NCBI RefSeq assembly: GCF_016863295.1
Contig: NZ_BOOP01000003.1
Coordinates: 186,001-250,000, forward strand
DNA from: Planotetraspora phitsanulokensis
GTDB taxonomy: Bacteria > Actinomycetota > Actinomycetes > Streptosporangiales > Streptosporangiaceae
Length of the DNA: 64,000 nt
Direction: 5' to 3'
Shown: positions 1 to 64,000 of the stretch, in pieces
Layout: each line of letters opens with the position of its first letter
Position numbering within the stretch: the first letter of the stretch is position 1
The notes under the pieces: generated by a model
Databases searched by the model: none
What the model saw: only the letters and a program-made list of their open reading frames with translations
Told to the model about the DNA's origin: nothing
Translations under genes and position numbers: made by a program

Positions 1-2
1 AG

Positions 3-995
3 TCCGGGTGGTGGACGGCGCCGGAACGGATCGGCGACCGCATCGCCCCGCTGGTCGGCGCGGCCTCCGGCCAGGTCGTGGTCGGCGACTCCACCAGCGT
101 GAACATCTTCAAGGCCCTGGTGGGCGCGGTGCGGATGGCCGACGCGGAACGCGACGAGATCGTCGTCGACGCGACGACGTTCCCCACCGACGGCTACATC
201 GCGGAGTCCGCCGCGCGGATGACGGGCCGCCGCCTGGTACCCGTCGACCCGGGCCAACTCCGGACGGCCCTCGGCCCTCGCACCGCCGCCGCACTCGTCA
301 ACCACGTCGACTACCGCAGCGGGCGGCTGCATGATCTGCCCGGTCTGACGGCCGCCGCGCACGCCGCGGGCGCCCTGGTGGTGTGGGACCTGTGCCACAG
401 CGCGGGCGCGCTGCCGGTGGGGCTCGACGCGCACGGCGTCGACCTCGCGGTCGGCTGCACCTACAAGTACCTCAACGGAGGTCCCGGCTCCCCCGCCTTC
501 CTGTACGTGCGCCGGGACCTGCAGGCCGGCTTCGACTCGCCGCTCCCCGGGTGGAACTCCCACCGGGACCCCTTCGGCATGTCGCCGCGGTACGAGGCCG
601 CGGACGGCGCGCTGCGCGCCCGGGTGGGCACCCCCGACATCCTCTCGATGCTCGCTCTGGAGGCGGCCCTCGAAGTGTGGGACGGGGTGCCGATCGAGGC
701 CGTGCGGGACAAGAGCCTCGCCCTGACCGACTTCTTCCTGGAGTGCGTCGAGGCGTACCTGCCCGCGGGACGAGTCGAGTCGATCACCCCCGTCCCGCAC
801 ACGGACCGGGGCAGCCAGGTCGCGCTGCGCTGCGCCGACGCGGGCGAGGTGATGGGCGCGCTGATCGCCCGCGGGGTCGTCGGCGACTTCCGGCATCCCG
901 ACGTGCTGCGCTTCGGCTTCACGCCTCTGTACGTGTCGTTCGCGGACGCCGAGCGGGCGGCGCGGGTGCTGGCCGAGGTGATCTCGTCCCGTTGA
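3..995 (+). CDS. kynU: Kynureninase, 5'-truncated by window edge
   Basis: Kynureninase is a PLP enzyme that cleaves L-kynurenine to anthranilate and alanine in oxidative tryptophan breakdown. The frame is open from base 3, so the true start lies outside the window. About 330 residues are visible, and the family is near 410, so roughly the first 80 are missing. The PLP-binding lysine sits in CTYKYLNGGPG (codon near 465), preceded by the fold-type I aspartate in VWDLCHSAGA. The C-terminal small domain ends normally with FTPLYVSF and a helix. The formamidase-like gene 56 bp downstream supports a kynurenine-pathway operon; tryptophan 2,3-dioxygenase would be expected upstream. Confidence is high. 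Confidence 0.93.
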   Translation, partial: SGWWTAPERIGDRIAPLVGAASGQVVVGDSTSVNIFKALVGAVRMADAERDEIVVDATTFPTDGYIAESAARMTGRRLVPVDPGQLRTALGPRTAAALVNHVDYRSGRLHDLPGLTAAAHAAGALVVWDLCHSAGALPVGLDAHGVDLAVGCTYKYLNGGPGSPAFLYVRRDLQAGFDSPLPGWNSHRDPFGMSPRYEAADGALRARVGTPDILSMLALEAALEVWDGVPIEAVRDKSLALTDFFLECVEAYLPAGRVESITPVPHTDRGSQVALRCADAGEVMGALIARGVVGDFRHPDVLRFGFTPLYVSFADAERAARVLAEVISSR

Positions 996-1051
996 CTTTC
1001 GGCGCGACACGTCGTGGTCCACACCCCCGAAGCGAAGGAGGAATCGCGCGC

Positions 1052-1942
1052 ATGGCCGTAGCGGGAACGCCGGCGGTGTCCGAGGACGCCGCGGCGCAAG
1101 ACGCCGCCGAGCAGGAGTCGGCCTTCTCCCATCCCTTCGTCGAACCGGACGCCACCGCCTCCTACGGCGACCACCCCGATCAGGTCGTCGATTTCTACGC
1201 GCCCCGCGTGGACCTCGGCGGGGCGAAGGCTCCCCTCGTCGTCGTCCTGCACGGAGGCGCCTGGCGCGCCGCCTACGACAGGCGGCACATCGCGCCCCTC
1301 GCGGCCTTCCTCGCGGGACGGGCTTTCGCGGTCGCCTCGGTCGAGTACCGGCGGGGCGGCGCCGAACCGGGGGCGGCGGGACGCTGGCCGCAGACCTTGG
1401 ACGACGTGGCCGCGGCCATGGACGCGCTCCCCGGCCTCGTGGCGGACGCGCTCCCACAGGCGGACCCGCGCCGGCCGATCGTGGTCGGGCATTCGGCCGG
1501 CGGGCATCTCGCGCTGTGGGCGGCGGCCCGCCACAGGCTGCCGGACGGCTCGCCCTGGCGGCGTCCCGGACCGTCCTTAGGCGGGGTCGTCGCGCTCGCG
1601 CCGATCGCCGATTTCCTCAAGGCCGGCGAACTGTCCGTGTGCTCCGGAGCCGCGCTCCAGTTCCTCGGCGGGCCCGACCGGTTCGAGGAGCGGCGCCCGT
1701 CCGCGGATCCCGCGGCGCTGCTGCCCACCGGCGTCCCCAGCACCGTCGTCCAGGGTGACGCCGACATCGTCGTCCCGGCCGAGGTCGCCGAATCCTTCGT
1801 CCGCGCGGCAGCCGACGCGGGCGAGACGGTTCGCCTCACCCAGGTCGCCGAGGCCGGCCACTTCCCGTTGATCGATCCCGCGGCGGACGCCTGCGCCCTG
1901 GTCGCAGAGGAGATCACACGCCTGGTGGCGGTCGCAGGCTGA
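1052..1942 (+). CDS. Alpha/beta hydrolase, probable kynurenine formamidase
   Basis: This 296-residue alpha/beta hydrolase probably converts N-formylkynurenine to kynurenine, the step before the adjacent kynureninase. The oxyanion-hole motif HGGAW is near residue 67, the nucleophile elbow GHSAGGH places Ser near 147, and the terminal catalytic His is in EAGHFPLID. The HGG motif and size match KynB-like/arylformamidase-type hydrolases rather than the metal-dependent bacterial KynB. The ATG at 1052 was chosen because AAGGAGG lies 11 bases upstream; a longer reading frame extends back into kynU but has no ribosome site. Function rests on the fold plus the operon partner, so another small acyl hydrolase is possible. 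Confidence 0.82.
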   Translation: MAVAGTPAVSEDAAAQDAAEQESAFSHPFVEPDATASYGDHPDQVVDFYAPRVDLGGAKAPLVVVLHGGAWRAAYDRRHIAPLAAFLAGRAFAVASVEYRRGGAEPGAAGRWPQTLDDVAAAMDALPGLVADALPQADPRRPIVVGHSAGGHLALWAAARHRLPDGSPWRRPGPSLGGVVALAPIADFLKAGELSVCSGAALQFLGGPDRFEERRPSADPAALLPTGVPSTVVQGDADIVVPAEVAESFVRAAADAGETVRLTQVAEAGHFPLIDPAADACALVAEEITRLVAVAG

Positions 1943-2089
1943 CCCCGCGACGCGGTCCCGGGTTGCCCGACGAACTGTCCTGCTTCGGTTGATGGTTGAC
2001 ATGATCAACCCGGAGCCGTGCCGGGCGTGCGACTCGCGGCAGATGAGGATGCGCTGGACTTACCGACAGGCACCAGGAGCGGGCGGGGG

Positions 2090-2626
2090 TCAGAACTCGT
2101 AGGCGTCGCCGTCGGATACTGCCGCTGGCAGCGCCTCGTTGCCACCGTCAGCCAGGAGCACTTGAAGCAACTCGACGACCGTCGTCGCGAGGACCGGCAT
2201 CTCACCGACCACGCCATACGTGTCCCACGCTGCGGCATAGCAGCGTCCCGCTCGCTCGGGCGACAGGTCCATCACCACATGCGGCTCGGTCGACAGCCCC
2301 TCGCCCCCGTCCACGATCACGTAGCAGTTGTTCGTCAAATCTGCGGGATCCTCCTCTGCCACCTGCTGAGCGACCTCCGGCGTCAGCAACCGCGGACTGG
2401 CGGGCACGAAATCACCAGGCCCACACACGCGCCGTGGGAAAGGGGCGTCTTCGAACAGGAGCGCCCCACCGCACAGCTCGTACAGTTGCCGCAGATCTTC
2501 GGGAAGCACGACATTGCCGGACACGACGGCAGACCCACCACCGGGGACCACGTGGCACCCCGACCGACCAGCGATCTCGCGCAACACTTCAGCCAAGGCA
2601 GTCCGGGAACCTTCTGACGACGTCAC
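2090..2626 (-). CDS. SMI1/KNR4 (SUKH)-family protein
   Basis: A cytosolic protein of about 178 residues. The pattern LPEDLRQLYELCGGALLF followed by a GPGDFVPASP block and a central NNCYVIVDGG strand is typical of SMI1/KNR4 (SUKH) proteins. Many of these are immunity proteins against contact-dependent or secreted polymorphic toxins. I took the GTG at 2626 as the start because family similarity begins just after it; the frame stays open to 2800 with low-complexity sequence. There is no strong Shine-Dalgarno site. No toxin gene is adjacent, so it looks like an orphan immunity or housekeeping SUKH protein. Confidence 0.72.
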   Translation of the reverse strand: MTSSEGSRTALAEVLREIAGRSGCHVVPGGGSAVVSGNVVLPEDLRQLYELCGGALLFEDAPFPRRVCGPGDFVPASPRLLTPEVAQQVAEEDPADLTNNCYVIVDGGEGLSTEPHVVMDLSPERAGRCYAAAWDTYGVVGEMPVLATTVVELLQVLLADGGNEALPAAVSDGDAYEF

Positions 2627-2881
2627 CGCATGATCGTATGAGTGCCGGCTGCCCCAGTACCGACGGGCGGCGCCTGCTCGCCGGCTACTTGTTAACTGGC
2701 GGCACGACCGCAGCCCGGCCAGGCTTGGTCGAGGTGACCGGCGGGGTAGCTCTCTCATACGGCTGCCCACCGCGGATACCGCGCTCACCTCGGCCCGCAT
2801 GAGCGAGCGTCGTCGCCAACCCGAACGCGGCGCGCAGACCGTAGTCGCACAGCCCCTCCGTCCTTCGTGCGTGTCGGGACG

Positions 2882-3316
2882 CTACTTGGCGAATAGGTGC
2901 GAGATGTCACGGAACGCTTTGAACTCCAGCGCATTGCCGGCAGGGTCGCGAAGGAACATGGTCCACTGCTCCCCCGGCTGCCCTTCGAACCGCAGGTACG
3001 GCTCGATCACGAACTCGGTGTCGGCCGCCTTGAGACGGTCCGCCAGGGTATGGAACTGTTCGATGGTCAGCACCACCCCGAAATGCGGGACGGGAACCTC
3101 GTGCCCATCCACCGAACTGTGTCCCACCTCGCCACCGGCACCCTTGGTTACGTGGGTGACGAACTGGTGACCGTAGAGGTTCCAGTCGATCCAATTCTGC
3201 GCGGACCGCCCCTCCTCCAGCCCGAGCACACCGCCGTAGAACTCCCTCGCTGCCTGCAGGTCGTCGACCGGCACCGCGAGATGGAATGCGGAACGATCTG
3301 GAGCCGAATTGATCAT
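2882..3316 (-). CDS. VOC-family (glyoxalase/dioxygenase-fold) protein
   Basis: A 144-residue single-module vicinal-oxygen-chelate protein. The first beta-alpha-beta-beta-beta unit starts at [19 protein letters not shown]. The second half carries HFGVVLT and ends with the usual [15 protein letters not shown] strand, whose Glu is the customary metal ligand. Members act as glyoxalases, ring-cleavage dioxygenases or antibiotic-binding proteins; nothing here fixes the substrate. The ATG at 3316 is preceded by GGAGGAG with good spacing. It is a stand-alone gene. Confidence 0.85.
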
Positions 3317-3640
3317 ATTTCTCTCCTCCTATGTGCGCCCTGGGCCGCACCACGGTCGGCACGGCGCCCATTCCCCTCCCTCAGCCAGAGCAATCACGCC
3401 GTGGACTCGGCAAACCGACCCCAGAGCCCTCACCTGGCCGGATGAAATTTTCGACAAGCGCAGCATTCCAGGGTTGTCAGCGACCGCTTCCCGATCGGCT
3501 GCGCCTCTCCTTCTGAAGGTGCGGCCTGAGGATCGGCGAACGGGCCGGGCTGAAGGTGAGCCGCGCGTCCACCTGGACCTGACACGGCCGGTACAGGGGT
3601 TCAGGGCCGCCTGGCGTGGCGGGCGGCCCTGAACCCCGGG
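3317..3640. other. Intergenic stretch, no gene seen
   Basis: About 320 bp without a convincing reading frame. It holds the upstream region of the VOC gene and, at its right end, a very strong hairpin listed separately. Codon-position GC bias is weak in all frames here. Confidence 0.5.
3596..3637. terminator. Strong hairpin, probable terminator
   Basis: A perfect 16-bp stem (arms 3596-3611 and 3622-3637) with a 10-base loop, just past the stop of the ABC-permease remnant on the minus strand. It is probably the original terminator of the operon that remnant belonged to. There is no U-tract, which is usual in such GC-rich genomes. Confidence 0.75.
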
Positions 3641-3765
3641 CTATGGCGTGGCGAGCGCCTCCGTGGGCGAGAGGCGGTAGGCGCGGATCGCCGGGTACAG
3701 GCCGGCCAGGCCGCCGATCGCGACGGTGGCGGCGACACCGCCGGCCACCGCCCAGGCCGGGACGA
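3641..3765 (-). pseudogene. C-terminal remnant of a MacB/FtsX-type ABC permease
   Basis: The last roughly 40 codons of a FtsX-like permease survive: a hydrophobic final helix (VAATVAIGGLAGLY) followed by PAIRAYRLSPTEALATP and a stop. The tail closely parallels the intact permease at 7922-9106, which ends [21 protein letters not shown]. Upstream of about 3765 the similarity stops abruptly and a GNAT gene begins on the other strand, so the rest of the permease has been deleted. The intact hairpin just beyond the stop codon supports a genuine operon end. Confidence 0.72.
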
Positions 3766-4235
3766 TGCACCTGAGGCAGAATGCGGAGGTGCTGGAGATC
3801 CGGTTGTTCCGATCCGGCGACGGTCCGGCCGTGGCCGACGTCATCGAGCGGTGCCTGCGCGAACTCAACAGTCGCGATTACCCGGAAGAGATCATCGAGC
3901 GCATGTGCGCACACTTCTCCGCCGAGCGGATCGTGCAGCTCGCCGACGAGCGGCAGATGTTCGTCGCCGAGCGGGCGGGGATCGCGGGCACCGTCTCCCG
4001 CGATGGCAACAAGGTCTTCACGATGTTCGTCCATCCCCGGGCGATCGGTCAGGGTGTCGGACGGCGGTTGATGCGCCACATCGAGGCGCTGGCTGCAGCC
4101 GAGGGGTACGACTACATGGAAACCGGCGCCAGCGTGACCGGGCATGGGTTCTACCAGCGGCTGGGTTACGTCGACGTGCGCACGAGCGAGACGGAGTTCG
4201 GCTTCAACTACATTCTCCGGAAACCCCTGCGATGA
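3765..4235 (+). CDS. GNAT-family N-acetyltransferase
   Basis: About 156 residues with the GNAT fold. EIRLFRSGDGPAVADVI is the N-terminal strand-helix. The acetyl-CoA loop is in VHPRAIGQGVGRRLM (Q-x-x-G-x-G), and the C-terminal GHGFYQRLGYVD strand/helix is typical. It would acetylate an amine or amino acid; the substrate is unknown. The start is uncertain: ATG 3765 gives a short unmatched leader and GTG 3789 begins right at the fold. The gene abuts a deleted ABC permease, so its original promoter may have been lost or newly formed at the junction. Confidence 0.82.
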   Translation: MHLRQNAEVLEIRLFRSGDGPAVADVIERCLRELNSRDYPEEIIERMCAHFSAERIVQLADERQMFVAERAGIAGTVSRDGNKVFTMFVHPRAIGQGVGRRLMRHIEALAAAEGYDYMETGASVTGHGFYQRLGYVDVRTSETEFGFNYILRKPLR

Positions 4236-4307
4236 CGCCGCTGGAGACGCAGACGCCCCGTTCGACGGCAGGGCAGCCGAACGCGCGGTCGAAGTAGGGT
4301 GATCGCC

Positions 4308-4634
4308 GTGAAAACACTGATCGGCCGTCTCGTCCTGCCCTTGATCTGTGTGCTGCTCGGCTGGGGCGTCTACGCGTTCGGCGGAATTGGGCAGGGCGAC
4401 GAACTGCGCTGCGGCGATCGCGTCATGACGACCAGTGACACGTGCGAGCACGTCACCAATGGCGCGACGCGGACCAACGACTACTACCAGGAGAAGGCCG
4501 AGAACGAGCGCCTGTCCAACCTGGTGAAGAACGCCGGCCTCGGCATCATGGGCCTGAGCGGGCTGTCAATCCTGTACGTGCTGGCCGGCAGCGGCGTGCA
4601 GGCGGTCCGGAAGAGGGCACCCGCACAGCCGTAG
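4308..4634 (+). CDS. Small membrane protein of unknown function
   Basis: About 108 residues with two predicted transmembrane helices (near residues 5-24 and 77-97). The loop between them is polar and cysteine-containing (ELRCGDRVM and TSDTCEHV), compatible with an external disulfide. The second helix is followed by a basic tail. A GTG at 4308 is favoured because AGTAGGG precedes it by about 9 bases; GTG 4299 is the alternative. The topology resembles small actinobacterial membrane proteins of unknown role. It stands alone on the plus strand. Confidence 0.62.
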   Translation: MKTLIGRLVLPLICVLLGWGVYAFGGIGQGDELRCGDRVMTTSDTCEHVTNGATRTNDYYQEKAENERLSNLVKNAGLGIMGLSGLSILYVLAGSGVQAVRKRAPAQP

Positions 4635-4659
4635 CGGCACCAGGCGGACGGCTTGATTG

Positions 4660-5532
4660 CTACACCCGGGCGACTGCGCCGTACATGGACACCTCGGCTG
4701 GGAGGGGATGCTGGTCGTGGTCCGGCCGCCACTCGCTGATCGGCACGACCCCCGGTTCGACCAGATCCAGACCGCTGAAGAACCGGGCGAAGGTGTCCCG
4801 GTCGCGGGGCCGGGTGTCGACGTGCCCGGCGGCGAGCATCGCGTCGAACACCGCGGCGGCCTGCGGTTCGAGGAAGTCTTTGGTCACGTTCGTCGCCACG
4901 AGGTAGCTGCCTGGCGCAACCGCGTCGAGCAGGTCCGCTACCACGTGCCGCGCCTGGTCGTCGTCGTGGATGAAATGCAGCACCGCGACGAGGAGGATCG
5001 CTACCGGCTTGCGCAGGTCCAGCGTCGCAGCCAGTTCTGGGGCGGCGAGGATGGCGGCCGGGGTCCGCAGGTCAGCGTCGATGTAGCTGGTGGCGCCTTC
5101 GGCCGATCCGACCATGAGCGCTCGCGCGTGGGCGAGGACCATCGGGTCGTTGTCCACGTAGACCACGCGGGACTCGGGGGCGATGGCCTGGGCAACCTCG
5201 TGCGTGTTGTCGGGTGCGGGCAGACCGGTGCCGATGTCGAGGACCTGCCGGATGCCGGCCTCTCCGACGAGGTGCCGGATGGCCCGGCTGTGGAAGGCGC
5301 GGCCCTCACGGGCGGTGCTGCGGATCGCAGGGTACGCCTGGGCGATCCGGTCACCCGACTCCCGATCGACTGGAAAGTGGTCCTTCCCGCCGAGCCAGTA
5401 GTTCCACCGACGCGCAACCGAGACGGTGGTGGTGTCCAGTCGGGGATCTCCCGGCGGCTGGCTGATATCGCTCGCGGGCACGGGGCCTCCGGGGGAAGAC
5501 GCGGACGAGGACGCCAGGATCGGCGGTTGCAC
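4660..5532 (-). CDS. DUF574-type SAM-dependent methyltransferase
   Basis: A 290-residue protein of the actinobacterial S-adenosylmethionine methyltransferase group (DUF574/Methyltransf_19). The signature RRWNYWLGGKDHFPVDR (residues 41-57) is diagnostic. Motif I is VLDIGTGLP (97-105) and the acidic residue that binds the ribose is in VYVDNDPMV (D127). The substrate is unknown; these proteins occur in many paralogues in sporulating actinomycetes. It is monocistronic as far as visible. Confidence 0.88.
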   Translation of the reverse strand: MQPPILASSSASSPGGPVPASDISQPPGDPRLDTTTVSVARRWNYWLGGKDHFPVDRESGDRIAQAYPAIRSTAREGRAFHSRAIRHLVGEAGIRQVLDIGTGLPAPDNTHEVAQAIAPESRVVYVDNDPMVLAHARALMVGSAEGATSYIDADLRTPAAILAAPELAATLDLRKPVAILLVAVLHFIHDDDQARHVVADLLDAVAPGSYLVATNVTKDFLEPQAAAVFDAMLAAGHVDTRPRDRDTFARFFSGLDLVEPGVVPISEWRPDHDQHPLPAEVSMYGAVARV

Positions 5533-5810
5533 CGGCGTTCATCGTAGCGTCGCGTCAACGCTCGGAGACACCCCATCTGGCCACCGGCCGCCCCAGCCAA
5601 GCCCACCGCACGCGGCTTCCCATTCAGCGACAACCGGCTTCTGACCGGACGTGGCCGGCATCCCAGGGCCGGTGCCCGTAGGACGGCGACGCCACAGCCC
5701 TCTTGATCACGTGCGCTGTGATCGGCAGAGTCGGATGTCCTCCCACGTAGGGAACGACGCCTGCTCGGCGGTATGAGAGGGCGCGGATCGCGGCATGAGC
5801 GGGTGCCTCG

Positions 5811-6416
5811 TCAGTGGCGGGTGCCGCTCAGTCGGCTCTCGGCTCCCCACAGGTAGAAGGCTGGCAGGCCACGCTGCAGTCCGGAACGATAGATCCCTAT
5901 CCCATCCACCGCTGTCGCCTTGTTGAGGTGTTCGGCCTGGACGGCTCGGGCTTTGCGCAGAAGTTCATCGGTGGTGAAGAACGAGCCGTTGTCGGCGCTG
6001 ACTCGGATCCCCGGCTTGGTGCCTCCAGCCGGCCCGAAAGGCAACAGGTACAGCTGCGGCACCTGCAGCCGGGAGTTGGCCGCGACAAGCCTCGCCGGAT
6101 CGCCAGAAGACCACGTCAGGTCCGTAGCCTGTACGGCGACGAAGGGCAGATCGGGCCGGTGGACCGCGCGTTCGTCCTCCGACAACGGATCCGATCGGAC
6201 AAGGGCCGCCTGATCGGCGACCGTTGAGGCGGTGGTCACGTAATACGTGATCCGTTTGCGCTTGATCTGCTCCAGGTCCGCGAGGCCCCAGCCGTCGCGA
6301 TGCGGCCACCAGCAGTCATACATGACGATGTTGGTGTCGTGGACGAGCACCCGGAGGGGACGCTCGTCGTGCGAAAACCGGAACACCGTGCCGGGCTCGA
6401 GCTGGGACAGGTCCAC
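5811..6416 (-). CDS. Hypothetical protein
   Basis: About 201 residues, soluble, with no family I recognise. The N-terminal half is beta-rich with a Trp/aromatic-rich segment (VMYDCWWPHRDGWG), then a charged central part and a conserved-looking QLYLLPFGPAGG region. The GTG at 6416 is the most likely start because the sequence before it is low-complexity; no clear ribosome site was found. It lies in a patch of orphan accessory genes, so an immunity or toxin-associated role is possible but not shown. Confidence 0.55.
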   Translation of the reverse strand: MDLSQLEPGTVFRFSHDERPLRVLVHDTNIVMYDCWWPHRDGWGLADLEQIKRKRITYYVTTASTVADQAALVRSDPLSEDERAVHRPDLPFVAVQATDLTWSSGDPARLVAANSRLQVPQLYLLPFGPAGGTKPGIRVSADNGSFFTTDELLRKARAVQAEHLNKATAVDGIGIYRSGLQRGLPAFYLWGAESRLSGTRH

Positions 6417-6692
6417 GAGGCGCAGCGTAGTCCGACAGATGGAACCAGCGCGGTCACCGGCAACGGATTGAGGCATGGACCGGAAGACACCAAGAGGACA
6501 GACCAAGGGCGCGCTCATTGAGCGATGTCGTGCGCCCTGGCACCGCTCGAACGGGCACTGGCGACGGCCAGTACGGACTGTTCCAGAGCTCCGGCGGACA
6601 GCGCGCGCCGGGCGGCATGTCCGGACGTCGGTCAACACTGCACGTCGTGACGGCGCGTGTCGCACCGGATCGCCGCCAGAAGAGCACGCTCG

Positions 6693-7154
6693 TCAGATCC
6701 CGGTATCCAGCGCATCCGAATCGTCGACTGATCCGTCCCGCTCGAACACGCCGCTGTCGTTCACCCGCCAGGTCACTTGTATGCCGGTTGGTCGTTGGAG
6801 CCTTCGTCGTACCTGCGCCACATCGTCCAGGCGGAATGAGTCCGACATCCGGAAATAGACGATGCCGTCCACGACCGTGGGGTGGAGCCCGAGGTTGGAC
6901 AGCAATTGTGTTGCCGCGTCGCGGCTAACGGCGGTCGGCACCACGTATGCGCGTCCGCCTTCGTTCTCGCAACAGCTCCGCGTGTCGCACACAGCCCACA
7001 GGCTGGCCAGCAGTCCGGCAATGCCTCGATCCACACACGCCTCTTTGCCGTGCGCTCGGAGATGAACCTGGCGGTGCCTGACGGCGATCAGTCCGCCGTT
7101 CGTCTTCCGGCAGGCTGGACACAGTGGGTAGGGCCCAAGCACGACCGACATCAC
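6693..7154 (-). CDS. Hypothetical cysteine-rich protein
   Basis: About 153 residues with a CPAC pair at the N-terminus (residues 12-15) and a second cysteine group (CDTRSCC, near 56-62), which suggests a small metal-binding or disulfide-bonded module. The C-terminal half is a regular alpha/beta domain with DVAQVRRRLQRPTGIQ. The GTG at 7154 (or ATG 7151) follows a GGGGG ribosome-like site. It is not assigned to a family. The next gene in the same direction upstream encodes a MafI-type immunity protein. Confidence 0.5.
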   Translation of the reverse strand: MMSVVLGPYPLCPACRKTNGGLIAVRHRQVHLRAHGKEACVDRGIAGLLASLWAVCDTRSCCENEGGRAYVVPTAVSRDAATQLLSNLGLHPTVVDGIVYFRMSDSFRLDDVAQVRRRLQRPTGIQVTWRVNDSGVFERDGSVDDSDALDTGI

Positions 7155-7214
7155 TACCCCCAGGCCGAGAAGATCGAGCGTCCAGTTACGGACTTGCGAG
7201 ATCCCTTGAACGCG

Positions 7215-7514
7215 TCACCGGTCGGGACAGAACGACAGGGCTCGAGGAACCCGGTCGCCCATCTGCATCCGGTCGACGAGTGCGAGCATGTCGGCGCGCT
7301 CGCCTGCCGTCAATGGCAGCTCCTCCTCGGAGAGCACGTCGGCCATCTGTTCGAGGGCAAGGCCCAGTTCGTTCGCGTCGATGAACTCAGCGATCAAGTT
7401 GAGGCCCTTGCCCGGGAGACGATCATCCAGTCGGATGAGGAGGCTGCGCAGAACCCCAGCGACGTCCTCGTAGTCGGCGCGATCCACACGAGAGATGGTT
7501 TCAGAGGAACACAC
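7215..7514 (-). CDS. MafI-family immunity protein, orphan
   Basis: About 99 residues. LRSLLIRLDDRLPGKGLNL, FIDANELGLALEQMADVL and the LTAGERADMLALVDRM end match the MafI immunity family, whose members neutralise MafB-type polymorphic toxins. A GTG at 7514 gives the longest product; GTG 7487 is an alternative start closer to the conserved region. No MafB-like toxin or secretion gene lies nearby, so it appears to be an orphan immunity gene, which may protect against neighbours' toxins or be a leftover. Confidence 0.75.
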   Translation of the reverse strand: MCSSETISRVDRADYEDVAGVLRSLLIRLDDRLPGKGLNLIAEFIDANELGLALEQMADVLSEEELPLTAGERADMLALVDRMQMGDRVPRALSFCPDR

Positions 7515-7547
7515 TCATTTGCCGTCGACAGCGCTCTCTTGCCGAGA

Positions 7548-7790
7548 TCAGTGAGCCTGCCTCTCTCCGCTCGACGCATCGGATGGCGCGGTCTTCGCGG
7601 GCCCGTCGAGGCGCAGGATTGTTTCCTCGATCTCCTTATTTCGCCCGTCGGCGTACGAGATCTCCGTGCCTATGACCGCGAATCCTGCCTTCTGCAGCAC
7701 CTTGAGCGATCTCACATTGTCACTCGCGGCGCGGGCGAACACGGGCCGCACGCGAACCGATTCCAGGTGCAGGGCGAGCGCTCGGCCAGC
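7548..7790 (-). pseudogene. C-terminal remnant of a RimJ/RimL-like GNAT acetyltransferase
   Basis: The translation ends with a typical GNAT tail: FARAASDNVRSLKVLQKAGF followed by VIGTEISYADG and EETILRLD. The adjoining upstream segment AAGRALALHLE still resembles the acetyl-CoA helix. Further upstream the frame turns into unrelated sequence, with no complete N-terminal half of the domain. GTG 7751 could start a 67-residue product, but that would lack the CoA-binding core. I therefore call it a decayed gene end. Confidence 0.6.
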
Positions 7791-7921
7791 GGCAGAAGAG
7801 GACGTCCGAGGAGATTCTCGCGTACGCCCCGATGCCGGCGGTGTCTGGTCGACCAGCGCACCCCACCTGCGAAGCAGCTCCCTGGCCGGACCTTGTCAGG
7901 TCTGGTCAGGGAGCCGATGGC

Positions 7922-9106
7922 TCAGGCGGAGCGCAGTGCGTCGGTCGGGGCGAGGCGGGCGGCTCGCGTGGCCGGGTAGAGGCCCGCGAGCGCGCCGATC
8001 AGCACAGCGGCTCCGAGGCCGGCGGCGATGCCTGTGGGCGGGATGAGCGGCTGCCAGTGGTGGTTGATCGCGGTGATGTAGGTCGCGACCGAGCCGAGGA
8101 CCGTCCCGGTGAGGCCGCCGAGCACGGCTAGGAGCAGCGATTCGAGCAGGAACTGGGTGGCGATGTGCGGGCGGGTGGCACCGAGGGCGCGGCGTAGGCC
8201 GATCTCGGTGCGGCGTTCGAGTACGGAGATGACCATGACGTTCGCGATGCCGATGCCGCCGACGAGCAGGGCGACGGTGCCGAGGCCGAGGAGGAGGGAT
8301 GTGGTGGAGTCGGCGACGAGTAAGCGGGATTCGAGCGCGTCGGACGGGCGGGTGACCGCGACTTCCTGGGGGAACTGGGGGTTGACGGCACGGGCCAGCA
8401 GGCCTGCGGTTTTCGTGACGTGTTCGGTGGCCGCGCGCAGGTAGAGGAGGGTGGGGTGGCCGGTGTAGCCGAGTGAGGCGGCGATGCCGGTGCCGATGAG
8501 CGCGGACCGGTCGATCTCGGGGGCGAGTTCGACGGGTTGCAGGATGCCCGCGACGGTGAACCATCGGTCGCCGAGCCAGACGCGGGTGGCCGGGTCGAGG
8601 TGGGCGATGCCCAACGTCTCGGCGGCCCCGTGGCCGAGCACCACGACCGGGTAGCCGCTGGTGGCCGGGGTGAGGAACCTCCCAGCTGCGAGGTGGCCGT
8701 CCAGGGTGGACAGCAGCGTCGTCTCGGTGACCCGGACCTCCATCCCGCCCGACTGCCCGGCGGGGATGCGATCGTTGCGGTAGACGCCGGTGTCGTGGAG
8801 TTGGGCGGTGGCGGTGACGCGTTCGACGCCGTCGGTGCGGGCGATGCTCGTGCGCGCGTTCGGCGGCAGCGGCTCCTCGTTGCCGCCGAGTTCGGCCACG
8901 GTCAGCAGGTTGGTGCCAAGACGGTCGATCCGGTCGAGCAGTTCGGACTGGCTGGAGCGGGTGATGCCCAGCACCGCCACGGTCGCGGCGATGCCGATGG
9001 CGATGCCGAGCGTCGACAGCGCGGTCCGCGTCCTGCGGCTGCGCAGCCCGACCGTGGCCAGCGGCACCAGATCACCGGCGCGCAGCCGGGAGACGGGCGT
9101 GGTCAT
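7922..9106 (-). CDS. MacB/FtsX-type ABC transporter permease
   Basis: A 394-residue permease subunit of a tripartite-like exporter. One transmembrane helix lies near residues 28-50, a long extracytoplasmic MacB-type core domain follows (about 50-260), and three helices near 265-385 surround the [12 protein letters not shown] coupling element. It would work with the ATPase immediately upstream, whose stop codon overlaps this start (ATGA), and with the adaptor and lipoprotein encoded before that. Export of a peptide, lipoprotein or antibiotic is likely for the family. The divergent two-component system probably controls the operon. Confidence 0.92.
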
Positions 9107-9828
9107 GACTCACCGCCGATCCGGCCGTCGTGGATCTGGATGCGGCGGGTACAGGCGGCCGCGACATGCGGATCGTGGGTGATCACGAGCAAGGTGACGC
9201 CGTCGGCGTTGAGATCGCGGAGCAGGGTGAGGATCTGGTCGCCGTTGGCCGAGTCGAGGTTGCCGGTGGGCTCGTCGGCCAGCACCAGGGCGGGACGACC
9301 GACCAGGGCGCGGGCGATGGCGACCCGCTGGCGTTCGCCGCCGGAAAGCAGGCGGGTCAGATGGCCGACCCGGTGGGACAGGCCGACGCGCTCGAGCGCG
9401 TCCATGGCGGCGTTACGGCGACGGCGCGGCGGCAGGCCGCGGTAGAGCAGGCCGCCGGCGACGTTGTCGAGGGCCGTGAGATGGTCCAGCAGGAAGAACT
9501 GCTGGAAGACGACGCCGATCGTGTGGGCGCGCAGCCCCGACAGCCGCCGGTCCGACAGTGTCTCGATGCGCTCCCCGGCCAGGTGGACCGACCCCGCGGT
9601 AGGACGGTCGAGCCCGGCGGCAAGGTTGAGCAGCGTGGTCTTTCCCGATCCGGACGGGCCAAGGACCGCGACCATCTCCCCGGCCCGTACGGTCAGGTCC
9701 ACCCCGCGCAGCGACTCGACGGGAGGCGTCCCCGGATAGGTCTTCACCGCGCCCTCGAAGGACAGCACCACATCGTTCATGGGGCTGTTCATGAGATCGT
9801 TCATGAGATCGTTCATGGGGCGGTTCAT
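9103..9828 (-). CDS. ABC transporter ATP-binding protein (MacB/LolD-type)
   Basis: A 241-residue ATPase. Walker A is GPSGSGKTT, the signature LSGGERQR and Walker [13 protein letters not shown], all characteristic of the MacB/LolD group. It energises the permease encoded downstream. The N-terminus is unusual: four 12-base units each reading Met-Asn-x-x place five in-frame ATG codons at 9828, 9816, 9804, 9792 and 9780, and the conserved domain starts only after the last. Each unit contains ATGA, so any of them could restart translation after the adaptor stop at 9825. The true start is therefore undecided. Confidence 0.92.
9781..9828 (-). repeat. Four tandem 12-bp units at a gene start
   Basis: Read on the minus strand there are four 12-base units beginning ATGAAC, two of them identical (ATGAACGATCTC), followed by a fifth partial ATGAACGAT. 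They lie in frame across the adaptor/ATPase gene junction and multiply the start codon. This looks like slippage of the ATGA overlap. Confidence 0.85.
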
Positions 9829-10916
9829 GAGACGGGCACCTCCACCTTGGCACCCTCCTCGATGCCGGTCACCTCGACGGTTCCCGACTGGTCGTCGTAG
9901 AGCCCGGGCACGACCTGGACGAGTCTGCGGGCGGTACCGTCCAGCACCGCGACCTGGTAGCCGCCGTTGGAGCCGGCCAGCAGGGCGGTGACGGGGACGG
10001 TCAGCACGTTCCGCCGCCGCTCGCTGATCACGTCGACGTTGACCGGAGCCTGGTCGAGTTGGGCGAGTTCTCTACCCGGCTTGACCAGGCTGATCGTCAG
10101 CGGGATGGTGGCCGGGCCCTCACTACCCTGCGGCCCCTGCTGCTGCTGAGGCGGCGTGGTCGCCACTTTCCCGATGGAACGGATCCGCCCGTCATAGGTG
10201 TGTGAAGATCCGTAAAGCGAGACGCTGACCCGGTCTCCCACATGCACCTGCGACCGCCGATCGGTCGTCAGGGAGACCCGGACGACCTTCGTCGTGGAGC
10301 TCACCACGAGCACCTGAGCGCCCGGCCCGGCCAGAGCACCCGCGGGGCTGTGGATCTGCGTGACCCGCACAGCCCCCGGCAGGAAGATCACGTCGCCGGG
10401 CTCCAGTCGTCCTGTCCGGGACGCGTAGGGCAGGCCGCGCGCCTTCTGCCAGCGCCGCACGGCCGCCGCGGTGGAGGCGGAGAAATGCCGGTCCACGGTC
10501 CCCGGCTCCATGCCCAGCGCGGCCAGGTTGCGTTCGAGTTGCTTGACGTCGGCGCCGTCGGTCATGCCCAGAGCGAAAGCCCGGTAGGCGGGTGTCCGGC
10601 CATACAGCAGCACCGTGGACGCCGCCCCGACGGCGAACAGGCGGCCGCCGCGCTTGATCACCGCGCCCGGTGCGGGAACCGAAGTGATCACTCCCGGCGG
10701 GAGCTGGCTGACGATCGTGAACGACCCGTCGAAGCCGAGGGTCCCTCCGAGCGGTATCCGGGCGACGATGTCACCCCGGCCGACCGTCACGGACGTGACG
10801 GCCACCGGCGATCCGCTCACCTTGGGAGCGGCAGGACCCTGGCGGGTGATCGCCCAGGCGCCGGTCCCGGCCGCCGCGACCGCGACGACGACAACGAGCA
10901 CGCGCGCGGTCCTCAT
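9825..10916 (-). CDS. Efflux adaptor with peptidoglycan-binding-like domain
   Basis: A 363-residue membrane-anchored HlyD-like adaptor. A single N-terminal transmembrane helix or signal ([17 protein letters not shown]) is followed by a barrel segment. A peptidoglycan-binding-1-like module then follows ([13 protein letters not shown] through [13 protein letters not shown], about residues 120-165), and beta-barrel repeats run to the C-terminus. Such adaptors link MacB-type pumps to the cell wall in Gram-positives. The ATG at 10916 overlaps the lipoprotein stop (ATGA). A longer open frame reaching 11555 is antisense or low-complexity sequence and is not used. Confidence 0.88.
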
Positions 10917-11467
10917 GAGACACCGATCCTGCCGGACCAGAACTGCTCGCACGCGATTGCGGCGGTCCTGATGCGGTTCGATTTGCCCTCGGCCTGCAGC
11001 GGCGTCCCGGACAGCGGGAAGGTCCCGTCGGCCTTGGGATCGGGCCACTCCGGAATTCCGTGCTGGCGTATGCATTTCGCGAAGTTCCGCAGGGCGGGCA
11101 CGTCCTTCGGACCCGGGTCCCCCACTCGGGGCGGCCTGCGCTGCCTGGGTGGGGATGCGTCCGACAGCTGGTTGAGGAGTGACTTGCACTCGGGGAAGCC
11201 CTCCAGCGAGCGGAACACGGTCTTCACATCGCCGTTTCCACCGGGAAGGTTGAAGTCGATGTCGTCGCCCTCGGGGTTCACGACCGGGTCGGGGAAGTTC
11301 GGGTGGCCGTGGGCCCGGGCGCACTGGGCCATTCTCTTTCCGATCGTCATCAAGCGCTGGACGTTGTTCTGGCTGGGCGAGGGGGACGGCGTGTCGTCGC
11401 CGCCGGCGGCCGAGCACCCGGTGATGCACACCAGGGTCAGGGCCGTACAGGCAAGGATGCGTTTCAT
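10913..11467 (-). CDS. Lipoprotein of the ABC exporter operon
   Basis: A 184-residue secreted lipoprotein. The signal peptide ends in the lipobox ITGC (Cys 18) and is followed by a Pro/Ser linker. The mature part holds two related units, RMAQCARAHGHPNFPDP (about residue 45) and NFAKCIRQHGIPEWPDP (about 128), each with one cysteine, plus two more cysteines, so disulfides are likely. The arrangement is common beside MacB-like exporters in actinomycetes; the role is unknown but probably sensing or substrate binding outside the membrane. It is the first gene of the operon, with GGGGAG just before ATG 11467. Confidence 0.85.
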   Translation of the reverse strand: MKRILACTALTLVCITGCSAAGGDDTPSPSPSQNNVQRLMTIGKRMAQCARAHGHPNFPDPVVNPEGDDIDFNLPGGNGDVKTVFRSLEGFPECKSLLNQLSDASPPRQRRPPRVGDPGPKDVPALRNFAKCIRQHGIPEWPDPKADGTFPLSGTPLQAEGKSNRIRTAAIACEQFWSGRIGVS

Positions 11468-11578
11468 GCTCCCCAGGTTGGACGTGCCGCCCAGGCCGCC
11501 GCGTCTGCCGTCCGGCGGACCCGGATGTATATCTCACGACAGATCCGCTTTTCATCCCGGCGCGGATACCCTGCCGCC

Positions 11579-12889
11579 ATGCGCACGTTCCTGGGCGACT
11601 GCGCCATGGTCATCGTGCTGGCCGTGACCAGTGCGCTGCTGGGCGCCGACCCATTCTTCGACACGCCGGCGCAGCGCAAGATGATCAACGTCTACGGGTC
11701 GGTGGACGACTGGAGACTGCAGATTGTCTGCTGGTGGCTGGCGGCCCTGCTCGCGGTCGCGGCCGTCTTCGCCCGGCACCGGTGGCCGCTGGCGGCGATG
11801 CTGCTCGCCACGGCGTGCGTGGCCTCGCACCTTCTTGGCTGGCCGGCGATGATGCTGGTCTCGCCGAGTCCCAAGGCGCTGCTCGGCAGCGATCTGCTGC
11901 CCCTCGACCTGGTCGTTCTGGTCGTTCTGTACGCGCTGGCGAGTGCCGCCGGTACTCGCCGGCTGTCGCTGGCGGTGCTCGTCACCCTCGAAGCCGGGCT
12001 GGTCGGCATCGGCCTGGTCGGCCCTCTCATTGACACCCCAATACTCACCCTCCTGGCGAAGACCAACCCGGCGAAGATCCCTGCCGACAAACCTGCTCTG
12101 GCGGACCCGCTGCCGGACGTGCTGTGGCAGGTTCTGTCGTATGCGGTAGTTCCGGCGCTGCTGCTGGGCATCGCCTGGGCCGCGGGTGACAACGCCCGGA
12201 CCCGCCGTTTCCACCTGGCCGTCCTGCAGGCGCGGGCGGCCGACCTGGAACGCGAGCAGGAGCAGCGGACGGCCCTGGCCGTCGCGACCGAACGCGGACG
12301 AATCACACGCGAACTCCATGACGTCGTCGCGCACGGCCTTTCCGTGATGGTCGTCCAGGCCCAAGGGGCGCAGGCGGCTCTGCACCGGCATCCGGAACGC
12401 AGCGAGGTCGCGCTGGCCAATGTGATCTCGACGGGAAGAGCCTCGCTGGCCGAGATGCGCCGGCTGCTCGGCCTGGTACGCACCGACCCGTCGCTCGCTC
12501 CCCAGCCCAGCCTGGCCACGCTCCCCGACCTGATCGAAAGCGTCCGGTCCAGCGGAACCCCGGTCGAGTTCGCGGTCACCGGCGAGCCCGCCACACTGCC
12601 CGCGGGCATCGAGTTGTCCGCCTACCGGATCGTCCAGGAGGCACTCACGAACGCCTTGAAGCACGCCCCACCGGGCAGCCGCTGCAGCGTGGACCTGTCC
12701 TTCAACGCCGACACCTTGCACATCCGGGTCGCGGACACCGGCGCGGGCGGGGAGACACCGGTCTTCGGCAACGGGCTGCGCGGCATCGCGGAACGAGTGA
12801 ACGCACTGGGCGGGACCTTCAGGGCGGGACCGGCCGACCACGGCGGCTTCGAGGTCACCACGGTCCTGCCGGTGGTGGTGCCGGCATGA
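11579..12889 (+). CDS. NarL-type sensor histidine kinase
   Basis: A 436-residue histidine kinase with about six transmembrane helices in residues 8-205 and little extracellular sequence apart from a loop near 155-180. The HisKA_3 box RITRELHDVVAHGLS carries the phosphorylated His 247, and the HATPase region has EALTNALKHAP and a G-box near GNGLRGIAERV. The ATG at 11579 fits the membrane topology. It overlaps the response regulator by 4 bases and is divergent (111 bp) from the exporter operon, which it probably controls in response to envelope stress. Confidence 0.92.
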   Translation: MRTFLGDCAMVIVLAVTSALLGADPFFDTPAQRKMINVYGSVDDWRLQIVCWWLAALLAVAAVFARHRWPLAAMLLATACVASHLLGWPAMMLVSPSPKALLGSDLLPLDLVVLVVLYALASAAGTRRLSLAVLVTLEAGLVGIGLVGPLIDTPILTLLAKTNPAKIPADKPALADPLPDVLWQVLSYAVVPALLLGIAWAAGDNARTRRFHLAVLQARAADLEREQEQRTALAVATERGRITRELHDVVAHGLSVMVVQAQGAQAALHRHPERSEVALANVISTGRASLAEMRRLLGLVRTDPSLAPQPSLATLPDLIESVRSSGTPVEFAVTGEPATLPAGIELSAYRIVQEALTNALKHAPPGSRCSVDLSFNADTLHIRVADTGAGGETPVFGNGLRGIAERVNALGGTFRAGPADHGGFEVTTVLPVVVPA

Positions 12890-13530
12890 TCCGGGTCGTG
12901 ATCGCCGACGACCAGGCCCTGGTCCGCACCGGCTTCCGCATGATTCTGGACGAGACCGACGACATCCGCGTAGCCGGTGAGGCCGCCGACGGCCTCGCGG
13001 TGCTTTCGGTCGCCGCCCAGGAGACGCCTGACGTCGTCCTCATGGACGTCCGGATGCCCGGGATCGACGGCATCGAGGCGACCCGCCGCCTGTGCTCCGC
13101 GGAGACCGGCCCACATGTGATCATCCTGACCACCTTTGACCTGGACGAATACGTCTACGCGGGCCTGCACGCGGGAGCCGCGGGGTTCCTGCTGAAAGAC
13201 ACCCTCGCGGCCGACCTGGTCACCGCGATCCGTAACGTCGCCGCGGGCCAGAACGTCGCCGCGCCCTCGGTCACCAGCCGCCTGGTCAAGCACTTCGTCG
13301 GCACGGCAACGCGCCCGGCGAACGGCTCAGGCCTGGCCCTCCTGACGTCCCGCGAACGCGACGTTCTTTCACTCATCGCCCAGGGCATGTCCAACCATGA
13401 AATAGCCGACCAGCTCATCATCAGCGAAGGCACCGTCAAGACCCACGTCAGCCGCATCCTCGCCAAGCTCCAGCTCCGCGACCGCATCCACGCCGTCATC
13501 TACGCCTACGAAACCGGCCTCGCCAACTAG
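12886..13530 (+). CDS. NarL/LuxR-type response regulator
   Basis: A 214-residue regulator. The receiver has the acidic pair DD at 8-9, phospho-acceptor Asp 54 in VLMDVRMPG and the conserved LLKDT lysine. The C-terminal LuxR helix-turn-helix is LTSRERDVLSLIAQGMSNHEIADQL. It is the cognate partner of the kinase encoded directly upstream (4-base ATGA overlap). The likely target is the divergent lipoprotein/adaptor/ABC operon. Confidence 0.94.
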   Translation: MIRVVIADDQALVRTGFRMILDETDDIRVAGEAADGLAVLSVAAQETPDVVLMDVRMPGIDGIEATRRLCSAETGPHVIILTTFDLDEYVYAGLHAGAAGFLLKDTLAADLVTAIRNVAAGQNVAAPSVTSRLVKHFVGTATRPANGSGLALLTSRERDVLSLIAQGMSNHEIADQLIISEGTVKTHVSRILAKLQLRDRIHAVIYAYETGLAN

Positions 13531-13556
13531 GCGCACGCCGCGTACTTCCTTGTGCG

Positions 13557-14138
13557 CTAGCGGAGCCGCAAGCCTGCGATGACGAGTCCGACCATGAGGC
13601 GCGCGTCGTAGCCAGGGCTGTCGGCGCCGATGCAGAGATTGCCGATGCCGTGCATCAGGACGAGGGCGTCCACGCCGGGGATGATCTCGCCTGCCGTGGC
13701 TGCGGCGTCGAGCAGTTGGGCGCAGACCGGGACGAGGCGGTCGAGGAAGTAGGCGTGCAGCGTCTGGAAGGCGGCATCGTCGGACCGCATCGCCTCAGCC
13801 AGTCCGTGCTTGGTGACCAGGAAGTCGACGAAGAGGTCGATCCAGCTCGCCAGGGCGGCGTGCGGTGTGGCGCTCTCCGCCAGCAGCGCCGGGCCCGCCT
13901 CGGCGCACGCCTCGACCTGGTGCCGGTACACCGCGACGATGAGATCGGCCCGCGTCGGGAAGTGGCGGTAGATCGTGCCGACGCCCACTCCGGCCATGGC
14001 GGCGATGTCGCGTACAGGCGCATCGACTCCGGAGGTGACGAACGCCGCGGCGGCCGCCTTGAGTAGCGCCTCCTCGTTACGTCGGGAATCAGCCCGCTGC
14101 TTTCGCGGGGCACCCGATCCGCTGCCCGTGCCGGCCAC
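13557..14138 (-). CDS. TetR-family repressor
   Basis: About 193 residues. The N-terminal helix-turn-helix is VRDIAAMAGVGVGTIYRHFPTR, and the C-terminal ligand domain is of the SBDA type. The GTG at 14138 was chosen because GGGG lies 6 bases before it and because a longer frame would run through the operators. It is divergent from an alpha/beta hydrolase, with two palindromic operators between them, so it very likely represses that gene and itself. Confidence 0.9.
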   Translation of the reverse strand: MAGTGSGSGAPRKQRADSRRNEEALLKAAAAAFVTSGVDAPVRDIAAMAGVGVGTIYRHFPTRADLIVAVYRHQVEACAEAGPALLAESATPHAALASWIDLFVDFLVTKHGLAEAMRSDDAAFQTLHAYFLDRLVPVCAQLLDAAATAGEIIPGVDALVLMHGIGNLCIGADSPGYDARLMVGLVIAGLRLR

Positions 14139-14166
14139 TGTTACCCCTGTCACATCCCTTGAAAAG

Positions 14167-14181
14167 CGGAACCGCGTTCCG
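14167..14181. promoter_or_regulatory. TetR operator 1
   Basis: CGGAAC-CGC-GTTCCG is a perfect palindrome with 6-bp arms and a 3-bp spacer, between the divergent TetR and hydrolase genes. It shares its core with operator 2. Confidence 0.85.
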
Positions 14182-14193
14182 TATATTCCTTTA

Positions 14194-14210
14194 GCGGAAC
14201 CAAGTTCCGC
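14194..14210. promoter_or_regulatory. TetR operator 2
   Basis: GCGGAAC-CAA-GTTCCGC is a perfect palindrome with 7-bp arms and a 3-bp spacer. Its centre is 28 bp from that of operator 1, and an AT-rich TATATTCCTTTA segment, a likely -10 region, lies between them. Confidence 0.87.
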
Positions 14211-14262
14211 ATTGGCAGCATGCCAGAACGGCAGGCCCATGCCAAGTCACGAAGGAACGACC

Positions 14263-15162
14263 ATGCACGCAATGCCAGAGCCCACGCCGGTCGTATCGGT
14301 GCACCCCCTCACGCTGCCGGCCCCGGATCGCGGCGACGATCTGCAGGTGCGGGTCTCCGCACCCACGACCGGCCACGAACTGCCCGTCATCGTCTTCTCG
14401 CACGGCTTCGGCCAATCGGCGACCAACTACGCCCCGCTGGCCGACTTCTGGGCCTCCCACGGCTTCGTCGTCATCCAGCCCACCCACCTCGACTCGCGGA
14501 CACTGAACCTCCCGCCTGACGACCCCCGCACACCGCTGATCTGGCGAATCCGGGTCGACGACCTGAAGCGCACCCTCGACCGGCTCGACCTGCTGGAGTC
14601 GTCCGTTCCCGGCCTCGCCGGACGCCTCGACCGCAGCCGCATCGCCGTGGCCGGGCACTCCTGGGGCGCCCAGACGGCGAGCACGCTGCTGGGGGCGCGA
14701 GTCCTCGACGCCGACGGCAACCCCGGAGAGGACATGTCCGACCCGCGGATCAAGGCGGGCGTCCTGCTGGCGGTGACCGGCCGGGGCGGAGCCGACCTTT
14801 CCCCGTTCGCGGCCGAGCACTTCCCCTTCATGAGCCCGAGCTTCGTGGACATGACCACCCCGGCCCTCGTCGTCGCCGGCGACCAGGACGACTCCCCACT
14901 GTCAGTCCGGGGGCCGGACTGGTTCACCGACGCGTATCACCTGAGCCCGGGCAGCAAGAGCCTGCTCACCCTGTTCGGAGCAGAGCACTCGCTGGGCGGC
15001 ATCTCCGACTACGAAGCCAAGGCGACGACGGACGAAAGCCCCGAGCGGGTTGCGCTGATCCAGCGGCTCACGTGGGCCTACCTTCGCGATGCCCTCGGCC
15101 TCAAGGACTCCGTCTGGCCGGCACCGGTCGAGAGCACCCTCGGCCGCCTCGAATCCAAGTAG
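14263..15162 (+). CDS. Alpha/beta hydrolase (chlorophyllase/PAF-acetylhydrolase-like)
   Basis: A 299-residue hydrolase. VIVFSHGFGQSATNY gives the oxyanion region, GHSWGAQTAS carries the nucleophile Ser, VVAGDQDDSP the acid, and GAEHSLGG the His. The overall pattern is that of actinobacterial PAF-acetylhydrolase/chlorophyllase-type esterases. ATG 14263 has GAAGGA 7 bases upstream. The substrate is unknown. Tight control by the divergent TetR through two operators suggests an inducible detoxification or degradation role. Confidence 0.85.
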   Translation: MHAMPEPTPVVSVHPLTLPAPDRGDDLQVRVSAPTTGHELPVIVFSHGFGQSATNYAPLADFWASHGFVVIQPTHLDSRTLNLPPDDPRTPLIWRIRVDDLKRTLDRLDLLESSVPGLAGRLDRSRIAVAGHSWGAQTASTLLGARVLDADGNPGEDMSDPRIKAGVLLAVTGRGGADLSPFAAEHFPFMSPSFVDMTTPALVVAGDQDDSPLSVRGPDWFTDAYHLSPGSKSLLTLFGAEHSLGGISDYEAKATTDESPERVALIQRLTWAYLRDALGLKDSVWPAPVESTLGRLESK

Positions 15163-15203
15163 AAACAGCGGACTCCACGCGTACCCGAATCATCGCCGGC
15201 TGA

Positions 15204-18101
15204 TCAATGTTCGGCGCGTTCGATCCGTGCGTTGAGAGCGGCGGCAAGCGCGTCGGCGGGCCACGCGCTGGTGTTGGAGCGGACATGCCTGACCGCCGGG
15301 CTTCGGTCGAGGAGCCGACGGGCGATGGCTGCGCTCTTCGACCTGCCGGTGGCGAGTGTGTTCAGCAGAGCGCATGTCTTCGGCTGCGTGATGGGTGTGC
15401 CGTCGGCGGCGCACATCTCGTCGAGCAGAGCCAGAGGCCCGTACCTCTGCTGACCGGCAAGCCGGTCGAGCCACGTCGGAAGCATGTCGATGAGGGCTGC
15501 GCGCACCGTGGCACGGTGCAGAGCCGAAGCGGCGGCGGTCTCTTGGAGAAGGGTGACGAGGCGTGCGCTGGAGACGTCGGTCGCGCCTTCGACGGTGGTG
15601 AGCAGCGAGCGGGCGAGTTCGGTGCTGGTCACCCTGGCGTCGCCGATCGTCTGGATGAGGACGTCGACGGCAAGCGTGCGTTCCTCTGGTTTCTCGTGGC
15701 TGACATGCCGGATCATGGCGACGAGCGCCTCCGGAGGTACGGGCTCGTGCGGATCGAGCAGCAGTCGCAGTCCTACCGCGGTGGTGGTTGCGTCGCGCCA
15801 CAGCCATCGGTGGTCGCCTGGCCACAGGGTGGCGGCCCAGTCGGGGGCGTAGCGTTGCGCGCATTCGTATGCGTAGGCGACCCGCATTTCTCGGTAGGCG
15901 GGCAGTTGGCTCAAGTCCGTGCTGAGTTCGCCATTGGCGTCCACTATGGGCGGCATGTGCCGCAATTGTTCGTTGACCTCGATGGCCAGCTCCTCGGACG
16001 TTACGCGGGGTGCCTCGTCTCGTTCGGCGGCCCCGAACAGGCGCGGCGGGCTCTCATGCGTCTCATCGCGTAGCCATCCGATCACGTCGGCGACCACGTC
16101 GGGGAGCTCGGACGGGTCGTCGTCGCCGCCGAGGGCCGCCCGTACCGCCCGGCCCAGCGGGCCGGGCAAATCGGCGGCCTGGTGAAGCGCGGCGGCCCGC
16201 CCGGACGGTGCCAGCCGGGCCAGCGCTACAGCAGTGTCGATCGGCCGTTTGATCTCGCCACCGCCCGCGCCGGCCCGCTTCACGAGAATGGTCGGGTCGA
16301 TCCAGCCGCGTCGGTCGGTCGGCAGGGCGAGCAGTGGTCGGGGATCCGGGTCGCCAAGTCCGAGCGCGACTTCCCGGATTCGACTGGTCAGCCAGATGCC
16401 CGGGCTCGTCATCGGGTGGGCCGGCCCTGCGCCCCGCTGGGGTTCGATCCAACTCGCCACCAGTAGGCACATGTCGCCGCTTGCCCGCTCACCCCAGTCG
16501 GGGGCGTCGCGCTCGAAATGTTGGTTGACGCGTGCCAGCAACGGCCCGACCCGCCGGCCGAAATCGCTTGGCCAACGGGGACCGATGCTCGCCAACCCGT
16601 CGAGCGCGCGCTCAAGGTCGACGATCCCTCCTCGACCGTTCACCACGCGCAGGAGCACCCGGATGAGCTCATCCACGCCGGACACCGGCCGTATCTCGGC
16701 GGCGCCGGCGTCAGCCCCCGGTCGTACCTGCACGGCCGGAGGCTCGTTACCCTGGCGGACCGCCTCAATCGCCGCATCCACACCGCATGTGTGGGCGACC
16801 TCGGGTGGAACCTTCTCCGACCGGCGGATGAGGTCGTCGAGGTCGACAGCCGGCGTCGGTGGTTCGGCGGTCGGCTGGTGCGGCAGCGCGGTGCGCAGGC
16901 GCTGCGCGGCGGTGGCGGACAGTTCAGGAAGCAGTTCACTGAGGCGCGCCGCAATGTCGGGATGCGCCACCAAGTGTGGGGCCACCGCTTCGATCCCGGC
17001 CAGTTGCACCTCGGCATGCGGGTGGGCAACGGCGGTCGCGAACCGCTCCACCGCGCGCCGCTCCACCCCGGGATCGCGGCGCAGCGCCGAGGCCACGATG
17101 GCGAGCGCAGTCGTCGCGGTCGATTTGGCCGGAGCCAGCAGGGCGGGTTCCACGGCGTCGATCAGCTCGGTCGGCGGGATGAGGTTGGCGCGGCCGAGTC
17201 GAGCCAGGGCACGGACGGAGTAGCTGACCACCGCTGGTATCCGGTGGCCGACCAAGGCGAACAGCGCCTGCTGCCGCGCCGCGAGTTCGCTGGGCGTCGC
17301 AGCCAGCTTGTCGAGGAACTTGCGCAGCCTGGTGGCGTCCGGTCCGTTCAGGTCTCCGGTCAGCAGTTCCAGCAACTGGTCCAGGATCCGGTCGCGGATG
17401 GGATGTCCCGGCGGGAAATGCGCGTTGAGGACGGGCGACCACGTCTGGCGCCGGGCCGAGGAGCCGGCGACTATGTCCCGCGAGACGATCCGTAACAAGC
17501 CGTCGGGCAGCTTCAGCAGCGCCGGAAGGTCGACCGTCAACAGTGCCGGGTCGCGCAGCACCATGTCCGCCAGACCGGGTTCAGGCCCCCACGCCGCATG
17601 GTCGGCCATACCGAGCAGATAGGCCTCTCCGGTCGGGCGGGCCAGCGCACCATCGAGGACCAGCCGCCAAGCCGCGTCCCAGCGATGGTCGGTGATGTAC
17701 TGCGCGGCCAACGCTGCCAGCCACGGCGGCCGACGATCGAGCAGAATACGGTGTAGCTCGTCGATGTCGAAGGCACGCGCGAAGTCGAAGCGCTCATACC
17801 ACTTCGGATGGCTGTACTCGCGCTGCGCAGGAAACTCGGCGATGTCCCCCGTGCCGAGCCAGGCCAGCGCCGCCGTCTTCATCCGTTCGAACCACTCGCG
17901 GGCTTCGGCCATGTCGCTTGCGTCGGGCACGTGGCCGTACAGCAGCTCGTCGTGCCGGCGTTTGGCGTCCGCGAACGCCTTCCCGGCGATCGGCGCCAGG
18001 CCGGCGCGAGTTTCCTCGTCGAGCGGAGCGAGCAGCTCGACGAGGGCGTGCCGATCTGCTTGTTCGATCACCTCGTGCAGCCGGTCCGCGTTGGTCGTCA
18101 T
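15204..18101 (-). CDS. Large HEAT-like repeat protein (DUF6493-like)
   Basis: About 965 residues, mostly alpha-helical with repeated Leu/Ala-rich helices and no catalytic motif I can see. The region around PTELIDAVEPALLAPAKSTA and HPHAEVQLAGIEAVAPHLVA reads like HEAT-type repeats. It is coupled to the SWIM zinc-finger gene before it (ATGA overlap), a pairing widespread in actinomycetes; related YehM/YehQ-like pairs occur with MoxR-VWA systems. The MoxR and VWA genes are absent here. Function is unknown; a scaffold or regulatory role is inference. The start at ATG 18101 removes a basic leader of 15 residues. Confidence 0.78.
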   Translation of the reverse strand: MTTNADRLHEVIEQADRHALVELLAPLDEETRAGLAPIAGKAFADAKRRHDELLYGHVPDASDMAEAREWFERMKTAALAWLGTGDIAEFPAQREYSHPKWYERFDFARAFDIDELHRILLDRRPPWLAALAAQYITDHRWDAAWRLVLDGALARPTGEAYLLGMADHAAWGPEPGLADMVLRDPALLTVDLPALLKLPDGLLRIVSRDIVAGSSARRQTWSPVLNAHFPPGHPIRDRILDQLLELLTGDLNGPDATRLRKFLDKLAATPSELAARQQALFALVGHRIPAVVSYSVRALARLGRANLIPPTELIDAVEPALLAPAKSTATTALAIVASALRRDPGVERRAVERFATAVAHPHAEVQLAGIEAVAPHLVAHPDIAARLSELLPELSATAAQRLRTALPHQPTAEPPTPAVDLDDLIRRSEKVPPEVAHTCGVDAAIEAVRQGNEPPAVQVRPGADAGAAEIRPVSGVDELIRVLLRVVNGRGGIVDLERALDGLASIGPRWPSDFGRRVGPLLARVNQHFERDAPDWGERASGDMCLLVASWIEPQRGAGPAHPMTSPGIWLTSRIREVALGLGDPDPRPLLALPTDRRGWIDPTILVKRAGAGGGEIKRPIDTAVALARLAPSGRAAALHQAADLPGPLGRAVRAALGGDDDPSELPDVVADVIGWLRDETHESPPRLFGAAERDEAPRVTSEELAIEVNEQLRHMPPIVDANGELSTDLSQLPAYREMRVAYAYECAQRYAPDWAATLWPGDHRWLWRDATTTAVGLRLLLDPHEPVPPEALVAMIRHVSHEKPEERTLAVDVLIQTIGDARVTSTELARSLLTTVEGATDVSSARLVTLLQETAAASALHRATVRAALIDMLPTWLDRLAGQQRYGPLALLDEMCAADGTPITQPKTCALLNTLATGRSKSAAIARRLLDRSPAVRHVRSNTSAWPADALAAALNARIERAEH

Positions 18102-19444
18102 GACACCTCGCCAAGGTGAGCGCGGGCGGCGAGCACGTGCCGGCACGGTCCCCGCGAATCAAGGTGCCGCGTGTACCACTGGCACGTGCAGCTCGCCGAG
18201 TCGCCGTCGAGGTTCACGCGGTGTTCGATGTCGCCGCTTCGTACGAAGATCTCATGGCCACCGGACTGCAGCTCACGGATCTCGATATCGGCCCGGGTGA
18301 TGGTGGCCGCTCTGCCCACCCGCGGCGCGAGCCTGGGTATCAGCTCCTGCGCGAACGGTAGGTCCCGGCGAAACCACGCGTCGGCGGCCAGGTCGCGACC
18401 GACGAGCCCCTGGCTGCCCAGCACCGTGAGCAGCGCCTGGATCCGCTCCGGCGACGTGTCGGCAAGCCCTGCGAGTTCGTTTTCATCGAGCCGCGCCCGC
18501 CACCCGAGGTACCCGCGCAGCTGCACCGCCTCAGCCACGGTGGGCGCGTCAGCGAGCAGGTCCAGCGCCGCTCCTTCACCCGAGAAGCCACGCGCCACGT
18601 CCGGGCTGAGCACGAACCACACCCGGGCGCCCGGCACGGCCAGCTCGAAGGCGCAACTGCGCGCGCCATCGCCGGGCCGGGCCCAGATCCGCATGCCTGT
18701 CGCGAAGCGAGCCAGCGGCCGCAACTCGCGTAACCGGTACGGCCCGGCCACAGATACGGCACCAGATCTGGGCGCCTGCGAGAAGCGAAACCCCGACTGC
18801 GCGGGCACCAGTTCATAGGGCGGCGCCGACGCGGAGCTCGCCGGCGGCAGCGCGTCCAGCAGCCGGCGAGCCCCCACCGCCCCGAGTCGCGCCATCGGGC
18901 GCATGCCGACCTGCGCCAGCGCCGCCTCGCCGAGCCCCTTGACCCACCGCACCGGCAACTTGACCTTACGCTCCACAGCCGATCCGACCCTGGTCGTCAC
19001 ACGCAATCCCGCGCTGCCCACCGACAGTCGCAGCTCCGTCGCATCGTCCACTCGGGCCAACGCGTCGCGGACCTCCTGGCCAAGATCGACATTCGTCGTG
19101 CCGGTGCCGACCGAAACCTCGCCCAAATGGTCACCCAGCAGATCGACCCGCGCGTACACACCGCAGCAGGACGAGAACGCCTCGATCCGCAGCATCTCGT
19201 CACCGCTGGTGAGGACGGGATCGAGCAGACGGGCCGACGCCGGCATGAAGTATCGGGCACGCGCCACCGCACCGACACTCAGCAGCAACGCCGCGACCAA
19301 CCGCGGCCGGCCGACCCACCCGTCAAAGAACACCGGCAAGCCGCCGATCGTCGGCGACAGCGTGGCCAGCGCGACGGTCAAGCGACCGGCATCATCAGCG
19401 ACCACTTGTGATGGCCGGTCATAGACGACTGACAGATCAACCAT
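18098..19444 (-). CDS. SWIM zinc-finger protein
   Basis: About 448 residues. Near the C-terminus lies a SWIM motif, [18 protein letters not shown] (C-x-C-x(n)-C-x-H), which binds zinc and usually mediates DNA or protein contact. The long N-terminal part is a conserved beta-rich domain of unknown role. It overlaps the large helical-repeat gene downstream by 4 bases and the two are surely co-expressed. ATG 19444 is used; GTG 19465 has a better GGAG spacing and would add seven residues. Confidence 0.85.
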
Positions 19445-19556
19445 CGAGTACCCATCCAATGCCACACCGTCTCCGCGCCGACAACACGGCACGCCCAGCT
19501 CTCAACCGCCGCGAGCCTAACGGCGCCCACCGACAACACGCTCTCGTCGGCATGAC

Positions 19557-19667
19557 CGGCTCCCTTGGGCTGTATGGCTTGGTCATACAGTCATCGGCCC
19601 CGAGGTCCAGCCCGAGCAGCATGTCCTTCTCCGAAATGCGCGCGGTGAGCAGCAGGATGGGGACCTG
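19557..19667 (-). pseudogene. Receiver-domain remnant of an OmpR-type response regulator
   Basis: About 37 codons read [15 protein letters not shown] then [18 protein letters not shown], which is the alpha4-beta5 part of an OmpR-family receiver including the conserved T and K residues. Neither the phospho-acceptor half nor a DNA-binding domain is present, and the flanking sequence is unrelated. It is debris of a lost two-component gene upstream of the SWIM gene. Confidence 0.72.
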
Positions 19668-19795
19668 CCCTGGCGAGTCGGGCGGGGGCCCCATCCGCCC
19701 GGAGGCCGCGCCTCCACGGACCCGGTCCTGGCCCTCGACGCGTCAGGGCGTCGCGAACGGATCCGCGGCCGGGGTTCGGCTTGGGAGCCGTGCCG

Positions 19796-21169
19796 TCACG
19801 GCGTGGCCAGCGGGATGATCCTGCGGTACTTGCCGCCTGCCGACTGCTCGGGCGGCTCCTCGGCGTGTTCGAGTGTGACGTGGTCGGCCTTGTGCTCGGT
19901 CAGCAGGTGAGCGATCTCGTCCCGGACCGTTTGCCACACGCGGTCGGGGTCGGCGCCCTCCGCGGGCTTCAGTCGCACGCGCAGCGTGGTGGACGCGGTC
20001 TGGACGAGCTGGAACTGCTCGATGCCGGGAAGGCGGTCCAGCAGGGTGCCGAAGGCCATGGGAGAGATGCCGATGTGCTCGCCGCGGTCGGTGGGGAAGG
20101 CGAGTATCTCGGCCGCGCGGCCCTGCACTTGAACAGCGGGTAGCGGGCTGCCGCACGGGCAGGGGTCGGGACGCAGCAGGACGTTGTCGCCCAGGTTGTA
20201 GCGCAGGATCGGCTGGACCCGGTTGGCGAGGTTGCTCAGCAGGACCGTGTGCGACGGCTGACCTGGTGGGACAGGACGGTAGTCGGCGTCGACCGGCTCC
20301 AGCACGGCCCAGTCGCTGTTGACGTGAAGCCAGTTGTGCGCGCAGCCGTACGCGAGGAAGCCGCACTCGGTGGCGGCATAGGCGGAGCGGACCTGGGCGT
20401 GGAACGCGGTGGAGATCCGGGCGCGGTTGTCCGCCGTCAACGCCTCACCACCGGCGATGACCATCCCTGGGTGGATGCGCAGGCGGCCGGCGTCCTGCTC
20501 CCCGGCCAGCAGCCCGAGCATGCTCGAGAAGCCGGTGAGGGAGCTGGGGTTGTACCGGTTGAGCTCGGCGGCGAGTTCCGGCAGCGGCTGGTGAATCGAG
20601 AATTCCCTCAGCATCCAGCTGAGCCGTGGGTGGTCCCGGCGGAACCGTGCCGCCGTGGCGACGGTGGAGAAGTGGCCGCCGGGTGCGGAGACGATCGCGG
20701 TACGGCCGCCGCCGCGCAGCAGACGGACGGCGTCGCCGATCCCCAGCCCGGCGCGGGCGCGCTGTCCGACGGCGGTGCCCACCGCCACACCCTGCTTGTC
20801 CAGCAGGAAGATGCCGCGCAGCCCACTGGTGCCGGAGGTGGTGACCACGAGGTACCGCCCTTGGAACCACTCACCCACGAGCGCGGGGTCGGCCACGAAC
20901 GCCTGGGCCTTCTCGAGCGTCACGTCCCGGTCGGTGACCCAGTCGTCGAAGCGGGCCATCAGCGTCTTCTTGTCGGTGACCGGGAGCAGTGCCGGGTCGT
21001 CGACCCCTTCAGGAAGCCCCCGGTACGACTCGCGGAAGTACGGCGAGTGGGCGCGAGCATGAGCCACGATGTCGGCCAAGCGGGAGCGTTGCCGCTGCGC
21101 GATCGCCGCGGGTCCCTGCCGCAGAGCACGTCGTGCGTCGCGGGCGAGCCGCCGCACACTTTCCGTCAT
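19796..21169 (-). CDS. PaaK/CapK-like adenylate-forming enzyme
   Basis: A 457-residue member of the phenylacetate-CoA ligase-like group. The phosphate-binding loop is TTSGTSGLRGIF, the central acidic motif AYAATECGFLAYG, and the hinge YNLGDNVLL is followed by a CPCG zinc-like pair. It would adenylate a carboxylic acid; whether CoA is the acceptor is open. ATG 21169 follows AGGA with a long spacing. It lies 108 bp behind the TetR gene on the same strand, so the pair is probably an operon. Confidence 0.85.
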   Translation of the reverse strand: MTESVRRLARDARRALRQGPAAIAQRQRSRLADIVAHARAHSPYFRESYRGLPEGVDDPALLPVTDKKTLMARFDDWVTDRDVTLEKAQAFVADPALVGEWFQGRYLVVTTSGTSGLRGIFLLDKQGVAVGTAVGQRARAGLGIGDAVRLLRGGGRTAIVSAPGGHFSTVATAARFRRDHPRLSWMLREFSIHQPLPELAAELNRYNPSSLTGFSSMLGLLAGEQDAGRLRIHPGMVIAGGEALTADNRARISTAFHAQVRSAYAATECGFLAYGCAHNWLHVNSDWAVLEPVDADYRPVPPGQPSHTVLLSNLANRVQPILRYNLGDNVLLRPDPCPCGSPLPAVQVQGRAAEILAFPTDRGEHIGISPMAFGTLLDRLPGIEQFQLVQTASTTLRVRLKPAEGADPDRVWQTVRDEIAHLLTEHKADHVTLEHAEEPPEQSAGGKYRRIIPLATP

Positions 21170-21277
21170 GACGGGGTTGTCCTTTCCTTCTATGCGGGAT
21201 GCCGGTTCTGCCGGCCCTTGGCGGTGACTCGCTCGAACACGCCCGGAGGCGCATAAGCGAGCTCGGCAAGGCACGCG

Positions 21278-21904
21278 TCAAGGACCGCCGGAGTCCGGCC
21301 GCACAGAAAGCAGGCCGTTCAAGGCGATGTCCAGGCCGCGCCGGGAGGCCTCCCACAGCTCGTCCTGCGACCGGCCGAGCTGGACACTGGCCAGGGTGGC
21401 CTGCTGGATGGCGCCCATCAGGGCTCCGGTCATCGCCGCCGCGGTGATCGGGTCCAGCCGGGGGAACGCCTTCAGCAGCTCGTCGGTGATCCGCCGTTGC
21501 AGGTCCACAATCAGGTAGAGCGCCTTGGCCTGCAGCGCCGGCGTGCTCAGGACCAGCCGGTACGGCACCGGCAGTTCCTCGGGTTTCCTGGAGGGGACGA
21601 GGGGCCGGCGATAGGCGCCGTACTCCTGGACCATCCTCGCCAGCAACTCGCCCGGGCCCTCCTGCGGCCGCCGTTCCGCGAGCGCCCCGAGCAGCATGTC
21701 GAAGTTGCGCTCCACGTCGACGAACAGGACCTCGTCCTTGCCGCGGAAGTAGCTGGAGAACGTCTTGGGGTCGACATCCGCCGCCGCGGCGATCTGCGCC
21801 AGCGTGGTCTGCTCGTACCCCTGCTCGTCGAACAGCCTGAGGGCCGCCGCGATGATCCGCTCTCTGGTCAGCCGCTTCTTCCGCTCACGCCGAGACTCCT
21901 CCAT
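21278..21904 (-). CDS. TetR-family regulator
   Basis: A 208-residue regulator. The helix-turn-helix is TTLAQIAAAADVDPKTFSSYF, and the N-terminus is strongly basic (ESRRERKKRLTRERI). The ligand domain resembles actinobacterial TetR C-terminal families. It is upstream of and co-directional with the PaaK-like enzyme. Two short inverted repeats just before its start are likely autoregulatory sites. Confidence 0.9.
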   Translation of the reverse strand: MEESRRERKKRLTRERIIAAALRLFDEQGYEQTTLAQIAAAADVDPKTFSSYFRGKDEVLFVDVERNFDMLLGALAERRPQEGPGELLARMVQEYGAYRRPLVPSRKPEELPVPYRLVLSTPALQAKALYLIVDLQRRITDELLKAFPRLDPITAAAMTGALMGAIQQATLASVQLGRSQDELWEASRRGLDIALNGLLSVRPDSGGP

Positions 21905-22355
21905 GGCCCAAATATACGGCTACAGGAAACTTCCGCACAATCGGAACATTGCGCACTCCGCAACTTTTAGGAGCATCGCAAGGAGAGCGGCGCGGCCGAG
22001 TGGGCACGAGGTGCTCGGCGACGTCCAGTCCGGCGTGATCCCGGCCCCCGTTGGCCAAGCGCCCTGATCGGCGGGCTGCCGCAGCCGCTGGCGAACGCGG
22101 GGCCGCACCGCTGGGGGTCGACGGCAGACAGGATGATCAGCGAGGCGAGGCCTGCCTGCTCAGCCCGGTTATCACGCGCCAGGCCTGCCAGAGGTCCCGG
22201 CGGCGATCAGGTCTGATGCGGTGTCGTGTCAGCGGCCGTGTCAGCACGACAACGGCCCGGTATCAGAGCGGTCGGCGATGGTGGATGCCATGAACGGTTC
22301 AGCGATTGCGGCCGTCCGTTCAATTGGATTCGTACCAGATTTAAGGAGCACCACC
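21905..22355. other. Intergenic region with short inverted repeats
   Basis: About 450 bp with no convincing gene. The left end holds the TetR upstream repeats listed separately. The rest shows only a (C/T)GTGTCAG-like repetition near 22224-22245 and the leader of the next gene. Confidence 0.5.
21931..21963. promoter_or_regulatory. Probable TetR operator region
   Basis: Two short inverted repeats, TTCCG-N6-CGGAA (21931-21946) and TTGCG-N5-CGCAA (21949-21963), lie 27-60 bp upstream of the TetR start. Their position fits autorepression; the arms are only 5 bp, so this is tentative. Confidence 0.45.
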
Positions 22356-22757
22356 ATGTCCATCACCCTCACCGACCAGGACACGTTCACCCTGCGGACC
22401 GCCGCGTGGGGCGCCGTCTCGCTGATGGCCGCCGCCGGCGCCGCCGGCTCGCCCCACAAGGTCGCCACCGAAGGCTCCATTGCCCTGGTCTCCGCGACCG
22501 GCCTGGTCGGGCACGTGCTCGTCAAGGCGCCCAAGGGCCTTAACAGCAAGTCCACCGCTGGACTCGCCGACAAGGTGCTGCCGGCCCTGACGGCGGCCAT
22601 GAGCCTGCTGAAGAAGCAGGCACCGGCAGAGGCCGACAACTTCCGCCGTACCGTCATCGTCGCCATCGAAGCATCCGCCCGGCCGCAGAAGGGCGTGCCC
22701 AGCCCCACCATGGCGGAGATGGCCCGCAAGATCGCCGAAGCCCTCGACGCCGCTTGA
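22356..22757 (+). CDS. Small hypothetical protein
   Basis: A 133-residue protein with an Ala/Gly-rich hydrophobic first half (WGAVSLMAAAGAAGSP) and an amphipathic helical second half ending MAEMARKIAEALDAA. No family is recognised. The start is firm: ATG 22356 is preceded by AAGGAG at 8 bases. A strong terminator hairpin follows 30 bp after the stop, so this is a well-bounded single gene. Codon use is typical of the genome. Confidence 0.72.
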   Translation: MSITLTDQDTFTLRTAAWGAVSLMAAAGAAGSPHKVATEGSIALVSATGLVGHVLVKAPKGLNSKSTAGLADKVLPALTAAMSLLKKQAPAEADNFRRTVIVAIEASARPQKGVPSPTMAEMARKIAEALDAA

Positions 22758-23233
22758 TCCGATGTCGACCTGCGCAGCCACAACTCGTCACGGGGTCCTC
22801 TCCGGACCCCGTGACACGGCGGCAGGTCGGGTCAGGGGGTCAAGCCCCGCCACGGCGGCCAAGCCGGCTCGCTCACCCTGGCCGGCGATGCGCCGTCGAC
22901 GGCCTCGCTCACGCCCGCCGCCGCGCCGAGCTCACCGGGCTGCCCGAGGAGATCATCTGGCTGTCCTGCGGCGACGATGCGATTCATTTGCGATGGCAAG
23001 GTCCACATTCAGCGTTACCGAGTGCTTTCACACGGATGTAATGCCAGGCCGTGGTGGTGCGATGGCGATGCCGGCGGCTGTGGTCGTCGGCCCTCGTAAC
23101 CGGGCATGGACGGATAATGAGGGTGGTACGCGCTAAGAAAGCTCGGCATGGGGCCGGTCACCCACGCGAGCGGCCGGCCCTGCGGATACGCCCTGGACAC
23201 CGCGAGGGTGACGGCCGGGGCAGTGGAGGCCGT
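22758..23233. other. Intergenic region with one terminator
   Basis: About 475 bp. After the hairpin at 22787-22815 there is no reading frame with a ribosome site or recognisable product. The 3' part is the leader of the Ca2+/H+ antiporter gene. Confidence 0.5.
22787..22815 (+). terminator. Perfect 12-bp hairpin terminator
   Basis: GTCACGGGGTCC (22787-22798), a 5-base loop and GGACCCCGTGAC (22804-22815), 30 bp after the stop of the small gene on the plus strand. Confidence 0.85.
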
Positions 23234-24367
23234 TTGAAGATCACGTCGGCTGTCGCGGCCATCGCCGGCTCGCCGTCGGTCGTGGCCGCCAGGGTCGTTC
23301 CCGTCGTCGCGGTCCTCACGTTGTTCGGAGTGTGGAACCGCGCGCTGCCGGTCATCGCGGAACTCGTGATCGTGGTGCTGCTGGCCGCCTCCGTGCTGGC
23401 CGCGGTACACCACGCCGACGTGGTCGCCCGGCGCGTCGGGGACCTGTTCGGGGCACTGATCCTGGCCGTGGCCGTCACCGTCATCGAGGTGGGCCTCATC
23501 ATCGCCTTGATGATCTCCGGTGGCGCCTCGACCTCCTCCCTTGCCCGCGACACCGTGTTCGCCGCCGTGATGATCACTTGCAACGGCATCCTCGGCCTGT
23601 CGCTGATGCTCGGCGCCCTGCGTGCGCGGGTCGCCGAATTCAACCCCGAGGGCACAGGCGCCGCACTGGCCACGGTGATCACTCTGGCGACACTGAGCCT
23701 GGTGCTGCCGAGCTTCACCACCAGCGCCCCCGGCCCGAACTTCTCCACGCCACAACTGGCGTTCGCCGCCGCCGTGTCCCTGGTCCTGTACGCGCTATTC
23801 GTGTTCGTCCAGAACGTACGGCACCGCGACTCCTTCCTGGCCTCACCCCCGGCCCGGCAACCGGCCGTCGCCGACCGGCGTGACGGCGACGCGCACGAGG
23901 AGACTCCGTCCCTCCGCGCCGCTCAGGTCAGCCTCGGCCTGCTCGTGGCCGCACTCGTCGCCGTCGTCGGCCTGGCCAAAGTGGAGTCCAAGACCATCGA
24001 GGAGACCGTCCTCACCGCCAGGCTGCCGCAGTCCGTCGTCGGCGTCGTGATCGCTCTGCTGGTGCTGCTTCCCGAGGCTCTCGCCGCGGCTCGCAACGCC
24101 CGGCGCGGCCGCACCCAGATCAGCCTCAACCTCGCCCTCGGCTCGGCCATGGCCAGCATCGGGCTGACCATCCCCGCCATCGCGGTGGCCTCCATCTGGC
24201 TTCAGGGCCCACTGCTGCTCGGCCTCGGCCCCACCCAGATGGTGCTGCTGGCCCTTACCGCGATCGTCGGCACCCTCACCGTCATGCCCGGTCGTGCCAC
24301 CCTGCTCCAGGCGGGGCTGCACCTCGTCCTGTGCGCCGGCTATCTGTTCCTCGCGGCGAACCCCTAG
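23234..24367 (+). CDS. chaA: Ca2+/H+ antiporter, ChaA type
   Basis: About 377 residues with roughly eleven transmembrane helices. The two CaCA alpha-repeats are visible: GDLFGALILAVAVTVIEVG near residue 70 and LLVLLPEALAAARNARRGR near 285, each with the conserved acidic residue. The cytosolic loop (RRDGDAHEE) is polar. It exports Ca2+ or Na+/K+ in exchange for protons. A TTG at 23234 with GGAGG four bases before it fits the first helix best; an ATG at 23117 would add a basic, unlikely leader. The gene is monocistronic. Confidence 0.85.
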   Translation: MKITSAVAAIAGSPSVVAARVVPVVAVLTLFGVWNRALPVIAELVIVVLLAASVLAAVHHADVVARRVGDLFGALILAVAVTVIEVGLIIALMISGGASTSSLARDTVFAAVMITCNGILGLSLMLGALRARVAEFNPEGTGAALATVITLATLSLVLPSFTTSAPGPNFSTPQLAFAAAVSLVLYALFVFVQNVRHRDSFLASPPARQPAVADRRDGDAHEETPSLRAAQVSLGLLVAALVAVVGLAKVESKTIEETVLTARLPQSVVGVVIALLVLLPEALAAARNARRGRTQISLNLALGSAMASIGLTIPAIAVASIWLQGPLLLGLGPTQMVLLALTAIVGTLTVMPGRATLLQAGLHLVLCAGYLFLAANP

Positions 24368-24412
24368 ACGATCATTTCGCCTCCGCTGCTCTGTGTGCCG
24401 CGGCGGATGTCG

Positions 24413-25135
24413 TCAGCGAGTGCCGGTGATGAGCCGTTCACGGTTGAACGCCAGGGACACGATGCGCCAGCCGAGTGCGTCGAGGAGCAGCAGTGCCGCC
24501 GCGAGGCCGAGGGCGCGGCCGAGCGTCGGGTGGATCACGTCGAACGCGACGAGGGATGTCAGCACGAGCATCGGGAGGCCGGCGAGCAGGCCGAGTTGCT
24601 GGGCGACCCTGATGTCGTTGGATTTCGCGGATATGCCCATGCCGGCCCAGATCGACCAGGCGGCGATCAGCGGCGTGAAGAGCACCTGGGCGAGGATCTG
24701 CGGCCATTGCAGCAGCGCTGAGGCCACGGCCGGATCCGCGAAGAGCCGGACGACGGCGATGAAGATCGCATAGACCGTGTACGCCACCGTCGCCGAAGGG
24801 AGGAGCGCGGCCAGCGCCTTGCCCAGCAGAAACTCTTCCCGGAGCACCGGCGTGGCGAGCACGGGCTCGAGGGTTTCCTGCCGGCGTTCGCCCGCCACCG
24901 CGTACGCGGCGATGAGCACGGGGGTGAGCGCCGGGATGCCCAGCAGGTACAGCAGGATGTGCGCGTGCGCCAGCTGACCTGACGAGGAGGCGGGCAAGCC
25001 GAAGACCACGACGAGCGGCTGGACGAGGAAGATCAGCGGAATGATCGCCATCGCCACGACGATGGAGGGCGTCCGACGGTACTCCCGCAACTCTTTGCGG
25101 ACGACGGCCCGGATGCGCCTGCTGCTCATGCTCAT
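24413..25135 (-). CDS. ABC-2 type transporter permease
   Basis: A 240-residue permease with about six transmembrane helices, starting with a cytosolic RAVVRKELREYRRTPS helix and a VPLIFLVQP-like first membrane segment. GERRQETLEPVLATPVLREEF is the typical coupling loop of NatB-like ABC-2 permeases. It starts at ATG 25135 with GGGGGAG upstream, overlapping the ATPase stop by 4 bases. With that ATPase it forms an exporter, possibly for ions or a small molecule. Confidence 0.88.
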   Translation of the reverse strand: MSMSSRRIRAVVRKELREYRRTPSIVVAMAIIPLIFLVQPLVVVFGLPASSSGQLAHAHILLYLLGIPALTPVLIAAYAVAGERRQETLEPVLATPVLREEFLLGKALAALLPSATVAYTVYAIFIAVVRLFADPAVASALLQWPQILAQVLFTPLIAAWSIWAGMGISAKSNDIRVAQQLGLLAGLPMLVLTSLVAFDVIHPTLGRALGLAAALLLLDALGWRIVSLAFNRERLITGTR

Positions 25136-26109
25136 CGCTCCCCCACCTTCTCGTCGGCATTGACGGGTGCGTCGACCAGTTGGAGGTAGACGTCCTCCAG
25201 CGAGTGGTTCGACGGGCTGATCGACAGCACGTCGGCTCCGGCGGCCACCAGCGCGCGGGCAGCCGCGGGCGCGGCGAACGCCGGGTCGGTGACCGCCAAC
25301 TTGTAGGCGCAGCGGCCGTCCGGGTGCCAACCGTTCACGGCCGGGAGACCGGCGAACACGCGGCCGGGGTCGGCCAGCGGGGCAAGGGTAGTGACCGTGA
25401 GTGTTCTGGCGAACAGTCGATCACGCAACTCGTCGGGTCGACCGATCGTCCGCAGCGTGGTGTTCAAGATCGCAACGTGGTCGCAGAGTCGCTCGGCCTC
25501 TTCCAGGCGATGCGTGGTGAGGAAGACGGTCACGCCCCGTTGGCGGAGCTGGTCGATCAGCTCGTGCACGTCTCGGGCCGCGACCGGATCGAGGCCTGCG
25601 GTCGGCTCGTCGAGGAAGAGCACCTGCGGGTCGCTGAGCAGTGCCCTGGCCAGCGCGACCCGTTGACGCATGCCCTTGGACAAGGATCCGCAGGCATCAT
25701 GGGCCCGATCGGCCAGGTTCACGGCCTTCAGCGCGCGTTCGATGCGCTCGCGCGGGTTGGCCGTCTGGTACAGGTCGGCGAAACATTCGAGGTTTTCCGC
25801 CACGCTCAGGCGAAGGTACAGACCAGGCGACTCGGGCATGATCGATATTCGCCGACGGATCTGCGCCGCATTCTCCGGCGTGAGCGGGATGCCGGCGACG
25901 GTCGCCGATCCCGATGTCGGCGCGATGAGGGTGCCGAGTGTCCGTACCGTCGTCGTCTTCCCCGCGCCGTTGGGTCCGAGGAAACCGAAGACCTCGCCTA
26001 CACCGACCTCGAACGAGACGTCTTCGAATGCGACGCGGTCACCGAAACGTTTGCTCAGACCGTGGACCGACAGTGCTGGGGAACGCGTGCCGTGCTCCTG
26101 ACCATCCAT
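25132..26109 (-). CDS. ABC transporter ATP-binding protein (NatA/DrrA-like)
   Basis: A 325-residue ATPase. Walker A is GPNGAGKTT, the signature region LSKGMRQRVALAR (LSKGM variant), and Walker B VLFLDEPTAGLD. A C-terminal extension of about 100 residues is typical for NatA-like exporters. It pairs with the permease encoded downstream. A promoter with TTGACT and TTTATT boxes precedes it, and AAGGA precedes ATG 26109. Confidence 0.92.
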   Translation of the reverse strand: MDGQEHGTRSPALSVHGLSKRFGDRVAFEDVSFEVGVGEVFGFLGPNGAGKTTTVRTLGTLIAPTSGSATVAGIPLTPENAAQIRRRISIMPESPGLYLRLSVAENLECFADLYQTANPRERIERALKAVNLADRAHDACGSLSKGMRQRVALARALLSDPQVLFLDEPTAGLDPVAARDVHELIDQLRQRGVTVFLTTHRLEEAERLCDHVAILNTTLRTIGRPDELRDRLFARTLTVTTLAPLADPGRVFAGLPAVNGWHPDGRCAYKLAVTDPAFAAPAAARALVAAGADVLSISPSNHSLEDVYLQLVDAPVNADEKVGER

Positions 26110-26147
26110 CTGCGCCGTCCTTCCACTGGCGGGCCCGCACCGACTCC

Positions 26148-26176
26148 AATAAATGTGATATCAGAATGATAGTCAA
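26148..26176 (-). promoter_or_regulatory. Sigma-70-type promoter of the ABC-2 exporter
   Basis: On the minus strand, TTGACT (26176-26171) and TTTATT (26153-26148) are separated by 17 bp. An 8-bp palindrome TGATATCA lies within the spacer and could bind a repressor. Confidence 0.6.
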
Positions 26177-26231
26177 TCGAGCAATGGGTGAACAGGCAGC
26201 CGACCCGCTCACCGCACGCGGCTACAGCGAC

Positions 26232-26267
26232 GCGCGAGATGCGCCAGATGCGCGAGATGCGCGAGAA
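26232..26267. repeat. Four tandem 9-bp repeats
   Basis: Four consecutive 9-base units of GCGCGAGAT (two exact, two with one change) in the intergenic stretch before the methyltransferase gene end. No feature is assigned to it; it may simply be slippage. Confidence 0.7.
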
Positions 26268-26401
26268 CGGCGCACTCGTCGAACGACACGATGAGTCAGG
26301 AGGTGAAGCTCACGCCGCATGACCCGCTGCGCCGGCTACTTCTCGCCAAGGAACCATGAGTGAGGACACCGGATCGCTCACCCGGCCGGTCACTCCCGCA
26401 G

Positions 26402-27061
26402 CTAGACCCGTTTGATCGTCGCGAACCAGGCGGGTGCGCCGTTGTCGTGGAATGTCGTCTGAACCCGGGCCGATTCGATGGCGGCGACATTCCATCCAGC
26501 GCCAGGGTTGAACGCCGCTCTCAGCTCTTCCCGGCTGACGGGGTGCGGGCCGGTCTCGGGACCCTCGTCGCTGAAGCACAACACGTAGAGGGTTCCACCG
26601 TGCTCGGTCACCGACGCGAGACTCGCCGCGTACGCGGGTCGCTCGTCGCCGTCGCAGGTGTGGAACATTCCGCAGTCCAGCACGGTCTCGAACCTGCGCC
26701 CCAGACGCTCCAGGTGGAACGCGTCGGCCACTGCGAACTCGGCCGCGATCCCACGGTCGGCGGCCTTCTCCCGGGCGATCGCGAGTGCCGTCTCGGCCAC
26801 GTCGACGCCCAGAACCGGAAATCCCAGCGAGGCCACGTGAAGAGCGTTGTCGCCGGTCCCGCAGCCCACATCGAGCACCGCTCCGGCGAATCCGCCTTCG
26901 GCTGCCAGACGCACCATTACCGGCTGCGGCCGGCCGATGTCCCAGGGCGCGGGGCCGTCATGGTACGACGCGTCCCAGGGCCGACCCGTCATCCGTTCGT
27001 GACTGGTCGGCTGCCGACCACTGAACGGATCGTCAGCGAGGGTTTCCGATCGCTCCGACAT
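26402..27061 (-). CDS. Class I SAM-dependent methyltransferase
   Basis: A 219-residue methyltransferase. AGAVLDVGCGTGDNALHVA is motif I, and the acidic residue is in VLGVDVAETAL. The family resembles the thiopurine/tellurite TehB-like group, with DASYHDGPAPWDIGRPQP at the N-terminus and a CGMFHT active-site-like stretch. The substrate is unknown. ATG 27061 follows GAGGAAGGGG. The gene is monocistronic and divergent from the SnoaL-like gene. Confidence 0.87.
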   Translation of the reverse strand: MSERSETLADDPFSGRQPTSHERMTGRPWDASYHDGPAPWDIGRPQPVMVRLAAEGGFAGAVLDVGCGTGDNALHVASLGFPVLGVDVAETALAIAREKAADRGIAAEFAVADAFHLERLGRRFETVLDCGMFHTCDGDERPAYAASLASVTEHGGTLYVLCFSDEGPETGPHPVSREELRAAFNPGAGWNVAAIESARVQTTFHDNGAPAWFATIKRV

Positions 27062-27228
27062 GGTCGTCCCCTTCCTCACAGCCGATCCGGCCACCTCACC
27101 GTGGTACGCCAATCCACGCGTCTTGACCATCCCTCAATTCGTACAGGTGCCCGATACGGCGCCGCGGAGATTCCACCGAGTGCGAAACAGACGTGCACGG
27201 ACTCCGTCGTGCGACAAGACTGCGCGGT

Positions 27229-27591
27229 ATGAGCCCCCAGGAGTCGGTCGACCGGCAGCGCGAACTCACCGATCTCTATGCGGCCTTCAACAGGCGCGAC
27301 ATTCCGGCAGTGCTCTCGGCGCTCGCGGCCGACGTCGTGTGGCCGAACGGCTGGGAGGGCGGCGCCGTCCGGGGTCACGATGAAGTGCGCGAATACTGGA
27401 CACGCCAGTGGGCTCAAATCGAACCGACCGTCGTGCCCACCGGCTTCACAAGGGAGAGCGACGGCCGCGTCGCCGTCACGGTGCACCAAATCGTGCACGG
27501 CAAGGACGGCGAGGTCATCATGGACGGCCAGGTCACGCACGTTTACGGCTTCCGCGACGACCTCGTGACCGACATGGAGATCCGCCAGTAA
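27229..27591 (+). CDS. SnoaL-like / NTF2-fold protein
   Basis: A 120-residue single-domain protein. ELTDLYAAFNRRDIPAVL followed by LAADVVWPNGWEGG and RGHDEVREYW is the standard SnoaL-like polyketide-cyclase/NTF2 layout, ending with a strand at TDMEIRQ. Such proteins are cyclases, isomerases or of unknown role. The start ATG 27229 has no strong ribosome site, and the short upstream reading is not family-like. Confidence 0.82.
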   Translation: MSPQESVDRQRELTDLYAAFNRRDIPAVLSALAADVVWPNGWEGGAVRGHDEVREYWTRQWAQIEPTVVPTGFTRESDGRVAVTVHQIVHGKDGEVIMDGQVTHVYGFRDDLVTDMEIRQ

Positions 27592-27628
27592 GTGCGAGCG
27601 TGAGTCGCTCCGGCTTCGGCGGAACCGC

Positions 27629-27943
27629 TCAATTGAAGTAGTGCCATCCACCGCCTTCGGCGACTCTCGTCTCGGAGTCGAATCCGACTCTGAGCTTCTC
27701 GGCGTTCGGCCACGCTTCTTCGGCGAAGCATGCCACGACTATTTTCCGCATCTCATGAGTGGCGGCCACGATGCTCTCCATCTCGTCGGATGCCGGTTCT
27801 CGATCAGGAAAGAACCATTCCGGGATCTCGGCCGAGCCATGTGTACACCCGAGCCCTCTGCAGACGATGCCGGCGAACGCGGCGACGACCGCCGGAGCCA
27901 CGAACAGGACTCGTTTCGAAGGCCACACGGACGCGGACGGCAT
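27629..27943 (-). CDS. Small putative membrane-anchored protein
   Basis: A 104-residue product with one N-terminal hydrophobic helix (VLFVAPAVVAAFAGIVC) followed by a Cys-containing, acidic extracytoplasmic part with WFFPDREP and a C-terminal GGGWHYFN. No family is recognised. It begins 3 bases after the glycosyltransferase stop, so it is probably translated from the same mRNA. The helix followed by two cysteines could also be a lipoprotein signal. Confidence 0.5.
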   Translation of the reverse strand: MPSASVWPSKRVLFVAPAVVAAFAGIVCRGLGCTHGSAEIPEWFFPDREPASDEMESIVAATHEMRKIVVACFAEEAWPNAEKLRVGFDSETRVAEGGGWHYFN

Positions 27944-27946
27944 TTC

Positions 27947-29158
27947 TCAGCTGACCGCGTCGAGCAGCAGCTTCGCGGCCACCGCCGCCCCGTCGGCGCG
28001 GATCGTGCCGGCAACGGCGGTCGCCCGTGCGCGGGTCTCGGGGGTCAGCGCCGTTTTGAGCGCGGCCGACAGGGACTCGGTGGCCGGCGTCGGACCGTCG
28101 TGTGCCGCACCGATACCCAGCTCGGCCACCCGGCCGGCCCAGTACGGCTGGTCGGCCAACTGGGGCACCACCACCTGAGGCGCGCCGGCCCGGGCGGCCG
28201 TCGTCGTCGTGCCCGCGCCGCCGTGGTGCACGACGGCGGCCACCCGGGCGAACAGTGCCTGCTGGTTGACCTCGCCGACGACGAAGCAGTCGTCGCGGTC
28301 GTCGATCAGGGCCAGGTCGGCCCAGCCGCGGGCCACGACCGCGCGGCGGCCCTGCGCTCGGATCGCCTCGATGACCACCTGGGCGACGTCCGTCGACGTG
28401 CGCATGGGCATGCTGCCGAAGCCCACGTACACCGGTGGCGTGCCGGCGTCCAGGAACGCCGCCAACTCGGTCGGGAGCGGGCGGACGTCGGGCAGGATCC
28501 ACGCGCCGGTCTGCACAACGTCGAGATCCGCGGGTTCCCGCCACGGGTCCAGGATCGGGTCCGTGGCCAGCCACGGCCGGTCGCCGATGACGTAGTCGCG
28601 GACGTCGTCCACCGGTGGCAGGCCGATGGACGCCCGGTTCGTGTTGAGCGCCTCGCCGAACAGCGCGTTGACGCTCTGGGCGTCCAGTTCCCACAGCACC
28701 CGGTTGTCGTTCACCTCCGGCGGGAACGGCCGGCCCGGATACGCCAGCGGCGGGTGGTACGGCGACGGCAGCGTGACCTGCTGGAAGGTAACGGACACGC
28801 AGCGGATGCCCAGTTTCTCCGCCACCGACCGCGCGCCGGCCGCGGCCGGCAACATGCCGGTCGCGACCAGCACATCACATCCCTCCGCCGCCGCGGTGAC
28901 CGCGTCGAGCTGGCCGGCGATCAACTCGGCCGCGCGCTGGGGCAGGGACGACGGCGGCGGCGCCGAGTTCGTCAGCGCGCGCGCCGACCAGCCGACCGGC
29001 ACCAGCGGCACGCCGATCTCGGCCAGCCGCTCCGCGAACTCCTCGTCCGGCGGCGCGCACATCCGCACCTCCGCGCCGAGTTCCCGCAACCGCACCGCGA
29101 GACCCGCCATCGGTTCGACGTCCCCGCGCGACCCGTACGTCGACAACAGCACACGCAC
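27947..29158 (-). CDS. Macrolide/glycopeptide-type glycosyltransferase (GT1)
   Basis: A 403-residue GT-B glycosyltransferase. The N-terminal acceptor domain begins RVLLSTYGSRGDVEPMAGLA, and the donor domain has VYVGFGSMP and HHGGAGTTTTAARAGAPQVVVP, the NDP-sugar motif. It transfers a sugar to a hydrophobic aglycone. GTG 29158 is chosen because GGGGGA lies 6 bases before it. There is no biosynthetic cluster next to it, so macrolide inactivation or lipid glycosylation is possible. Confidence 0.88.
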   Translation of the reverse strand: MRVLLSTYGSRGDVEPMAGLAVRLRELGAEVRMCAPPDEEFAERLAEIGVPLVPVGWSARALTNSAPPPSSLPQRAAELIAGQLDAVTAAAEGCDVLVATGMLPAAAGARSVAEKLGIRCVSVTFQQVTLPSPYHPPLAYPGRPFPPEVNDNRVLWELDAQSVNALFGEALNTNRASIGLPPVDDVRDYVIGDRPWLATDPILDPWREPADLDVVQTGAWILPDVRPLPTELAAFLDAGTPPVYVGFGSMPMRTSTDVAQVVIEAIRAQGRRAVVARGWADLALIDDRDDCFVVGEVNQQALFARVAAVVHHGGAGTTTTAARAGAPQVVVPQLADQPYWAGRVAELGIGAAHDGPTPATESLSAALKTALTPETRARATAVAGTIRADGAAVAAKLLLDAVS

Positions 29159-29381
29159 TTCGCATCCCCCGTTTCCGCATGTCATGGCCTCGGCCGACGA
29201 TTCTGCGGCACGACCCGGGTCTTGCCGCAAGCCCCCCCTGCGCGCTATACGTTGAGAGTGGAAGGGCGGCGGCAGCCCCCTTTCCCCTCATCGTCCGATG
29301 TGGACGGACGACCTCCTCACGAAGCGGCGGCACGCCGGGCGGCATTCGGCGGACGCATGCACGGCACCGAGGACTCCGGCC

Positions 29382-30218
29382 ATGACGCCCACTATTAGAG
29401 TTCTCCGCATGCCGGAGATCGCGCCCCGCCAGTTGATCTTGACCCTGTACGGTCTGTACGCACGGGACGAGCACAACTGGCTGTCGGTCGCCTCGGTCGT
29501 CAAGCTCCTGAGCGACCTGGACGTCGACCCGGCCGGCGTGCGTTCGTCGATCTCACGTCTCAAGCGGCGCGGGGTGCTCGAGTCGCTCAAGGTCGGGCGG
29601 ACCGCCGGCTACTGCCTCTCCCCCGGCGCGCTCGAGCTGCTGCGCGAGGGCGACGTGCGGATCTTCTCCCACCCGAGAGCCCGATTGGCGGACGGGTTCG
29701 TCCTCGTGGTCTTCTCCATCCCGGAATCCGAGCGCGACCGTCGTCACGCCTTGCGCTCCACCCTCGCCGAGATGGGATTCGGCACGGCCTCGCCGGGGGT
29801 CTGGGTCGCGCCGGGAACGCTCCACGAGCACACGGTCCGCACGATCGAGCGAATGGGGCTGACCGACTACGTCGACCTCTTCGTCGCACAGCACCGGGCA
29901 TTCGGCGACCTTCGCGAGCGGGTCGCCGAATGGTGGGATCTCGATGCGATCGAGTCGGAGTACAACGAGTTCGTCTGTCGTTTCCAGGACGCCCCGAAGC
30001 GGTTCGCGGCGGCCGCCGACGGCCCGAAGACGGCGTTCGAGATCTACGTGCCGATGCTCACCGAGTGGCGCCGCCTGCCGTACCGGGATCCCGGCCTGCC
30101 GCTCGAACTGCTCCCCGATGGCTGGATCGGCAGTCGCGCCGAGGACCTGTTCGCCGACCTTGACGCGCTGTTGCGCCGGCCGGCGCGCGAACACGCGCTC
30201 AGGACGATTCACTCCTGA
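29382..30218 (+). CDS. paaX: PaaX-family transcriptional regulator
   Basis: A 278-residue regulator. APRQLILTLYGLYARDEHNW starts the winged-helix domain, with SSISRLKRRGVLES as recognition helix and wing, then the PaaX middle (FSIPESERDRRHALRSTLAEMGFG) and PaaX C-terminal domains. Classical PaaX represses phenylacetate degradation and is released by phenylacetyl-CoA. Here it lies next to, and convergent with, an aryl-CoA operon, so its inducer may be that pathway's CoA ester (inference). The start is uncertain between ATG 29382 and ATG 29409. Confidence 0.88.
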   Translation: MTPTIRVLRMPEIAPRQLILTLYGLYARDEHNWLSVASVVKLLSDLDVDPAGVRSSISRLKRRGVLESLKVGRTAGYCLSPGALELLREGDVRIFSHPRARLADGFVLVVFSIPESERDRRHALRSTLAEMGFGTASPGVWVAPGTLHEHTVRTIERMGLTDYVDLFVAQHRAFGDLRERVAEWWDLDAIESEYNEFVCRFQDAPKRFAAAADGPKTAFEIYVPMLTEWRRLPYRDPGLPLELLPDGWIGSRAEDLFADLDALLRRPAREHALRTIHS

Positions 30219-30246
30219 CCTGAGCCCAGGGCTGGAAGGGGCCCCG

Positions 30247-30666
30247 TCACGCGGTGAGCGCGGCCCGCCAGCTGTCTGGCCAGCGCGAACTCCTACGGCC
30301 GCCGTCCGCGACGTGCACGGTGACGTACGACCCGTGCGCCGCAAGCGTCCGCGGCCGTCCCTCGAACTCCTCACCCCAGACCTCGAACGAGAACGTCATC
30401 GACGAATCGCCGAGCCTGATCAGCTCGACGACGGCGGTGACCTTCTGGCCGAACCTCAGTGGGGCTTCGAACTCCACCTCGTAGCGCACTCGGGGGGCCT
30501 TCTGGAAGTAGTCGTGGAGCCCCCGTTCCCGCATGAGCGCGGCCTCGGCCGACTCGACGAACCGCACGACCGCCGTGTTGTGGTAAATGCCGGCCGCGTC
30601 GGTGTCGACCCACTCCACGCGGGTGTGGTGGACCCCGACCGATCCCTGCTTGTGCGTCTCCGTCAC
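30247..30666 (-). CDS. 4-hydroxybenzoyl-CoA-type thioesterase (hot-dog fold)
   Basis: A 139-residue hot-dog thioesterase. VEWVDTDAAGIYHNTAVVRFVESAE is split by the family motif with the catalytic Asp in DTDAAG. RYEVEFEAPLRFGQ and SFEVWG are the following strands. It hydrolyses an aryl- or acyl-CoA to the free acid. Its GTG start overlaps the hydroxylase stop by 4 bases, so it should act on the hydroxylated CoA ester made by that enzyme (inference). It is the last gene of the operon. Confidence 0.87.
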   Translation of the reverse strand: MTETHKQGSVGVHHTRVEWVDTDAAGIYHNTAVVRFVESAEAALMRERGLHDYFQKAPRVRYEVEFEAPLRFGQKVTAVVELIRLGDSSMTFSFEVWGEEFEGRPRTLAAHGSYVTVHVADGGRRSSRWPDSWRAALTA

Positions 30667-33038
30667 GCGGACACCGCGGCCCGGTCCGGCGTCCACCGCA
30701 CGTGGACCTGGTCGTCCTGGCCCGCACGCAGGAGCGCCAGACGCGGCGGGATCTTGTCCGTGCGCGAGGTCGGCGGCCTGCGACGGCCGGCGTTGAACTG
30801 CACCGGCCAGTCGGCGCCCGGACCCCGGTACTCCTGCTCGGCCCCGGCGTGGAGCGTCCATTGCGGGTCGTACAGGTGGGTGCGGCCGAGAGCGCACAGG
30901 TCGGCGCGGCCGGCGAGCAGGATCGAGTTCACGTCGTCGTAGGAGCTGATCGCGCCGACCGCGATCACCTTCGCCCCTGCGGGCGCGGCCACCTCATGGC
31001 GGATCCGGTCGGCGAACGGGGTCTGGTACGAACGGCCGAACGCGGGCTTCTCCTCCCTGGTGACCTGACCGGAGGAGACGTCGATGGCGGCCGCGCCGTG
31101 CTCGATGAACGCGCGGGCGATCTCGACGGCGTCGTGCTCGGTGTTGCCGTCGGGAACCCAGTCCGTCGCCGAGATGCGGACCGTCACCGGAATGTGCCCC
31201 GGCACCACCGCGCGGACGGCGTCGAAGACCTCGAGCGGGAAGCGCAGCCGGTTCACCAGCGGTCCGCCGTACTCGTCGGCGCGCTTGTTGGCGATCGGGG
31301 ACAGGAACGAGGAGAGCAGGTAGCCGTGTGCGGCGTGCAGTTCGATGAGGTCGAAGCCTGCGTCGGCAGCGCGCCGCGCGGCGGCGGCGAAGTCGGCGAC
31401 CACCTGGTCCAGGTCGGCGCGTGTGGCCTCACGGGGCACGTGGCAGCCCACGCCGTACGGCAGCGGGGTGGGGCCGATGACCTCCCAGTTGCCCTCGGCG
31501 AGCGGGTCGTCCATGCCCTCCCACATCAGCTTGGTCGAGCCCTTGCGGCCGGAGTGGCCGATCTGGGCGCCGATCTTGGCGGTGGTGCGGGTGTGCACGA
31601 AATCGGTGATCTTCTTGTACGCGTCGCGCTGCTCGTCGGTCCACAGGCCGGTGCAGCCGGGGGTGATCCGTCCCTCCGGGGAGACGCACGCCATCTCGGT
31701 CATCACCAGTCCGGCGCCGCCGAGCGCCTTCGAGCCGAGGTGGACGAGGTGGAAGTCGTCGGCGACGCCGTCCACCGCCGAGTACATGTCCATCGGCGAG
31801 ACGATCACGCGGTTCTTCAGCTCCAGTTCGCCGATGCGGATCGGCTGGAACATCGCGGGCGCGGCCTGGTCGCCTCCGTTGGCCCTCGCGAAATCCGACT
31901 CGATCAGTCCGGCGAAGCCCGCGTCGCGATCCCTGAGGTTCTCGAAGGTGATCCGCCGGCTGCGGGTGAGCAGGTTGAAGCAGAACTGGGCAGGCTCCTG
32001 GTCGGCGTACATGCCGATGTTCTCGAACCACTCCAGCGATGCCTGCGCGGCCCGCTGGGTCGACTCCACGACCGGCTTGCGCTCGGTCTGGTACGCCTCG
32101 AGCGCCGCCTCGACCGTCGGGTTCTCGTGCAGGCACGCGGCGAGCGCGAGCGCGTCCTCCATGGCGAGTTTCGTGCCTGAGCCGATCGAGAAGTGCGCGG
32201 TGTGGGCGGCGTCGCCGAGGAGCACGACGTTGCCGTGGTGCCAGCCGGTGTTCCGCACGGTGGTGAAGTTGAGCCACTTGGAGTTGTTGGTGAGGATCTC
32301 GTGGCCGTCGAGTTCCTCGGCCCAGATCTCCTTGATCCGGGCGACGGCGTATTCGTCACTGGTGCCGGGCGGGAACTCCTCGCTCTCCGTCCGGTCGAAC
32401 CCCGCTCGGCGCCAGACGTCCTCGTGCATCTCGACGATGAAGGTCGAGCCCTGATCGGAGAAGGGGTAGCCGTGGATCTGCATGGTGCCCCACTCCGTCT
32501 CCTTGACGAAGAACTGGAACGCCTCGAAGACCAGGTCGGTGCCGAGCCAGATGTACTTGTTCCGCCGGCGGTCGAGAGTGGGGCCGAAAGCGTCGGCGTA
32601 CTTCGTCCGGACCGTGGAGTTGAGTCCGTCGGCGGCGACGACGAGGTCGTACGCCGATCTGAGCTCGTCCGCGTCGGGCGCCGACGTGCGGTAGTGGACG
32701 GTGACGCCGAGCTCCGCGACGCGCTCCTGCAGCAACTGCAGCAGTTCCTTGCGGCTCATCGCCGCGAAGCCCTGCCCGCCGACGGTGAAGGGGCGGCCGT
32801 TGAACTCGATGTCGATGTCGGTCCAACGGGCGAACCGGCTCTCCATCTTCTTGTAGACGACCTGGTCGGCGCTCTCGATGCCGCCCAGGGTCTCGTCGGA
32901 GAAGACCACACCGAAGCCGAAGGTGTCCTCGGGCGCGTTGCGCTCCCAGACGGTGACCTCGTGCGTGACGTCGAGGCCCTTCATCAGGGCAGCCAGGTAG
33001 AGGCCCCCGGGGCCGCCGCCGACGATGGCGATCTTCAA
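30663..33038 (-). CDS. Bifunctional anthraniloyl/salicylyl-CoA 5-hydroxylase (FAD monooxygenase + OYE domain)
   Basis: A 791-residue fusion. Residues 1 to about 395 are a flavin monooxygenase (IVGGGPGGLYLAALM, LLGDAAHTAHFSIGSG). Residues about 400-760 are an old-yellow-enzyme domain (MFQPIRIGELELKNRVIVSP, HAAHGYLLSSFLSP, VGAISS). This architecture is known only for 2-aminobenzoyl-CoA monooxygenase/reductase and for salicylyl-CoA 5-hydroxylase. It hydroxylates the ring at C5, using NAD(P)H and O2; the OYE half reduces the product in the anthranilate enzyme. TTG 33038 follows AAAGGA. It lies 11 bp behind an aryl-CoA ligase. Which of the two substrates is used cannot be told from sequence. Confidence 0.9.
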   Translation of the reverse strand: MKIAIVGGGPGGLYLAALMKGLDVTHEVTVWERNAPEDTFGFGVVFSDETLGGIESADQVVYKKMESRFARWTDIDIEFNGRPFTVGGQGFAAMSRKELLQLLQERVAELGVTVHYRTSAPDADELRSAYDLVVAADGLNSTVRTKYADAFGPTLDRRRNKYIWLGTDLVFEAFQFFVKETEWGTMQIHGYPFSDQGSTFIVEMHEDVWRRAGFDRTESEEFPPGTSDEYAVARIKEIWAEELDGHEILTNNSKWLNFTTVRNTGWHHGNVVLLGDAAHTAHFSIGSGTKLAMEDALALAACLHENPTVEAALEAYQTERKPVVESTQRAAQASLEWFENIGMYADQEPAQFCFNLLTRSRRITFENLRDRDAGFAGLIESDFARANGGDQAAPAMFQPIRIGELELKNRVIVSPMDMYSAVDGVADDFHLVHLGSKALGGAGLVMTEMACVSPEGRITPGCTGLWTDEQRDAYKKITDFVHTRTTAKIGAQIGHSGRKGSTKLMWEGMDDPLAEGNWEVIGPTPLPYGVGCHVPREATRADLDQVVADFAAAARRAADAGFDLIELHAAHGYLLSSFLSPIANKRADEYGGPLVNRLRFPLEVFDAVRAVVPGHIPVTVRISATDWVPDGNTEHDAVEIARAFIEHGAAAIDVSSGQVTREEKPAFGRSYQTPFADRIRHEVAAPAGAKVIAVGAISSYDDVNSILLAGRADLCALGRTHLYDPQWTLHAGAEQEYRGPGADWPVQFNAGRRRPPTSRTDKIPPRLALLRAGQDDQVHVRWTPDRAAVSA

Positions 33039-33049
33039 AGGAGTTCCTT

Positions 33050-34708
33050 TCACTGCGAAGCGGCAGGAACGTCGGCCTGCTCTTGTTCGACGATGCGGCG
33101 AAGCACGAAGTGCTGCAGCTTGCCGCTGCGGTTGCGCGGCAGCGAGTCGATGAACCGGACGTCGCGCGGGTACTTGTACGGCGCGATCTGGCCCTTGACG
33201 TAGTCCTGGAGCTCCCGGACCTTGGCGGCGTCGCCGGCGACGCCCTCGCGAAGCACCACGAAGGCGCAGACGATCGAACCCCGCTCGGTGTGGGGCTCGG
33301 CCACGACCGCCGACTCGACGACGTCGGGATGGGTGTCGATCGCGGCCTCCACTTCGGGGCCGCCGATGTTGTAGCCGGAGGAGACGATCATGTTGTCGGT
33401 GCGGGCCCGGTAGAAGAAGTAGCCGTCCTCGTCCCGGAGGAAGGTGTCGCCGGTGACGTTCCAGCCGTTGACGACGTAGTTCTCCTGCCGTTCGTCGTCG
33501 AGGTAGCGGCAGCCGACCGGGCCGATGACGGCGAGCATGCCCTCCACACCGGGACCGGCCTCCTCGCCGTCCGCCCCGAGGACGGTCGCGCGATAGCCCG
33601 GGACCGGCTTCCCTGTCGCCCCGGGGCGGATGTCCGCTCCCGCCGCGGAGATGAAGATGTGCAGCAGCTCGGTCGCCCCGATGCCGTCGATGATCTCGAG
33701 GCCGAGCTCGTCGCGGACCTGCTCCCAGACTCCCTGCGGGATGTGCTCGCCGGCGCTGACGGCCGAGCGGAGGCCGTGCAGAAGCTTGGCGCTGCCGGAC
33801 CTGAGGATCTGCTTGTACGCCGTGGGCGCGGTCGCCAGCACGGTAACGCCGTGCTCGGCGACGAGTTCGGCCAGTTGGACCGGGGTGGCCGACTCGGTGA
33901 GGAAGGCGCACGCGCCGGACCGCAGGGGGAAGACGACGAGCATGCCGAGGCCGAAGGTGAACGCGAACGGCGCGGTGCACGAGACCACGTCGTCGGGCCG
34001 CAGGCGCAGGACGCTCCGGCCGAAGGTGTTGTCGATGGACAGGATGTCGCGGTGGAAGTGCGTGGTGATCTTCGGGACGCCCGTGCTGCCGGAGGTCGGC
34101 CCGAAGAGCGCGACGTCGTCGGCGGCGGTCGCGACGTTCACGAACTCGCCGGACTTCACCGTGGCCCGCCGCGTGAGGTCGTCGGCCCCCGTGCCGCCGT
34201 ACGCCATGATCGCGAGTCCCGGGCCGACGGTGTCGCGGACGGTCTCGACCTCTTCGACGAAGCGGTGGTCGACCAGCGCGATCGCCGGCTGAGTCTTCTC
34301 GACGATGGGGGTCAGCTCGTGGGCACGGAGGGCGGCCATGGTGGTGACGACGATGCCGCCGGCCTTGAGGACGCCCAGCCAGGCGGCGACGGTCCACGGG
34401 TTGTTGGGCGAGCGCAGCAGCACCCGGTTGCCGGGTACGAGGCCGAGGTCCTCGGTGAGCACCTGCGCGACCTGGTTGGCGCGCCGCTGTAGTTCGCCGT
34501 AGGTCCAGGTCTCGCCGGTCGGCGTCCGCAGAGCCGGACGGCCGGCGCCGAATCGTTCCACCGGCACGTCGATGAGCTCGGTCGCGGCGTTGAGCCGCTC
34601 GGGGTACCGCAGGGTCTCGGTCGTGAACTCGAGCGTCGGCCACTGCTCGGCCGGTGGCAGGTGGTCTCGGGCGAAGGTGTCGGGATAGGCGGAGGGGCTG
34701 AGGTCCAT
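33050..34708 (-). CDS. Aryl-CoA ligase, 2-aminobenzoate/benzoate type
   Basis: A 552-residue ANL-superfamily ligase. The P-loop is FGPTSGSTGVPK, the central region GIGATELLHIFIS, the hinge TGDTFLRDEDG, and the catalytic Lys lies in RNRSGKLQH. It activates an aromatic acid with ATP and CoA; the N-terminal WPTLEFTTETLRYPERLN block resembles 2-aminobenzoate-CoA ligases. Placement directly before the bifunctional hydroxylase fits anthranilate (or salicylate) as substrate. ATG 34708 follows AAGGACG. Confidence 0.88.
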   Translation of the reverse strand: MDLSPSAYPDTFARDHLPPAEQWPTLEFTTETLRYPERLNAATELIDVPVERFGAGRPALRTPTGETWTYGELQRRANQVAQVLTEDLGLVPGNRVLLRSPNNPWTVAAWLGVLKAGGIVVTTMAALRAHELTPIVEKTQPAIALVDHRFVEEVETVRDTVGPGLAIMAYGGTGADDLTRRATVKSGEFVNVATAADDVALFGPTSGSTGVPKITTHFHRDILSIDNTFGRSVLRLRPDDVVSCTAPFAFTFGLGMLVVFPLRSGACAFLTESATPVQLAELVAEHGVTVLATAPTAYKQILRSGSAKLLHGLRSAVSAGEHIPQGVWEQVRDELGLEIIDGIGATELLHIFISAAGADIRPGATGKPVPGYRATVLGADGEEAGPGVEGMLAVIGPVGCRYLDDERQENYVVNGWNVTGDTFLRDEDGYFFYRARTDNMIVSSGYNIGGPEVEAAIDTHPDVVESAVVAEPHTERGSIVCAFVVLREGVAGDAAKVRELQDYVKGQIAPYKYPRDVRFIDSLPRNRSGKLQHFVLRRIVEQEQADVPAASQ

Positions 34709-34719
34709 CGGTGTCGTCC

Positions 34720-35646
34720 TTAGGGGGTGCGAATCATGCCTTCTTGGGCGACGGTGGCCAGGTGGGTGTGGTCCCGGGTGAAGAAGCGGCCGGCGGCCAG
34801 CCCGCGGCCGGACTCGGCGGCGCCCGCCTCCTGTGCGTAGAGCAGCCAGTCGTCGACGACGCCTCGGCCGGGGGCGCGGTGGAACCACATCGCGTGGTCG
34901 AGGCTCGCCGTCACCAGGCCGGGATCGGCCCAGGCGAGGCCGAGCACCCGCAGCACCGGCTCGAGGATGGTGTAGTCGCAGACGTAGGCGAGCGCGGCCA
35001 TGTCACGTTGCTCGTCGGTGAGGCCCTCGACGGGACGCAGCGCGTCGAACGGCTTGACCCACACGGCCTGGTGCGGGACCCGCTCCCCCTCCACCGCGAG
35101 GTAGACGGGGCCGGGCACGTGACGCATGTCGAAGCCGCGGCCGCCGGCCCAGTACGCCTGCGACTGCTCGGTCATCGTTCCCTCCAGCCCGAAGCCCGCG
35201 AGGTACGACGCGGAGCCGGGCAGATCCTCGGGGGCGGGGACGTCGAGCGGAGCGCCGGGGGAGAAGCTGCCGCCAGGCTCGCCGGCGGCGAAGTTGGCCA
35301 GGCAGACGTAGACCGGTTTGCCGTTCTGGAAGCCGCGTACCTGCCGGGTGGCGTAGCCGCGGCCGTCGCGCAGCAGCTCCACCTCGTAGCGCACCTCGGC
35401 GCCGATGTCGACGGGCCGGAGGAAGTAGGAGTGCATCGAGTGCAGGGTCTTGCCGCCCTCTCCCCCGGCCACCGACCGCATGGCGGCGGCCGCCGCCTGG
35501 GCGACCATGTCGCCGCCGTACGCCTTGGGCCAGGGGCAGGCCTGGGTGACCGCGCTGAAGGCGAGGTCGAGATGCTCGGGCTCGGCGGCCTTCAGGGTGA
35601 CGGCGGCCGTGAAGATCTCGCTGGTGGGACGCGCCTGGTCGGTCAC
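34720..35646 (-). CDS. Acyl-CoA thioesterase II (TesB family)
   Basis: A 308-residue double-hot-dog thioesterase. LHSMHSYFLRPVD and GRGYATRQVRGFQNGK are in the first domain; LDHAMWFHRAPGRGVVDDWLLY carries the catalytic Asp in the second. The GTG start overlaps the cupin stop (GTGA). It is a second, structurally different thioesterase in the same operon and may remove stalled CoA intermediates or act on a downstream ring-fission product. Confidence 0.9.
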   Translation of the reverse strand: MTDQARPTSEIFTAAVTLKAAEPEHLDLAFSAVTQACPWPKAYGGDMVAQAAAAAMRSVAGGEGGKTLHSMHSYFLRPVDIGAEVRYEVELLRDGRGYATRQVRGFQNGKPVYVCLANFAAGEPGGSFSPGAPLDVPAPEDLPGSASYLAGFGLEGTMTEQSQAYWAGGRGFDMRHVPGPVYLAVEGERVPHQAVWVKPFDALRPVEGLTDEQRDMAALAYVCDYTILEPVLRVLGLAWADPGLVTASLDHAMWFHRAPGRGVVDDWLLYAQEAGAAESGRGLAAGRFFTRDHTHLATVAQEGMIRTP

Positions 35647-36128
35647 GGGCGGTCCAGCCAGTCGCGCAGGTCCGCGTCGGGGACGTCCGCGAGGTTGACG
35701 ACGATGTTCTCGGGCGTGCGGGTCGTCATCCAGGTCAGCGACTTGTTGCGGTCCAGGTTGCACTCGATGTGCGGCATGAAGGGCGGGACGAAGACCCAGT
35801 CGCCCTCCTCCATGTCGATGTAGTCCTCGAACCGCTCGCCGAAGTAGATCCGCGCCCGGCCGGAGAGCACGTAGCCTCCGGTCTCGGCCTCGCCGTGGTG
35901 ATGCGTCACCGACCGGTAGCCCGGCTCGTTGCTGACCTTGCCGAACCACAGCCTGGTCGCGGGGGTGTGCTGGATGCTGACGCCGGAGACGCGCGTGGCG
36001 CCAGCGGACTGACCGGTGTCGCCCACCTCCAGTCCCCCTCGGGTGACCACAGGCACGACGAGGCCGCTCGCGGCGGCGTACATCGAGTTGTCGCCCTCGA
36101 GGACGTATTTGCTCGGATCGGGTTCCAT
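35643..36128 (-). CDS. Single-domain cupin, candidate ring-cleavage dioxygenase
   Basis: A 161-residue cupin. Motif 1 is THHHGEAETGGYVLSG, giving metal ligands His 76-78 and Glu 82; motif 2 is GDWVFVPPFMPHIECN with His 120. The complete 3-His/1-Glu set argues for a catalytic metal. Gentisate dioxygenases are about 340-380 residues with two cupin domains, so this is not a classical one. In context it could cleave the 5-hydroxylated aromatic acid (inference). ATG 36128 has GAGGAG upstream. Confidence 0.82.
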   Translation of the reverse strand: MEPDPSKYVLEGDNSMYAAASGLVVPVVTRGGLEVGDTGQSAGATRVSGVSIQHTPATRLWFGKVSNEPGYRSVTHHHGEAETGGYVLSGRARIYFGERFEDYIDMEEGDWVFVPPFMPHIECNLDRNKSLTWMTTRTPENIVVNLADVPDADLRDWLDRP

Positions 36129-36139
36129 CGAGTTGCTCC

Positions 36140-36961
36140 TCAGCGGTTCGTGAAACGGTTCTGCAGGGTGCCGATGCCGGGGATCTCGGTCTCGACCACG
36201 TCGCCATCGGCCAGATAGAGGGGCGGCTTCATCCCCATCCCGACGCCGCCGGGTGTGCCGGTCAGGACGACGTCGCCGGGACGCAGCCGGGTGAAGGCCG
36301 AGACGTAGGACAGCAGCGCCGCCGGGCCGAAGACGAGGGTCCTGGTGTTGCCTCGCTGGCGCCGCACGCCGTTGACCCGGCAGATCACCTCGACGCCGCC
36401 CGCCACGTCGATCTCGTCCGGAGTGACCAGCACCGGGCCGATCGGGGTCGAGCGATCCCAGGCCTTGCCCTGGAACCACTGGAGCGTGCGGTTCTGCCAG
36501 TCACGCACGGAGATGTCGTTGGCGACCGTGTAGGCCGCGATCGACCGCTCGGCGGTGGCGACGTCCGCCCGCTCGAGGTCCGCTCCGACGACCACGGCGA
36601 GCTCCGCCTCCCAGTCGACGTCGACCCCGGCCGGAAGCGCGATGTCCTCCTCAGGGCCGATCAGGGTGTCGGCGTACTTGGCGAACAGGGTCGGATGCGC
36701 CGGGAGCTCCCGGCCCATCTCCCGGATGTGGTCGGCGTAGTTGAGCCCGCAGCAGACGACCTTCGCCGGCCGCGGCAGCGGGCAGGCGAGATGCCAGCCG
36801 TCGAGAGCCTCCTCGGCGAGGTCGGCGACCGTGCCGATCTCGGCGCCCGTGTGCGTCAGGAGGTCGCTCAGATCGGCGAACGGCAACCGGCGCCAATCCC
36901 CCTCCATCCGGATGGCGGCGGCGGTCACGCCGTGGCGGCCGACAAGCGTCGCCAGCTTCAC
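36140..36961 (-). CDS. Fumarylacetoacetate-hydrolase-family protein
   Basis: A 273-residue FAH-fold enzyme. CCGLNYADHIREMGRELP begins the catalytic domain, metal ligands are in DWEAELAVVVG, YTVANDISVRDWQ follows, and the end has LTGTPGGVGMGMKPP. Members hydrolyse C-C bonds of ring-fission products such as fumarylpyruvate or decarboxylate them. It is the first gene of the left-running aryl-CoA operon. GTG 36961 has GAGGAGG 7 bases upstream, and a sigma-70-like promoter lies further up. Confidence 0.9.
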   Translation of the reverse strand: MKLATLVGRHGVTAAAIRMEGDWRRLPFADLSDLLTHTGAEIGTVADLAEEALDGWHLACPLPRPAKVVCCGLNYADHIREMGRELPAHPTLFAKYADTLIGPEEDIALPAGVDVDWEAELAVVVGADLERADVATAERSIAAYTVANDISVRDWQNRTLQWFQGKAWDRSTPIGPVLVTPDEIDVAGGVEVICRVNGVRRQRGNTRTLVFGPAALLSYVSAFTRLRPGDVVLTGTPGGVGMGMKPPLYLADGDVVETEIPGIGTLQNRFTNR

Positions 36962-36989
36962 TACCGGCCTCCTCGCAGCACTGGATCGA

Positions 36990-37004
36990 GGTCTGTACGA
37001 GACC
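36990..37004. promoter_or_regulatory. Inverted repeat shared with 37585
   Basis: GGTCT-GTACG-AGACC is a perfect inverted repeat with 5-bp arms in the FAH/RidA divergent region. A near copy, GGTCTGTATACGAGG, occurs at 37585-37599 upstream of the GTPase gene. A common regulator is plausible. Confidence 0.5.
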
Positions 37005-37016
37005 ACATGTATGCCG

Positions 37017-37045
37017 TATTCTTCACGACCGTCATAGAATGTCAA
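37017..37045 (-). promoter_or_regulatory. Predicted promoter of the aryl-CoA operon
   Basis: On the minus strand TTGACA (37045-37040) is followed after 17 bp by AGAATA (37022-37017), about 55 bp upstream of the FAH gene. The -35 box is exact; the -10 box is weak. Confidence 0.5.
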
Positions 37046-37096
37046 TAGAATCTCGGATGACTCGTCAGGCCCGCCAACAGTGCGAGGAGACCGCCC

Positions 37097-37522
37097 ATGC
37101 GACCGGTTGCCGTCAACCCCGATGCCCTGCCCGCCCCCAGCGGCTTCTCGCACGGGACCCTCTCCGGGAACACGCTCCATCTGGCCGGTCAGACGGCCCT
37201 CGACGCGGAGATGCGGATCGTTCCCGGCGGCATCGTCGAACAGTTCCGCCAGGCGCTGTCGAACGTCCTCGTCACGCTCCGCGAGGTCGGCGGTGAGCCC
37301 GAAGACCTCGTCAGCGTGACCATCTACCTCACCGACATCCCGGACTACCAGGCGCACGGCAGGCAGATCGGAAAGGTGTGGAGGGAACTGATCGGCCCCA
37401 CCTACCCCGCCATGGCCGGCATCGGCTGCACCGCCCTCTGGCAGCCCGAGGCGATGGTCGAGATCGTCGGCGTGGCCGTCATCCCGCAGTCGCGTCTCCT
37501 TCACCCCGGGCCGGTGACCTGA
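37097..37522 (+). CDS. RidA/YjgF-family protein
   Basis: A 141-residue Rid protein. HLAGQTALD, GIVEQFRQALSNVLVTLREVG, TIYLTDI and the C-terminal MVEIVGVAVIP fit the family. Rid enzymes hydrolyse enamines/imines to ketones and ammonia; several Rid-like proteins in aromatic pathways deaminate ring-fission products. That would suit an aminated substrate such as 5-hydroxyanthranilate (inference). The conserved Arg of archetypal RidA near residue 105 is not obvious (IGCTALW), so it may be a divergent subclass. GAGGAG precedes ATG 37097. Confidence 0.87.
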   Translation: MRPVAVNPDALPAPSGFSHGTLSGNTLHLAGQTALDAEMRIVPGGIVEQFRQALSNVLVTLREVGGEPEDLVSVTIYLTDIPDYQAHGRQIGKVWRELIGPTYPAMAGIGCTALWQPEAMVEIVGVAVIPQSRLLHPGPVT

Positions 37523-37584
37523 CGGCGTTCCGGGCGCGCGTCATAACGGTTTCCGAATGAGGCCGCGCCAAAAACCTATGTATT

Positions 37585-37599
37585 GGTCTGTATACGAGG
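37585..37599. promoter_or_regulatory. Second copy of the GGTCTGTA motif
   Basis: GGTCTGTATACGAGG in the AT-rich stretch between ridA and the GTPase gene. It matches the inverted repeat at 36990-37004 with a TA insertion and contains GTATAC. Confidence 0.45.
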
Positions 37600-37623
37600 A
37601 TCACGACAGCGCAATAAAATCCA

Positions 37624-37655
37624 CCACCGGTGCGCATGCCTCAGCGCACCGGTGG
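37624..37655 (+). promoter_or_regulatory. Perfect 12-bp hairpin in the GTPase leader
   Basis: CCACCGGTGCGC (37624-37635), an 8-base loop, GCGCACCGGTGG (37644-37655), 25 bp before the GTG start of the CobW-type gene. It could be a terminator of ridA, an attenuator, or a protein-binding site. Confidence 0.7.
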
Positions 37656-37680
37656 CCACGACCAGACCGGAGAGAACTCA

Positions 37681-38655
37681 GTGACGGCGGACCAGGCACC
37701 CGACCCGGTCCCGGCGACCGGGGCCACGGCGCTGCCGGTCGCGATCGTCACCGGGTTCCTCGGCAGCGGTAAGACGACCTTCGTCAGAGGCCTGCTCGAC
37801 GCAGGCGGCAGCGGCCGGACAGCGGTCATCGTGAACGAACTGGGCGAGCTCGGCATCGACGGCGCGCTCCTCGAAGGGGCGGCGCGGTCGGTGATCGAGC
37901 TCCCCGGAGGCTGCATGTGCTGCGAGAGCCGCGGGGACGTCGGCAGGGCGCTCGCCCTGCTGGCGGAAAGGGCCTCGGAACTGGACGCCGTCGTCGTCGA
38001 GACCAGCGGCGTCTCGGATCCACTGGGGGTCGCCGACCTCCTCGCACACGGAGTCTTCCCGGCGGACCTCCGGCTGAGCCAGGTCGTCACCGTGGTGGAC
38101 GCGGAGAACTTCGACCGCAACCTCGCCGACGCCGACGCCGCGTACAGCCAGATCGTCAGCGCCGACCTGTTCGTGGTCGGCAAGTCGGACCTCGTGGCGC
38201 CTGACGTGGTCACCGCCATCGGCGAGCGCCTTGCCGTACTCAACCCCCACGCGGCCGTCCTGCCGTCCGACGGGGGCCGGTCGGCCGCCGGCCTCCTCGG
38301 CGAGGTTGCCGGGGTACCCGCGATCTCGGCCCGGCGGCAGGCCGTCCACACGGAGCCCGGCTACGACAGCGTCGCGTGGGAGACGAACCGGGAGATCGGC
38401 CTCGACCGGCTGCTCGCCTGGGTGGAGGCCCTGCCGCCGAACATCTACCGGGTCAAGGCGCTCGTCCGGCAGGGCCGGACGGACGTGGCGGTGCACCGCG
38501 TCGGAGCCCGCGTGACCGTGCTCGCCTCGGCGGGCGCGCGCCGGGAGCCCGGGGACGGCCGCACACGGGTGGTCGCCATCGGCAGAGGCATCGCCGCCGA
38601 GTCGATGAGGGCCGAGCTCGACGCCATGGAACCGTCCGACGAGGAGACAGCGTGA
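37681..38655 (+). CDS. CobW/G3E-family GTPase metallochaperone
   Basis: A 324-residue COG0523 protein. The Walker A GFLGSGKTT, the metal-binding GCMCC (CxCC) motif near residue 80, ETSGVSDP and the GKSD guanine motif are all present, with a CobW C-terminal domain (VKALVRQGRTDVAVHRV). Such GTPases insert zinc, cobalt or iron into metalloenzymes. Its gene overlaps a metal-dependent amidohydrolase gene and lies near a metal cupin, both plausible clients. GGAGAG precedes GTG 37681. Confidence 0.88.
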   Translation: MTADQAPDPVPATGATALPVAIVTGFLGSGKTTFVRGLLDAGGSGRTAVIVNELGELGIDGALLEGAARSVIELPGGCMCCESRGDVGRALALLAERASELDAVVVETSGVSDPLGVADLLAHGVFPADLRLSQVVTVVDAENFDRNLADADAAYSQIVSADLFVVGKSDLVAPDVVTAIGERLAVLNPHAAVLPSDGGRSAAGLLGEVAGVPAISARRQAVHTEPGYDSVAWETNREIGLDRLLAWVEALPPNIYRVKALVRQGRTDVAVHRVGARVTVLASAGARREPGDGRTRVVAIGRGIAAESMRAELDAMEPSDEETA

Positions 38656-40367
38656 TGATCGAAGAGGGGCGTCTCGTCCCCGACACCGTCCTGCACAACG
38701 CCAAGGTCATCACCCTCGACGGCGCGTCCACCATCGCCGAGGCGATCGCCGTCGGAGGCGACCGGATCGTCGCCGTGGGCGCCGACGCGGACGTGCTGCC
38801 CCTGGCGGGGCGCGGCACGCGGGTGTCCGATCTCCACGGCGCGAGCGTCATCCCGGGTCTGATCGACAACCACACGCACCAGCTCATGGCCGGCCTCGAC
38901 AGCGCCGAGGCCGGAGCGAAGGTCAACGTGGCCTCGGCGACCTCGATCGCCGAGATCCAGGCGCTGATCGCGGCGCGCGCCCGCCAGGTGCGGCCCGGCG
39001 AATGGATCACGACCTCGTGCCTGTTCCGCGGCGCGCTGACGGACGGGCGGTTCCCCGACAGACATGACCTCGACGCTGCGGCACCGGACAACCCCGTCTA
39101 CGTTGCCGACGGCGGCCGGAACATCATCGTCAACACCCGGGCGCTCGAACTCGCGAACATCGACGCGAACACGCCCGAGCCCGAAGGCGACCCCGAACTC
39201 GCGGACGGCCACATCGTGCGGGACGAGGCGGGCGTCCCGACAGGACATCTCATCGTCGGCGCCGGCGACCGAGCACGCCTGAACTGGTGGAGACGTCTCG
39301 GGCAGCCCATCAAGATGTGGGACTTCCTGGACTTCGACGTCGACACGAACCTCAGGGCCCTCCGTGCGCAGATGCGCACCTTCAACGCCGCGGGGATCAC
39401 CGGCGTCCGCGACATGGGGGTCGCCCCCCGGGAGATCGACACGTACGTCGAACTCGTACGCCGGGGCGAGGCGACGGTTCGCACCAACCTCGTCCTCGGG
39501 CTTCCCGTCCAGTACCTGCCGACGGATCAGATCATCGCGGCCCTGCGCACGTACATGGGCCCCAAGCAGGGCTTCGGCGACGAATGGCTGCGGATCGGAG
39601 GCCTCAAGGTCGTCGCGCAGAACTACGGCTACTGGTCGATGCATCCCGGGAAGATCCGGGCCCTGCTCGTCGAGGGCAACCGCCTGGGCTGGTCCTTCGC
39701 GATCCACGGGACGCCAGGCGACCTCGGTGACGACATCGAGATCCTCCTCGACGCCATGGAAGAGGCCCACCGCGAGCACGCCATCGACGAGGCACGGTGG
39801 TCGTACGAGCACGCGTTCGGGCTGGTGAATCCCGACCACCAGCGCCGGCTGCTGGATCTCGGGGTCACCATCGCCGCCAACCCCCACCTGTCGTACGTGG
39901 GAGCCGGGCGCTCGGCGGCGATGCAGCAGGCCCTGCAGAGCCTCCATCTGGAGGAGCCTCCCGGCGGCATGACGGAGCACCGGCGGACGGTGCTGCGCTG
40001 GGGCCAGCCGATCCGCACCTGGATCGGCGCGGGCCACCTCGTCACAGGAGGCAGCGACTGCCCGGCGGTGGCCTACGACTCCGAGAACCCTTTCCTCGGG
40101 CTGTGGGCGACCTTCTCCCAGGAGACGCTCGCCGGCGTCCTCATGCCGGAGGAGAAGATCGACCGGGAGACCGCCCTGCGGATCTGGACGGTCAACAACG
40201 CGGTCGCGACCGGCGAGGAGCACCTCAAGGGGAGCCTCGAGCCCGGCAAGCTCGCCGACTTCGCCGTGCTCACCGGCGATCCCCTGCTGACCCCCGACGC
40301 CGACTTCCTGTCCCTGAAGGTCGCCGAGACCGTCGTGGGCGGAAGGACGGTCTACGAGCGGAGCTGA
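38652..40367 (+). CDS. YtcJ-type metal-dependent amidohydrolase
   Basis: A 571-residue amidohydrolase-3 protein. The metal motif HTH is in PGLIDNHTHQLMAG, the carboxylated-lysine region is replaced in the usual YtcJ way, and GGSDCPAVAYDSENP carries the catalytic Asp near the end, followed by WTVNNAVATGEE. It hydrolyses an amide, lactam or similar ring. The start overlaps the GTPase stop, with GAGGAG before GTG 38652 (ATG 38655 is equally possible). The substrate is probably a product of the neighbouring aromatic pathway, but this is not shown. Confidence 0.88.
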   Translation: MMIEEGRLVPDTVLHNAKVITLDGASTIAEAIAVGGDRIVAVGADADVLPLAGRGTRVSDLHGASVIPGLIDNHTHQLMAGLDSAEAGAKVNVASATSIAEIQALIAARARQVRPGEWITTSCLFRGALTDGRFPDRHDLDAAAPDNPVYVADGGRNIIVNTRALELANIDANTPEPEGDPELADGHIVRDEAGVPTGHLIVGAGDRARLNWWRRLGQPIKMWDFLDFDVDTNLRALRAQMRTFNAAGITGVRDMGVAPREIDTYVELVRRGEATVRTNLVLGLPVQYLPTDQIIAALRTYMGPKQGFGDEWLRIGGLKVVAQNYGYWSMHPGKIRALLVEGNRLGWSFAIHGTPGDLGDDIEILLDAMEEAHREHAIDEARWSYEHAFGLVNPDHQRRLLDLGVTIAANPHLSYVGAGRSAAMQQALQSLHLEEPPGGMTEHRRTVLRWGQPIRTWIGAGHLVTGGSDCPAVAYDSENPFLGLWATFSQETLAGVLMPEEKIDRETALRIWTVNNAVATGEEHLKGSLEPGKLADFAVLTGDPLLTPDADFLSLKVAETVVGGRTVYERS

Positions 40368-40432
40368 CCACGCCGGCGGACTCCCCGTCGGCGCCGACTC
40401 GCCCGGACCGCACTGACACGAGAGGTAATCCG

Positions 40433-41158
40433 ATGGACATCACGATCAACGTCGCCGGCGCCGAGATGGAGGGGCGGCTGCACCTGCCCGAAGGCTCCGG
40501 CGCCCATCCCGCGGTGCTCGTCTGCCCGGGCCTGACCCGCGACATCGCGGGTCTCGGGTTCATCCGCGACGCGCTCCTGGGGGCCGGCTTCGCCGTCCTG
40601 GCCATCCGCTATCGCGGGATGAACCTGCTCGACGACGACGAGGACGTCGCCGCCGCGCTCGACCACCTCGCGGCGCACGAGAGCGTCGATGCCCGCCGGA
40701 TCGCGATGGCCGGTCACTCGCGGGGCTCCATGGTCGGCCTTCGCACCGCCGCGCAGGACGCGCGGGTGAAGGCCGTCGCGGCCATCCACCCGGTCACCGA
40801 CTTCCTCGGCTATGTCCGGGCGACCCGGGCCTACGCTCCCGTCCGCTTCGACGCCCTGGTCGCCCGGTTCGGCGGCGCCGACCCCGACGTCGACCCGGCG
40901 CCGTACGAGCGCTACGCCGCGATCAACTACGCCGACCGGATCAAGGCCCCGACGCTCCTGATCGCGGGCACGGCCGACATGCACTCGCCCGTGCACCACT
41001 CGGTCCTGATGCACGACGCCCTCGTGAAGCACGGCAACGCCGAGACGCGCCTGGAGATCATCGAGGGCTCCGGACACTTCTTCGAGGTCTACTACGGCGG
41101 CGACTGCAGAGAGGCCACCGCGAAGCTCGTGGTGGAGTGGATCTCCTCTCACGTGTGA
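40433..41158 (+). CDS. Alpha/beta hydrolase (dienelactone-hydrolase-like)
   Basis: A 241-residue hydrolase. The nucleophile elbow GHSRGSMVG has Ser as nucleophile (classical dienelactone hydrolases have Cys). The acid is in IAGTADMHSP and the His in EGSGHFFEV. It may act on a lactone or ester late in the aromatic route. GAGAGG precedes ATG 40433; the gene follows the amidohydrolase by 65 bp in the same direction. Confidence 0.85.
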   Translation: MDITINVAGAEMEGRLHLPEGSGAHPAVLVCPGLTRDIAGLGFIRDALLGAGFAVLAIRYRGMNLLDDDEDVAAALDHLAAHESVDARRIAMAGHSRGSMVGLRTAAQDARVKAVAAIHPVTDFLGYVRATRAYAPVRFDALVARFGGADPDVDPAPYERYAAINYADRIKAPTLLIAGTADMHSPVHHSVLMHDALVKHGNAETRLEIIEGSGHFFEVYYGGDCREATAKLVVEWISSHV

Positions 41159-41249
41159 CCGCGGCCCCGGGGCGGCGACCGCGTGCGGATCCGGAACACC
41201 CCTGTCACATCTCGGCGCCTACCCTGAGGGAGATGTGGGAGGTGACCCG

Positions 41250-42173
41250 ATGACTCTGCGGATCCACCAGCTCGAATGCTTCATCGCCGTGGCTGAACAC
41301 GGCCACGTCACCCGCGCCGCTCAGTCCCTGTTCATGACGCAACCGGCGCTCTCCTCGCAGATCCGCGCGCTGGAGGACGAGCTCGGTGTGGCGCTGTTCT
41401 CCCGGCATGCCAAGGGGGTCGACCTGACCCCGGCAGGCGAGGCGTTCCTCCCCCACGTTCGAGCCTCCCTGCTCGAGCTGGAGCACGCCGTCGACGCCGC
41501 CAGGGCCGCGGCGACGGGTGTCCACTCCGTCGTGCGGGTCGGGCTGATCGTCGGCACCCAGGTCGACGTCATCTCCCGTGTGCTCCGGGCGTTCCGCCAG
41601 GTCGCCCCCGGGAGCCGGATCGAGTTCGTGGAGTACACCTTCGACAAACCGTCGGCCGGCCTGCGGGCCGGCGAGACGGACGTCGCCTTCGTCGTGCTCC
41701 CGATGCACGAGGAGGATCTGAGCTTCATGCCGCTCGAGCAGCCGGGTGTGATCGCCACCCTCTTCGACGAGCATCCGCTCAGCGACCGGTCGAGCGTGTC
41801 CATCGGCGAAATCCTCGAAGAGCCCTGGGTCTGCGCGGACACTCCCGACGAGATCTGCCGCGACTACTGGCTCGCGGCGAGCCATCGCGTGGCGCCGCCG
41901 GTGGTTCATCACCGGGTGCGGACGATGGACAAGTTCATTCAGCTCGTCGCCGCCGCCGAAGCCGTCGGCATCGCACCCGCGTGGGTCGAGCGCCACTACA
42001 GGGGCAGGCCCGTTCGATTCGTCCCGGTCAGCGATGTGGAGAGCCCCACCGTCGCCCTCGCCTGGCGCGAGGGCGAGGACGCGTTCCCGGCGGTCGTCCG
42101 AATGCGGGCCGCCGCACGGGCCGCACTGGGCCCGTCCAACGACCTGCGGCCCGTCGAGCATCAGAGCGCCTAG
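41250..42173 (+). CDS. LysR-family regulator
   Basis: A 307-residue LysR protein. HQLECFIAVAEHGHVTRAAQ and SLFMTQPALSSQIRALE form the winged helix-turn-helix, and the rest is the co-inducer domain (VRVGLIVGTQVDVISRVL). An excellent ribosome site GGGAGGTGA lies 5 bases before ATG 41250. It is last in the right-running arm of the aromatic gene cluster and may activate one or both arms. LysR proteins often sit beside aromatic catabolic genes. Confidence 0.92.
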   Translation: MTLRIHQLECFIAVAEHGHVTRAAQSLFMTQPALSSQIRALEDELGVALFSRHAKGVDLTPAGEAFLPHVRASLLELEHAVDAARAAATGVHSVVRVGLIVGTQVDVISRVLRAFRQVAPGSRIEFVEYTFDKPSAGLRAGETDVAFVVLPMHEEDLSFMPLEQPGVIATLFDEHPLSDRSSVSIGEILEEPWVCADTPDEICRDYWLAASHRVAPPVVHHRVRTMDKFIQLVAAAEAVGIAPAWVERHYRGRPVRFVPVSDVESPTVALAWREGEDAFPAVVRMRAAARAALGPSNDLRPVEHQSA

Positions 42174-42339
42174 ATGAGTGATTCCAAGGGATAGACACCG
42201 GTTGGTGACCAGTCGGCGTGGCCGGTGGCGGAACCAGGGAAGGGGTGTCCAGAGGCAGCGCTGCCAGGGCCCTGTCGCGGTCACCGTCGGGCGTCGGGCC
42301 GTAGCTTCCATTTGAGCGGACGGAATCTGCCCTGCGGAC

Positions 42340-42371
42340 TTGACCTTGACGCTGCGTCAACCCTCCATCCT
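42340..42371 (+). promoter_or_regulatory. MerR-type promoter/operator for the DrrAB-like exporter
   Basis: TTGACC (42340-42345), then the perfect palindrome TTGACG-CTG-CGTCAA (42346-42360), then a CATCCT -10-like box (42366-42371): a 20-bp spacer filled by the operator. That is the layout MerR activators use. Transcription would start about at ATG 42379, implying a leaderless mRNA. Confidence 0.75.
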
Positions 42372-42378
42372 GGCTGTC

Positions 42379-43218
42379 ATGAGCATCCCTCCGGCAACCA
42401 ATCAGGCCCAGGGACCTGCGATCCACGTGCAGGGCCTGGAGAAGTCGTACAAGGAGCTGCGGGTGCTGCGCGGCGTGGACTTCGACGTGGCGCGCGGCAG
42501 CATCTTCGCCCTGCTCGGCTCCAACGGGGCGGGCAAGACCACGGTCGTGAAAATCCTGTCCACACTGCTCAAGGCCGACGCGGGGACCGCCAGCGTCAAC
42601 GGCTTCGACGTCGCCACGCAACCGGCGGACGTACGGGAGTCCATCAGCCTCACCGGACAGTTCGCCGCCGTCGACGAGATCCTCAGCGGTCGGGAGAACC
42701 TCGTGCTGGTCGCCCGGTTACGGCACCTCAAGAATCCGGGCACGATCGCCGACGACCTGCTCGAGCGTTTCTCGCTGACCGAGGCGGGTGCGCGGAAGGT
42801 ATCGACGTATTCGGGGGGCATGCGCCGCCGCCTCGACATCGCGATGAGCCTCATCGGGAATCCGCCGGTCATCTTCCTCGACGAGCCGACGACCGGGCTC
42901 GACCCCCAGGCGCGCATCGAGGTGTGGCAGGCCGTCAAGGAGCTCGCCGAGGGCGGCACGACCGTGCTGCTCACGACTCAGTACCTGGACGAGGCCGAAC
43001 AGCTCGCCGACCGGATCGCGATCCTGCACGAGGGCCGGATCATCGTGAACGGCACCCTGGCCAAGCTCAAGCAGCTGCTCCCGCCCGCCAAGGTCGAATA
43101 CGTCGAGAAGCAGCCGACCCTCGAAGACGTCTTCCTCACGCTCGTCGGTGCCGGCGGCAAGGACGGCGACGCCGACAAGGGCAGCCACGACCACAAGACG
43201 ACGTCGAACAAGAAGTAA
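42379..43218 (+). CDS. ABC transporter ATP-binding protein (DrrA-like)
   Basis: A 279-residue ATPase. Walker A is GSNGAGKTT, the signature YSGGMRRRLDIAMS, Walker B VIFLDEPTTGLD, and the DrrA-type tail has YVEKQPTLEDVFL. With the downstream permease it should expel hydrophobic compounds. The C-terminal GGKDGDADKG and KTTSNKK tail is polar. There is no ribosome site before ATG 42379, in line with leaderless transcription from the MerR-type promoter. Confidence 0.93.
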   Translation: MSIPPATNQAQGPAIHVQGLEKSYKELRVLRGVDFDVARGSIFALLGSNGAGKTTVVKILSTLLKADAGTASVNGFDVATQPADVRESISLTGQFAAVDEILSGRENLVLVARLRHLKNPGTIADDLLERFSLTEAGARKVSTYSGGMRRRLDIAMSLIGNPPVIFLDEPTTGLDPQARIEVWQAVKELAEGGTTVLLTTQYLDEAEQLADRIAILHEGRIIVNGTLAKLKQLLPPAKVEYVEKQPTLEDVFLTLVGAGGKDGDADKGSHDHKTTSNKK

Positions 43219-43227
43219 GGAACGACA

Positions 43228-43989
43228 ATGGCCACGCATTTCTTGGGCGACACCGCCGTCCTGCTGGGACGATCCCTGCGCCACATCACGCGCAGCGTGG
43301 ACACCATCATCACGACCACGATCACGCCGATCGCCATGATGCTGCTGTTCGTCTACGTGTTAGGCGGCGCGATCGACACCGGGTCGGTCTCGTATGTGAA
43401 CTACCTGCTGCCCGGCATTCTGCTCATCACGATCGCCTCGGGCATCGCCTACACCGCGTTGCGGCTGTTCCTGGACATGAAGGGCGGCATCTTCGAGCGG
43501 TTCCAGTCCATGCCGATCGCCCGCTCGTCGGTGCTGTGGGCGCACGTGCTGACCTCGCTGGTCGCCAATGCGATCTCGCTCGTGGTCGTCGTGCTCGTCG
43601 CTCTGCTCATGGGCTTCCGCTCGGGCGCCGGAGTGCTGGCCTGGCTCGCGGTCGCCGGCATCCTCATCCTGTTCACCCTGGCCTTGACGTGGATCGCCGT
43701 GATCCCCGGCCTGACCGCGAAGAGCGTGGACGGGGCGGGCGGGTTCGCCTACCCGCTCATCTTCCTGCCGTTCATCAGCTCGGCCTTCGTGCCCACCGAC
43801 ACCATGCCCGGCCCGGTCCGCGCCTTCGCCGACAACCAGCCGGTCACCTCCATCGTCAACGCCGTCCGCGCCCTGTTCGCCCAGCAGCCGGTCGGCACCG
43901 ACATCTGGACCGCCCTCGCCTGGTGCGTCGGCATCCTCATCGTCGCCTATATCTTCGCCAACAACGCATACCGTCGAAGGATCTCCTGA
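43228..43989 (+). CDS. ABC-2 permease (DrrB-like)
   Basis: A 253-residue permease with about six transmembrane helices. SLRHITRSVDTIITTTITPI starts the first and FQSMPIARSSVLWAHVL is the coupling region. PLIFLPFISSAFVPTDTMP is the typical DrrB extracellular motif. It starts 9 bp after the ATPase stop with AAGGA and forms the exporter with it. Confidence 0.93.
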   Translation: MATHFLGDTAVLLGRSLRHITRSVDTIITTTITPIAMMLLFVYVLGGAIDTGSVSYVNYLLPGILLITIASGIAYTALRLFLDMKGGIFERFQSMPIARSSVLWAHVLTSLVANAISLVVVVLVALLMGFRSGAGVLAWLAVAGILILFTLALTWIAVIPGLTAKSVDGAGGFAYPLIFLPFISSAFVPTDTMPGPVRAFADNQPVTSIVNAVRALFAQQPVGTDIWTALAWCVGILIVAYIFANNAYRRRIS

Positions 43990-44032
43990 GCCGGCGTCAA
44001 CCGGGTAGGCGAGTCGAGGGCAGGATCAAAGC

Positions 44033-44818
44033 ATGCTGACGATCGGTCAACTGGCGGCGTATGCCGGCGTCACGGTGCGGGCGGTGCGGCACTATCACCA
44101 GATCGGACTACTGCCCGAGCCTGAGCGGGATGCCTCGGGTTACCGGCGGTACGGCGCAGCGGCAGTCGTGTCCCTCATCAAGATCCGCACCCTGGCCAAC
44201 GCCGGCGTGCCGCTGTCTCAGATCGGTCTGATGCTCGAAGCCGACGCGTCGACCTTCGCCGAAGCGGTCCAGAGGATCGACAGCCACCTGCGCGGCGAGA
44301 TCGAACGGCTTGAGACCAGCCGCAAGCAGATCGCACAGCTCGCTGCCGGGGACAGTCTGGCGCTCCCGCCGGAGGTGATCTTCTATCTCGACCGGCTTCG
44401 GGAGATCGGGGCGTCAGAGCGGATGGTGGAGGGTGAGCGGGACGGGTGGATCCTGGTTGCGGCTCGCTGGCCCGATCACATCCGCGATGTCATGCCCTGG
44501 AAACTCGCGCAGCTCGATGATCCGCAAGTCGTTCGGCTCTATCGGGTCCTGTCGGAGCTCTTGGAATCGGAGCTCTTGGAAAGCGACGCGGGCGACGACC
44601 CGCGGGTGGAGGAAGCCGTCGACATCATGGTGGGCATGGCCGAGCAGGCGTACACCTCCGGCGAGATGGACCGCGGCGAGGTGGTGCGCGACGATCTGGC
44701 GTTCGACCTTCTGGACGCACTTACCGTCGAGTCCGACCCGCGGGCGGAGCGGCTGCTGGACATGTTGCGCGAGCGTGGCTGGAGCCGTTGGACCCGGCTG
44801 GCGGAACCGACCGACTAA
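44033..44818 (+). CDS. MerR-family regulator
   Basis: A 261-residue regulator. LTIGQLAAYAGVTVRAVRHYHQIGLLPEPER is broken by the usual turn of the MerR winged helix; a dimerisation coiled coil follows, then a C-terminal effector domain of about 150 residues. It lies 43 bp after the DrrAB-like exporter on the same strand and probably activates it through the 42346-42360 palindrome when a drug binds. Confidence 0.9.
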   Translation: MLTIGQLAAYAGVTVRAVRHYHQIGLLPEPERDASGYRRYGAAAVVSLIKIRTLANAGVPLSQIGLMLEADASTFAEAVQRIDSHLRGEIERLETSRKQIAQLAAGDSLALPPEVIFYLDRLREIGASERMVEGERDGWILVAARWPDHIRDVMPWKLAQLDDPQVVRLYRVLSELLESELLESDAGDDPRVEEAVDIMVGMAEQAYTSGEMDRGEVVRDDLAFDLLDALTVESDPRAERLLDMLRERGWSRWTRLAEPTD

Positions 44819-44871
44819 CCGCCGGGCGTCGTTTCACACCTGGATACAGGCTGGTCGGGCGCGGTCGGGGC

Positions 44872-45723
44872 TCATCTCGTCGTTTCGCGGAGCACGAACT
44901 TGTTCGCGCCGGTCTGCTCGAGATGCAGGACCGCGACGGAACCACTGCTGGAGACACCGTTATACGAGTCCGCCACACAGTTGACGAACGGAATGAAACT
45001 TCGCATGGCGGCGAGGGCTCGCTGCGCGTTCCATACCTTCTTCATTTTCCTGGCGAAGACGGCGACGCCCACGACGTAGGCGTAGGAGGCTGCGGCCGTG
45101 CTCCATTTGCTGCGAAGAACCTTGACGTTGCCCGCCGTCTCGGCGAAGTGGTCCACGACGGCCCGTGCCGAGTCGTAACTCGCGGAAAGCCAATGGGATG
45201 CGTCGCTCCGCCGTCCGAGAAGGAGGTAGACCACCCCCAGATGCATCTCGACCACCGCGCGATCCTGTATCGACGCGGCGAGGCCGTGCGCGTCGATGAA
45301 CTTGTCACGAGCCTGCTGAAGATGCCGGTTGTAGTCCGGATCCGACGACGTGATCCGGCCGGCCTCTTTGAGATGGATCTGAGCGGCCCGGAAGGGACCC
45401 TCGAGAATGAGCGTCACCTTCCGGTCGATCGAGGCCAGCATCGCGACCTGGGCGCCGCCCGTTCCCAGTAACGCCTCGAGGATGCGCACCCCGGAGGCGG
45501 CGCCGGGTACCTGGGCGACCTCGAGCCCGAAGGTGGCCACCGCCCTGCTCAGTGCGAACCATGATTCGAGCTCGGATCCGGTCTCGGATGTGGTGAACGG
45601 CAGCCGGGAGGCGTCATCGGGCCCCGACTTCTGCTGAGCCCATTGCGCGAATCTCGCCAGCCGTCCGTCGATCCAGTCTCCGGCGCCCTGACTCGAGGGG
45701 CCGTCCGGCGGTTGCGCATTCAT
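44872..45723 (-). CDS. Hypothetical protein, helical
   Basis: A 283-residue, mostly alpha-helical protein. It has two-helix patterns reminiscent of tetratricopeptide repeats (RHLQQARDKFIDAHGLAA and VVEMHLGVVYLLLGRRSDA) but no recognised domain. A hydrophobic segment (AAASYAYVVGVAVFARK) is too short for certainty as a membrane helix. ATG 45723 follows AAGAGG. It is not assigned. Confidence 0.65.
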   Translation of the reverse strand: MNAQPPDGPSSQGAGDWIDGRLARFAQWAQQKSGPDDASRLPFTTSETGSELESWFALSRAVATFGLEVAQVPGAASGVRILEALLGTGGAQVAMLASIDRKVTLILEGPFRAAQIHLKEAGRITSSDPDYNRHLQQARDKFIDAHGLAASIQDRAVVEMHLGVVYLLLGRRSDASHWLSASYDSARAVVDHFAETAGNVKVLRSKWSTAAASYAYVVGVAVFARKMKKVWNAQRALAAMRSFIPFVNCVADSYNGVSSSGSVAVLHLEQTGANKFVLRETTR

Positions 45724-45872
45724 GGGCCTCTTCTTTCCGCGCCGGCCCGACGCCGAAGGGCGACCGGAAGTTCTATCCACCGATAAATGGCCAATCAGCA
45801 TCATCCCGATACAGGTAGATCATGAATACCTATTTCACTGAATGAACATCGGCGATTGACTCATTGTCACCT

Positions 45873-45903
45873 GTTTCCTTCGCGTAGCCCGCGCGAAGGA
45901 AAC
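45873..45903 (-). terminator. Terminator hairpin 1
   Basis: GTTTCCTTCGCG, 7-base loop, CGCGAAGGAAAC: a perfect 12-bp stem downstream of the serine-hydrolase gene. Confidence 0.85.
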
Positions 45904-45912
45904 GGCCGCAGA

Positions 45913-45941
45913 GCGGAGGGCGAACGGCGCTCGCCCTCCGC
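45913..45941 (-). terminator. Terminator hairpin 2
   Basis: GCGGAGGGCGA, 7-base loop, TCGCCCTCCGC: a perfect 11-bp stem 10 bp after the serine-hydrolase stop on the minus strand. With hairpin 1 it forms a tandem terminator. Confidence 0.85.
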
Positions 45942-45950
45942 GCGGGCCGC

Positions 45951-47459
45951 TCAGGCGATCGGGAGGGCCAGGCGCTCGTTGACGGGCTCGACCAGGGCCG
46001 TCCGGTTGGTGAGGACGACCCAGGTCTGGCCGCCCTGACCGACGCGCCCCGGTCTGATGATCAGGGACGCGGAGAAGCCCGAGCCGGCGCCGGGCTGCCC
46101 GGCGACGTCCTTGGGCAGCATGAGCATCCAGCCGAGGCCCGCCTGGCCGCCGAGGCGGTCCCGCTCGGCCTGCGGCCGAAGCGCCTCGCGGACGAGCGCG
46201 TCGGGCAGCAGCGAGGACCAGGCGAGCCCGAAGCGGACGAGGTCGGCCGCCGTGGTCCACAGACCGCCCGCAGCCGGCAGGATCGAGACCTGCGTCGGTA
46301 CCCGCTCGAACATGCCCTCGTCGGTGAGGCGGTGGCCGGTGGCCGCTCCGGTGACCGGACCGCTGCGCGGGAACCACGAATCGCTCATCCCGAGGGGTTC
46401 GAGCACCATGCGGGTGGCCGCCTCCTCGTAACGCGATTCGGTGACGTCGGCGATCAGCTGCCCGAGCAGCGCGTACCCGCCGTTGCCGTAGGCGAACGCG
46501 CCACGCGGCCCGCCGCACGCCGCGACCGGCCCGGTGACCGAGGCCAGGTCGGGGACGCGGTCGGCGAACATCGACGCGGGACTGTCGACGCCGCCGGTAT
46601 GGGACAGCAGCTCCCGGACGGTGACGCCGTCGTCGGCGAGCCGGATGGTGCGCAGGTACGCGTTCGCGGGCTCGTCGAGCCGTACGCGCCCGTCCGCGAC
46701 CAGCCGCAGAACGGCGATCGAGGTGACCAGCTTGGTGACCGAGTACGCGGGAAACCGGTGGTCGGGCAGCAGCACGTCATCGTCGTCCAGGCTCGCCCAG
46801 CCGCGTGCGGTCACCCACACCGAGCCGTCATCGGCCGCGCCGGCCACGATGAGGCCGACCAGGCCCAGCTCGGCGAACGAATCCGCGGCCACCGCGGCGG
46901 CCTCCTCGGGCACCGGACCGGAGGTGCGCGTCGCCGGTGCCGCCACACGGGGGTCCTTGACCTTCGTCTCCAGCAGATACAACCGCAGACTGCGCAGCCG
47001 GTGCGGCGGGCCGGCCTCGGTCGCCGCCTCGATGCGCAGGTCGGCGGCCCTCGCGCGCAGGCTCAGCGGCTCGGCTCGTACGTCGGCGAGGTCCTCGCGC
47101 AGCCGCTCGGCCACCGCGCCGAGCAGGCCGGTCAGCGTGTCCGGCGGCACGAGGCTCAGGTAGTGGTCGTCGAAGTGCCGGCGCAGTTCCTCCTCACCGG
47201 GTGGCGCCCATTCCGGGGTGCCGGCCGCCGCGAAGCGGGACATGATCCACCGCACCTGCGTGAGGGCGTGACTCGCCGGAGCCGCGGCCTCGATGTGTTC
47301 CTTGAGAGCGGCCCAGCTCGGCAGCCCGTGCTCGCGGGCGATGGCCAACTGGGCCTGGTGAAGCGTTGCGAACTCCCCCGCGGAGAGGCGGCGTTTCGCC
47401 TCGAGCTTCAGGTACCGGAGACTGGGCCGGTCGGGGAGCGCACGCGACTGATCGGACAA
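45951..47459 (-). CDS. Serine hydrolase (beta-lactamase/PBP-like) with N-terminal helical domain
   Basis: A 502-residue class C beta-lactamase-like hydrolase. SVTK is the S-x-x-K catalytic motif (in FPAYSVTKLV) and YGN in FAYGNGGYALLGQ is the Y-x-N motif. The first 150 residues are a separate domain starting SLRYLKLEAKRRLSAGEF and GLPSWAALKEHIE, seen in several actinobacterial serine hydrolases. No signal peptide is present, so it acts in the cytosol. TTG 47459 was chosen because GGAAGGA lies 6 bases upstream. The substrate is unknown. Confidence 0.85.
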   Translation of the reverse strand: MSDQSRALPDRPSLRYLKLEAKRRLSAGEFATLHQAQLAIAREHGLPSWAALKEHIEAAAPASHALTQVRWIMSRFAAAGTPEWAPPGEEELRRHFDDHYLSLVPPDTLTGLLGAVAERLREDLADVRAEPLSLRARAADLRIEAATEAGPPHRLRSLRLYLLETKVKDPRVAAPATRTSGPVPEEAAAVAADSFAELGLVGLIVAGAADDGSVWVTARGWASLDDDDVLLPDHRFPAYSVTKLVTSIAVLRLVADGRVRLDEPANAYLRTIRLADDGVTVRELLSHTGGVDSPASMFADRVPDLASVTGPVAACGGPRGAFAYGNGGYALLGQLIADVTESRYEEAATRMVLEPLGMSDSWFPRSGPVTGAATGHRLTDEGMFERVPTQVSILPAAGGLWTTAADLVRFGLAWSSLLPDALVREALRPQAERDRLGGQAGLGWMLMLPKDVAGQPGAGSGFSASLIIRPGRVGQGGQTWVVLTNRTALVEPVNERLALPIA

Positions 47460-47674
47460 GGCAGTCCTTCCCTCGTCGCCCGCGGGTCCGCGACATCGGG
47501 CAGGAAAAGACATGCCGTCGAATTGCTTGGCGAAAACCGGTGAGCTTGCAGCTCTGCCCGCGGACCCAGAGGCGGCCGGGAAACCGCCGCCCACCAACCT
47601 ACCGCGTCACCCTGGTGACCTGCGAACCCTTTTCTCCCGTTTGGCACCCAGTGGGAAGTCGCGATCCGCGAAGA

Positions 47675-48010
47675 TCACGACTTGCCGCTGGAGTCCTGGC
47701 CCGAGTCGTTTCCTCGCCGCCACCTCTCCAGGTCCGCCACGAGGCGGGCCTGATTGCCTTCGTCGATCCTGCCGCCCTGGATCTCCACCGAGACGACACC
47801 CTCGAGCTGGAGGAGAGCAGGCCGCACAGTGACCTCGGAGCAGACGGGGCGGTAGGTGCACCCGGTGCACATGCCGGTGTACCTGACCTCGACATTGCCC
47901 TGGTCGTCGACGCCGGCGAGCTCGACGCCGCCGCGGTGGACGGACATCATCCGGCCCACGGATCGGACCCGACGCTCGACCGCGTCGCGATCGACGCCTT
48001 CGCCGCCCAT
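47675..48010 (-). CDS. NifU-like Fe-S scaffold domain protein
   Basis: A 111-residue protein equal to the C-terminal NifU domain. YTGMCTGCTYRPVC gives the conserved CxxC (Cys 48, Cys 51), with an additional Cys 57 not usual in the family, followed by a VVSVEIQGG strand. NifU-type domains hold transient [4Fe-4S] clusters for delivery to target proteins. The ATG overlaps the amidohydrolase stop (TGATG), so translation is coupled and the amidohydrolase is the obvious candidate client. Confidence 0.82.
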   Translation of the reverse strand: MGGEGVDRDAVERRVRSVGRMMSVHRGGVELAGVDDQGNVEVRYTGMCTGCTYRPVCSEVTVRPALLQLEGVVSVEIQGGRIDEGNQARLVADLERWRRGNDSGQDSSGKS

Positions 48011-49053
48011 CAGATCCCGCCGCTCACCCGCGACGCCGGCTCGCCGAGGGCCCTGAGCTCGGCCTTCTTGGCCTCGACGTCGACGTCGAACAGGCGGGCC
48101 ATGGTGAGGCCGAGGATCTTCTCCTTGTCGGAGCGGGTGATCTGCGGGTATCCGTAGCCCTGACGCAGGTCGTCCGGGATCTCCAGATTGACGAAGTCCT
48201 CGAGGAACGGAGCCGGCGCACCCGTCATCGCGGCCTCCGAGCCCCACATCAGCTTGTCGGATCCGACCTCCATGAGAAGGCGCCCCAGCTGCTCCTGCAC
48301 CCGGCGCGGCGCGACCTTGTAGAAGCTCAGGACACCGGACAGGGCGAGGTAGACGTTCGGGAACCGGGACGCGATCGAGACGACCTCGTCGAAGTACGGC
48401 AGCGCGAGGTGGTGGATCACGAACTTCGCGTCGGGGAAGTCCCGGGCCGGCCTCTGGAGGTCGACCGGCCGCAGGACGTCGACGTCCCACATCCCGAACG
48501 GGAGGCCCTTGTGGAACTGGAGCACGTCGACGCCCAGGTTCAGCGCCTGCTCGTAGAGCGGGTAGGCGAGCTCTCGGTCGTCACAGCGCCACGACTTGTC
48601 GATGTGACCGTTGTAGAACTTGAACGAGCGTGCGCCGAGCTCCTCCTTCTGGCGGATCATCTCGACCTTCGCTCCGTGCAGACCATGGTGGATCGGGTCC
48701 ACGCCGCCCGAGAGCAACACCCTCTCCGGGTATGCCGAGGCGAAGGCGTGCTGTGCCTCGATGGAGGAGAAGGAGTCCTGGAACCAGTCCCACACCGGGA
48801 CCGCGCAGGCCATCGCCATGTCGACCGGCGACTGGACGAACTCCATCTCGTACATCTGCTCGGTCGTGAACTTCGTCTCCCAGTCGAAGTCGCCGGCGAA
48901 CTGCCCCATCTGCGGCTCGTACTTCATGGAGTCCATCGCCACGCGCCAGCCGTACAGCATCGGCTCCATCTCCCGCAGTTCCCTGCGCTGGTTCGCGGGT
49001 GAGAAGTCGTATACGTGACAGACGCAGTCGAAGACGAACATGTCGCCGATCAT
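48010..49053 (-). CDS. Amidohydrolase-2 (ACMSD-like) protein with altered metal site
   Basis: A 347-residue TIM-barrel protein of the amidohydrolase-2/decarboxylase group (ACMSD, gamma-resorcylate decarboxylase). The N-terminal D-x-H-x-H metal motif reads DCVCH (residues 9-13): the first His is Val 11 and two cysteines flank it. His 181 (LQFHKG) and His 214 (FVIHHLA) are kept, but the usual GSD aspartate is Glu 273 (MWGSEAA). It is thus a non-canonical member. It precedes and overlaps a NifU-like gene. GGGAG lies before ATG 49053, and two 20-bp direct repeats are upstream. Confidence 0.85.
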   Translation of the reverse strand: MIGDMFVFDCVCHVYDFSPANQRRELREMEPMLYGWRVAMDSMKYEPQMGQFAGDFDWETKFTTEQMYEMEFVQSPVDMAMACAVPVWDWFQDSFSSIEAQHAFASAYPERVLLSGGVDPIHHGLHGAKVEMIRQKEELGARSFKFYNGHIDKSWRCDDRELAYPLYEQALNLGVDVLQFHKGLPFGMWDVDVLRPVDLQRPARDFPDAKFVIHHLALPYFDEVVSIASRFPNVYLALSGVLSFYKVAPRRVQEQLGRLLMEVGSDKLMWGSEAAMTGAPAPFLEDFVNLEIPDDLRQGYGYPQITRSDKEKILGLTMARLFDVDVEAKKAELRALGEPASRVSGGI

Positions 49054-49161
49054 GGGGGACTCCCTTTTCGTGCTGAGGCGAATCGCCTCACGGGACGGGC
49101 TGCCTTTCCAACGTAGGAGTCCGGAGATCGGGGCATCCAATAGCGATTCCGCGCGGCCCGA

Positions 49162-49201
49162 CTGACTTTCGTTATGACCGGCTGACTTTCGTTGTGACAG
49201 G
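49162..49201. repeat. Two adjacent 20-bp direct repeats
   Basis: CTGACTTTCGTTATGACCGG (49162-49181) and CTGACTTTCGTTGTGACAGG (49182-49201) differ at two positions. They lie about 110-150 bp upstream of the amidohydrolase start and about 220 bp before the response-regulator stop. Exact 20-bp phasing places the copies on nearly the same DNA face, typical of activator binding sites. Confidence 0.8.
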
Positions 49202-49297
49202 CCGGATTCAGCCGCGGCCACGTGCGTCAGCCGGCCGGAGAGATCCGCCCTCTGCGCAGGACATGATCCGCGAACGCACGCGCCCTCCGCCGCGTCG

Positions 49298-49942
49298 TCA
49301 TCGTCCGGAGTCCCGGACCAGGAGTGCGGCCTGAACGCGGTTCGAGCAGCCGAGCTTGGACAGAATCCGGCTCACGTAGGTCTTGATCGTCGTCTCGCTC
49401 ATGCGGAGCCGCCGGCCGATCTCGGCGTTGGACATGCCCTCCGCCACCAGGCTCACGACCTCCGATTCGCGGGATGTCAGCGTGGCGAGCCGCTCCGCCG
49501 CCTCCCGCCGGACCAGGGCCTGCACGGGCGTGACCATGCCGAGCACCGTCCGGGTCACCCCGGGCGACAGATAGGCGTCACCGGCGTGCGCCGCCCGGAC
49601 GGCGCGGATCAACTCTTCGGGACCGCAGTTCTTGAGGACGAACCCGGCCGCGCCGTTCTGCAGGGCACGCAGCACGTTCGCCTCCTCACCGAACGCCGTG
49701 AGCACGACGGTCCGCGCCGCGGGCAACTGAAGGCGCAACTCCTCCATCGCGTCCAGCCCGTTGAGGATCGGCATGTTGACGTCGATCAACGCCACGTCGA
49801 CGCGGTGTCTGACCGCCTGGTCCACGGCCGCCCTGCCGTTCGCCGCCTCGGCGACGACCTCGATGTCGTCCGCCGATTCCAGCACGGTGCGGATTCCGGC
49901 CGTGATCAGAGGTTCGTCGTCGGCGACGAGCACGCGGATCAT
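49298..49942 (-). CDS. NarL/LuxR-type response regulator
   Basis: A 214-residue regulator. Receiver residues DD 8-9, Asp 54 in ALIDVNMPI and Lys in FVLKNCG are present; the LuxR domain is LTSRESEVVSLVAEGMSNAEIGRRL. It lies one base after its kinase gene. Likely targets are the divergent ABC exporter (51248) and possibly the repeats at 49162-49201. Confidence 0.93.
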   Translation of the reverse strand: MIRVLVADDEPLITAGIRTVLESADDIEVVAEAANGRAAVDQAVRHRVDVALIDVNMPILNGLDAMEELRLQLPAARTVVLTAFGEEANVLRALQNGAAGFVLKNCGPEELIRAVRAAHAGDAYLSPGVTRTVLGMVTPVQALVRREAAERLATLTSRESEVVSLVAEGMSNAEIGRRLRMSETTIKTYVSRILSKLGCSNRVQAALLVRDSGR

Positions 49943-49943
49943 C

Positions 49944-51161
49944 TCATCCCACCCCCAACAGCATGCTCGCGGGCACGGCCACGAACATCAGCACCGCGAT
50001 GGCGGCGCCGAGTGCGACCGTACGGATTCTCACGCGCGCGGGAAGGGGATCGTCTCCTGCGGGGTCTTCGGGGACGGCCACGGGGACCATTGCGAAGAGC
50101 CGGAATCGGCCCTCCGACATGCCGTGATCGAGCAGCCCACCGGCCGATCCGACCCGCTCGGCCAGCCCGGCCAGGCCGTGCCCGCCCCCGGCAGCGCTCT
50201 CAGGGATCGCGGGGAGGGGATTGACGAGCGTGAGCAGCAGCGCGTCCGCCTCCCACGCGGCGATCACAGTGACCGGCCGCTCCGGGGCGTGCTTGACCGC
50301 GTTGGTCAGTCCCTCCTCCACCACCCGGTAGGCGGCACGCCCGGCCGCCGCCGACAAGGCGTGAGGCTCCCCCTGCCACCGCAGAGTCACCGGCACACCG
50401 GCCTCCTGAAACTCCGCGACGAGCGCGTCGATCGCGTCCGCCCCGGGTGAACGTCCGGACGTCTCCGCGTCGCCACGTAACGCGCCGACCAGGTCGTACA
50501 GCTCGTCCATAGCGCCGCGTACGGCTCCCGCCAGCTGCCGGACGGCCTGCCGTTGCTCGGTCGGCATCGGCGAGACCTCGAGGGCGGCCGCCTGCACCGA
50601 CGCCAGGCTCAGCCGGTGGCCGAGAGAATCATGCATGTCGCGGGCGATCCGCAACCGCTCGCCCAGCCGTTCCCGCTCCGCCACGAGCTCCCGCTGAATC
50701 TGGAGATGCCTGTTGTGCCGGGCGAGCATCGTCAGCATCCGGTCGTGCTGCGCGAGATAGCGGCCCGCCAGCAACGGCAGCGCGACGAAGACGACGTACG
50801 TCGAGACGATACGGGAGAACGACGTCGGGTCCGCCGCCCGCACGGCGAGCTGAACGGCGAGGCCGCCGAGTGCCGCACCGGCGATCACGGCCGTGCCCCG
50901 CCGGGAGGCGGAGTGCCGTCCTGCCTGGTAGGCGGCCCAAAGAAGCAGGGCGTACGCTCCCCCTGCCGGCGTGGCCATCGTGATCGCGGCCACGAAGCCG
51001 GCGGCCGGCGCCCGATACCGCAGTGCGACCACTGCCGTGGCCGCCGCCGCGTACGCCGGCACACCCCAGATCGGCACGCCGCCCGGGTGCCCGGCCGCCC
51101 ACAACGCGGTGTCCACCACGACCACGATCGCGGCGAGAAGGTGTCCTCGCACGATGCGCAT
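49944..51161 (-). CDS. NarL-type sensor histidine kinase with a C-terminal membrane helix
   Basis: A 405-residue kinase. About five transmembrane helices occupy residues 5-140; the HisKA_3 box is LRIARDMHDSLGHRLS with His 177, and the HATPase part has EEGLTNAVKHAPERP and GHGLAGLAERV. The protein then continues with one more hydrophobic helix (TVALGAAIAVLMFVAVPASM) at the extreme C-terminus, so the ATPase domain would be tethered at both ends. ATG 51161 follows GGAGG; GTG codons further up are less likely. It is coupled to the response regulator. Confidence 0.9.
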   Translation of the reverse strand: MRIVRGHLLAAIVVVVDTALWAAGHPGGVPIWGVPAYAAAATAVVALRYRAPAAGFVAAITMATPAGGAYALLLWAAYQAGRHSASRRGTAVIAGAALGGLAVQLAVRAADPTSFSRIVSTYVVFVALPLLAGRYLAQHDRMLTMLARHNRHLQIQRELVAERERLGERLRIARDMHDSLGHRLSLASVQAAALEVSPMPTEQRQAVRQLAGAVRGAMDELYDLVGALRGDAETSGRSPGADAIDALVAEFQEAGVPVTLRWQGEPHALSAAAGRAAYRVVEEGLTNAVKHAPERPVTVIAAWEADALLLTLVNPLPAIPESAAGGGHGLAGLAERVGSAGGLLDHGMSEGRFRLFAMVPVAVPEDPAGDDPLPARVRIRTVALGAAIAVLMFVAVPASMLLGVG

Positions 51162-51247
51162 GCTCACGTCCTCCACCGTCGTGTCCACTTTGGTCGGCGG
51201 CAATCGACGACTTTCGAGGACTGCCCGCGACCTGCCCGGTTACTAGC

Positions 51248-52164
<917 letters not shown>

Positions 52165-52168
<4 letters not shown>

Positions 52169-52932
52169 TCGTCACGTCCCTGAGACCGGCCTTCGTGTCC
52201 GAGCTGACCAAGATCCGGACTGTGCGGTCGACGGCCTGGACGTTGCTGTTGACCCTGCTGGTCTGCGCCGGCCTCGCCTACCTCGTCGGGGCGAGCTTCC
52301 GCGGTGCCACGCGCCGGGAGAACTTCGACCCGCTCTTCGCGACCTTCTACAGCCTCACGCTGGGCCAGCTCCCCCTTGTGGTGTTCGGCGTGCTCGTCGT
52401 CGGCGCCGAGTACAGCTCGGGAACGATTCGCGCCTCGCTCACCGCGGTGCCCCGGCGCGGCCTGTACTTCGCCGGCAAGGTGCTCGCCTGCGCACTTCCC
52501 GCCTTCTGCGTCTCGCTCCTGACCGTGCCGGCCACCTTCTTCTCGGCACAGGCGGGGCTGGGCCCGTACGGGACATCCCTCGACTCGGACGTGGCGGCGG
52601 CCGCCGTCGGCGCCTGCCTCAACCTGACGCTGATCTGCGTGTTCGCCATGGGAGTCGCGGCGATGTTGCGCAACACCACACTCACCCTGGCGATCCTGCT
52701 GCCCGTGTTCTTCCTCGGGTCGCAGGGGCTCGGCAACATCCCGGGCCTCAGGACGGTCACCCAGTACCTGCCGGACCAGGTCGGCATGGTCGTCATGCAT
52801 CTCGCCGGACCGCAGGGGGACCCGCGCTGGGCCCGCGACTACGGCCCGTGGACCGGACTCGGCCTCCTCGCACTCTGGGCCTCCATTGCCCTCGTCGGCG
52901 GCTTCCTCGTCCTGCGCCGCCGGGACGCCTGA
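52165..52932 (+). CDS. ABC-2 family permease
   Basis: A 255-residue permease with about six transmembrane helices. SELTKIRTVRSTAWTLLL starts the first, followed by GAEYSSGTIRASLTAVPRR, the standard motif of ABC-2 permeases linked to self-resistance ATPases. The GTG overlaps the ATPase stop (GTGA) with GGGAGG upstream. With the ATPase and the divergent two-component system it forms a sense-and-export module. Confidence 0.92.
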
Positions 52933-52963
52933 CCTCGGCACGCGGCCGGTGCGAGGCCCGGGC

Positions 52964-52998
52964 GAGGTCGCGGTCGCGCGAACGGCGACCGCGACCTC
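52964..52998. terminator. Bidirectional terminator
   Basis: GAGGTCGCGGTCGC, 7-base loop, GCGACCGCGACCTC: a perfect 14-bp stem between the convergent ABC permease and LUD genes. Confidence 0.88.
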
Positions 52999-53071
52999 AC
53001 CCGGCACAGCGACGGGGACCTCGTGCCGATGACGCCGGCGGTGTCCCGAGACTGTCGTCCCCGAGATCCGG

Positions 53072-53698
53072 TCAGAAGCCGACAACCTGCCGGATCAGGA
53101 TGATGTGGATGCGGCCGGGCTGTTCCTGGTGGATCTCGAGGATCTTGCCGATGCTGCTGTGCTGGCCGTAGACGGCCTGCGCCCGGGCGTCCTCCAGCTT
53201 CAGGCTGTGCAGGTGGATCCGCTCGTGAGCGGCCTCCAGCGTGGGGACCAGCTTCTGCGCTCCCACGACGAAGATCACGTTGGCGGCGCCCCACGCGTAA
53301 GCCGCGAGCTGGCTGCCGGAGAGCGACGCGATGGCGAGCGTTCCGTCACGCGTGACGGCGTGCACACTGCCCAGGGCGTAATCGGCCTGGCCGGCGATCA
53401 CCTTCATCTCCTGCGCCTGGGTCTGGAAGTCCAGCGCCATCATCTTGTTGCGCGCCGACTCGTACGGACCGTCGGCGTTGACCGCGTCCTCGATGCCGAC
53501 CTCCTTCAGCGTCACCGAGGTGTTGGTCATCACGGACGAGCCGTGCGGGATGCGTGCCAACGCCGCACGCCGGGCGGCGTCGAGATCGTCGACGACCTCC
53601 ACGCTGAACCCGTGCTCTTCCAGCGCGACCACCGTCGCCGAGAGCGTCGCATCGTCGGGCAGCGTCGTGAAGCGCTCCGAGGTGTCAATCGTGGTCAT
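53072..53698 (-). CDS. LUD-domain protein (LutC/YkgG-like)
   Basis: A 208-residue LUD (lactate utilisation) domain protein. IPHGSSVMTNTSVTLKEVGI and VHAVTRDGTLAIASLSGSQL, then VIFVVGAQKLVPTLEAAHER, fit the family; the end lacks the Fe-S domains of LutB. Stand-alone LUD proteins of this kind are common in actinobacteria and their reaction is not settled. AAGGAG precedes ATG 53698. It is divergent from a TetR gene, which probably regulates it. Confidence 0.87.
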   Translation of the reverse strand: MTTIDTSERFTTLPDDATLSATVVALEEHGFSVEVVDDLDAARRAALARIPHGSSVMTNTSVTLKEVGIEDAVNADGPYESARNKMMALDFQTQAQEMKVIAGQADYALGSVHAVTRDGTLAIASLSGSQLAAYAWGAANVIFVVGAQKLVPTLEAAHERIHLHSLKLEDARAQAVYGQHSSIGKILEIHQEQPGRIHIILIRQVVGF

Positions 53699-53836
53699 GA
53701 GTTTCTCCTTGTCAGCGATACCGCGGCCACAGACGGCCGGGATGTCGGCGCCCCTGCTCCACGCAAGAGGCGCCGAGCCGCGAACGGCGTAAGCGGACTT
53801 TACCCCGTTTAACTGGCCGACGATAGGGTGGGATGC

Positions 53837-54451
53837 GTGAAACAGCCCGACGTGTCGTGGGGAGCACCGCGCCCGGAACGCGCCGACGCCGCACGCAACC
53901 GGCAGCACCTGATCGCCACCGCCCGCGAGATGCTCGCCGAACTCGGCCCGGACCGGCTCACCATGGACGCCCTCGCCGAACGCTCAGGGCTCGGCAAGGG
54001 CACCGTGTTCCGCCGCTTCGGCACCCGCGCCGGAATCTTCGGGGCTCTCCTGGACGACGGCGAACGCGCCTTCCAGGAGCAGGTGCTCTGCGGCCCGCCC
54101 CCGCTGGGTCCGAGCGCCCCGCCGCTGGACCGGCTGGTCGCCTACGGTCAGGCCCGGGTGCGCTTCCTCATGGAGCACCAGGTAATCGCCCGGGCCGCTC
54201 TCGACGGACGCCAGCCCATCCCCGCCGGATCCCAGTCGCCGCTGTCGCACACCCACATCCGGATGCTTCTCGGTCAGATCGACCTCGGCCCGGCCGACCT
54301 GGACCTCCTCGCCATCCAGCTCACCGCCGCCCTCGACGGCCCCCTGCTGCTCTACCTGTCGGCCGCCACCCTCACCCAGTCGCCCCAGCGCTTCGAACAG
54401 CAGCTCAGCGACAGCTGGCAAGACCTCGTACGACGCGTCTGCCGGCCCTGA
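53837..54451 (+). CDS. TetR-family regulator
   Basis: A 204-residue regulator. LTMDALAERSGLGKGTVFRRFGTRAGIF is the helix-turn-helix, interrupted only by its turn. GTG 53837 is favoured (GGGTGGGA upstream); GTG 53828 is the alternative. It is divergent from the LUD gene with a 138-bp region containing AACTTTACCCCGTTTAACT-like half-sites, so it likely controls that gene and itself. Confidence 0.87.
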   Translation: MKQPDVSWGAPRPERADAARNRQHLIATAREMLAELGPDRLTMDALAERSGLGKGTVFRRFGTRAGIFGALLDDGERAFQEQVLCGPPPLGPSAPPLDRLVAYGQARVRFLMEHQVIARAALDGRQPIPAGSQSPLSHTHIRMLLGQIDLGPADLDLLAIQLTAALDGPLLLYLSAATLTQSPQRFEQQLSDSWQDLVRRVCRP

Positions 54452-54477
54452 CGGCCCCGACGGCGACGGGCATCGGC

Positions 54478-55173
54478 TCAGCGAGCCCGGTCCAGGGCGC
54501 AGTCCCCGCATTTCCGGGCACCGGGCACGCGGTAGTACAGGCAGCAACTGCGGCGCCGGAACCTGAGGTCCGGTCCCGTGACGACGCCGGTGCCGCGCAG
54601 ATCCCCGGTGTCGAGCAGGCTCCTCGCCAGCGGGCCGGCGTCGCGTCCCCGGACGGGACGGGCACGGAGGATCTCACGTGCCGCCTCCGCCAGGGCGGAC
54701 GCCGCGTTGCCGTACAGGAGCCTGGGGGCGACCTTGACGCGCAACCCGGCGGCGAGCCGCGCCAGATGCTCGGTCATGACCAGTCGGTAGATCTCCGAGA
54801 TCGGCGCCTCACCAGGGGGCGCCGTCCATCCGCGAGGTTCCGGCAACCTCAGTCCCGGCCCGTCCGCCTCCTGCTGGAGATCGCCGAGGTCGAGGAGTAC
54901 GCCGTGCAGGACCAGGCAGCCGAGCACGGGAGACCACAGGCGGGCGGCGTGGCCGAGTTGGACGATGGAGGCGGCGATCCGCGGCTCGCGTGTGCCGTAG
55001 CGGGCCGTGCGCTCCGACACCAGATGCGCCAGCCCTTCCGCGTAGGCGTCGGTGACAGGCCGCCACGCGCCACCGGTCTCACCCGCGGCGACCGAGAAGA
55101 AGGATCCCAGGGCGGCGATGTCGGTCAGTGCGGCGGCGACGGTCGCGCGGGGCGCGGGCGGCAGTGGCGTCAC
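54478..55173 (-). CDS. FhuF-like (2Fe-2S) protein
   Basis: A 231-residue ferric-reductase-like protein. The C-terminal cysteine signature is SCCLYYRVPGARKCGDC (C-C-x10-C-x2-C), the [2Fe-2S] site of FhuF. The body is the helical FhuF-type domain. It usually reduces iron in ferric siderophores. Here its GTG overlaps the stop of a BtuD-like ATPase and the operon is led by a cobalamin riboswitch, so reduction of cobalt in cobalamin or another corrinoid-related role is an attractive inference. Confidence 0.86.
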   Translation of the reverse strand: MTPLPPAPRATVAAALTDIAALGSFFSVAAGETGGAWRPVTDAYAEGLAHLVSERTARYGTREPRIAASIVQLGHAARLWSPVLGCLVLHGVLLDLGDLQQEADGPGLRLPEPRGWTAPPGEAPISEIYRLVMTEHLARLAAGLRVKVAPRLLYGNAASALAEAAREILRARPVRGRDAGPLARSLLDTGDLRGTGVVTGPDLRFRRRSCCLYYRVPGARKCGDCALDRAR

Positions 55174-55997
55174 CTCGGCGTCCCCTCGTCCGCGTCCGGC
55201 AGGGCGGACCGGCCGAACGGCATGACGCTGATCTGCGGGATCCCCGTGCGGGGGTCGCTGGTCACGTCCGCGGCCACCCGGTAGACCTCCTCCAGCAGCG
55301 CGGGAGTGAGCACCGTCGCGGGCGGGCCGGTCGCGACGACACGGCCGGCGTCCAGCACGCAGATCCGATCGCTGAACGCCGCGGCCAGGTTCAGGTCGTG
55401 CAGCGCGATGATCGCCGTCACGCCGAGCCGTCGCACCTGCCGGAGCGCGTCGAGCTGATGGCGCAGATCGAGGTGGTTGGTCGGCTCGTCCAGCACCATG
55501 GTTCCGGTCCGCTGCGCCAGGGCACGGGCGATCAGCACACGCTGCTTCTCTCCCCCGGACAGCCGGTCGAACGGGGCCTCGGCGAGATCGGCGACGTCCA
55601 GGGACGCCAGGGCGTCCATGATGATGCGCCTGTCCTCGGCGTCGTCGCCCTGGAAGGCCCGCTTGTAGGGAGTCCGGCCCATGGCGGTCACGTCGTACAC
55701 CGTCAGGTCGAACTCGCCGGGTGTCTCCTGCAGGACGGCGGCCAGCCGCCGCGCCACGTGCCTGCCCGGCATGCGCCAGACGTCCTCGTCGTCGAGCAGC
55801 ACGCGTCCGGACGTCGGCCGCAGGGCGCGGTAGACGGTGCGCAACAGGGTGGACTTGCCCGCCCCGTTGGGCCCGACGAGTGCGAGGACCTCGCCGGGTT
55901 CGACATGGAAGGTGACGTCGTGCACCAGCGCGCGGCCGCCGGCCACGACGCTGACCTTCTCGGCCCGCAGGCGCGCGGGCGCGCCGGCGGTGGTCAA
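55170..55997 (-). CDS. btuD: Cobalamin-type ABC importer ATPase
   Basis: A 275-residue FecE/BtuD-type ATPase. Walker A is GPNGAGKST, signature LSGGEKQRVLIAR, Walker B TMVLDEPTNHLDL. TTG 55997 overlaps the permease stop and has GGAGGG upstream. The riboswitch at the head of the operon points to vitamin B12 or a corrinoid as substrate; by sequence alone a siderophore would be equally possible. Confidence 0.87.
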   Translation of the reverse strand: MTTAGAPARLRAEKVSVVAGGRALVHDVTFHVEPGEVLALVGPNGAGKSTLLRTVYRALRPTSGRVLLDDEDVWRMPGRHVARRLAAVLQETPGEFDLTVYDVTAMGRTPYKRAFQGDDAEDRRIIMDALASLDVADLAEAPFDRLSGGEKQRVLIARALAQRTGTMVLDEPTNHLDLRHQLDALRQVRRLGVTAIIALHDLNLAAAFSDRICVLDAGRVVATGPPATVLTPALLEEVYRVAADVTSDPRTGIPQISVMPFGRSALPDADEGTPR

Positions 55998-57070
55998 CGG
56001 GCCGCCCTCCGGCGCATCAGCCAGAGGAAGCAGGGTCCTCCGACCAGGGCGGTCAGGATGCCGATCGGGATCTCCTCGGGTGCGATGACGCTGCGGGCGG
56101 CGAGGTCGGCGGCGATCAGGAAGGCGGCGCCCAGCAACGCGACCGCCGGGAGCGCGCGGCGGTGGTCCGCCCCGACCAGGAGGCGCACCACGTGCGGCAT
56201 CATGAGCCCGACGAACCCGATCGAGCCGCTGACGGCCACGATCGCCCCGATGACGAGGGCGACGAGCACGAACAGCGCCGCGCGGAAGCGGTGGACGTTC
56301 AGGCCCAGGGACGCGGCGGCCTCCTCTCCCGCCAGCAGCAGGTTGAGCGGCCGGCTCACGGCGAGCAGCGAGGCCGTCCCCAGCAGGACCGCCCCCGCGG
56401 GAATCCACACCAGGTCCCAGGTGGTGCCGGCGAGGCCGCCGAGCATCCATCTGAGCGCCGACTCGGTCTTGCGGGGATCGCCGGAGGTGACGATGAGATA
56501 GCTCGCGATCGCCGACAGCACCTCCCCCGTGGCGACTCCGGACAGGACCAGCCTGACCGTGGTCATCCGCCCGCCGGTGCGGGCGAGGAAGTAGACGAGC
56601 AGCAGGGCCACGAGAGCCCCCGCGAAGGCGGCGACGGGAAGCGAGAACGCCCCGAACGCCGACAGGCCGAGCACCATGACGAGTACGGCTCCGACCGTCG
56701 CCCCCGACGAGACTCCCAGCAACATCGGGTCGGCCAGGGGGTTGCGGACCAGAGCCTGCAGGGCCATCCCGCAGACCGACAACCCCGCGCCGACGACGCC
56801 GCCCAGCAGAACCCTGGGCAGGCGCACGTCCATCACGATCGTCTCCCTGACCGGCGGCCACGTCGGATCGACCAGGGACGGCACGAGCCGGTGCAGCAGG
56901 ATGCCCCAGACCTGGCCGGGCGGCAGCGGGACGGAGCCGAACGCGATCCCGGCCGTGGCCGCTGCCACGACCAGGAGAGCGAGCAGCACCAGAACGGGCA
57001 CGTACGGCAGCCGCCCGCGCCCGGCGACGGCCGGCGCGGCTTCCGGCCGTACGTCGGTCGTTCCGGTCAC
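55994..57070 (-). CDS. btuC: Cobalamin-type ABC importer permease
   Basis: A 358-residue FecCD-family permease with about ten transmembrane helices. RLPRVLLGGVVGAGLSVCG, QALVRNPLADPMLLGVSSGA and GSIGFVGLMMPHVVRLLVG are the diagnostic blocks. GTG 57070 overlaps the binding-protein stop. It pairs with the ATPase encoded next. Confidence 0.9.
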   Translation of the reverse strand: MTGTTDVRPEAAPAVAGRGRLPYVPVLVLLALLVVAAATAGIAFGSVPLPPGQVWGILLHRLVPSLVDPTWPPVRETIVMDVRLPRVLLGGVVGAGLSVCGMALQALVRNPLADPMLLGVSSGATVGAVLVMVLGLSAFGAFSLPVAAFAGALVALLLVYFLARTGGRMTTVRLVLSGVATGEVLSAIASYLIVTSGDPRKTESALRWMLGGLAGTTWDLVWIPAGAVLLGTASLLAVSRPLNLLLAGEEAAASLGLNVHRFRAALFVLVALVIGAIVAVSGSIGFVGLMMPHVVRLLVGADHRRALPAVALLGAAFLIAADLAARSVIAPEEIPIGILTALVGGPCFLWLMRRRAAR

Positions 57071-58107
57071 GCGAAGCGGTCCGGGTGCAGCTGCTGAGCC
57101 AGCGACCGAACGCCTGCCGGCACCCGGACTCCCAGCACCGTCGACGACAGCGGCAGCACCGCGAACCGGCGGTTCCTGATCGCGGGCACGTCCTTGAGCG
57201 CCGGGCTGGCCAGCAGGAACGCCTTCTTCTGCTCGACGGACTCGTCGCCGTAGTCGTAGATGACGATCGCGTCGGGTGCGCGCTCCGCCACCTGCTCGAA
57301 GGAGACGTCCCCGAACGCCTTGTCGAGGTCGGCGAACACGTTCGTCCCTCCCGCCAGCTTGATCATCTCGTTCCCGATCCCGGCGCCGCCCGCGGTGAAG
57401 GCCGTCTTGTCGCCGCTGTCGTAGACGAACACCTTGACCGGCTCGACTAAGTCGATCTTCGCCTTCACCCCGTCCAGGACCTCGTGCATCGCCGCGATCC
57501 GGCGTTCGGCGCGGTCGGAGACGCCGAAGATCCTTCCGATGGCCCGGACCTCCTCGTCGACCCGGGCCGTGGTCACCGGGCCCTCGGTGCACCCCTCGAT
57601 GTTGAGGTAGGTGTTCACGCCGGCCTTCGCGAAAGCGTCCCGGCCGCGTCCCTCCTTCTCATCGAAGGCGCTGGCGAACCCGCCGTACACGAAGTCGGGC
57701 TCCGCCGACAGCAGCGACTCGTACGACGGGTACTCCTCGGCCAGCACCTTGACGCCGTCGTACGCCGTCTTGTACTCGGGCAGGATCGAGTCGTCCAGGT
57801 AGGCCGTGCCGACCATCGACTTCTCCAGTCCGAGAGCGAGCATGATCTCGGTGGCGTGCTGGTTGAGCGACACCGCACGCCGTGGCGGCTCCTGGTAGGT
57901 GGTCGTCACACCGCAGTCGGTCACGGTCACGGGGAAGCCCGCGACCGATCCACTCGCCGGCGAGGGACCGGCCGCTGACGGCGAGCTCTGCCCCGCTCCA
58001 CAGCCCGCGAGCAGCAGTACGGCCGTCGCGATCAGCGAGAGCGACCGGAGAGGGCGGAACGCCTGGGCGGCGCGGCCGTCGCCGCTCACCCGGTGGGGAA
58101 GGTTCAT
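57067..58107 (-). CDS. btuF: Cobalamin-type ABC importer binding lipoprotein
   Basis: A 346-residue periplasmic-binding-protein-like lipoprotein with signal and lipobox LLLAGC (Cys about 36). PPRRAVSLNQHATEIMLALGL starts the first lobe; the second has AIRNRRFAVLPLSS. Several surface cysteines and tyrosines line the cleft. ATG 58107 has GGAG upstream. It is the first gene after the cobalamin riboswitch, which argues for cobalamin/corrinoid uptake over iron siderophores. Confidence 0.87.
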   Translation of the reverse strand: MNLPHRVSGDGRAAQAFRPLRSLSLIATAVLLLAGCGAGQSSPSAAGPSPASGSVAGFPVTVTDCGVTTTYQEPPRRAVSLNQHATEIMLALGLEKSMVGTAYLDDSILPEYKTAYDGVKVLAEEYPSYESLLSAEPDFVYGGFASAFDEKEGRGRDAFAKAGVNTYLNIEGCTEGPVTTARVDEEVRAIGRIFGVSDRAERRIAAMHEVLDGVKAKIDLVEPVKVFVYDSGDKTAFTAGGAGIGNEMIKLAGGTNVFADLDKAFGDVSFEQVAERAPDAIVIYDYGDESVEQKKAFLLASPALKDVPAIRNRRFAVLPLSSTVLGVRVPAGVRSLAQQLHPDRFA

Positions 58108-58284
58108 CGATGGTCTCCTGACGACGGGCCGCGGACCACCGTTCCTCGACGGCGACCACGGCGAGCGGGAGACGAACCACCCTGAGAGAGCGGGCACACG
58201 CAGCGCGAAGGCGTGCGATCCCTGACGACCGGCACGCGGCCCACCCGTCCTCTCTTGGGGAGATCCGCCCCAATTCCCTGAGGA

Positions 58285-58436
58285 GGCGACCGCGTGAGTC
58301 TCCTGGCTCTCGGGTCGAGGCTCGCCCCGGCCTTCCCACCCGGCAATCCGGGCAGTGGCATCGTCGGGGTCCGCTCGCCGATCACAGTGGCGGGACCGCG
58401 CCGGATTCACACCGGCTTCCTCGTTCCGCCGTCGCC
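58285..58436 (-). promoter_or_regulatory. Cobalamin riboswitch
   Basis: On the minus strand, GGCGAC at the 5' end (58436-58431) pairs with GTCGCC at the 3' end (58290-58285) as P1. The conserved core reads GCCGGTGTGAATCCGGCGCG then GTCCCGCCACTGTGA near 58425-58380, and the B12 box GCCAGGAGACTC lies near 58313-58302. It precedes the binding-protein gene by about 180 bp and should switch the operon off when cobalamin is plentiful. Confidence 0.93.
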
Positions 58437-58581
58437 TACGCGGATCATTTTCGCATAAGACACATACCTCACAAAGACGTCATGAGTGGCCGTCGCTCGC
58501 CTGCCCTGCCTTCGGGTGAGCGAGCGGTGGGCGGAGAGCCGCCCGGCGGCCGTTGCGAAAGGCCGCCGGGGCGTACCCGGC
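58437..58581. other. Intergenic, promoter side of the riboswitch
   Basis: Holds the promoter of the cobalamin operon (AT-rich ATGTGTCTTATGCGAAAA on the minus strand around 58450-58467, with TTATGC as a possible -10). Nothing else was seen. Confidence 0.4.
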
Positions 58582-59409
58582 TCAGCTCTCCTGGTCGAGG
58601 AAGGCGAGGGTGACCGCTGCGAAGAGCGGGGACAGGAAGAGGTCGTAATGCGTGAGACCGGGCAGGATCGCCAGTGCGTGACCGCCCTTGGGCCGGGCCT
58701 CGCCCTGCCAGCCGCCGTCGCGCAGGCCGCCGTCGAGGAGTTTGAAGACCTCGACGTAGTGGCTCGGGGGTGCCATGTCGGCGTCGGCGGCGACCACCAG
58801 CGTCGGCATCCTCAGGCCGCGCACCTCCTCGGAGAAGTCGAAGTCCTGCGCCATCGCCTCACCGATCTTGTCGAGCAGCTTCGGGAAGTGCTCGGGATGG
58901 GGGGCCACCCGCTGGTAGAGCTCGTACATCGGGGTGTCCTTCATGAACTCGGCGGCCGCCGCGCTCACCTGGCCCTGCTGCTGGAGCATCTCCGGGTAGA
59001 TGGCGTCACGGCTGACGTTCGCCGACGCCGCGACCAGGCGGCCCACCTTCTCCGGGTGCCTGATCGCCACCTGCAGCGCCACCCCGCCGCCGAGGGAGTA
59101 GCCGACCACGGCGGGCTTCTCCAGGCCGAGGTGGTCGATGAGCGCGGCGACGTCATCGCCCATCAGCCGGACGTCGAGCGGCCGGTCGATGTCGGCGGTC
59201 CGGCCGTGCCCCTGCAGGTCGACGAGGACGACCTGGTGGTGGTCGGCCAGGGCCGGAATGATCGGCCCGAACATCTCACCCGAGCCGAGGCCTCCGTGCA
59301 GCAGGATCAGCGGGGATCCCGCCCCGTGCGTCTCGTAGTACAGGTTGATTCCGTTGACGTCGGCGTACTGACCTGAGCCGGCGCTGTCAGCGGTCCATTC
59401 CGTGGACAT
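58582..59409 (-). CDS. Alpha/beta-fold hydrolase
   Basis: A 275-residue hydrolase. LILLHGGLGSGEMFGPIIPAL is the oxyanion region, VVGYSLGGGVALQVA has the nucleophile Ser, VVAADADMAPPSH the acid, and LPGLTHYDLF the His. It resembles non-haem haloperoxidase/epoxide-hydrolase-type proteins. AAGGAG precedes ATG 59409. It is divergent from an ECF sigma factor gene, which may regulate it. Confidence 0.88.
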   Translation of the reverse strand: MSTEWTADSAGSGQYADVNGINLYYETHGAGSPLILLHGGLGSGEMFGPIIPALADHHQVVLVDLQGHGRTADIDRPLDVRLMGDDVAALIDHLGLEKPAVVGYSLGGGVALQVAIRHPEKVGRLVAASANVSRDAIYPEMLQQQGQVSAAAAEFMKDTPMYELYQRVAPHPEHFPKLLDKIGEAMAQDFDFSEEVRGLRMPTLVVAADADMAPPSHYVEVFKLLDGGLRDGGWQGEARPKGGHALAILPGLTHYDLFLSPLFAAVTLAFLDQES

Positions 59410-59644
59410 GATCACTCCTTGCGTACGTCCTGTTCGGTTCGACGCGTCTGTAGACCGGGCGAGTCCCGGAAACTCATCGCTCTCGGCGGAACGACTTTTC
59501 CGCACGCTCGTAAGCATCCACGTCACGAGCACCTGGTGCAGTTCGGCCGCCGATGGTGACTGGCGTGGACGCCCCCGGCCCGATGTCGGGGAGGATGCCG
59601 CTTCGCCCCCGAAAACGTCGTAGTCGCCCGCTAGGTTCGTCAGT

Positions 59645-60622
59645 GTGGACGATGTGGCGGCCAATGCACCGATCGAGTCGCGGCTGGAGGCGTACCGGCC
59701 TGAGCTGACGGGCTACTGCTACCGGATGCTGGGGTCCGCCTTCGAGGCCGAAGACGCCGTACAGGACACCCTGGTGCGCGCGTGGCGCGGGTTCGACCGG
59801 TTCGAAGGACGCTCGACGCTGCGGTCCTGGCTGTACCGGATCGCGACCAACGTCTGCCTGAACATGCTCTCCAGCGCTCAGCTGCGGGTCCGGCCCATGG
59901 ACCTCGGGCCGGCCGGGTCCGGCCGCGCCGCCGACCCGGGCGAGCCGCGTCCCGACCAGATCTGGGTGGGCCCGGTGCCGGACGGCCGGGTGCTGCCCGA
60001 GGTGGCCGACCCGGCGAACGTGGTCGCCGAACGCGAGTCGATCCGGCTGGCGTTCGTCGCCGCGCTGCAGCACCTGCCGCCGCGGCAGCGGGCCGTGCTG
60101 ATCCTGCGGGAGGTGCTGGCCTGGTCGGCCCAGGAGGTCGCCGACCTGCTCGACACCTCGGTGCCCGGCGTCAACAGCGCCCTCCAGCGGGCCCGGGCCA
60201 CCATCGCCACCGCCGACACCGCCGCCGACGTCCACAGGCCGTTGGACGACGAGCAGAAGGCACTGCTGACGCGTTATGTGAAGGCGTTCGAGGACTACGA
60301 CCTCGAGGCGCTGACGACGCTGCTGCATGACGACGCGACGTTGTCGATGCCGCCGTTGCCGCTGTGGCTGCGCGGCCACGACGACATCGTCGCCTGGATG
60401 GCCGGTACGGGCAGCGGCTGCCGCGGCTCGCGCCTGGTGCCGGTGACGGCCAACGGCATGCCGGCGTTCGGGCAGTACCGGCCCAGCACCAGTGGCTCCG
60501 GTCACGACCCGTGGGGTCTGACCGTGCTGGAGATCTCAGCGGGGCGGATCGCGGCCGTCAACAACTTCCTCGACACCGCCCGCCTCTTCCCGCTGTTCGG
60601 GCTGCCGGCCCGCCTGGATTAG
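59645..60622 (+). CDS. ECF sigma factor with SnoaL-like C-terminal domain
   Basis: A 325-residue extracytoplasmic-function sigma factor of the long, SnoaL-fused type (TIGR02960/SigX5, mycobacterial SigG-like). Region 2 is AEDAVQDTLVRAWRGFDRF and TLRSWLYRIATNVCLN; region 4 is LPPRQRAVLILREVLAW and SAQEVADLLDTSVPGVNSAL. Residues about 205-320 form the SnoaL-like domain, which may sense a ligand in place of an anti-sigma factor. GTG 59645 is the start. The gene runs tail-to-tail over the STAS gene by 87 bp. Confidence 0.9.
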   Translation: MDDVAANAPIESRLEAYRPELTGYCYRMLGSAFEAEDAVQDTLVRAWRGFDRFEGRSTLRSWLYRIATNVCLNMLSSAQLRVRPMDLGPAGSGRAADPGEPRPDQIWVGPVPDGRVLPEVADPANVVAERESIRLAFVAALQHLPPRQRAVLILREVLAWSAQEVADLLDTSVPGVNSALQRARATIATADTAADVHRPLDDEQKALLTRYVKAFEDYDLEALTTLLHDDATLSMPPLPLWLRGHDDIVAWMAGTGSGCRGSRLVPVTANGMPAFGQYRPSTSGSGHDPWGLTVLEISAGRIAAVNNFLDTARLFPLFGLPARLD

Positions 60623-60898
60623 CACGTCGGTCAGCCCGAGCAGGCGTACGAGCTCGAGCAGGTCCGGGCAGGCGCCGGTGACCGTCAGATTCCAGCCGTG
60701 CCGACGCGCGGTCAGGCGCAACCTGGCCAGCGCCTCGACCGTCACCACGTCGGGACGGACCACGTCGGCCACGTCGCAGACCACGACGCCGCCGCCACTG
60801 CGGCCGCGCACCAGTTCGGCGAGGTCGGCGCACAGGACGGGGATGTCCGCGCGCGTGAGCGTCGCGCCGATGGTGAATGAGGTCGCGGAGGCCGTCAT
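60536..60898 (-). CDS. STAS-domain (anti-anti-sigma-like) protein
   Basis: A 120-residue STAS protein. VVVCDVADVVRPDVVTVEALARL holds the usual phosphorylation-site loop, but the conserved Ser/Thr position is an Asp/Val context, so regulation by phosphorylation is uncertain. LLGLTDVL is the typical end, followed by a charged tail. Its 3' end overlaps the sigma factor gene on the opposite strand by 87 bp. ATG 60898 is the likely start. Confidence 0.8.
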   Translation of the reverse strand: MTASATSFTIGATLTRADIPVLCADLAELVRGRSGGGVVVCDVADVVRPDVVTVEALARLRLTARRHGWNLTVTGACPDLLELVRLLGLTDVLIQAGRQPEQREEAGGVEEVVDGRDPPR

Positions 60899-61131
60899 AT
60901 GAATAGGACCGGCGGCATCGCGGAAACTCATCGCCGGCGCCGACGACCTATCGGCCCCAGGACGTGAAAGCGATGCCGCACGTGTGCGGGAGGGTCAGGG
61001 AAGGCCGATGACCAGGCGTAGCGAGCCGTGGAACTCGGGCTGGTCGCGGAGGTGGCCGAAGCGGGCGTCCCAAGCTCCGCTCTCGAGGTCGGCGCGCAGG
61101 CGGGCGACGCACCCGGCGTGAGTTCGCCGGC

Positions 61132-61491
61132 TCATTCAGGCTCGTCGCCGGGGACCCGTGACAGGGGCGACCTCGGTCTGGGGACGGGGGCGTCGCCGTC
61201 GCGTTCCGCCACGCAGATCGTCACCGCCGTGTCCGCCCAGTGCAAGGCGGTGAACGGCTCGGCGAACGAGGGGTGATGCACACGGTGGTGGGTGACCCGG
61301 TAGGGCGCGCCGGCCGCCGGGAGACCGGGTGACGGAGGCGGAACCGGAACGGTGACGAGCCCGATGTCCTGCTCGATGTGAGTGAGCATTCCGTGGCAGG
61401 GACCGCCGAGACAGATGGCGTTGTGCTCGGGCGACGAATCCGCTGTCTCGTCGTCTCGCTCGTGGTCTCCCGGTGCCATGGGAGAGGTCAT
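61132..61491 (-). CDS. Hypothetical protein
   Basis: A 119-residue protein with a polar N-terminus, a CLGGPCHGMLTHIEQDIG segment (two Cys, two His, possible metal site), a proline-rich middle (VPVPPPSPG) and YRVTHHRVHHPSF. No family is recognised. The small size and the Cys/His spacing make a metal-binding role possible. It stands alone on the minus strand. Confidence 0.6.
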   Translation of the reverse strand: MTSPMAPGDHERDDETADSSPEHNAICLGGPCHGMLTHIEQDIGLVTVPVPPPSPGLPAAGAPYRVTHHRVHHPSFAEPFTALHWADTAVTICVAERDGDAPVPRPRSPLSRVPGDEPE

Positions 61492-61660
61492 CTCACTCGC
61501 GGGATGCCGGGTCGCCCGTGCCTGCGGAGCCGAGAAGCCACTGCCAGATATCTCATCACCAATTCACCATACGCTCGCATATTCCAACATCAAACGGCAT
61601 ATCACATCGCATCAGCGCAGTGATCTAGCCGAATCTCATCGCATCCGAGTGGTCAACCCC

Positions 61661-61688
61661 TTGCCGTCACGCAAGATCTGTATACAGT
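61661..61688 (+). promoter_or_regulatory. Candidate promoter and palindrome before cyanase
   Basis: TTGCCG (61661-61666) and TACAGT (61683-61688) are 16 bp apart. The -10 region lies in a perfect 10-bp palindrome CTGTATACAG (61679-61688), which could be a repressor site. Confidence 0.5.
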
Positions 61689-61718
61689 ATGGACAAGCCG
61701 ATGAGAGGGGCAGCGATC

Positions 61719-62165
61719 GTGCTCACCAAGAAGGAAGCAGCTGAGGCCGTCCGCCACGCCAAGGCGGTGACCGGTGTGACCTGGGCACAGCTCTCCGAAT
61801 CCGTCGGCCGGCCCCTGGCCTGGACGACCGCGGCGCTGCTCGGCCAGCACCCGATGAGCAAGGATGAGGCGGCCTCGGCGGCGGTGCTGCTCGAACTCGG
61901 CGAGGACGCGGCGCTCGCCTTCCAGTCGCAGCCGACCCGCGGGGCTCTCGACTCCGCCGTGCCCGTCGACCCGACCGTCTACCGGCTCTACGAGGTCATC
62001 CAGGTCTACGGGCCCACCGTCAAAGAGCTCATCCACGAGCAGTGCGGCGACGGCATCATGAGCGCCATCAACTTCCGCCTCGATGTCCAGCGCGTGCCCG
62101 ATCCGGCCGGGGACAGGGTCGTCATCACCTTGGACGGCAAGTACCTCCCCTACCAGTGGGAATAG
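61719..62165 (+). CDS. cynS: Cyanate hydratase (cyanase)
   Basis: A 148-residue cyanase, which converts cyanate and bicarbonate to ammonia and CO2. The catalytic Arg 89 and Glu 92 are in VYRLYEVIQVYG and Ser 115 in GDGIMSAINF; the C-terminal ITLDGKYLPY is diagnostic. GTG 61719 has AGAGGGG 8 bases before it; ATG 61689 would add 10 residues. Neither carbonic anhydrase nor a cyanate transporter gene is adjacent, so it is a stand-alone detoxification or nitrogen-scavenging gene. Confidence 0.94.
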   Translation: MLTKKEAAEAVRHAKAVTGVTWAQLSESVGRPLAWTTAALLGQHPMSKDEAASAAVLLELGEDAALAFQSQPTRGALDSAVPVDPTVYRLYEVIQVYGPTVKELIHEQCGDGIMSAINFRLDVQRVPDPAGDRVVITLDGKYLPYQWE

Positions 62166-62237
62166 GCCGGTGTCATTGCCGGCTCACCCGCCCCTCTCTG
62201 ACCGGGCCCTGCCGCCGGCGGCCGGAACGACCGGCCG

Positions 62238-63497
62238 TCAGCGGGGCGCGGCCGCGGGGAGGTCATCGGGTGTGCCGGCGCGCCGGCGTCCGAGGGCCGT
62301 GCCGAGTGCCGCGCCGCCGACCGCACCCATGGACCAGAAGATGATCATGACGACGATGAACTCCGGACGCAGCACGTCGAGGACCGCCGCCTGCCACGTC
62401 GGCGGGACGGCGTCGCCGGTGCTCAGGTAACCGGCCCGCTCGCGCATCCAGAACACGGCCTCGGGAATGCCGACGGCGATCACCGCCACCAGGGCCGCGA
62501 TCCCCCCCAGGGCTCCGGCGCGCAACCCCGACCCGAAGGATCGGTCGCGCCAGGCGGTGGCGAGCGCGACGGCGAGCAGCAGTGCGCTCGGCGCGGGGAC
62601 CCAGAAGCCGAGGATGCCGCCCCGGTCATGCGCGAGCGACCAGCGCGAGGCGGCGAACGACCCGCCCGCCACGAGGAGTGCCACCCCGGCCGCCTGCATC
62701 CACGCGCCGTGCGGCCGCCCGGACCGAAGCGCGGCCCACGCCCCTCCGAAGGCGAACCTGCGGCGCTCGGCCGGCGGGTCGATCGCCGCGAGCTCGGACC
62801 GCAGCGCGGCACCCCACGCGGACCGGCTCTCGGGCAGGTCGGCGGTGGCCAGGTCGAGCAGGAGCTGCCAGACGTCGCGTACCGCGTGCCGCCGGCCCGC
62901 CGTCTCGGCGCGGGCGCCGAGCGCGGCTCCGAGGACGGGCCACGGCAGGGCCCAGATCAGCGCGGCGAGGAACACCTCGAACGGTATGAGCAGGTCGCCT
63001 CCGGCGAGATTCACGACGACGGGAAAGTCGCCGGGCGCCGCCAGGTATGCGGCGCGCAGCGGCAGGTGCACGGACGCGGTGCCTGCGGCGACGGCGACGA
63101 GGGCGAGCAGCCCGGTGACGGTTCCGGCTCCGAATCCGCGGGCGCGGGCCACCGCGGCGGCGGCCAGGCCGGCGAGCCCGCCGCACCCGGCCGCCGCGAG
63201 CAGTCCGAGCACGATGGACAGCAGCACCACGTCGAAGCCCCAGCGCGGGCCGTTCGTGACCGTGGCCAGGTACCCGCGCCCCACGCCGAAGGTGAGCAGC
63301 GCCGCACCGGCGGCGACGCCGATCAGTACCGGCCACACGGGGCGTCGGGTGCCGCCTTGCAACGCTGCACGGGTACGCGCGGCGAGCGTCCCCGCACCGC
63401 CCCGGCGTACGGCGCCACGCAGCCGGGCCGCGAGCACCACGATCGCGAGCAGGGGCGCGGGTGCGAGCACCCCCAGGAAGAGGAGGAAGTCGAGCAT
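62238..63497 (-). CDS. Polytopic membrane protein controlled by PadR
   Basis: A 419-residue integral membrane protein with about ten hydrophobic helices and an internal cytosolic stretch (DLPESRSAWGAALRSELAAI, residues about 225-250). That motif resembles the cytosolic linker of actinobacterial PadR-linked transport-like proteins. Function is unknown; it may be a permease-like or envelope protein. GGAGG precedes ATG 63497 and the PadR gene lies 45 bp upstream on the same strand. Confidence 0.75.
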   Translation of the reverse strand: MLDFLLFLGVLAPAPLLAIVVLAARLRGAVRRGGAGTLAARTRAALQGGTRRPVWPVLIGVAAGAALLTFGVGRGYLATVTNGPRWGFDVVLLSIVLGLLAAAGCGGLAGLAAAAVARARGFGAGTVTGLLALVAVAAGTASVHLPLRAAYLAAPGDFPVVVNLAGGDLLIPFEVFLAALIWALPWPVLGAALGARAETAGRRHAVRDVWQLLLDLATADLPESRSAWGAALRSELAAIDPPAERRRFAFGGAWAALRSGRPHGAWMQAAGVALLVAGGSFAASRWSLAHDRGGILGFWVPAPSALLLAVALATAWRDRSFGSGLRAGALGGIAALVAVIAVGIPEAVFWMRERAGYLSTGDAVPPTWQAAVLDVLRPEFIVVMIIFWSMGAVGGAALGTALGRRRAGTPDDLPAAAPR

Positions 63498-63542
63498 CGA
63501 GGGCCTCCGAACGCGGGCGGACCGCGGATCGAGCGGTCGCGG

Positions 63543-63872
63543 TCAGGTGGTCCTCGGCGCGAGCCGTGCCGCGCCGGGGGCGGGTGCGCCGTCGCCGGCA
63601 GGCGCCGGCGCAGCGACGGTGCGCGCGAGCTCGGCGCCCGCGGTGGTGAGCCGGTACAGGTGCCGGGCAGGCCGGCCACGCGGCGGGTCGGTCTCCCAGG
63701 AGGTCTCGACCAGCCCGCGCTCGAAGAGGCGGATGAGGATCGGGTAGACCGTGCCTGCCTTCAGGCCGAGAGCACGGCACAGGTCGTAGCCGTGACTCCA
63801 GTCCGCGCCCGTCTCGGCGAGGGCGGTGAGCACTGCCGCGGTCTGCGGGGATGGACGTCGTGTGCGAGCCAT
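63543..63872 (-). CDS. PadR-family repressor
   Basis: A 109-residue PadR winged-helix protein. WSHGYDLCRALGLKAGTVYPILIRLFERGLVE is broken only by its turn, and GRPARHLYRLT is the wing. The C-terminal extension is short and Ala/Pro-rich rather than a full dimerisation coil. It likely represses its own operon through the 63881-63894 palindrome. Confidence 0.9.
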   Translation of the reverse strand: MARTRRPSPQTAAVLTALAETGADWSHGYDLCRALGLKAGTVYPILIRLFERGLVETSWETDPPRGRPARHLYRLTTAGAELARTVAAPAPAGDGAPAPGAARLAPRTT

Positions 63873-63880
63873 GACCCCAA

Positions 63881-63894
63881 TATCTACCTAGATA
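63881..63894. promoter_or_regulatory. PadR operator
   Basis: TATCTA-CC-TAGATA is a perfect palindrome with 6-bp arms just 9 bp upstream of the PadR start. Its AT-rich arms stand out in this GC-rich DNA, and it would cover the -10 region. Confidence 0.75.
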
Positions 63895-64000
63895 GAGTTA
63901 GAGCGCAAGCCTTTCTCCCACAAGGGGTGGAACCAGCGACGCCGGCGGGCCGATCGGCCTCACCGTGCGATCAGAGATGTCCAGGCTGCGCCGCCGCGTG

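Follow-up and report, generated by a model that had tools for sequence, protein, structure and literature searches.

The amidohydrolase-2 proteins (Amidohydro_2, the ACMSD-type branch; PF04909) are TIM barrels recognised by an HxH motif on β1, histidines on β5 and β6 and an aspartate on β8. The branch includes LigY, a C-C hydrolase, LigJ, a hydratase, the dihydroxybenzoate decarboxylases and 3irs, an uncharacterised barrel. Carriers of the NifU C-terminal domain or Nfu type (PF01106) resemble the partner protein considered here in being a single domain with a CxxC motif, and DUF59 proteins (PaaD/SufT/MIP18; PF01883) belong to a different Pfam family; we take both kinds of partner to share the FSCA fold.

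The closest described systems are the soluble diiron monooxygenase clusters of the prm/mim type (propane/acetone), in which a related clade of the same two-gene unit, with a DUF59 partner, is joined by GroEL. In the available portion of PMC4428276, prmABCD is followed downstream by a metal-dependent hydrolase, a metal-sulfur cluster biosynthetic enzyme, an alcohol dehydrogenase and GroEL, and a figure legend in PMC9213486 has the same gene order in a diiron monooxygenase cluster. A table in PMC7176365 places an amidohydrolase-like protein with the Mim cluster, proteomics data in PMC11852219 contain members of the pair, and the accessible part of PMC6849523 gives the order amidohydrolase, protein of unknown function, alcohol dehydrogenase, GroEL, and describes GroEL alone as needed for expression in another host. 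No tested amidohydrolase function appears in the available text of these five papers. In the open-licence literature searched, mention of the pair is confined to maps of monooxygenase genes or to expression lists, and no function for it was found; PMC6015842, judged on its accessible part, was a false lead.

Here we analyse such a pair in Planotetraspora phitsanulokensis, in a 64,000-nucleotide stretch of contig NZ_BOOP01000003.1 referred to below as the window. The reading we prefer, at a probability of about one half, is that the enzyme is a catabolic TIM-barrel hydrolase or lyase to which an FSCA-type protein of its own delivers iron or an Fe-S unit.

Results

The gene pair in the window

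The amidohydrolase, which begins MIGDMFVFDCVCHVYDF, matches PF04909 at 100 bits (cut-off 26.4, E 2.7e-28); a longer reading frame is possible from a GTG 56 codons upstream, and relatives align from the ATG (Table 1). The original prediction, made from the letters of the DNA, held that the D-x-H-x-H motif of this protein reads DCVCH, that Glu273 stands for the usual Asp, that His181 and His214 are kept, and that its stop codon overlaps the start of a NifU-type gene. Translation of 49053-48010 places DCVCH (residues 9-13), H181, H214/H215 and E273 as described, and the overlap is real, one base (48010) being common to the TGA stop and the ATG of the NifU-like gene. A start codon candidate (ATG, GTG or TTG) of the NifU gene overlaps the enzyme stop in 47 of 53 NifU-coupled loci. 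The NifU-like protein scores 27.2 bits against PF01106 (cut-off 27), a match that is marginal taken singly. Unlike the NifU/Nfu carriers, it is tied to one enzyme gene and lies far under the NCBIfam equivalog cut-offs for NifU (14.5 against 273.3 bits) and NfuA (12.3 against 269.35). A scan of 47400-49500 for sigma-70 promoters and terminators gave no match.

Table 1. Features of the window. Positions count from the first letter of the window; residue numbers refer to the amidohydrolase unless the NifU partner is named.
Feature	Position	Strand	Remarks
Amidohydrolase gene, 347 aa	48010..49053	-	ATG at 49053, stop TGA 48012-48010; Amidohydro_2
NifU C-terminal-domain-like partner gene, 111 aa	47675..48010	-	NifU-type Pfam match
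β1 motif D9-C10-V11-C12-H13	49015..49029	-	D9, H13 kept in NifU-coupled clade; C10, C12 not
Cys83, end of β2	48805..48807	-	Relatives have Cys here or at 115; Ser115 in window
K145-x-Y147, on β4	48613..48621	-	Invariant in 122/122 rows
H181-K182, end of β5	48508..48513	-	Invariant in 122/122; controls T or C at 182
H214-H215, end of β6	48409..48414	-	H215 in 122/122; H214 invariant in NifU-coupled clade only
E273, in place of usual Asp	48235..48237	-	From alignment
NifU partner His25	47936..47938	-	53/53 partners
NifU partner CxxC (C48, C51)	47858..47869	-	53/53 partners
ORF with FAD_binding_3 (residues 644-863) and Oxidored_FMN (931-1265) in its 3' part	30663..34643	-
AMP-binding (CoA-ligase type) protein	33050..34888	-
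Acyl-CoA thioesterase	34720..36207	-	Domains from ORF residue 225
Small cupin	35643..36479	-	Domain at ORF residues 185-238
Fumarylacetoacetate-hydrolase-family protein	36140..37504	-	Homologues near pair in relatives
CobW-type GTPase (metallochaperone family)	37630..38655	+	Homologue directly 3' of NifU gene in L054
Amidohydro_3 protein	38376..40367	+	Domain from ORF residue 150; conserved in L052, L054
LysR-type regulator	41235..42173	+

The pairing is general and near-obligate

Relatives of the enzyme were assembled as 122 distinct rows, comprising 29 loci retrieved by searching 296 genomes of the class (L010-L038), 11 plasmid records, 80 genome-contig loci, a paralogue (L039) and the window (L009); L004 and L006, repeats of the paralogue and the window, were left out. 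The plasmid records were hand-picked, one of them (H13) for the Fe-S protein named under its match, and the contig loci are the best 80 of 155 confirmed in one scan, kept on enzyme similarity alone. The reading frames surrounding each enzyme gene were compared with two small partner HMMs, and the distance was then measured.

An adjacent gene on the same strand, encoding either a NifU-like protein (53 rows) or a DUF59/FeS_assembly_P protein (67 rows), accompanies the enzyme in 120 of the 122 rows, window included, with 79 of the best 80 contig loci and 28 of the 29 class loci among them. The NifU-like gene lies directly downstream in all 53, and the DUF59 gene upstream in 37 and downstream in 30. 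One of the two rows with no partner is L019, which has just 64 bases of contig beyond the enzyme stop; the other is L095, a Nitrospinae MAG of the NifU clade, in which the gene is absent from every frame of the 900 bases read. Since 47 ORFs from the same loci went into the NifU HMM, the hits of this HMM come partly by construction, and Pfam served as the independent test: PF01106 matched 53/53 NifU-like partners at E <= 0.01, and PF01883 matched 61/61 DUF59 partners and the remaining 6/6. The HMM seed included a wrong-frame ORF of L089, whose true NifU gene, in another frame, matches Pfam. A "NifU" match at L114 was dropped as a spurious ORF in the seed, and this locus was scored as DUF59-upstream. 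Six later plasmid records, outside the 122 rows, all have a next gene annotated "iron-sulfur cluster assembly protein" (6/6), and among annotated records the label "NifU family protein" is found only in Shinella. Hosts of the pair include Actinomycetota, Pseudomonadota, Chloroflexota, Thermomicrobium, a Peribacillus and haloarchaea.

No match to the NifU or DUF59 partner HMMs was found within about 1.5 kb of 35 other Amidohydro_2 loci, and these controls rule out chance adjacency. Six of them (0/6 with a partner) come from the same genome, being those with loci among eight matches outside the two coupled genes, of which the two left out scored more weakly; the other 29 (0/29), from 61 genomes of the order, are top-scoring Pfam matches, mostly of one subtype, and not a random sample. 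The pairing of the enzyme with an Fe-S-type gene is real and general, and it is near-obligate. The coupling to which the original prediction drew attention in one protein holds across phyla and sets this family apart from the other Amidohydro_2 loci examined.

The two genes stay separate: there is no enzyme-partner fusion among the 122 rows, and the 11 loci with enzyme and partner in one frame each have at least one stop between them. Some genomes carry more than one unit. The window's own genome has a second related enzyme (L039, G000:C36:86163-87155), 38% identical and with a DUF59 gene upstream, and Nocardioides PD653-B2 has two NifU-coupled enzymes (L097, L098) about 12 kb apart.

Partner kind follows the enzyme tree. 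NifU-coupled enzymes form one group of 54 rows, L095 included, with a support of 100; DUF59-upstream enzymes form a clade of 36 rows with a support of 99, and the 37th upstream case (L042) falls among the DUF59-downstream rows. Partner kind changes five times on this tree as compared to a shuffled mean of 56.5, the tree having drawn a tool warning that several long branches meet. Distances between enzymes and between their NifU partners correlate with an r of 0.69 over 27 dereplicated loci, and the maximum in 2000 within-phylum shuffles was 0.26.

A conserved, altered metal site

The AlphaFold2 model of the window enzyme (pLDDT 93.8, pTM 0.92) has 3irs as its closest solved fold, followed by 2qpx, LigY, LigJ and the dihydroxybenzoate decarboxylases; TM-scores by query length are 0.64 for 3irs, 0.53 for LigJ and 0.52 for LigY. 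A sequence search of solved structures returned 3irs as the sole match. The likeness to the branch lies in the TIM barrel and in the placement of H181 and H215.

Nine residues are invariant in all 122 rows: D9, D78, K145, Y147, H181, K182, D198, H215 and N233. Three of these are common to the 28 of 35 controls that could be aligned, namely K145 (20/21 controls), H181 (22/22) and H215 (27/27), whereas all 22 controls with a letter at position 182 have T or C there and position 147 is His in 20 of 21, against K182 and Y147 throughout the coupled family.

Measured against the family motifs, the window enzyme has V11-C12-H13 in place of HxH and Glu in place of the β8 Asp, and retains the β5 and β6 histidines. 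The metal histidines of D-x-H-x-H correspond to positions 11 (V in the window) and 13 (H), and Cys10 and Cys12 occupy variable positions. That the site is altered, as the original prediction had noted for the one protein, proves to be a conserved feature of the NifU-coupled clade: the first metal His is lost in 54/54 rows, with V or A at position 11 in each, H13 is kept in 54/54, and E273 is found in 52/54. DUF59-upstream rows are similar (V11 in 36/37, H13 in 37/37 and E273 in 36/37).

The DUF59-downstream rows retain the HxH and Asp in part, with H11 in 23/31, H13 in 20/31, D273 in 23/31 and all three together in 12/31. Other rows of this group have lost further ligands, with A or G at 13 in 11/31 (Ala in place of the second metal His in 9/31) and G or A at 273 in 8/31, so that some members may hold no metal. 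The refuting case set by the original prediction, a normal site beside the same NifU gene, occurs in none of the NifU-coupled rows (0/54 with HxH), but the 12 DUF59-downstream rows with H11, H13 and D273 indicate that coupling to an Fe-S-type gene is independent of the altered site.

These 12 rows, together with a fold that is the fold of known metal enzymes, speak for a rival account in which the enzyme is an ordinary metal-dependent amidohydrolase and its FSCA-type neighbour serves as a structural or regulatory subunit, or is retained for some other reason, and passes no iron. We consider this account unlikely; against it, partners from two Pfam families are found in the same place and their cysteines are kept without exception. 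The NifU-like partners retain H25, G27, C48 and C51 in 53/53, and the DUF59 partners, the alternative in sister clades, retain one Cys in 67/67. In the DUF59 partners inspected from L096 and L100-L130, a DPCC motif is present besides the invariant Cys, one sequence ending before the motif. A combined NifU alignment (A4) was left out because MAFFT had misplaced the NifU rows.

As for contact between the partners, the chain obtained by reading through one stop between the DUF59 protein and the enzyme of L125 (alignment A5, 465 residues) was modelled at a pLDDT of 78.5 and a pTM of 0.82 from a shallow alignment, the pTM expected with domains placed at random being near 0.65 by our estimate. This model only hints at docking, and does so for the DUF59 pair and not the NifU pair.

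Catabolic neighbours and the monooxygenase clusters

The genes neighbouring the pair are catabolic. Gene clusters near 52 NifU-coupled loci, with names taken from one or two representatives per cluster, include transketolase-like (13), the fumarylacetoacetate (FAA) hydrolase family (12), HbpS-like (10), AMP-ligase (8), HIBADH-like (6) and TctC (5). The catabolic set at 30.7-42.2 kb of the window matches neighbour genes of relatives' pairs, and between this set and the pair lie other genes, including ABC-transporter-like ones named by reading rather than by family search. The Glaciibacter pair (L053) is first in a same-strand run with homologues of the FAA hydrolase, cupin, thioesterase, AMP-ligase and FAD/FMN protein, a run that extends to the end of the fetched stretch. 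In Nonomuraea (L054, 9011-13730) the start of the CobW gene coincides with the NifU stop or is at most two bases away from it, and a CobW-type gene is nearby in L052 and in the window. Following CobW in L054 are two ORFs of one cluster, the first being an Amidohydro_3 protein. The window also encodes, at 44872-45804 on the minus strand, a 310-aa protein with no Pfam match that is 88% identical to one beside the pair in Planotetraspora (L051). A flavin fusion of this FAD/FMN kind is known from the 2-aminobenzoyl-CoA and salicylyl-CoA pathways, and by this analogy one may fairly guess at an aryl-CoA route in the window lineage.

Another explanation would make the pair a maturase for some other iron enzyme of the operon, such as a diiron monooxygenase, Rieske oxygenase or cupin dioxygenase, with the amidohydrolase itself not a catalyst. 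It draws on the enzyme and DUF59 genes beside GroEL in diiron monooxygenase operons, an order that is plain in four plasmid records and recurs in the available portions of PMC4428276, PMC9213486 and PMC6849523, alongside the Mim-cluster listing in the table of PMC7176365. L061 and L062 have a Rieske oxygenase upstream, and the small cupin is near the window pair. The four enzymes fetched as plasmids for the prm/mim type all (four of four) fall in the DUF59-downstream group, however, and diiron monooxygenase genes were found in 8/33 DUF59-downstream loci (13 plasmid loci, L042 included, plus 20 widened genome loci), 0/32 DUF59-upstream loci and 0/52 NifU-coupled loci, window 36001-60000 included, in scans whose flanks were mostly 6-9 kb, far shorter on short contigs, and whose queries were close to propane-type enzymes only. 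These counts rule out the pair as a general accessory of diiron monooxygenases and distinguish the window clade from the prm/mim clusters; a Rieske query matched 2/52 NifU-coupled loci. In Mycobacterium sp. AT1, according to the accessible part of PMC6849523, the amidohydrolase, unknown protein and alcohol dehydrogenase are located apart from the monooxygenase, elsewhere in the chromosome. Two loci, L055 and L060 (about 8001-12500), carry an enzyme with NifU, an FAA hydrolase and then a second enzyme with DUF59, and two enzyme genes with different partners are a better match for two enzymes than for two maturases. On balance, we regard a maturase role as unlikely. An alcohol dehydrogenase homologue is present in 22/33 DUF59-downstream loci, and 14 of the 17 loci L166-L182 have a DUF59-coupled enzyme with such a homologue and no diiron monooxygenase match.

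Cysteines of the barrel

Binding of an Fe-S cluster or iron by Cys10, Cys12 and His13, as originally predicted, is very improbable: although these residues are present in the window protein and in L051-L053, three relatives close to it, and the same four also have a third Cys in NifU, Cys10 occurs in 7/54 and Cys12 in 4/54 NifU-clade rows (both in 4/54), and the third NifU Cys is also found in L013, whose enzyme has neither. The usual letters of the clade are N/A at 10 and V/I at 12, and both cysteines are present in 7/37 rows with an upstream DUF59 gene. The third Cys of the NifU protein (residue 57; window 47840-47842, minus strand) is present in 5/53 loci, namely the four with DCVCH enzymes and L013. 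Cys10 and Cys12 were rejected as ligands on conservation; the prediction proves correct for the pair and for the altered site and mistaken in its choice of relevant cysteines.

A different thiol is kept. Exactly one Cys is found at position 83 or 115, the latter within β3 in the model, in 53/54 NifU-clade rows: 28 have Q83 and C115, one has H83 and C115, 24 have C83 with T or S at 115, and one (L013) has neither. On a tree of these 54 rows C83 arose twice, and C115 is absent from each of the 24 rows with C83. This swap suggests that a thiol is required at that spot, and conservation points to Cys83/Cys115 as a better thiol candidate than Cys10/Cys12. A Cys at 83 or 115 is present in just 1/68 DUF59-coupled rows, so this residue cannot explain the pairing in general. 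Because none of the enzyme cysteines is kept in all clades (122 rows), it is unlikely that enzyme cysteines by themselves generally hold a cluster.

Discussion

We return to the preferred reading of a catabolic barrel enzyme with a dedicated partner. This is the simplest mechanism. Under this proposal the two genes would form one module, in which the amidohydrolase acts in catabolism, probably breaking carbon-carbon or carbon-oxygen bonds, and the NifU-like protein serves it as an FSCA-type partner that would use its CxxC motif to load iron or an Fe-S-derived unit into the barrel site. In its favour are the near-obligate pairing and its absence from the controls, the agreement of partner kind and partner distances with the enzyme tree, the loci with two enzymes and two kinds of partner, the kept partner cysteines, the alternating barrel Cys, the CobW genes, the nearest solved folds and the catabolic neighbours. 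The lack of the 83/115 Cys in nearly all DUF59-coupled rows, the rows with further ligands lost and the partnerless L095 speak against it. From the genes and the model we infer the contact between the two proteins, the involvement of iron, a role for the barrel Cys as ligand or catalytic residue, and the class of reaction.

A bolder version makes the FSCA-type partner the catalytic subunit, whose Fe-S or iron unit would dock in the degenerate barrel and act as a Lewis acid in trans for C-C or C-O cleavage. We think this rather improbable. If it were true, the pair would represent a new class of Fe-S-dependent TIM-barrel hydrolases or hydro-lyases in bacteria and haloarchaea, and NifU-like and DUF59 proteins would be interchangeable cofactor subunits.

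On the preferred reading, database entries named "amidohydrolase family protein" may include a branch that is inactive or wrongly metallated without its partner gene, which would explain failed assays. NifU-like and DUF59 proteins would gain a specific client that lacks family-wide Fe-S cysteines, and the accessory genes of propane-type monooxygenase clusters would gain a testable role. K182 together with an FSCA-type neighbour would be a marker when catabolic operons are read. Taken together, the analysis suggests that a little-studied branch of enzymes depends on its own partner protein, perhaps receiving iron from it.
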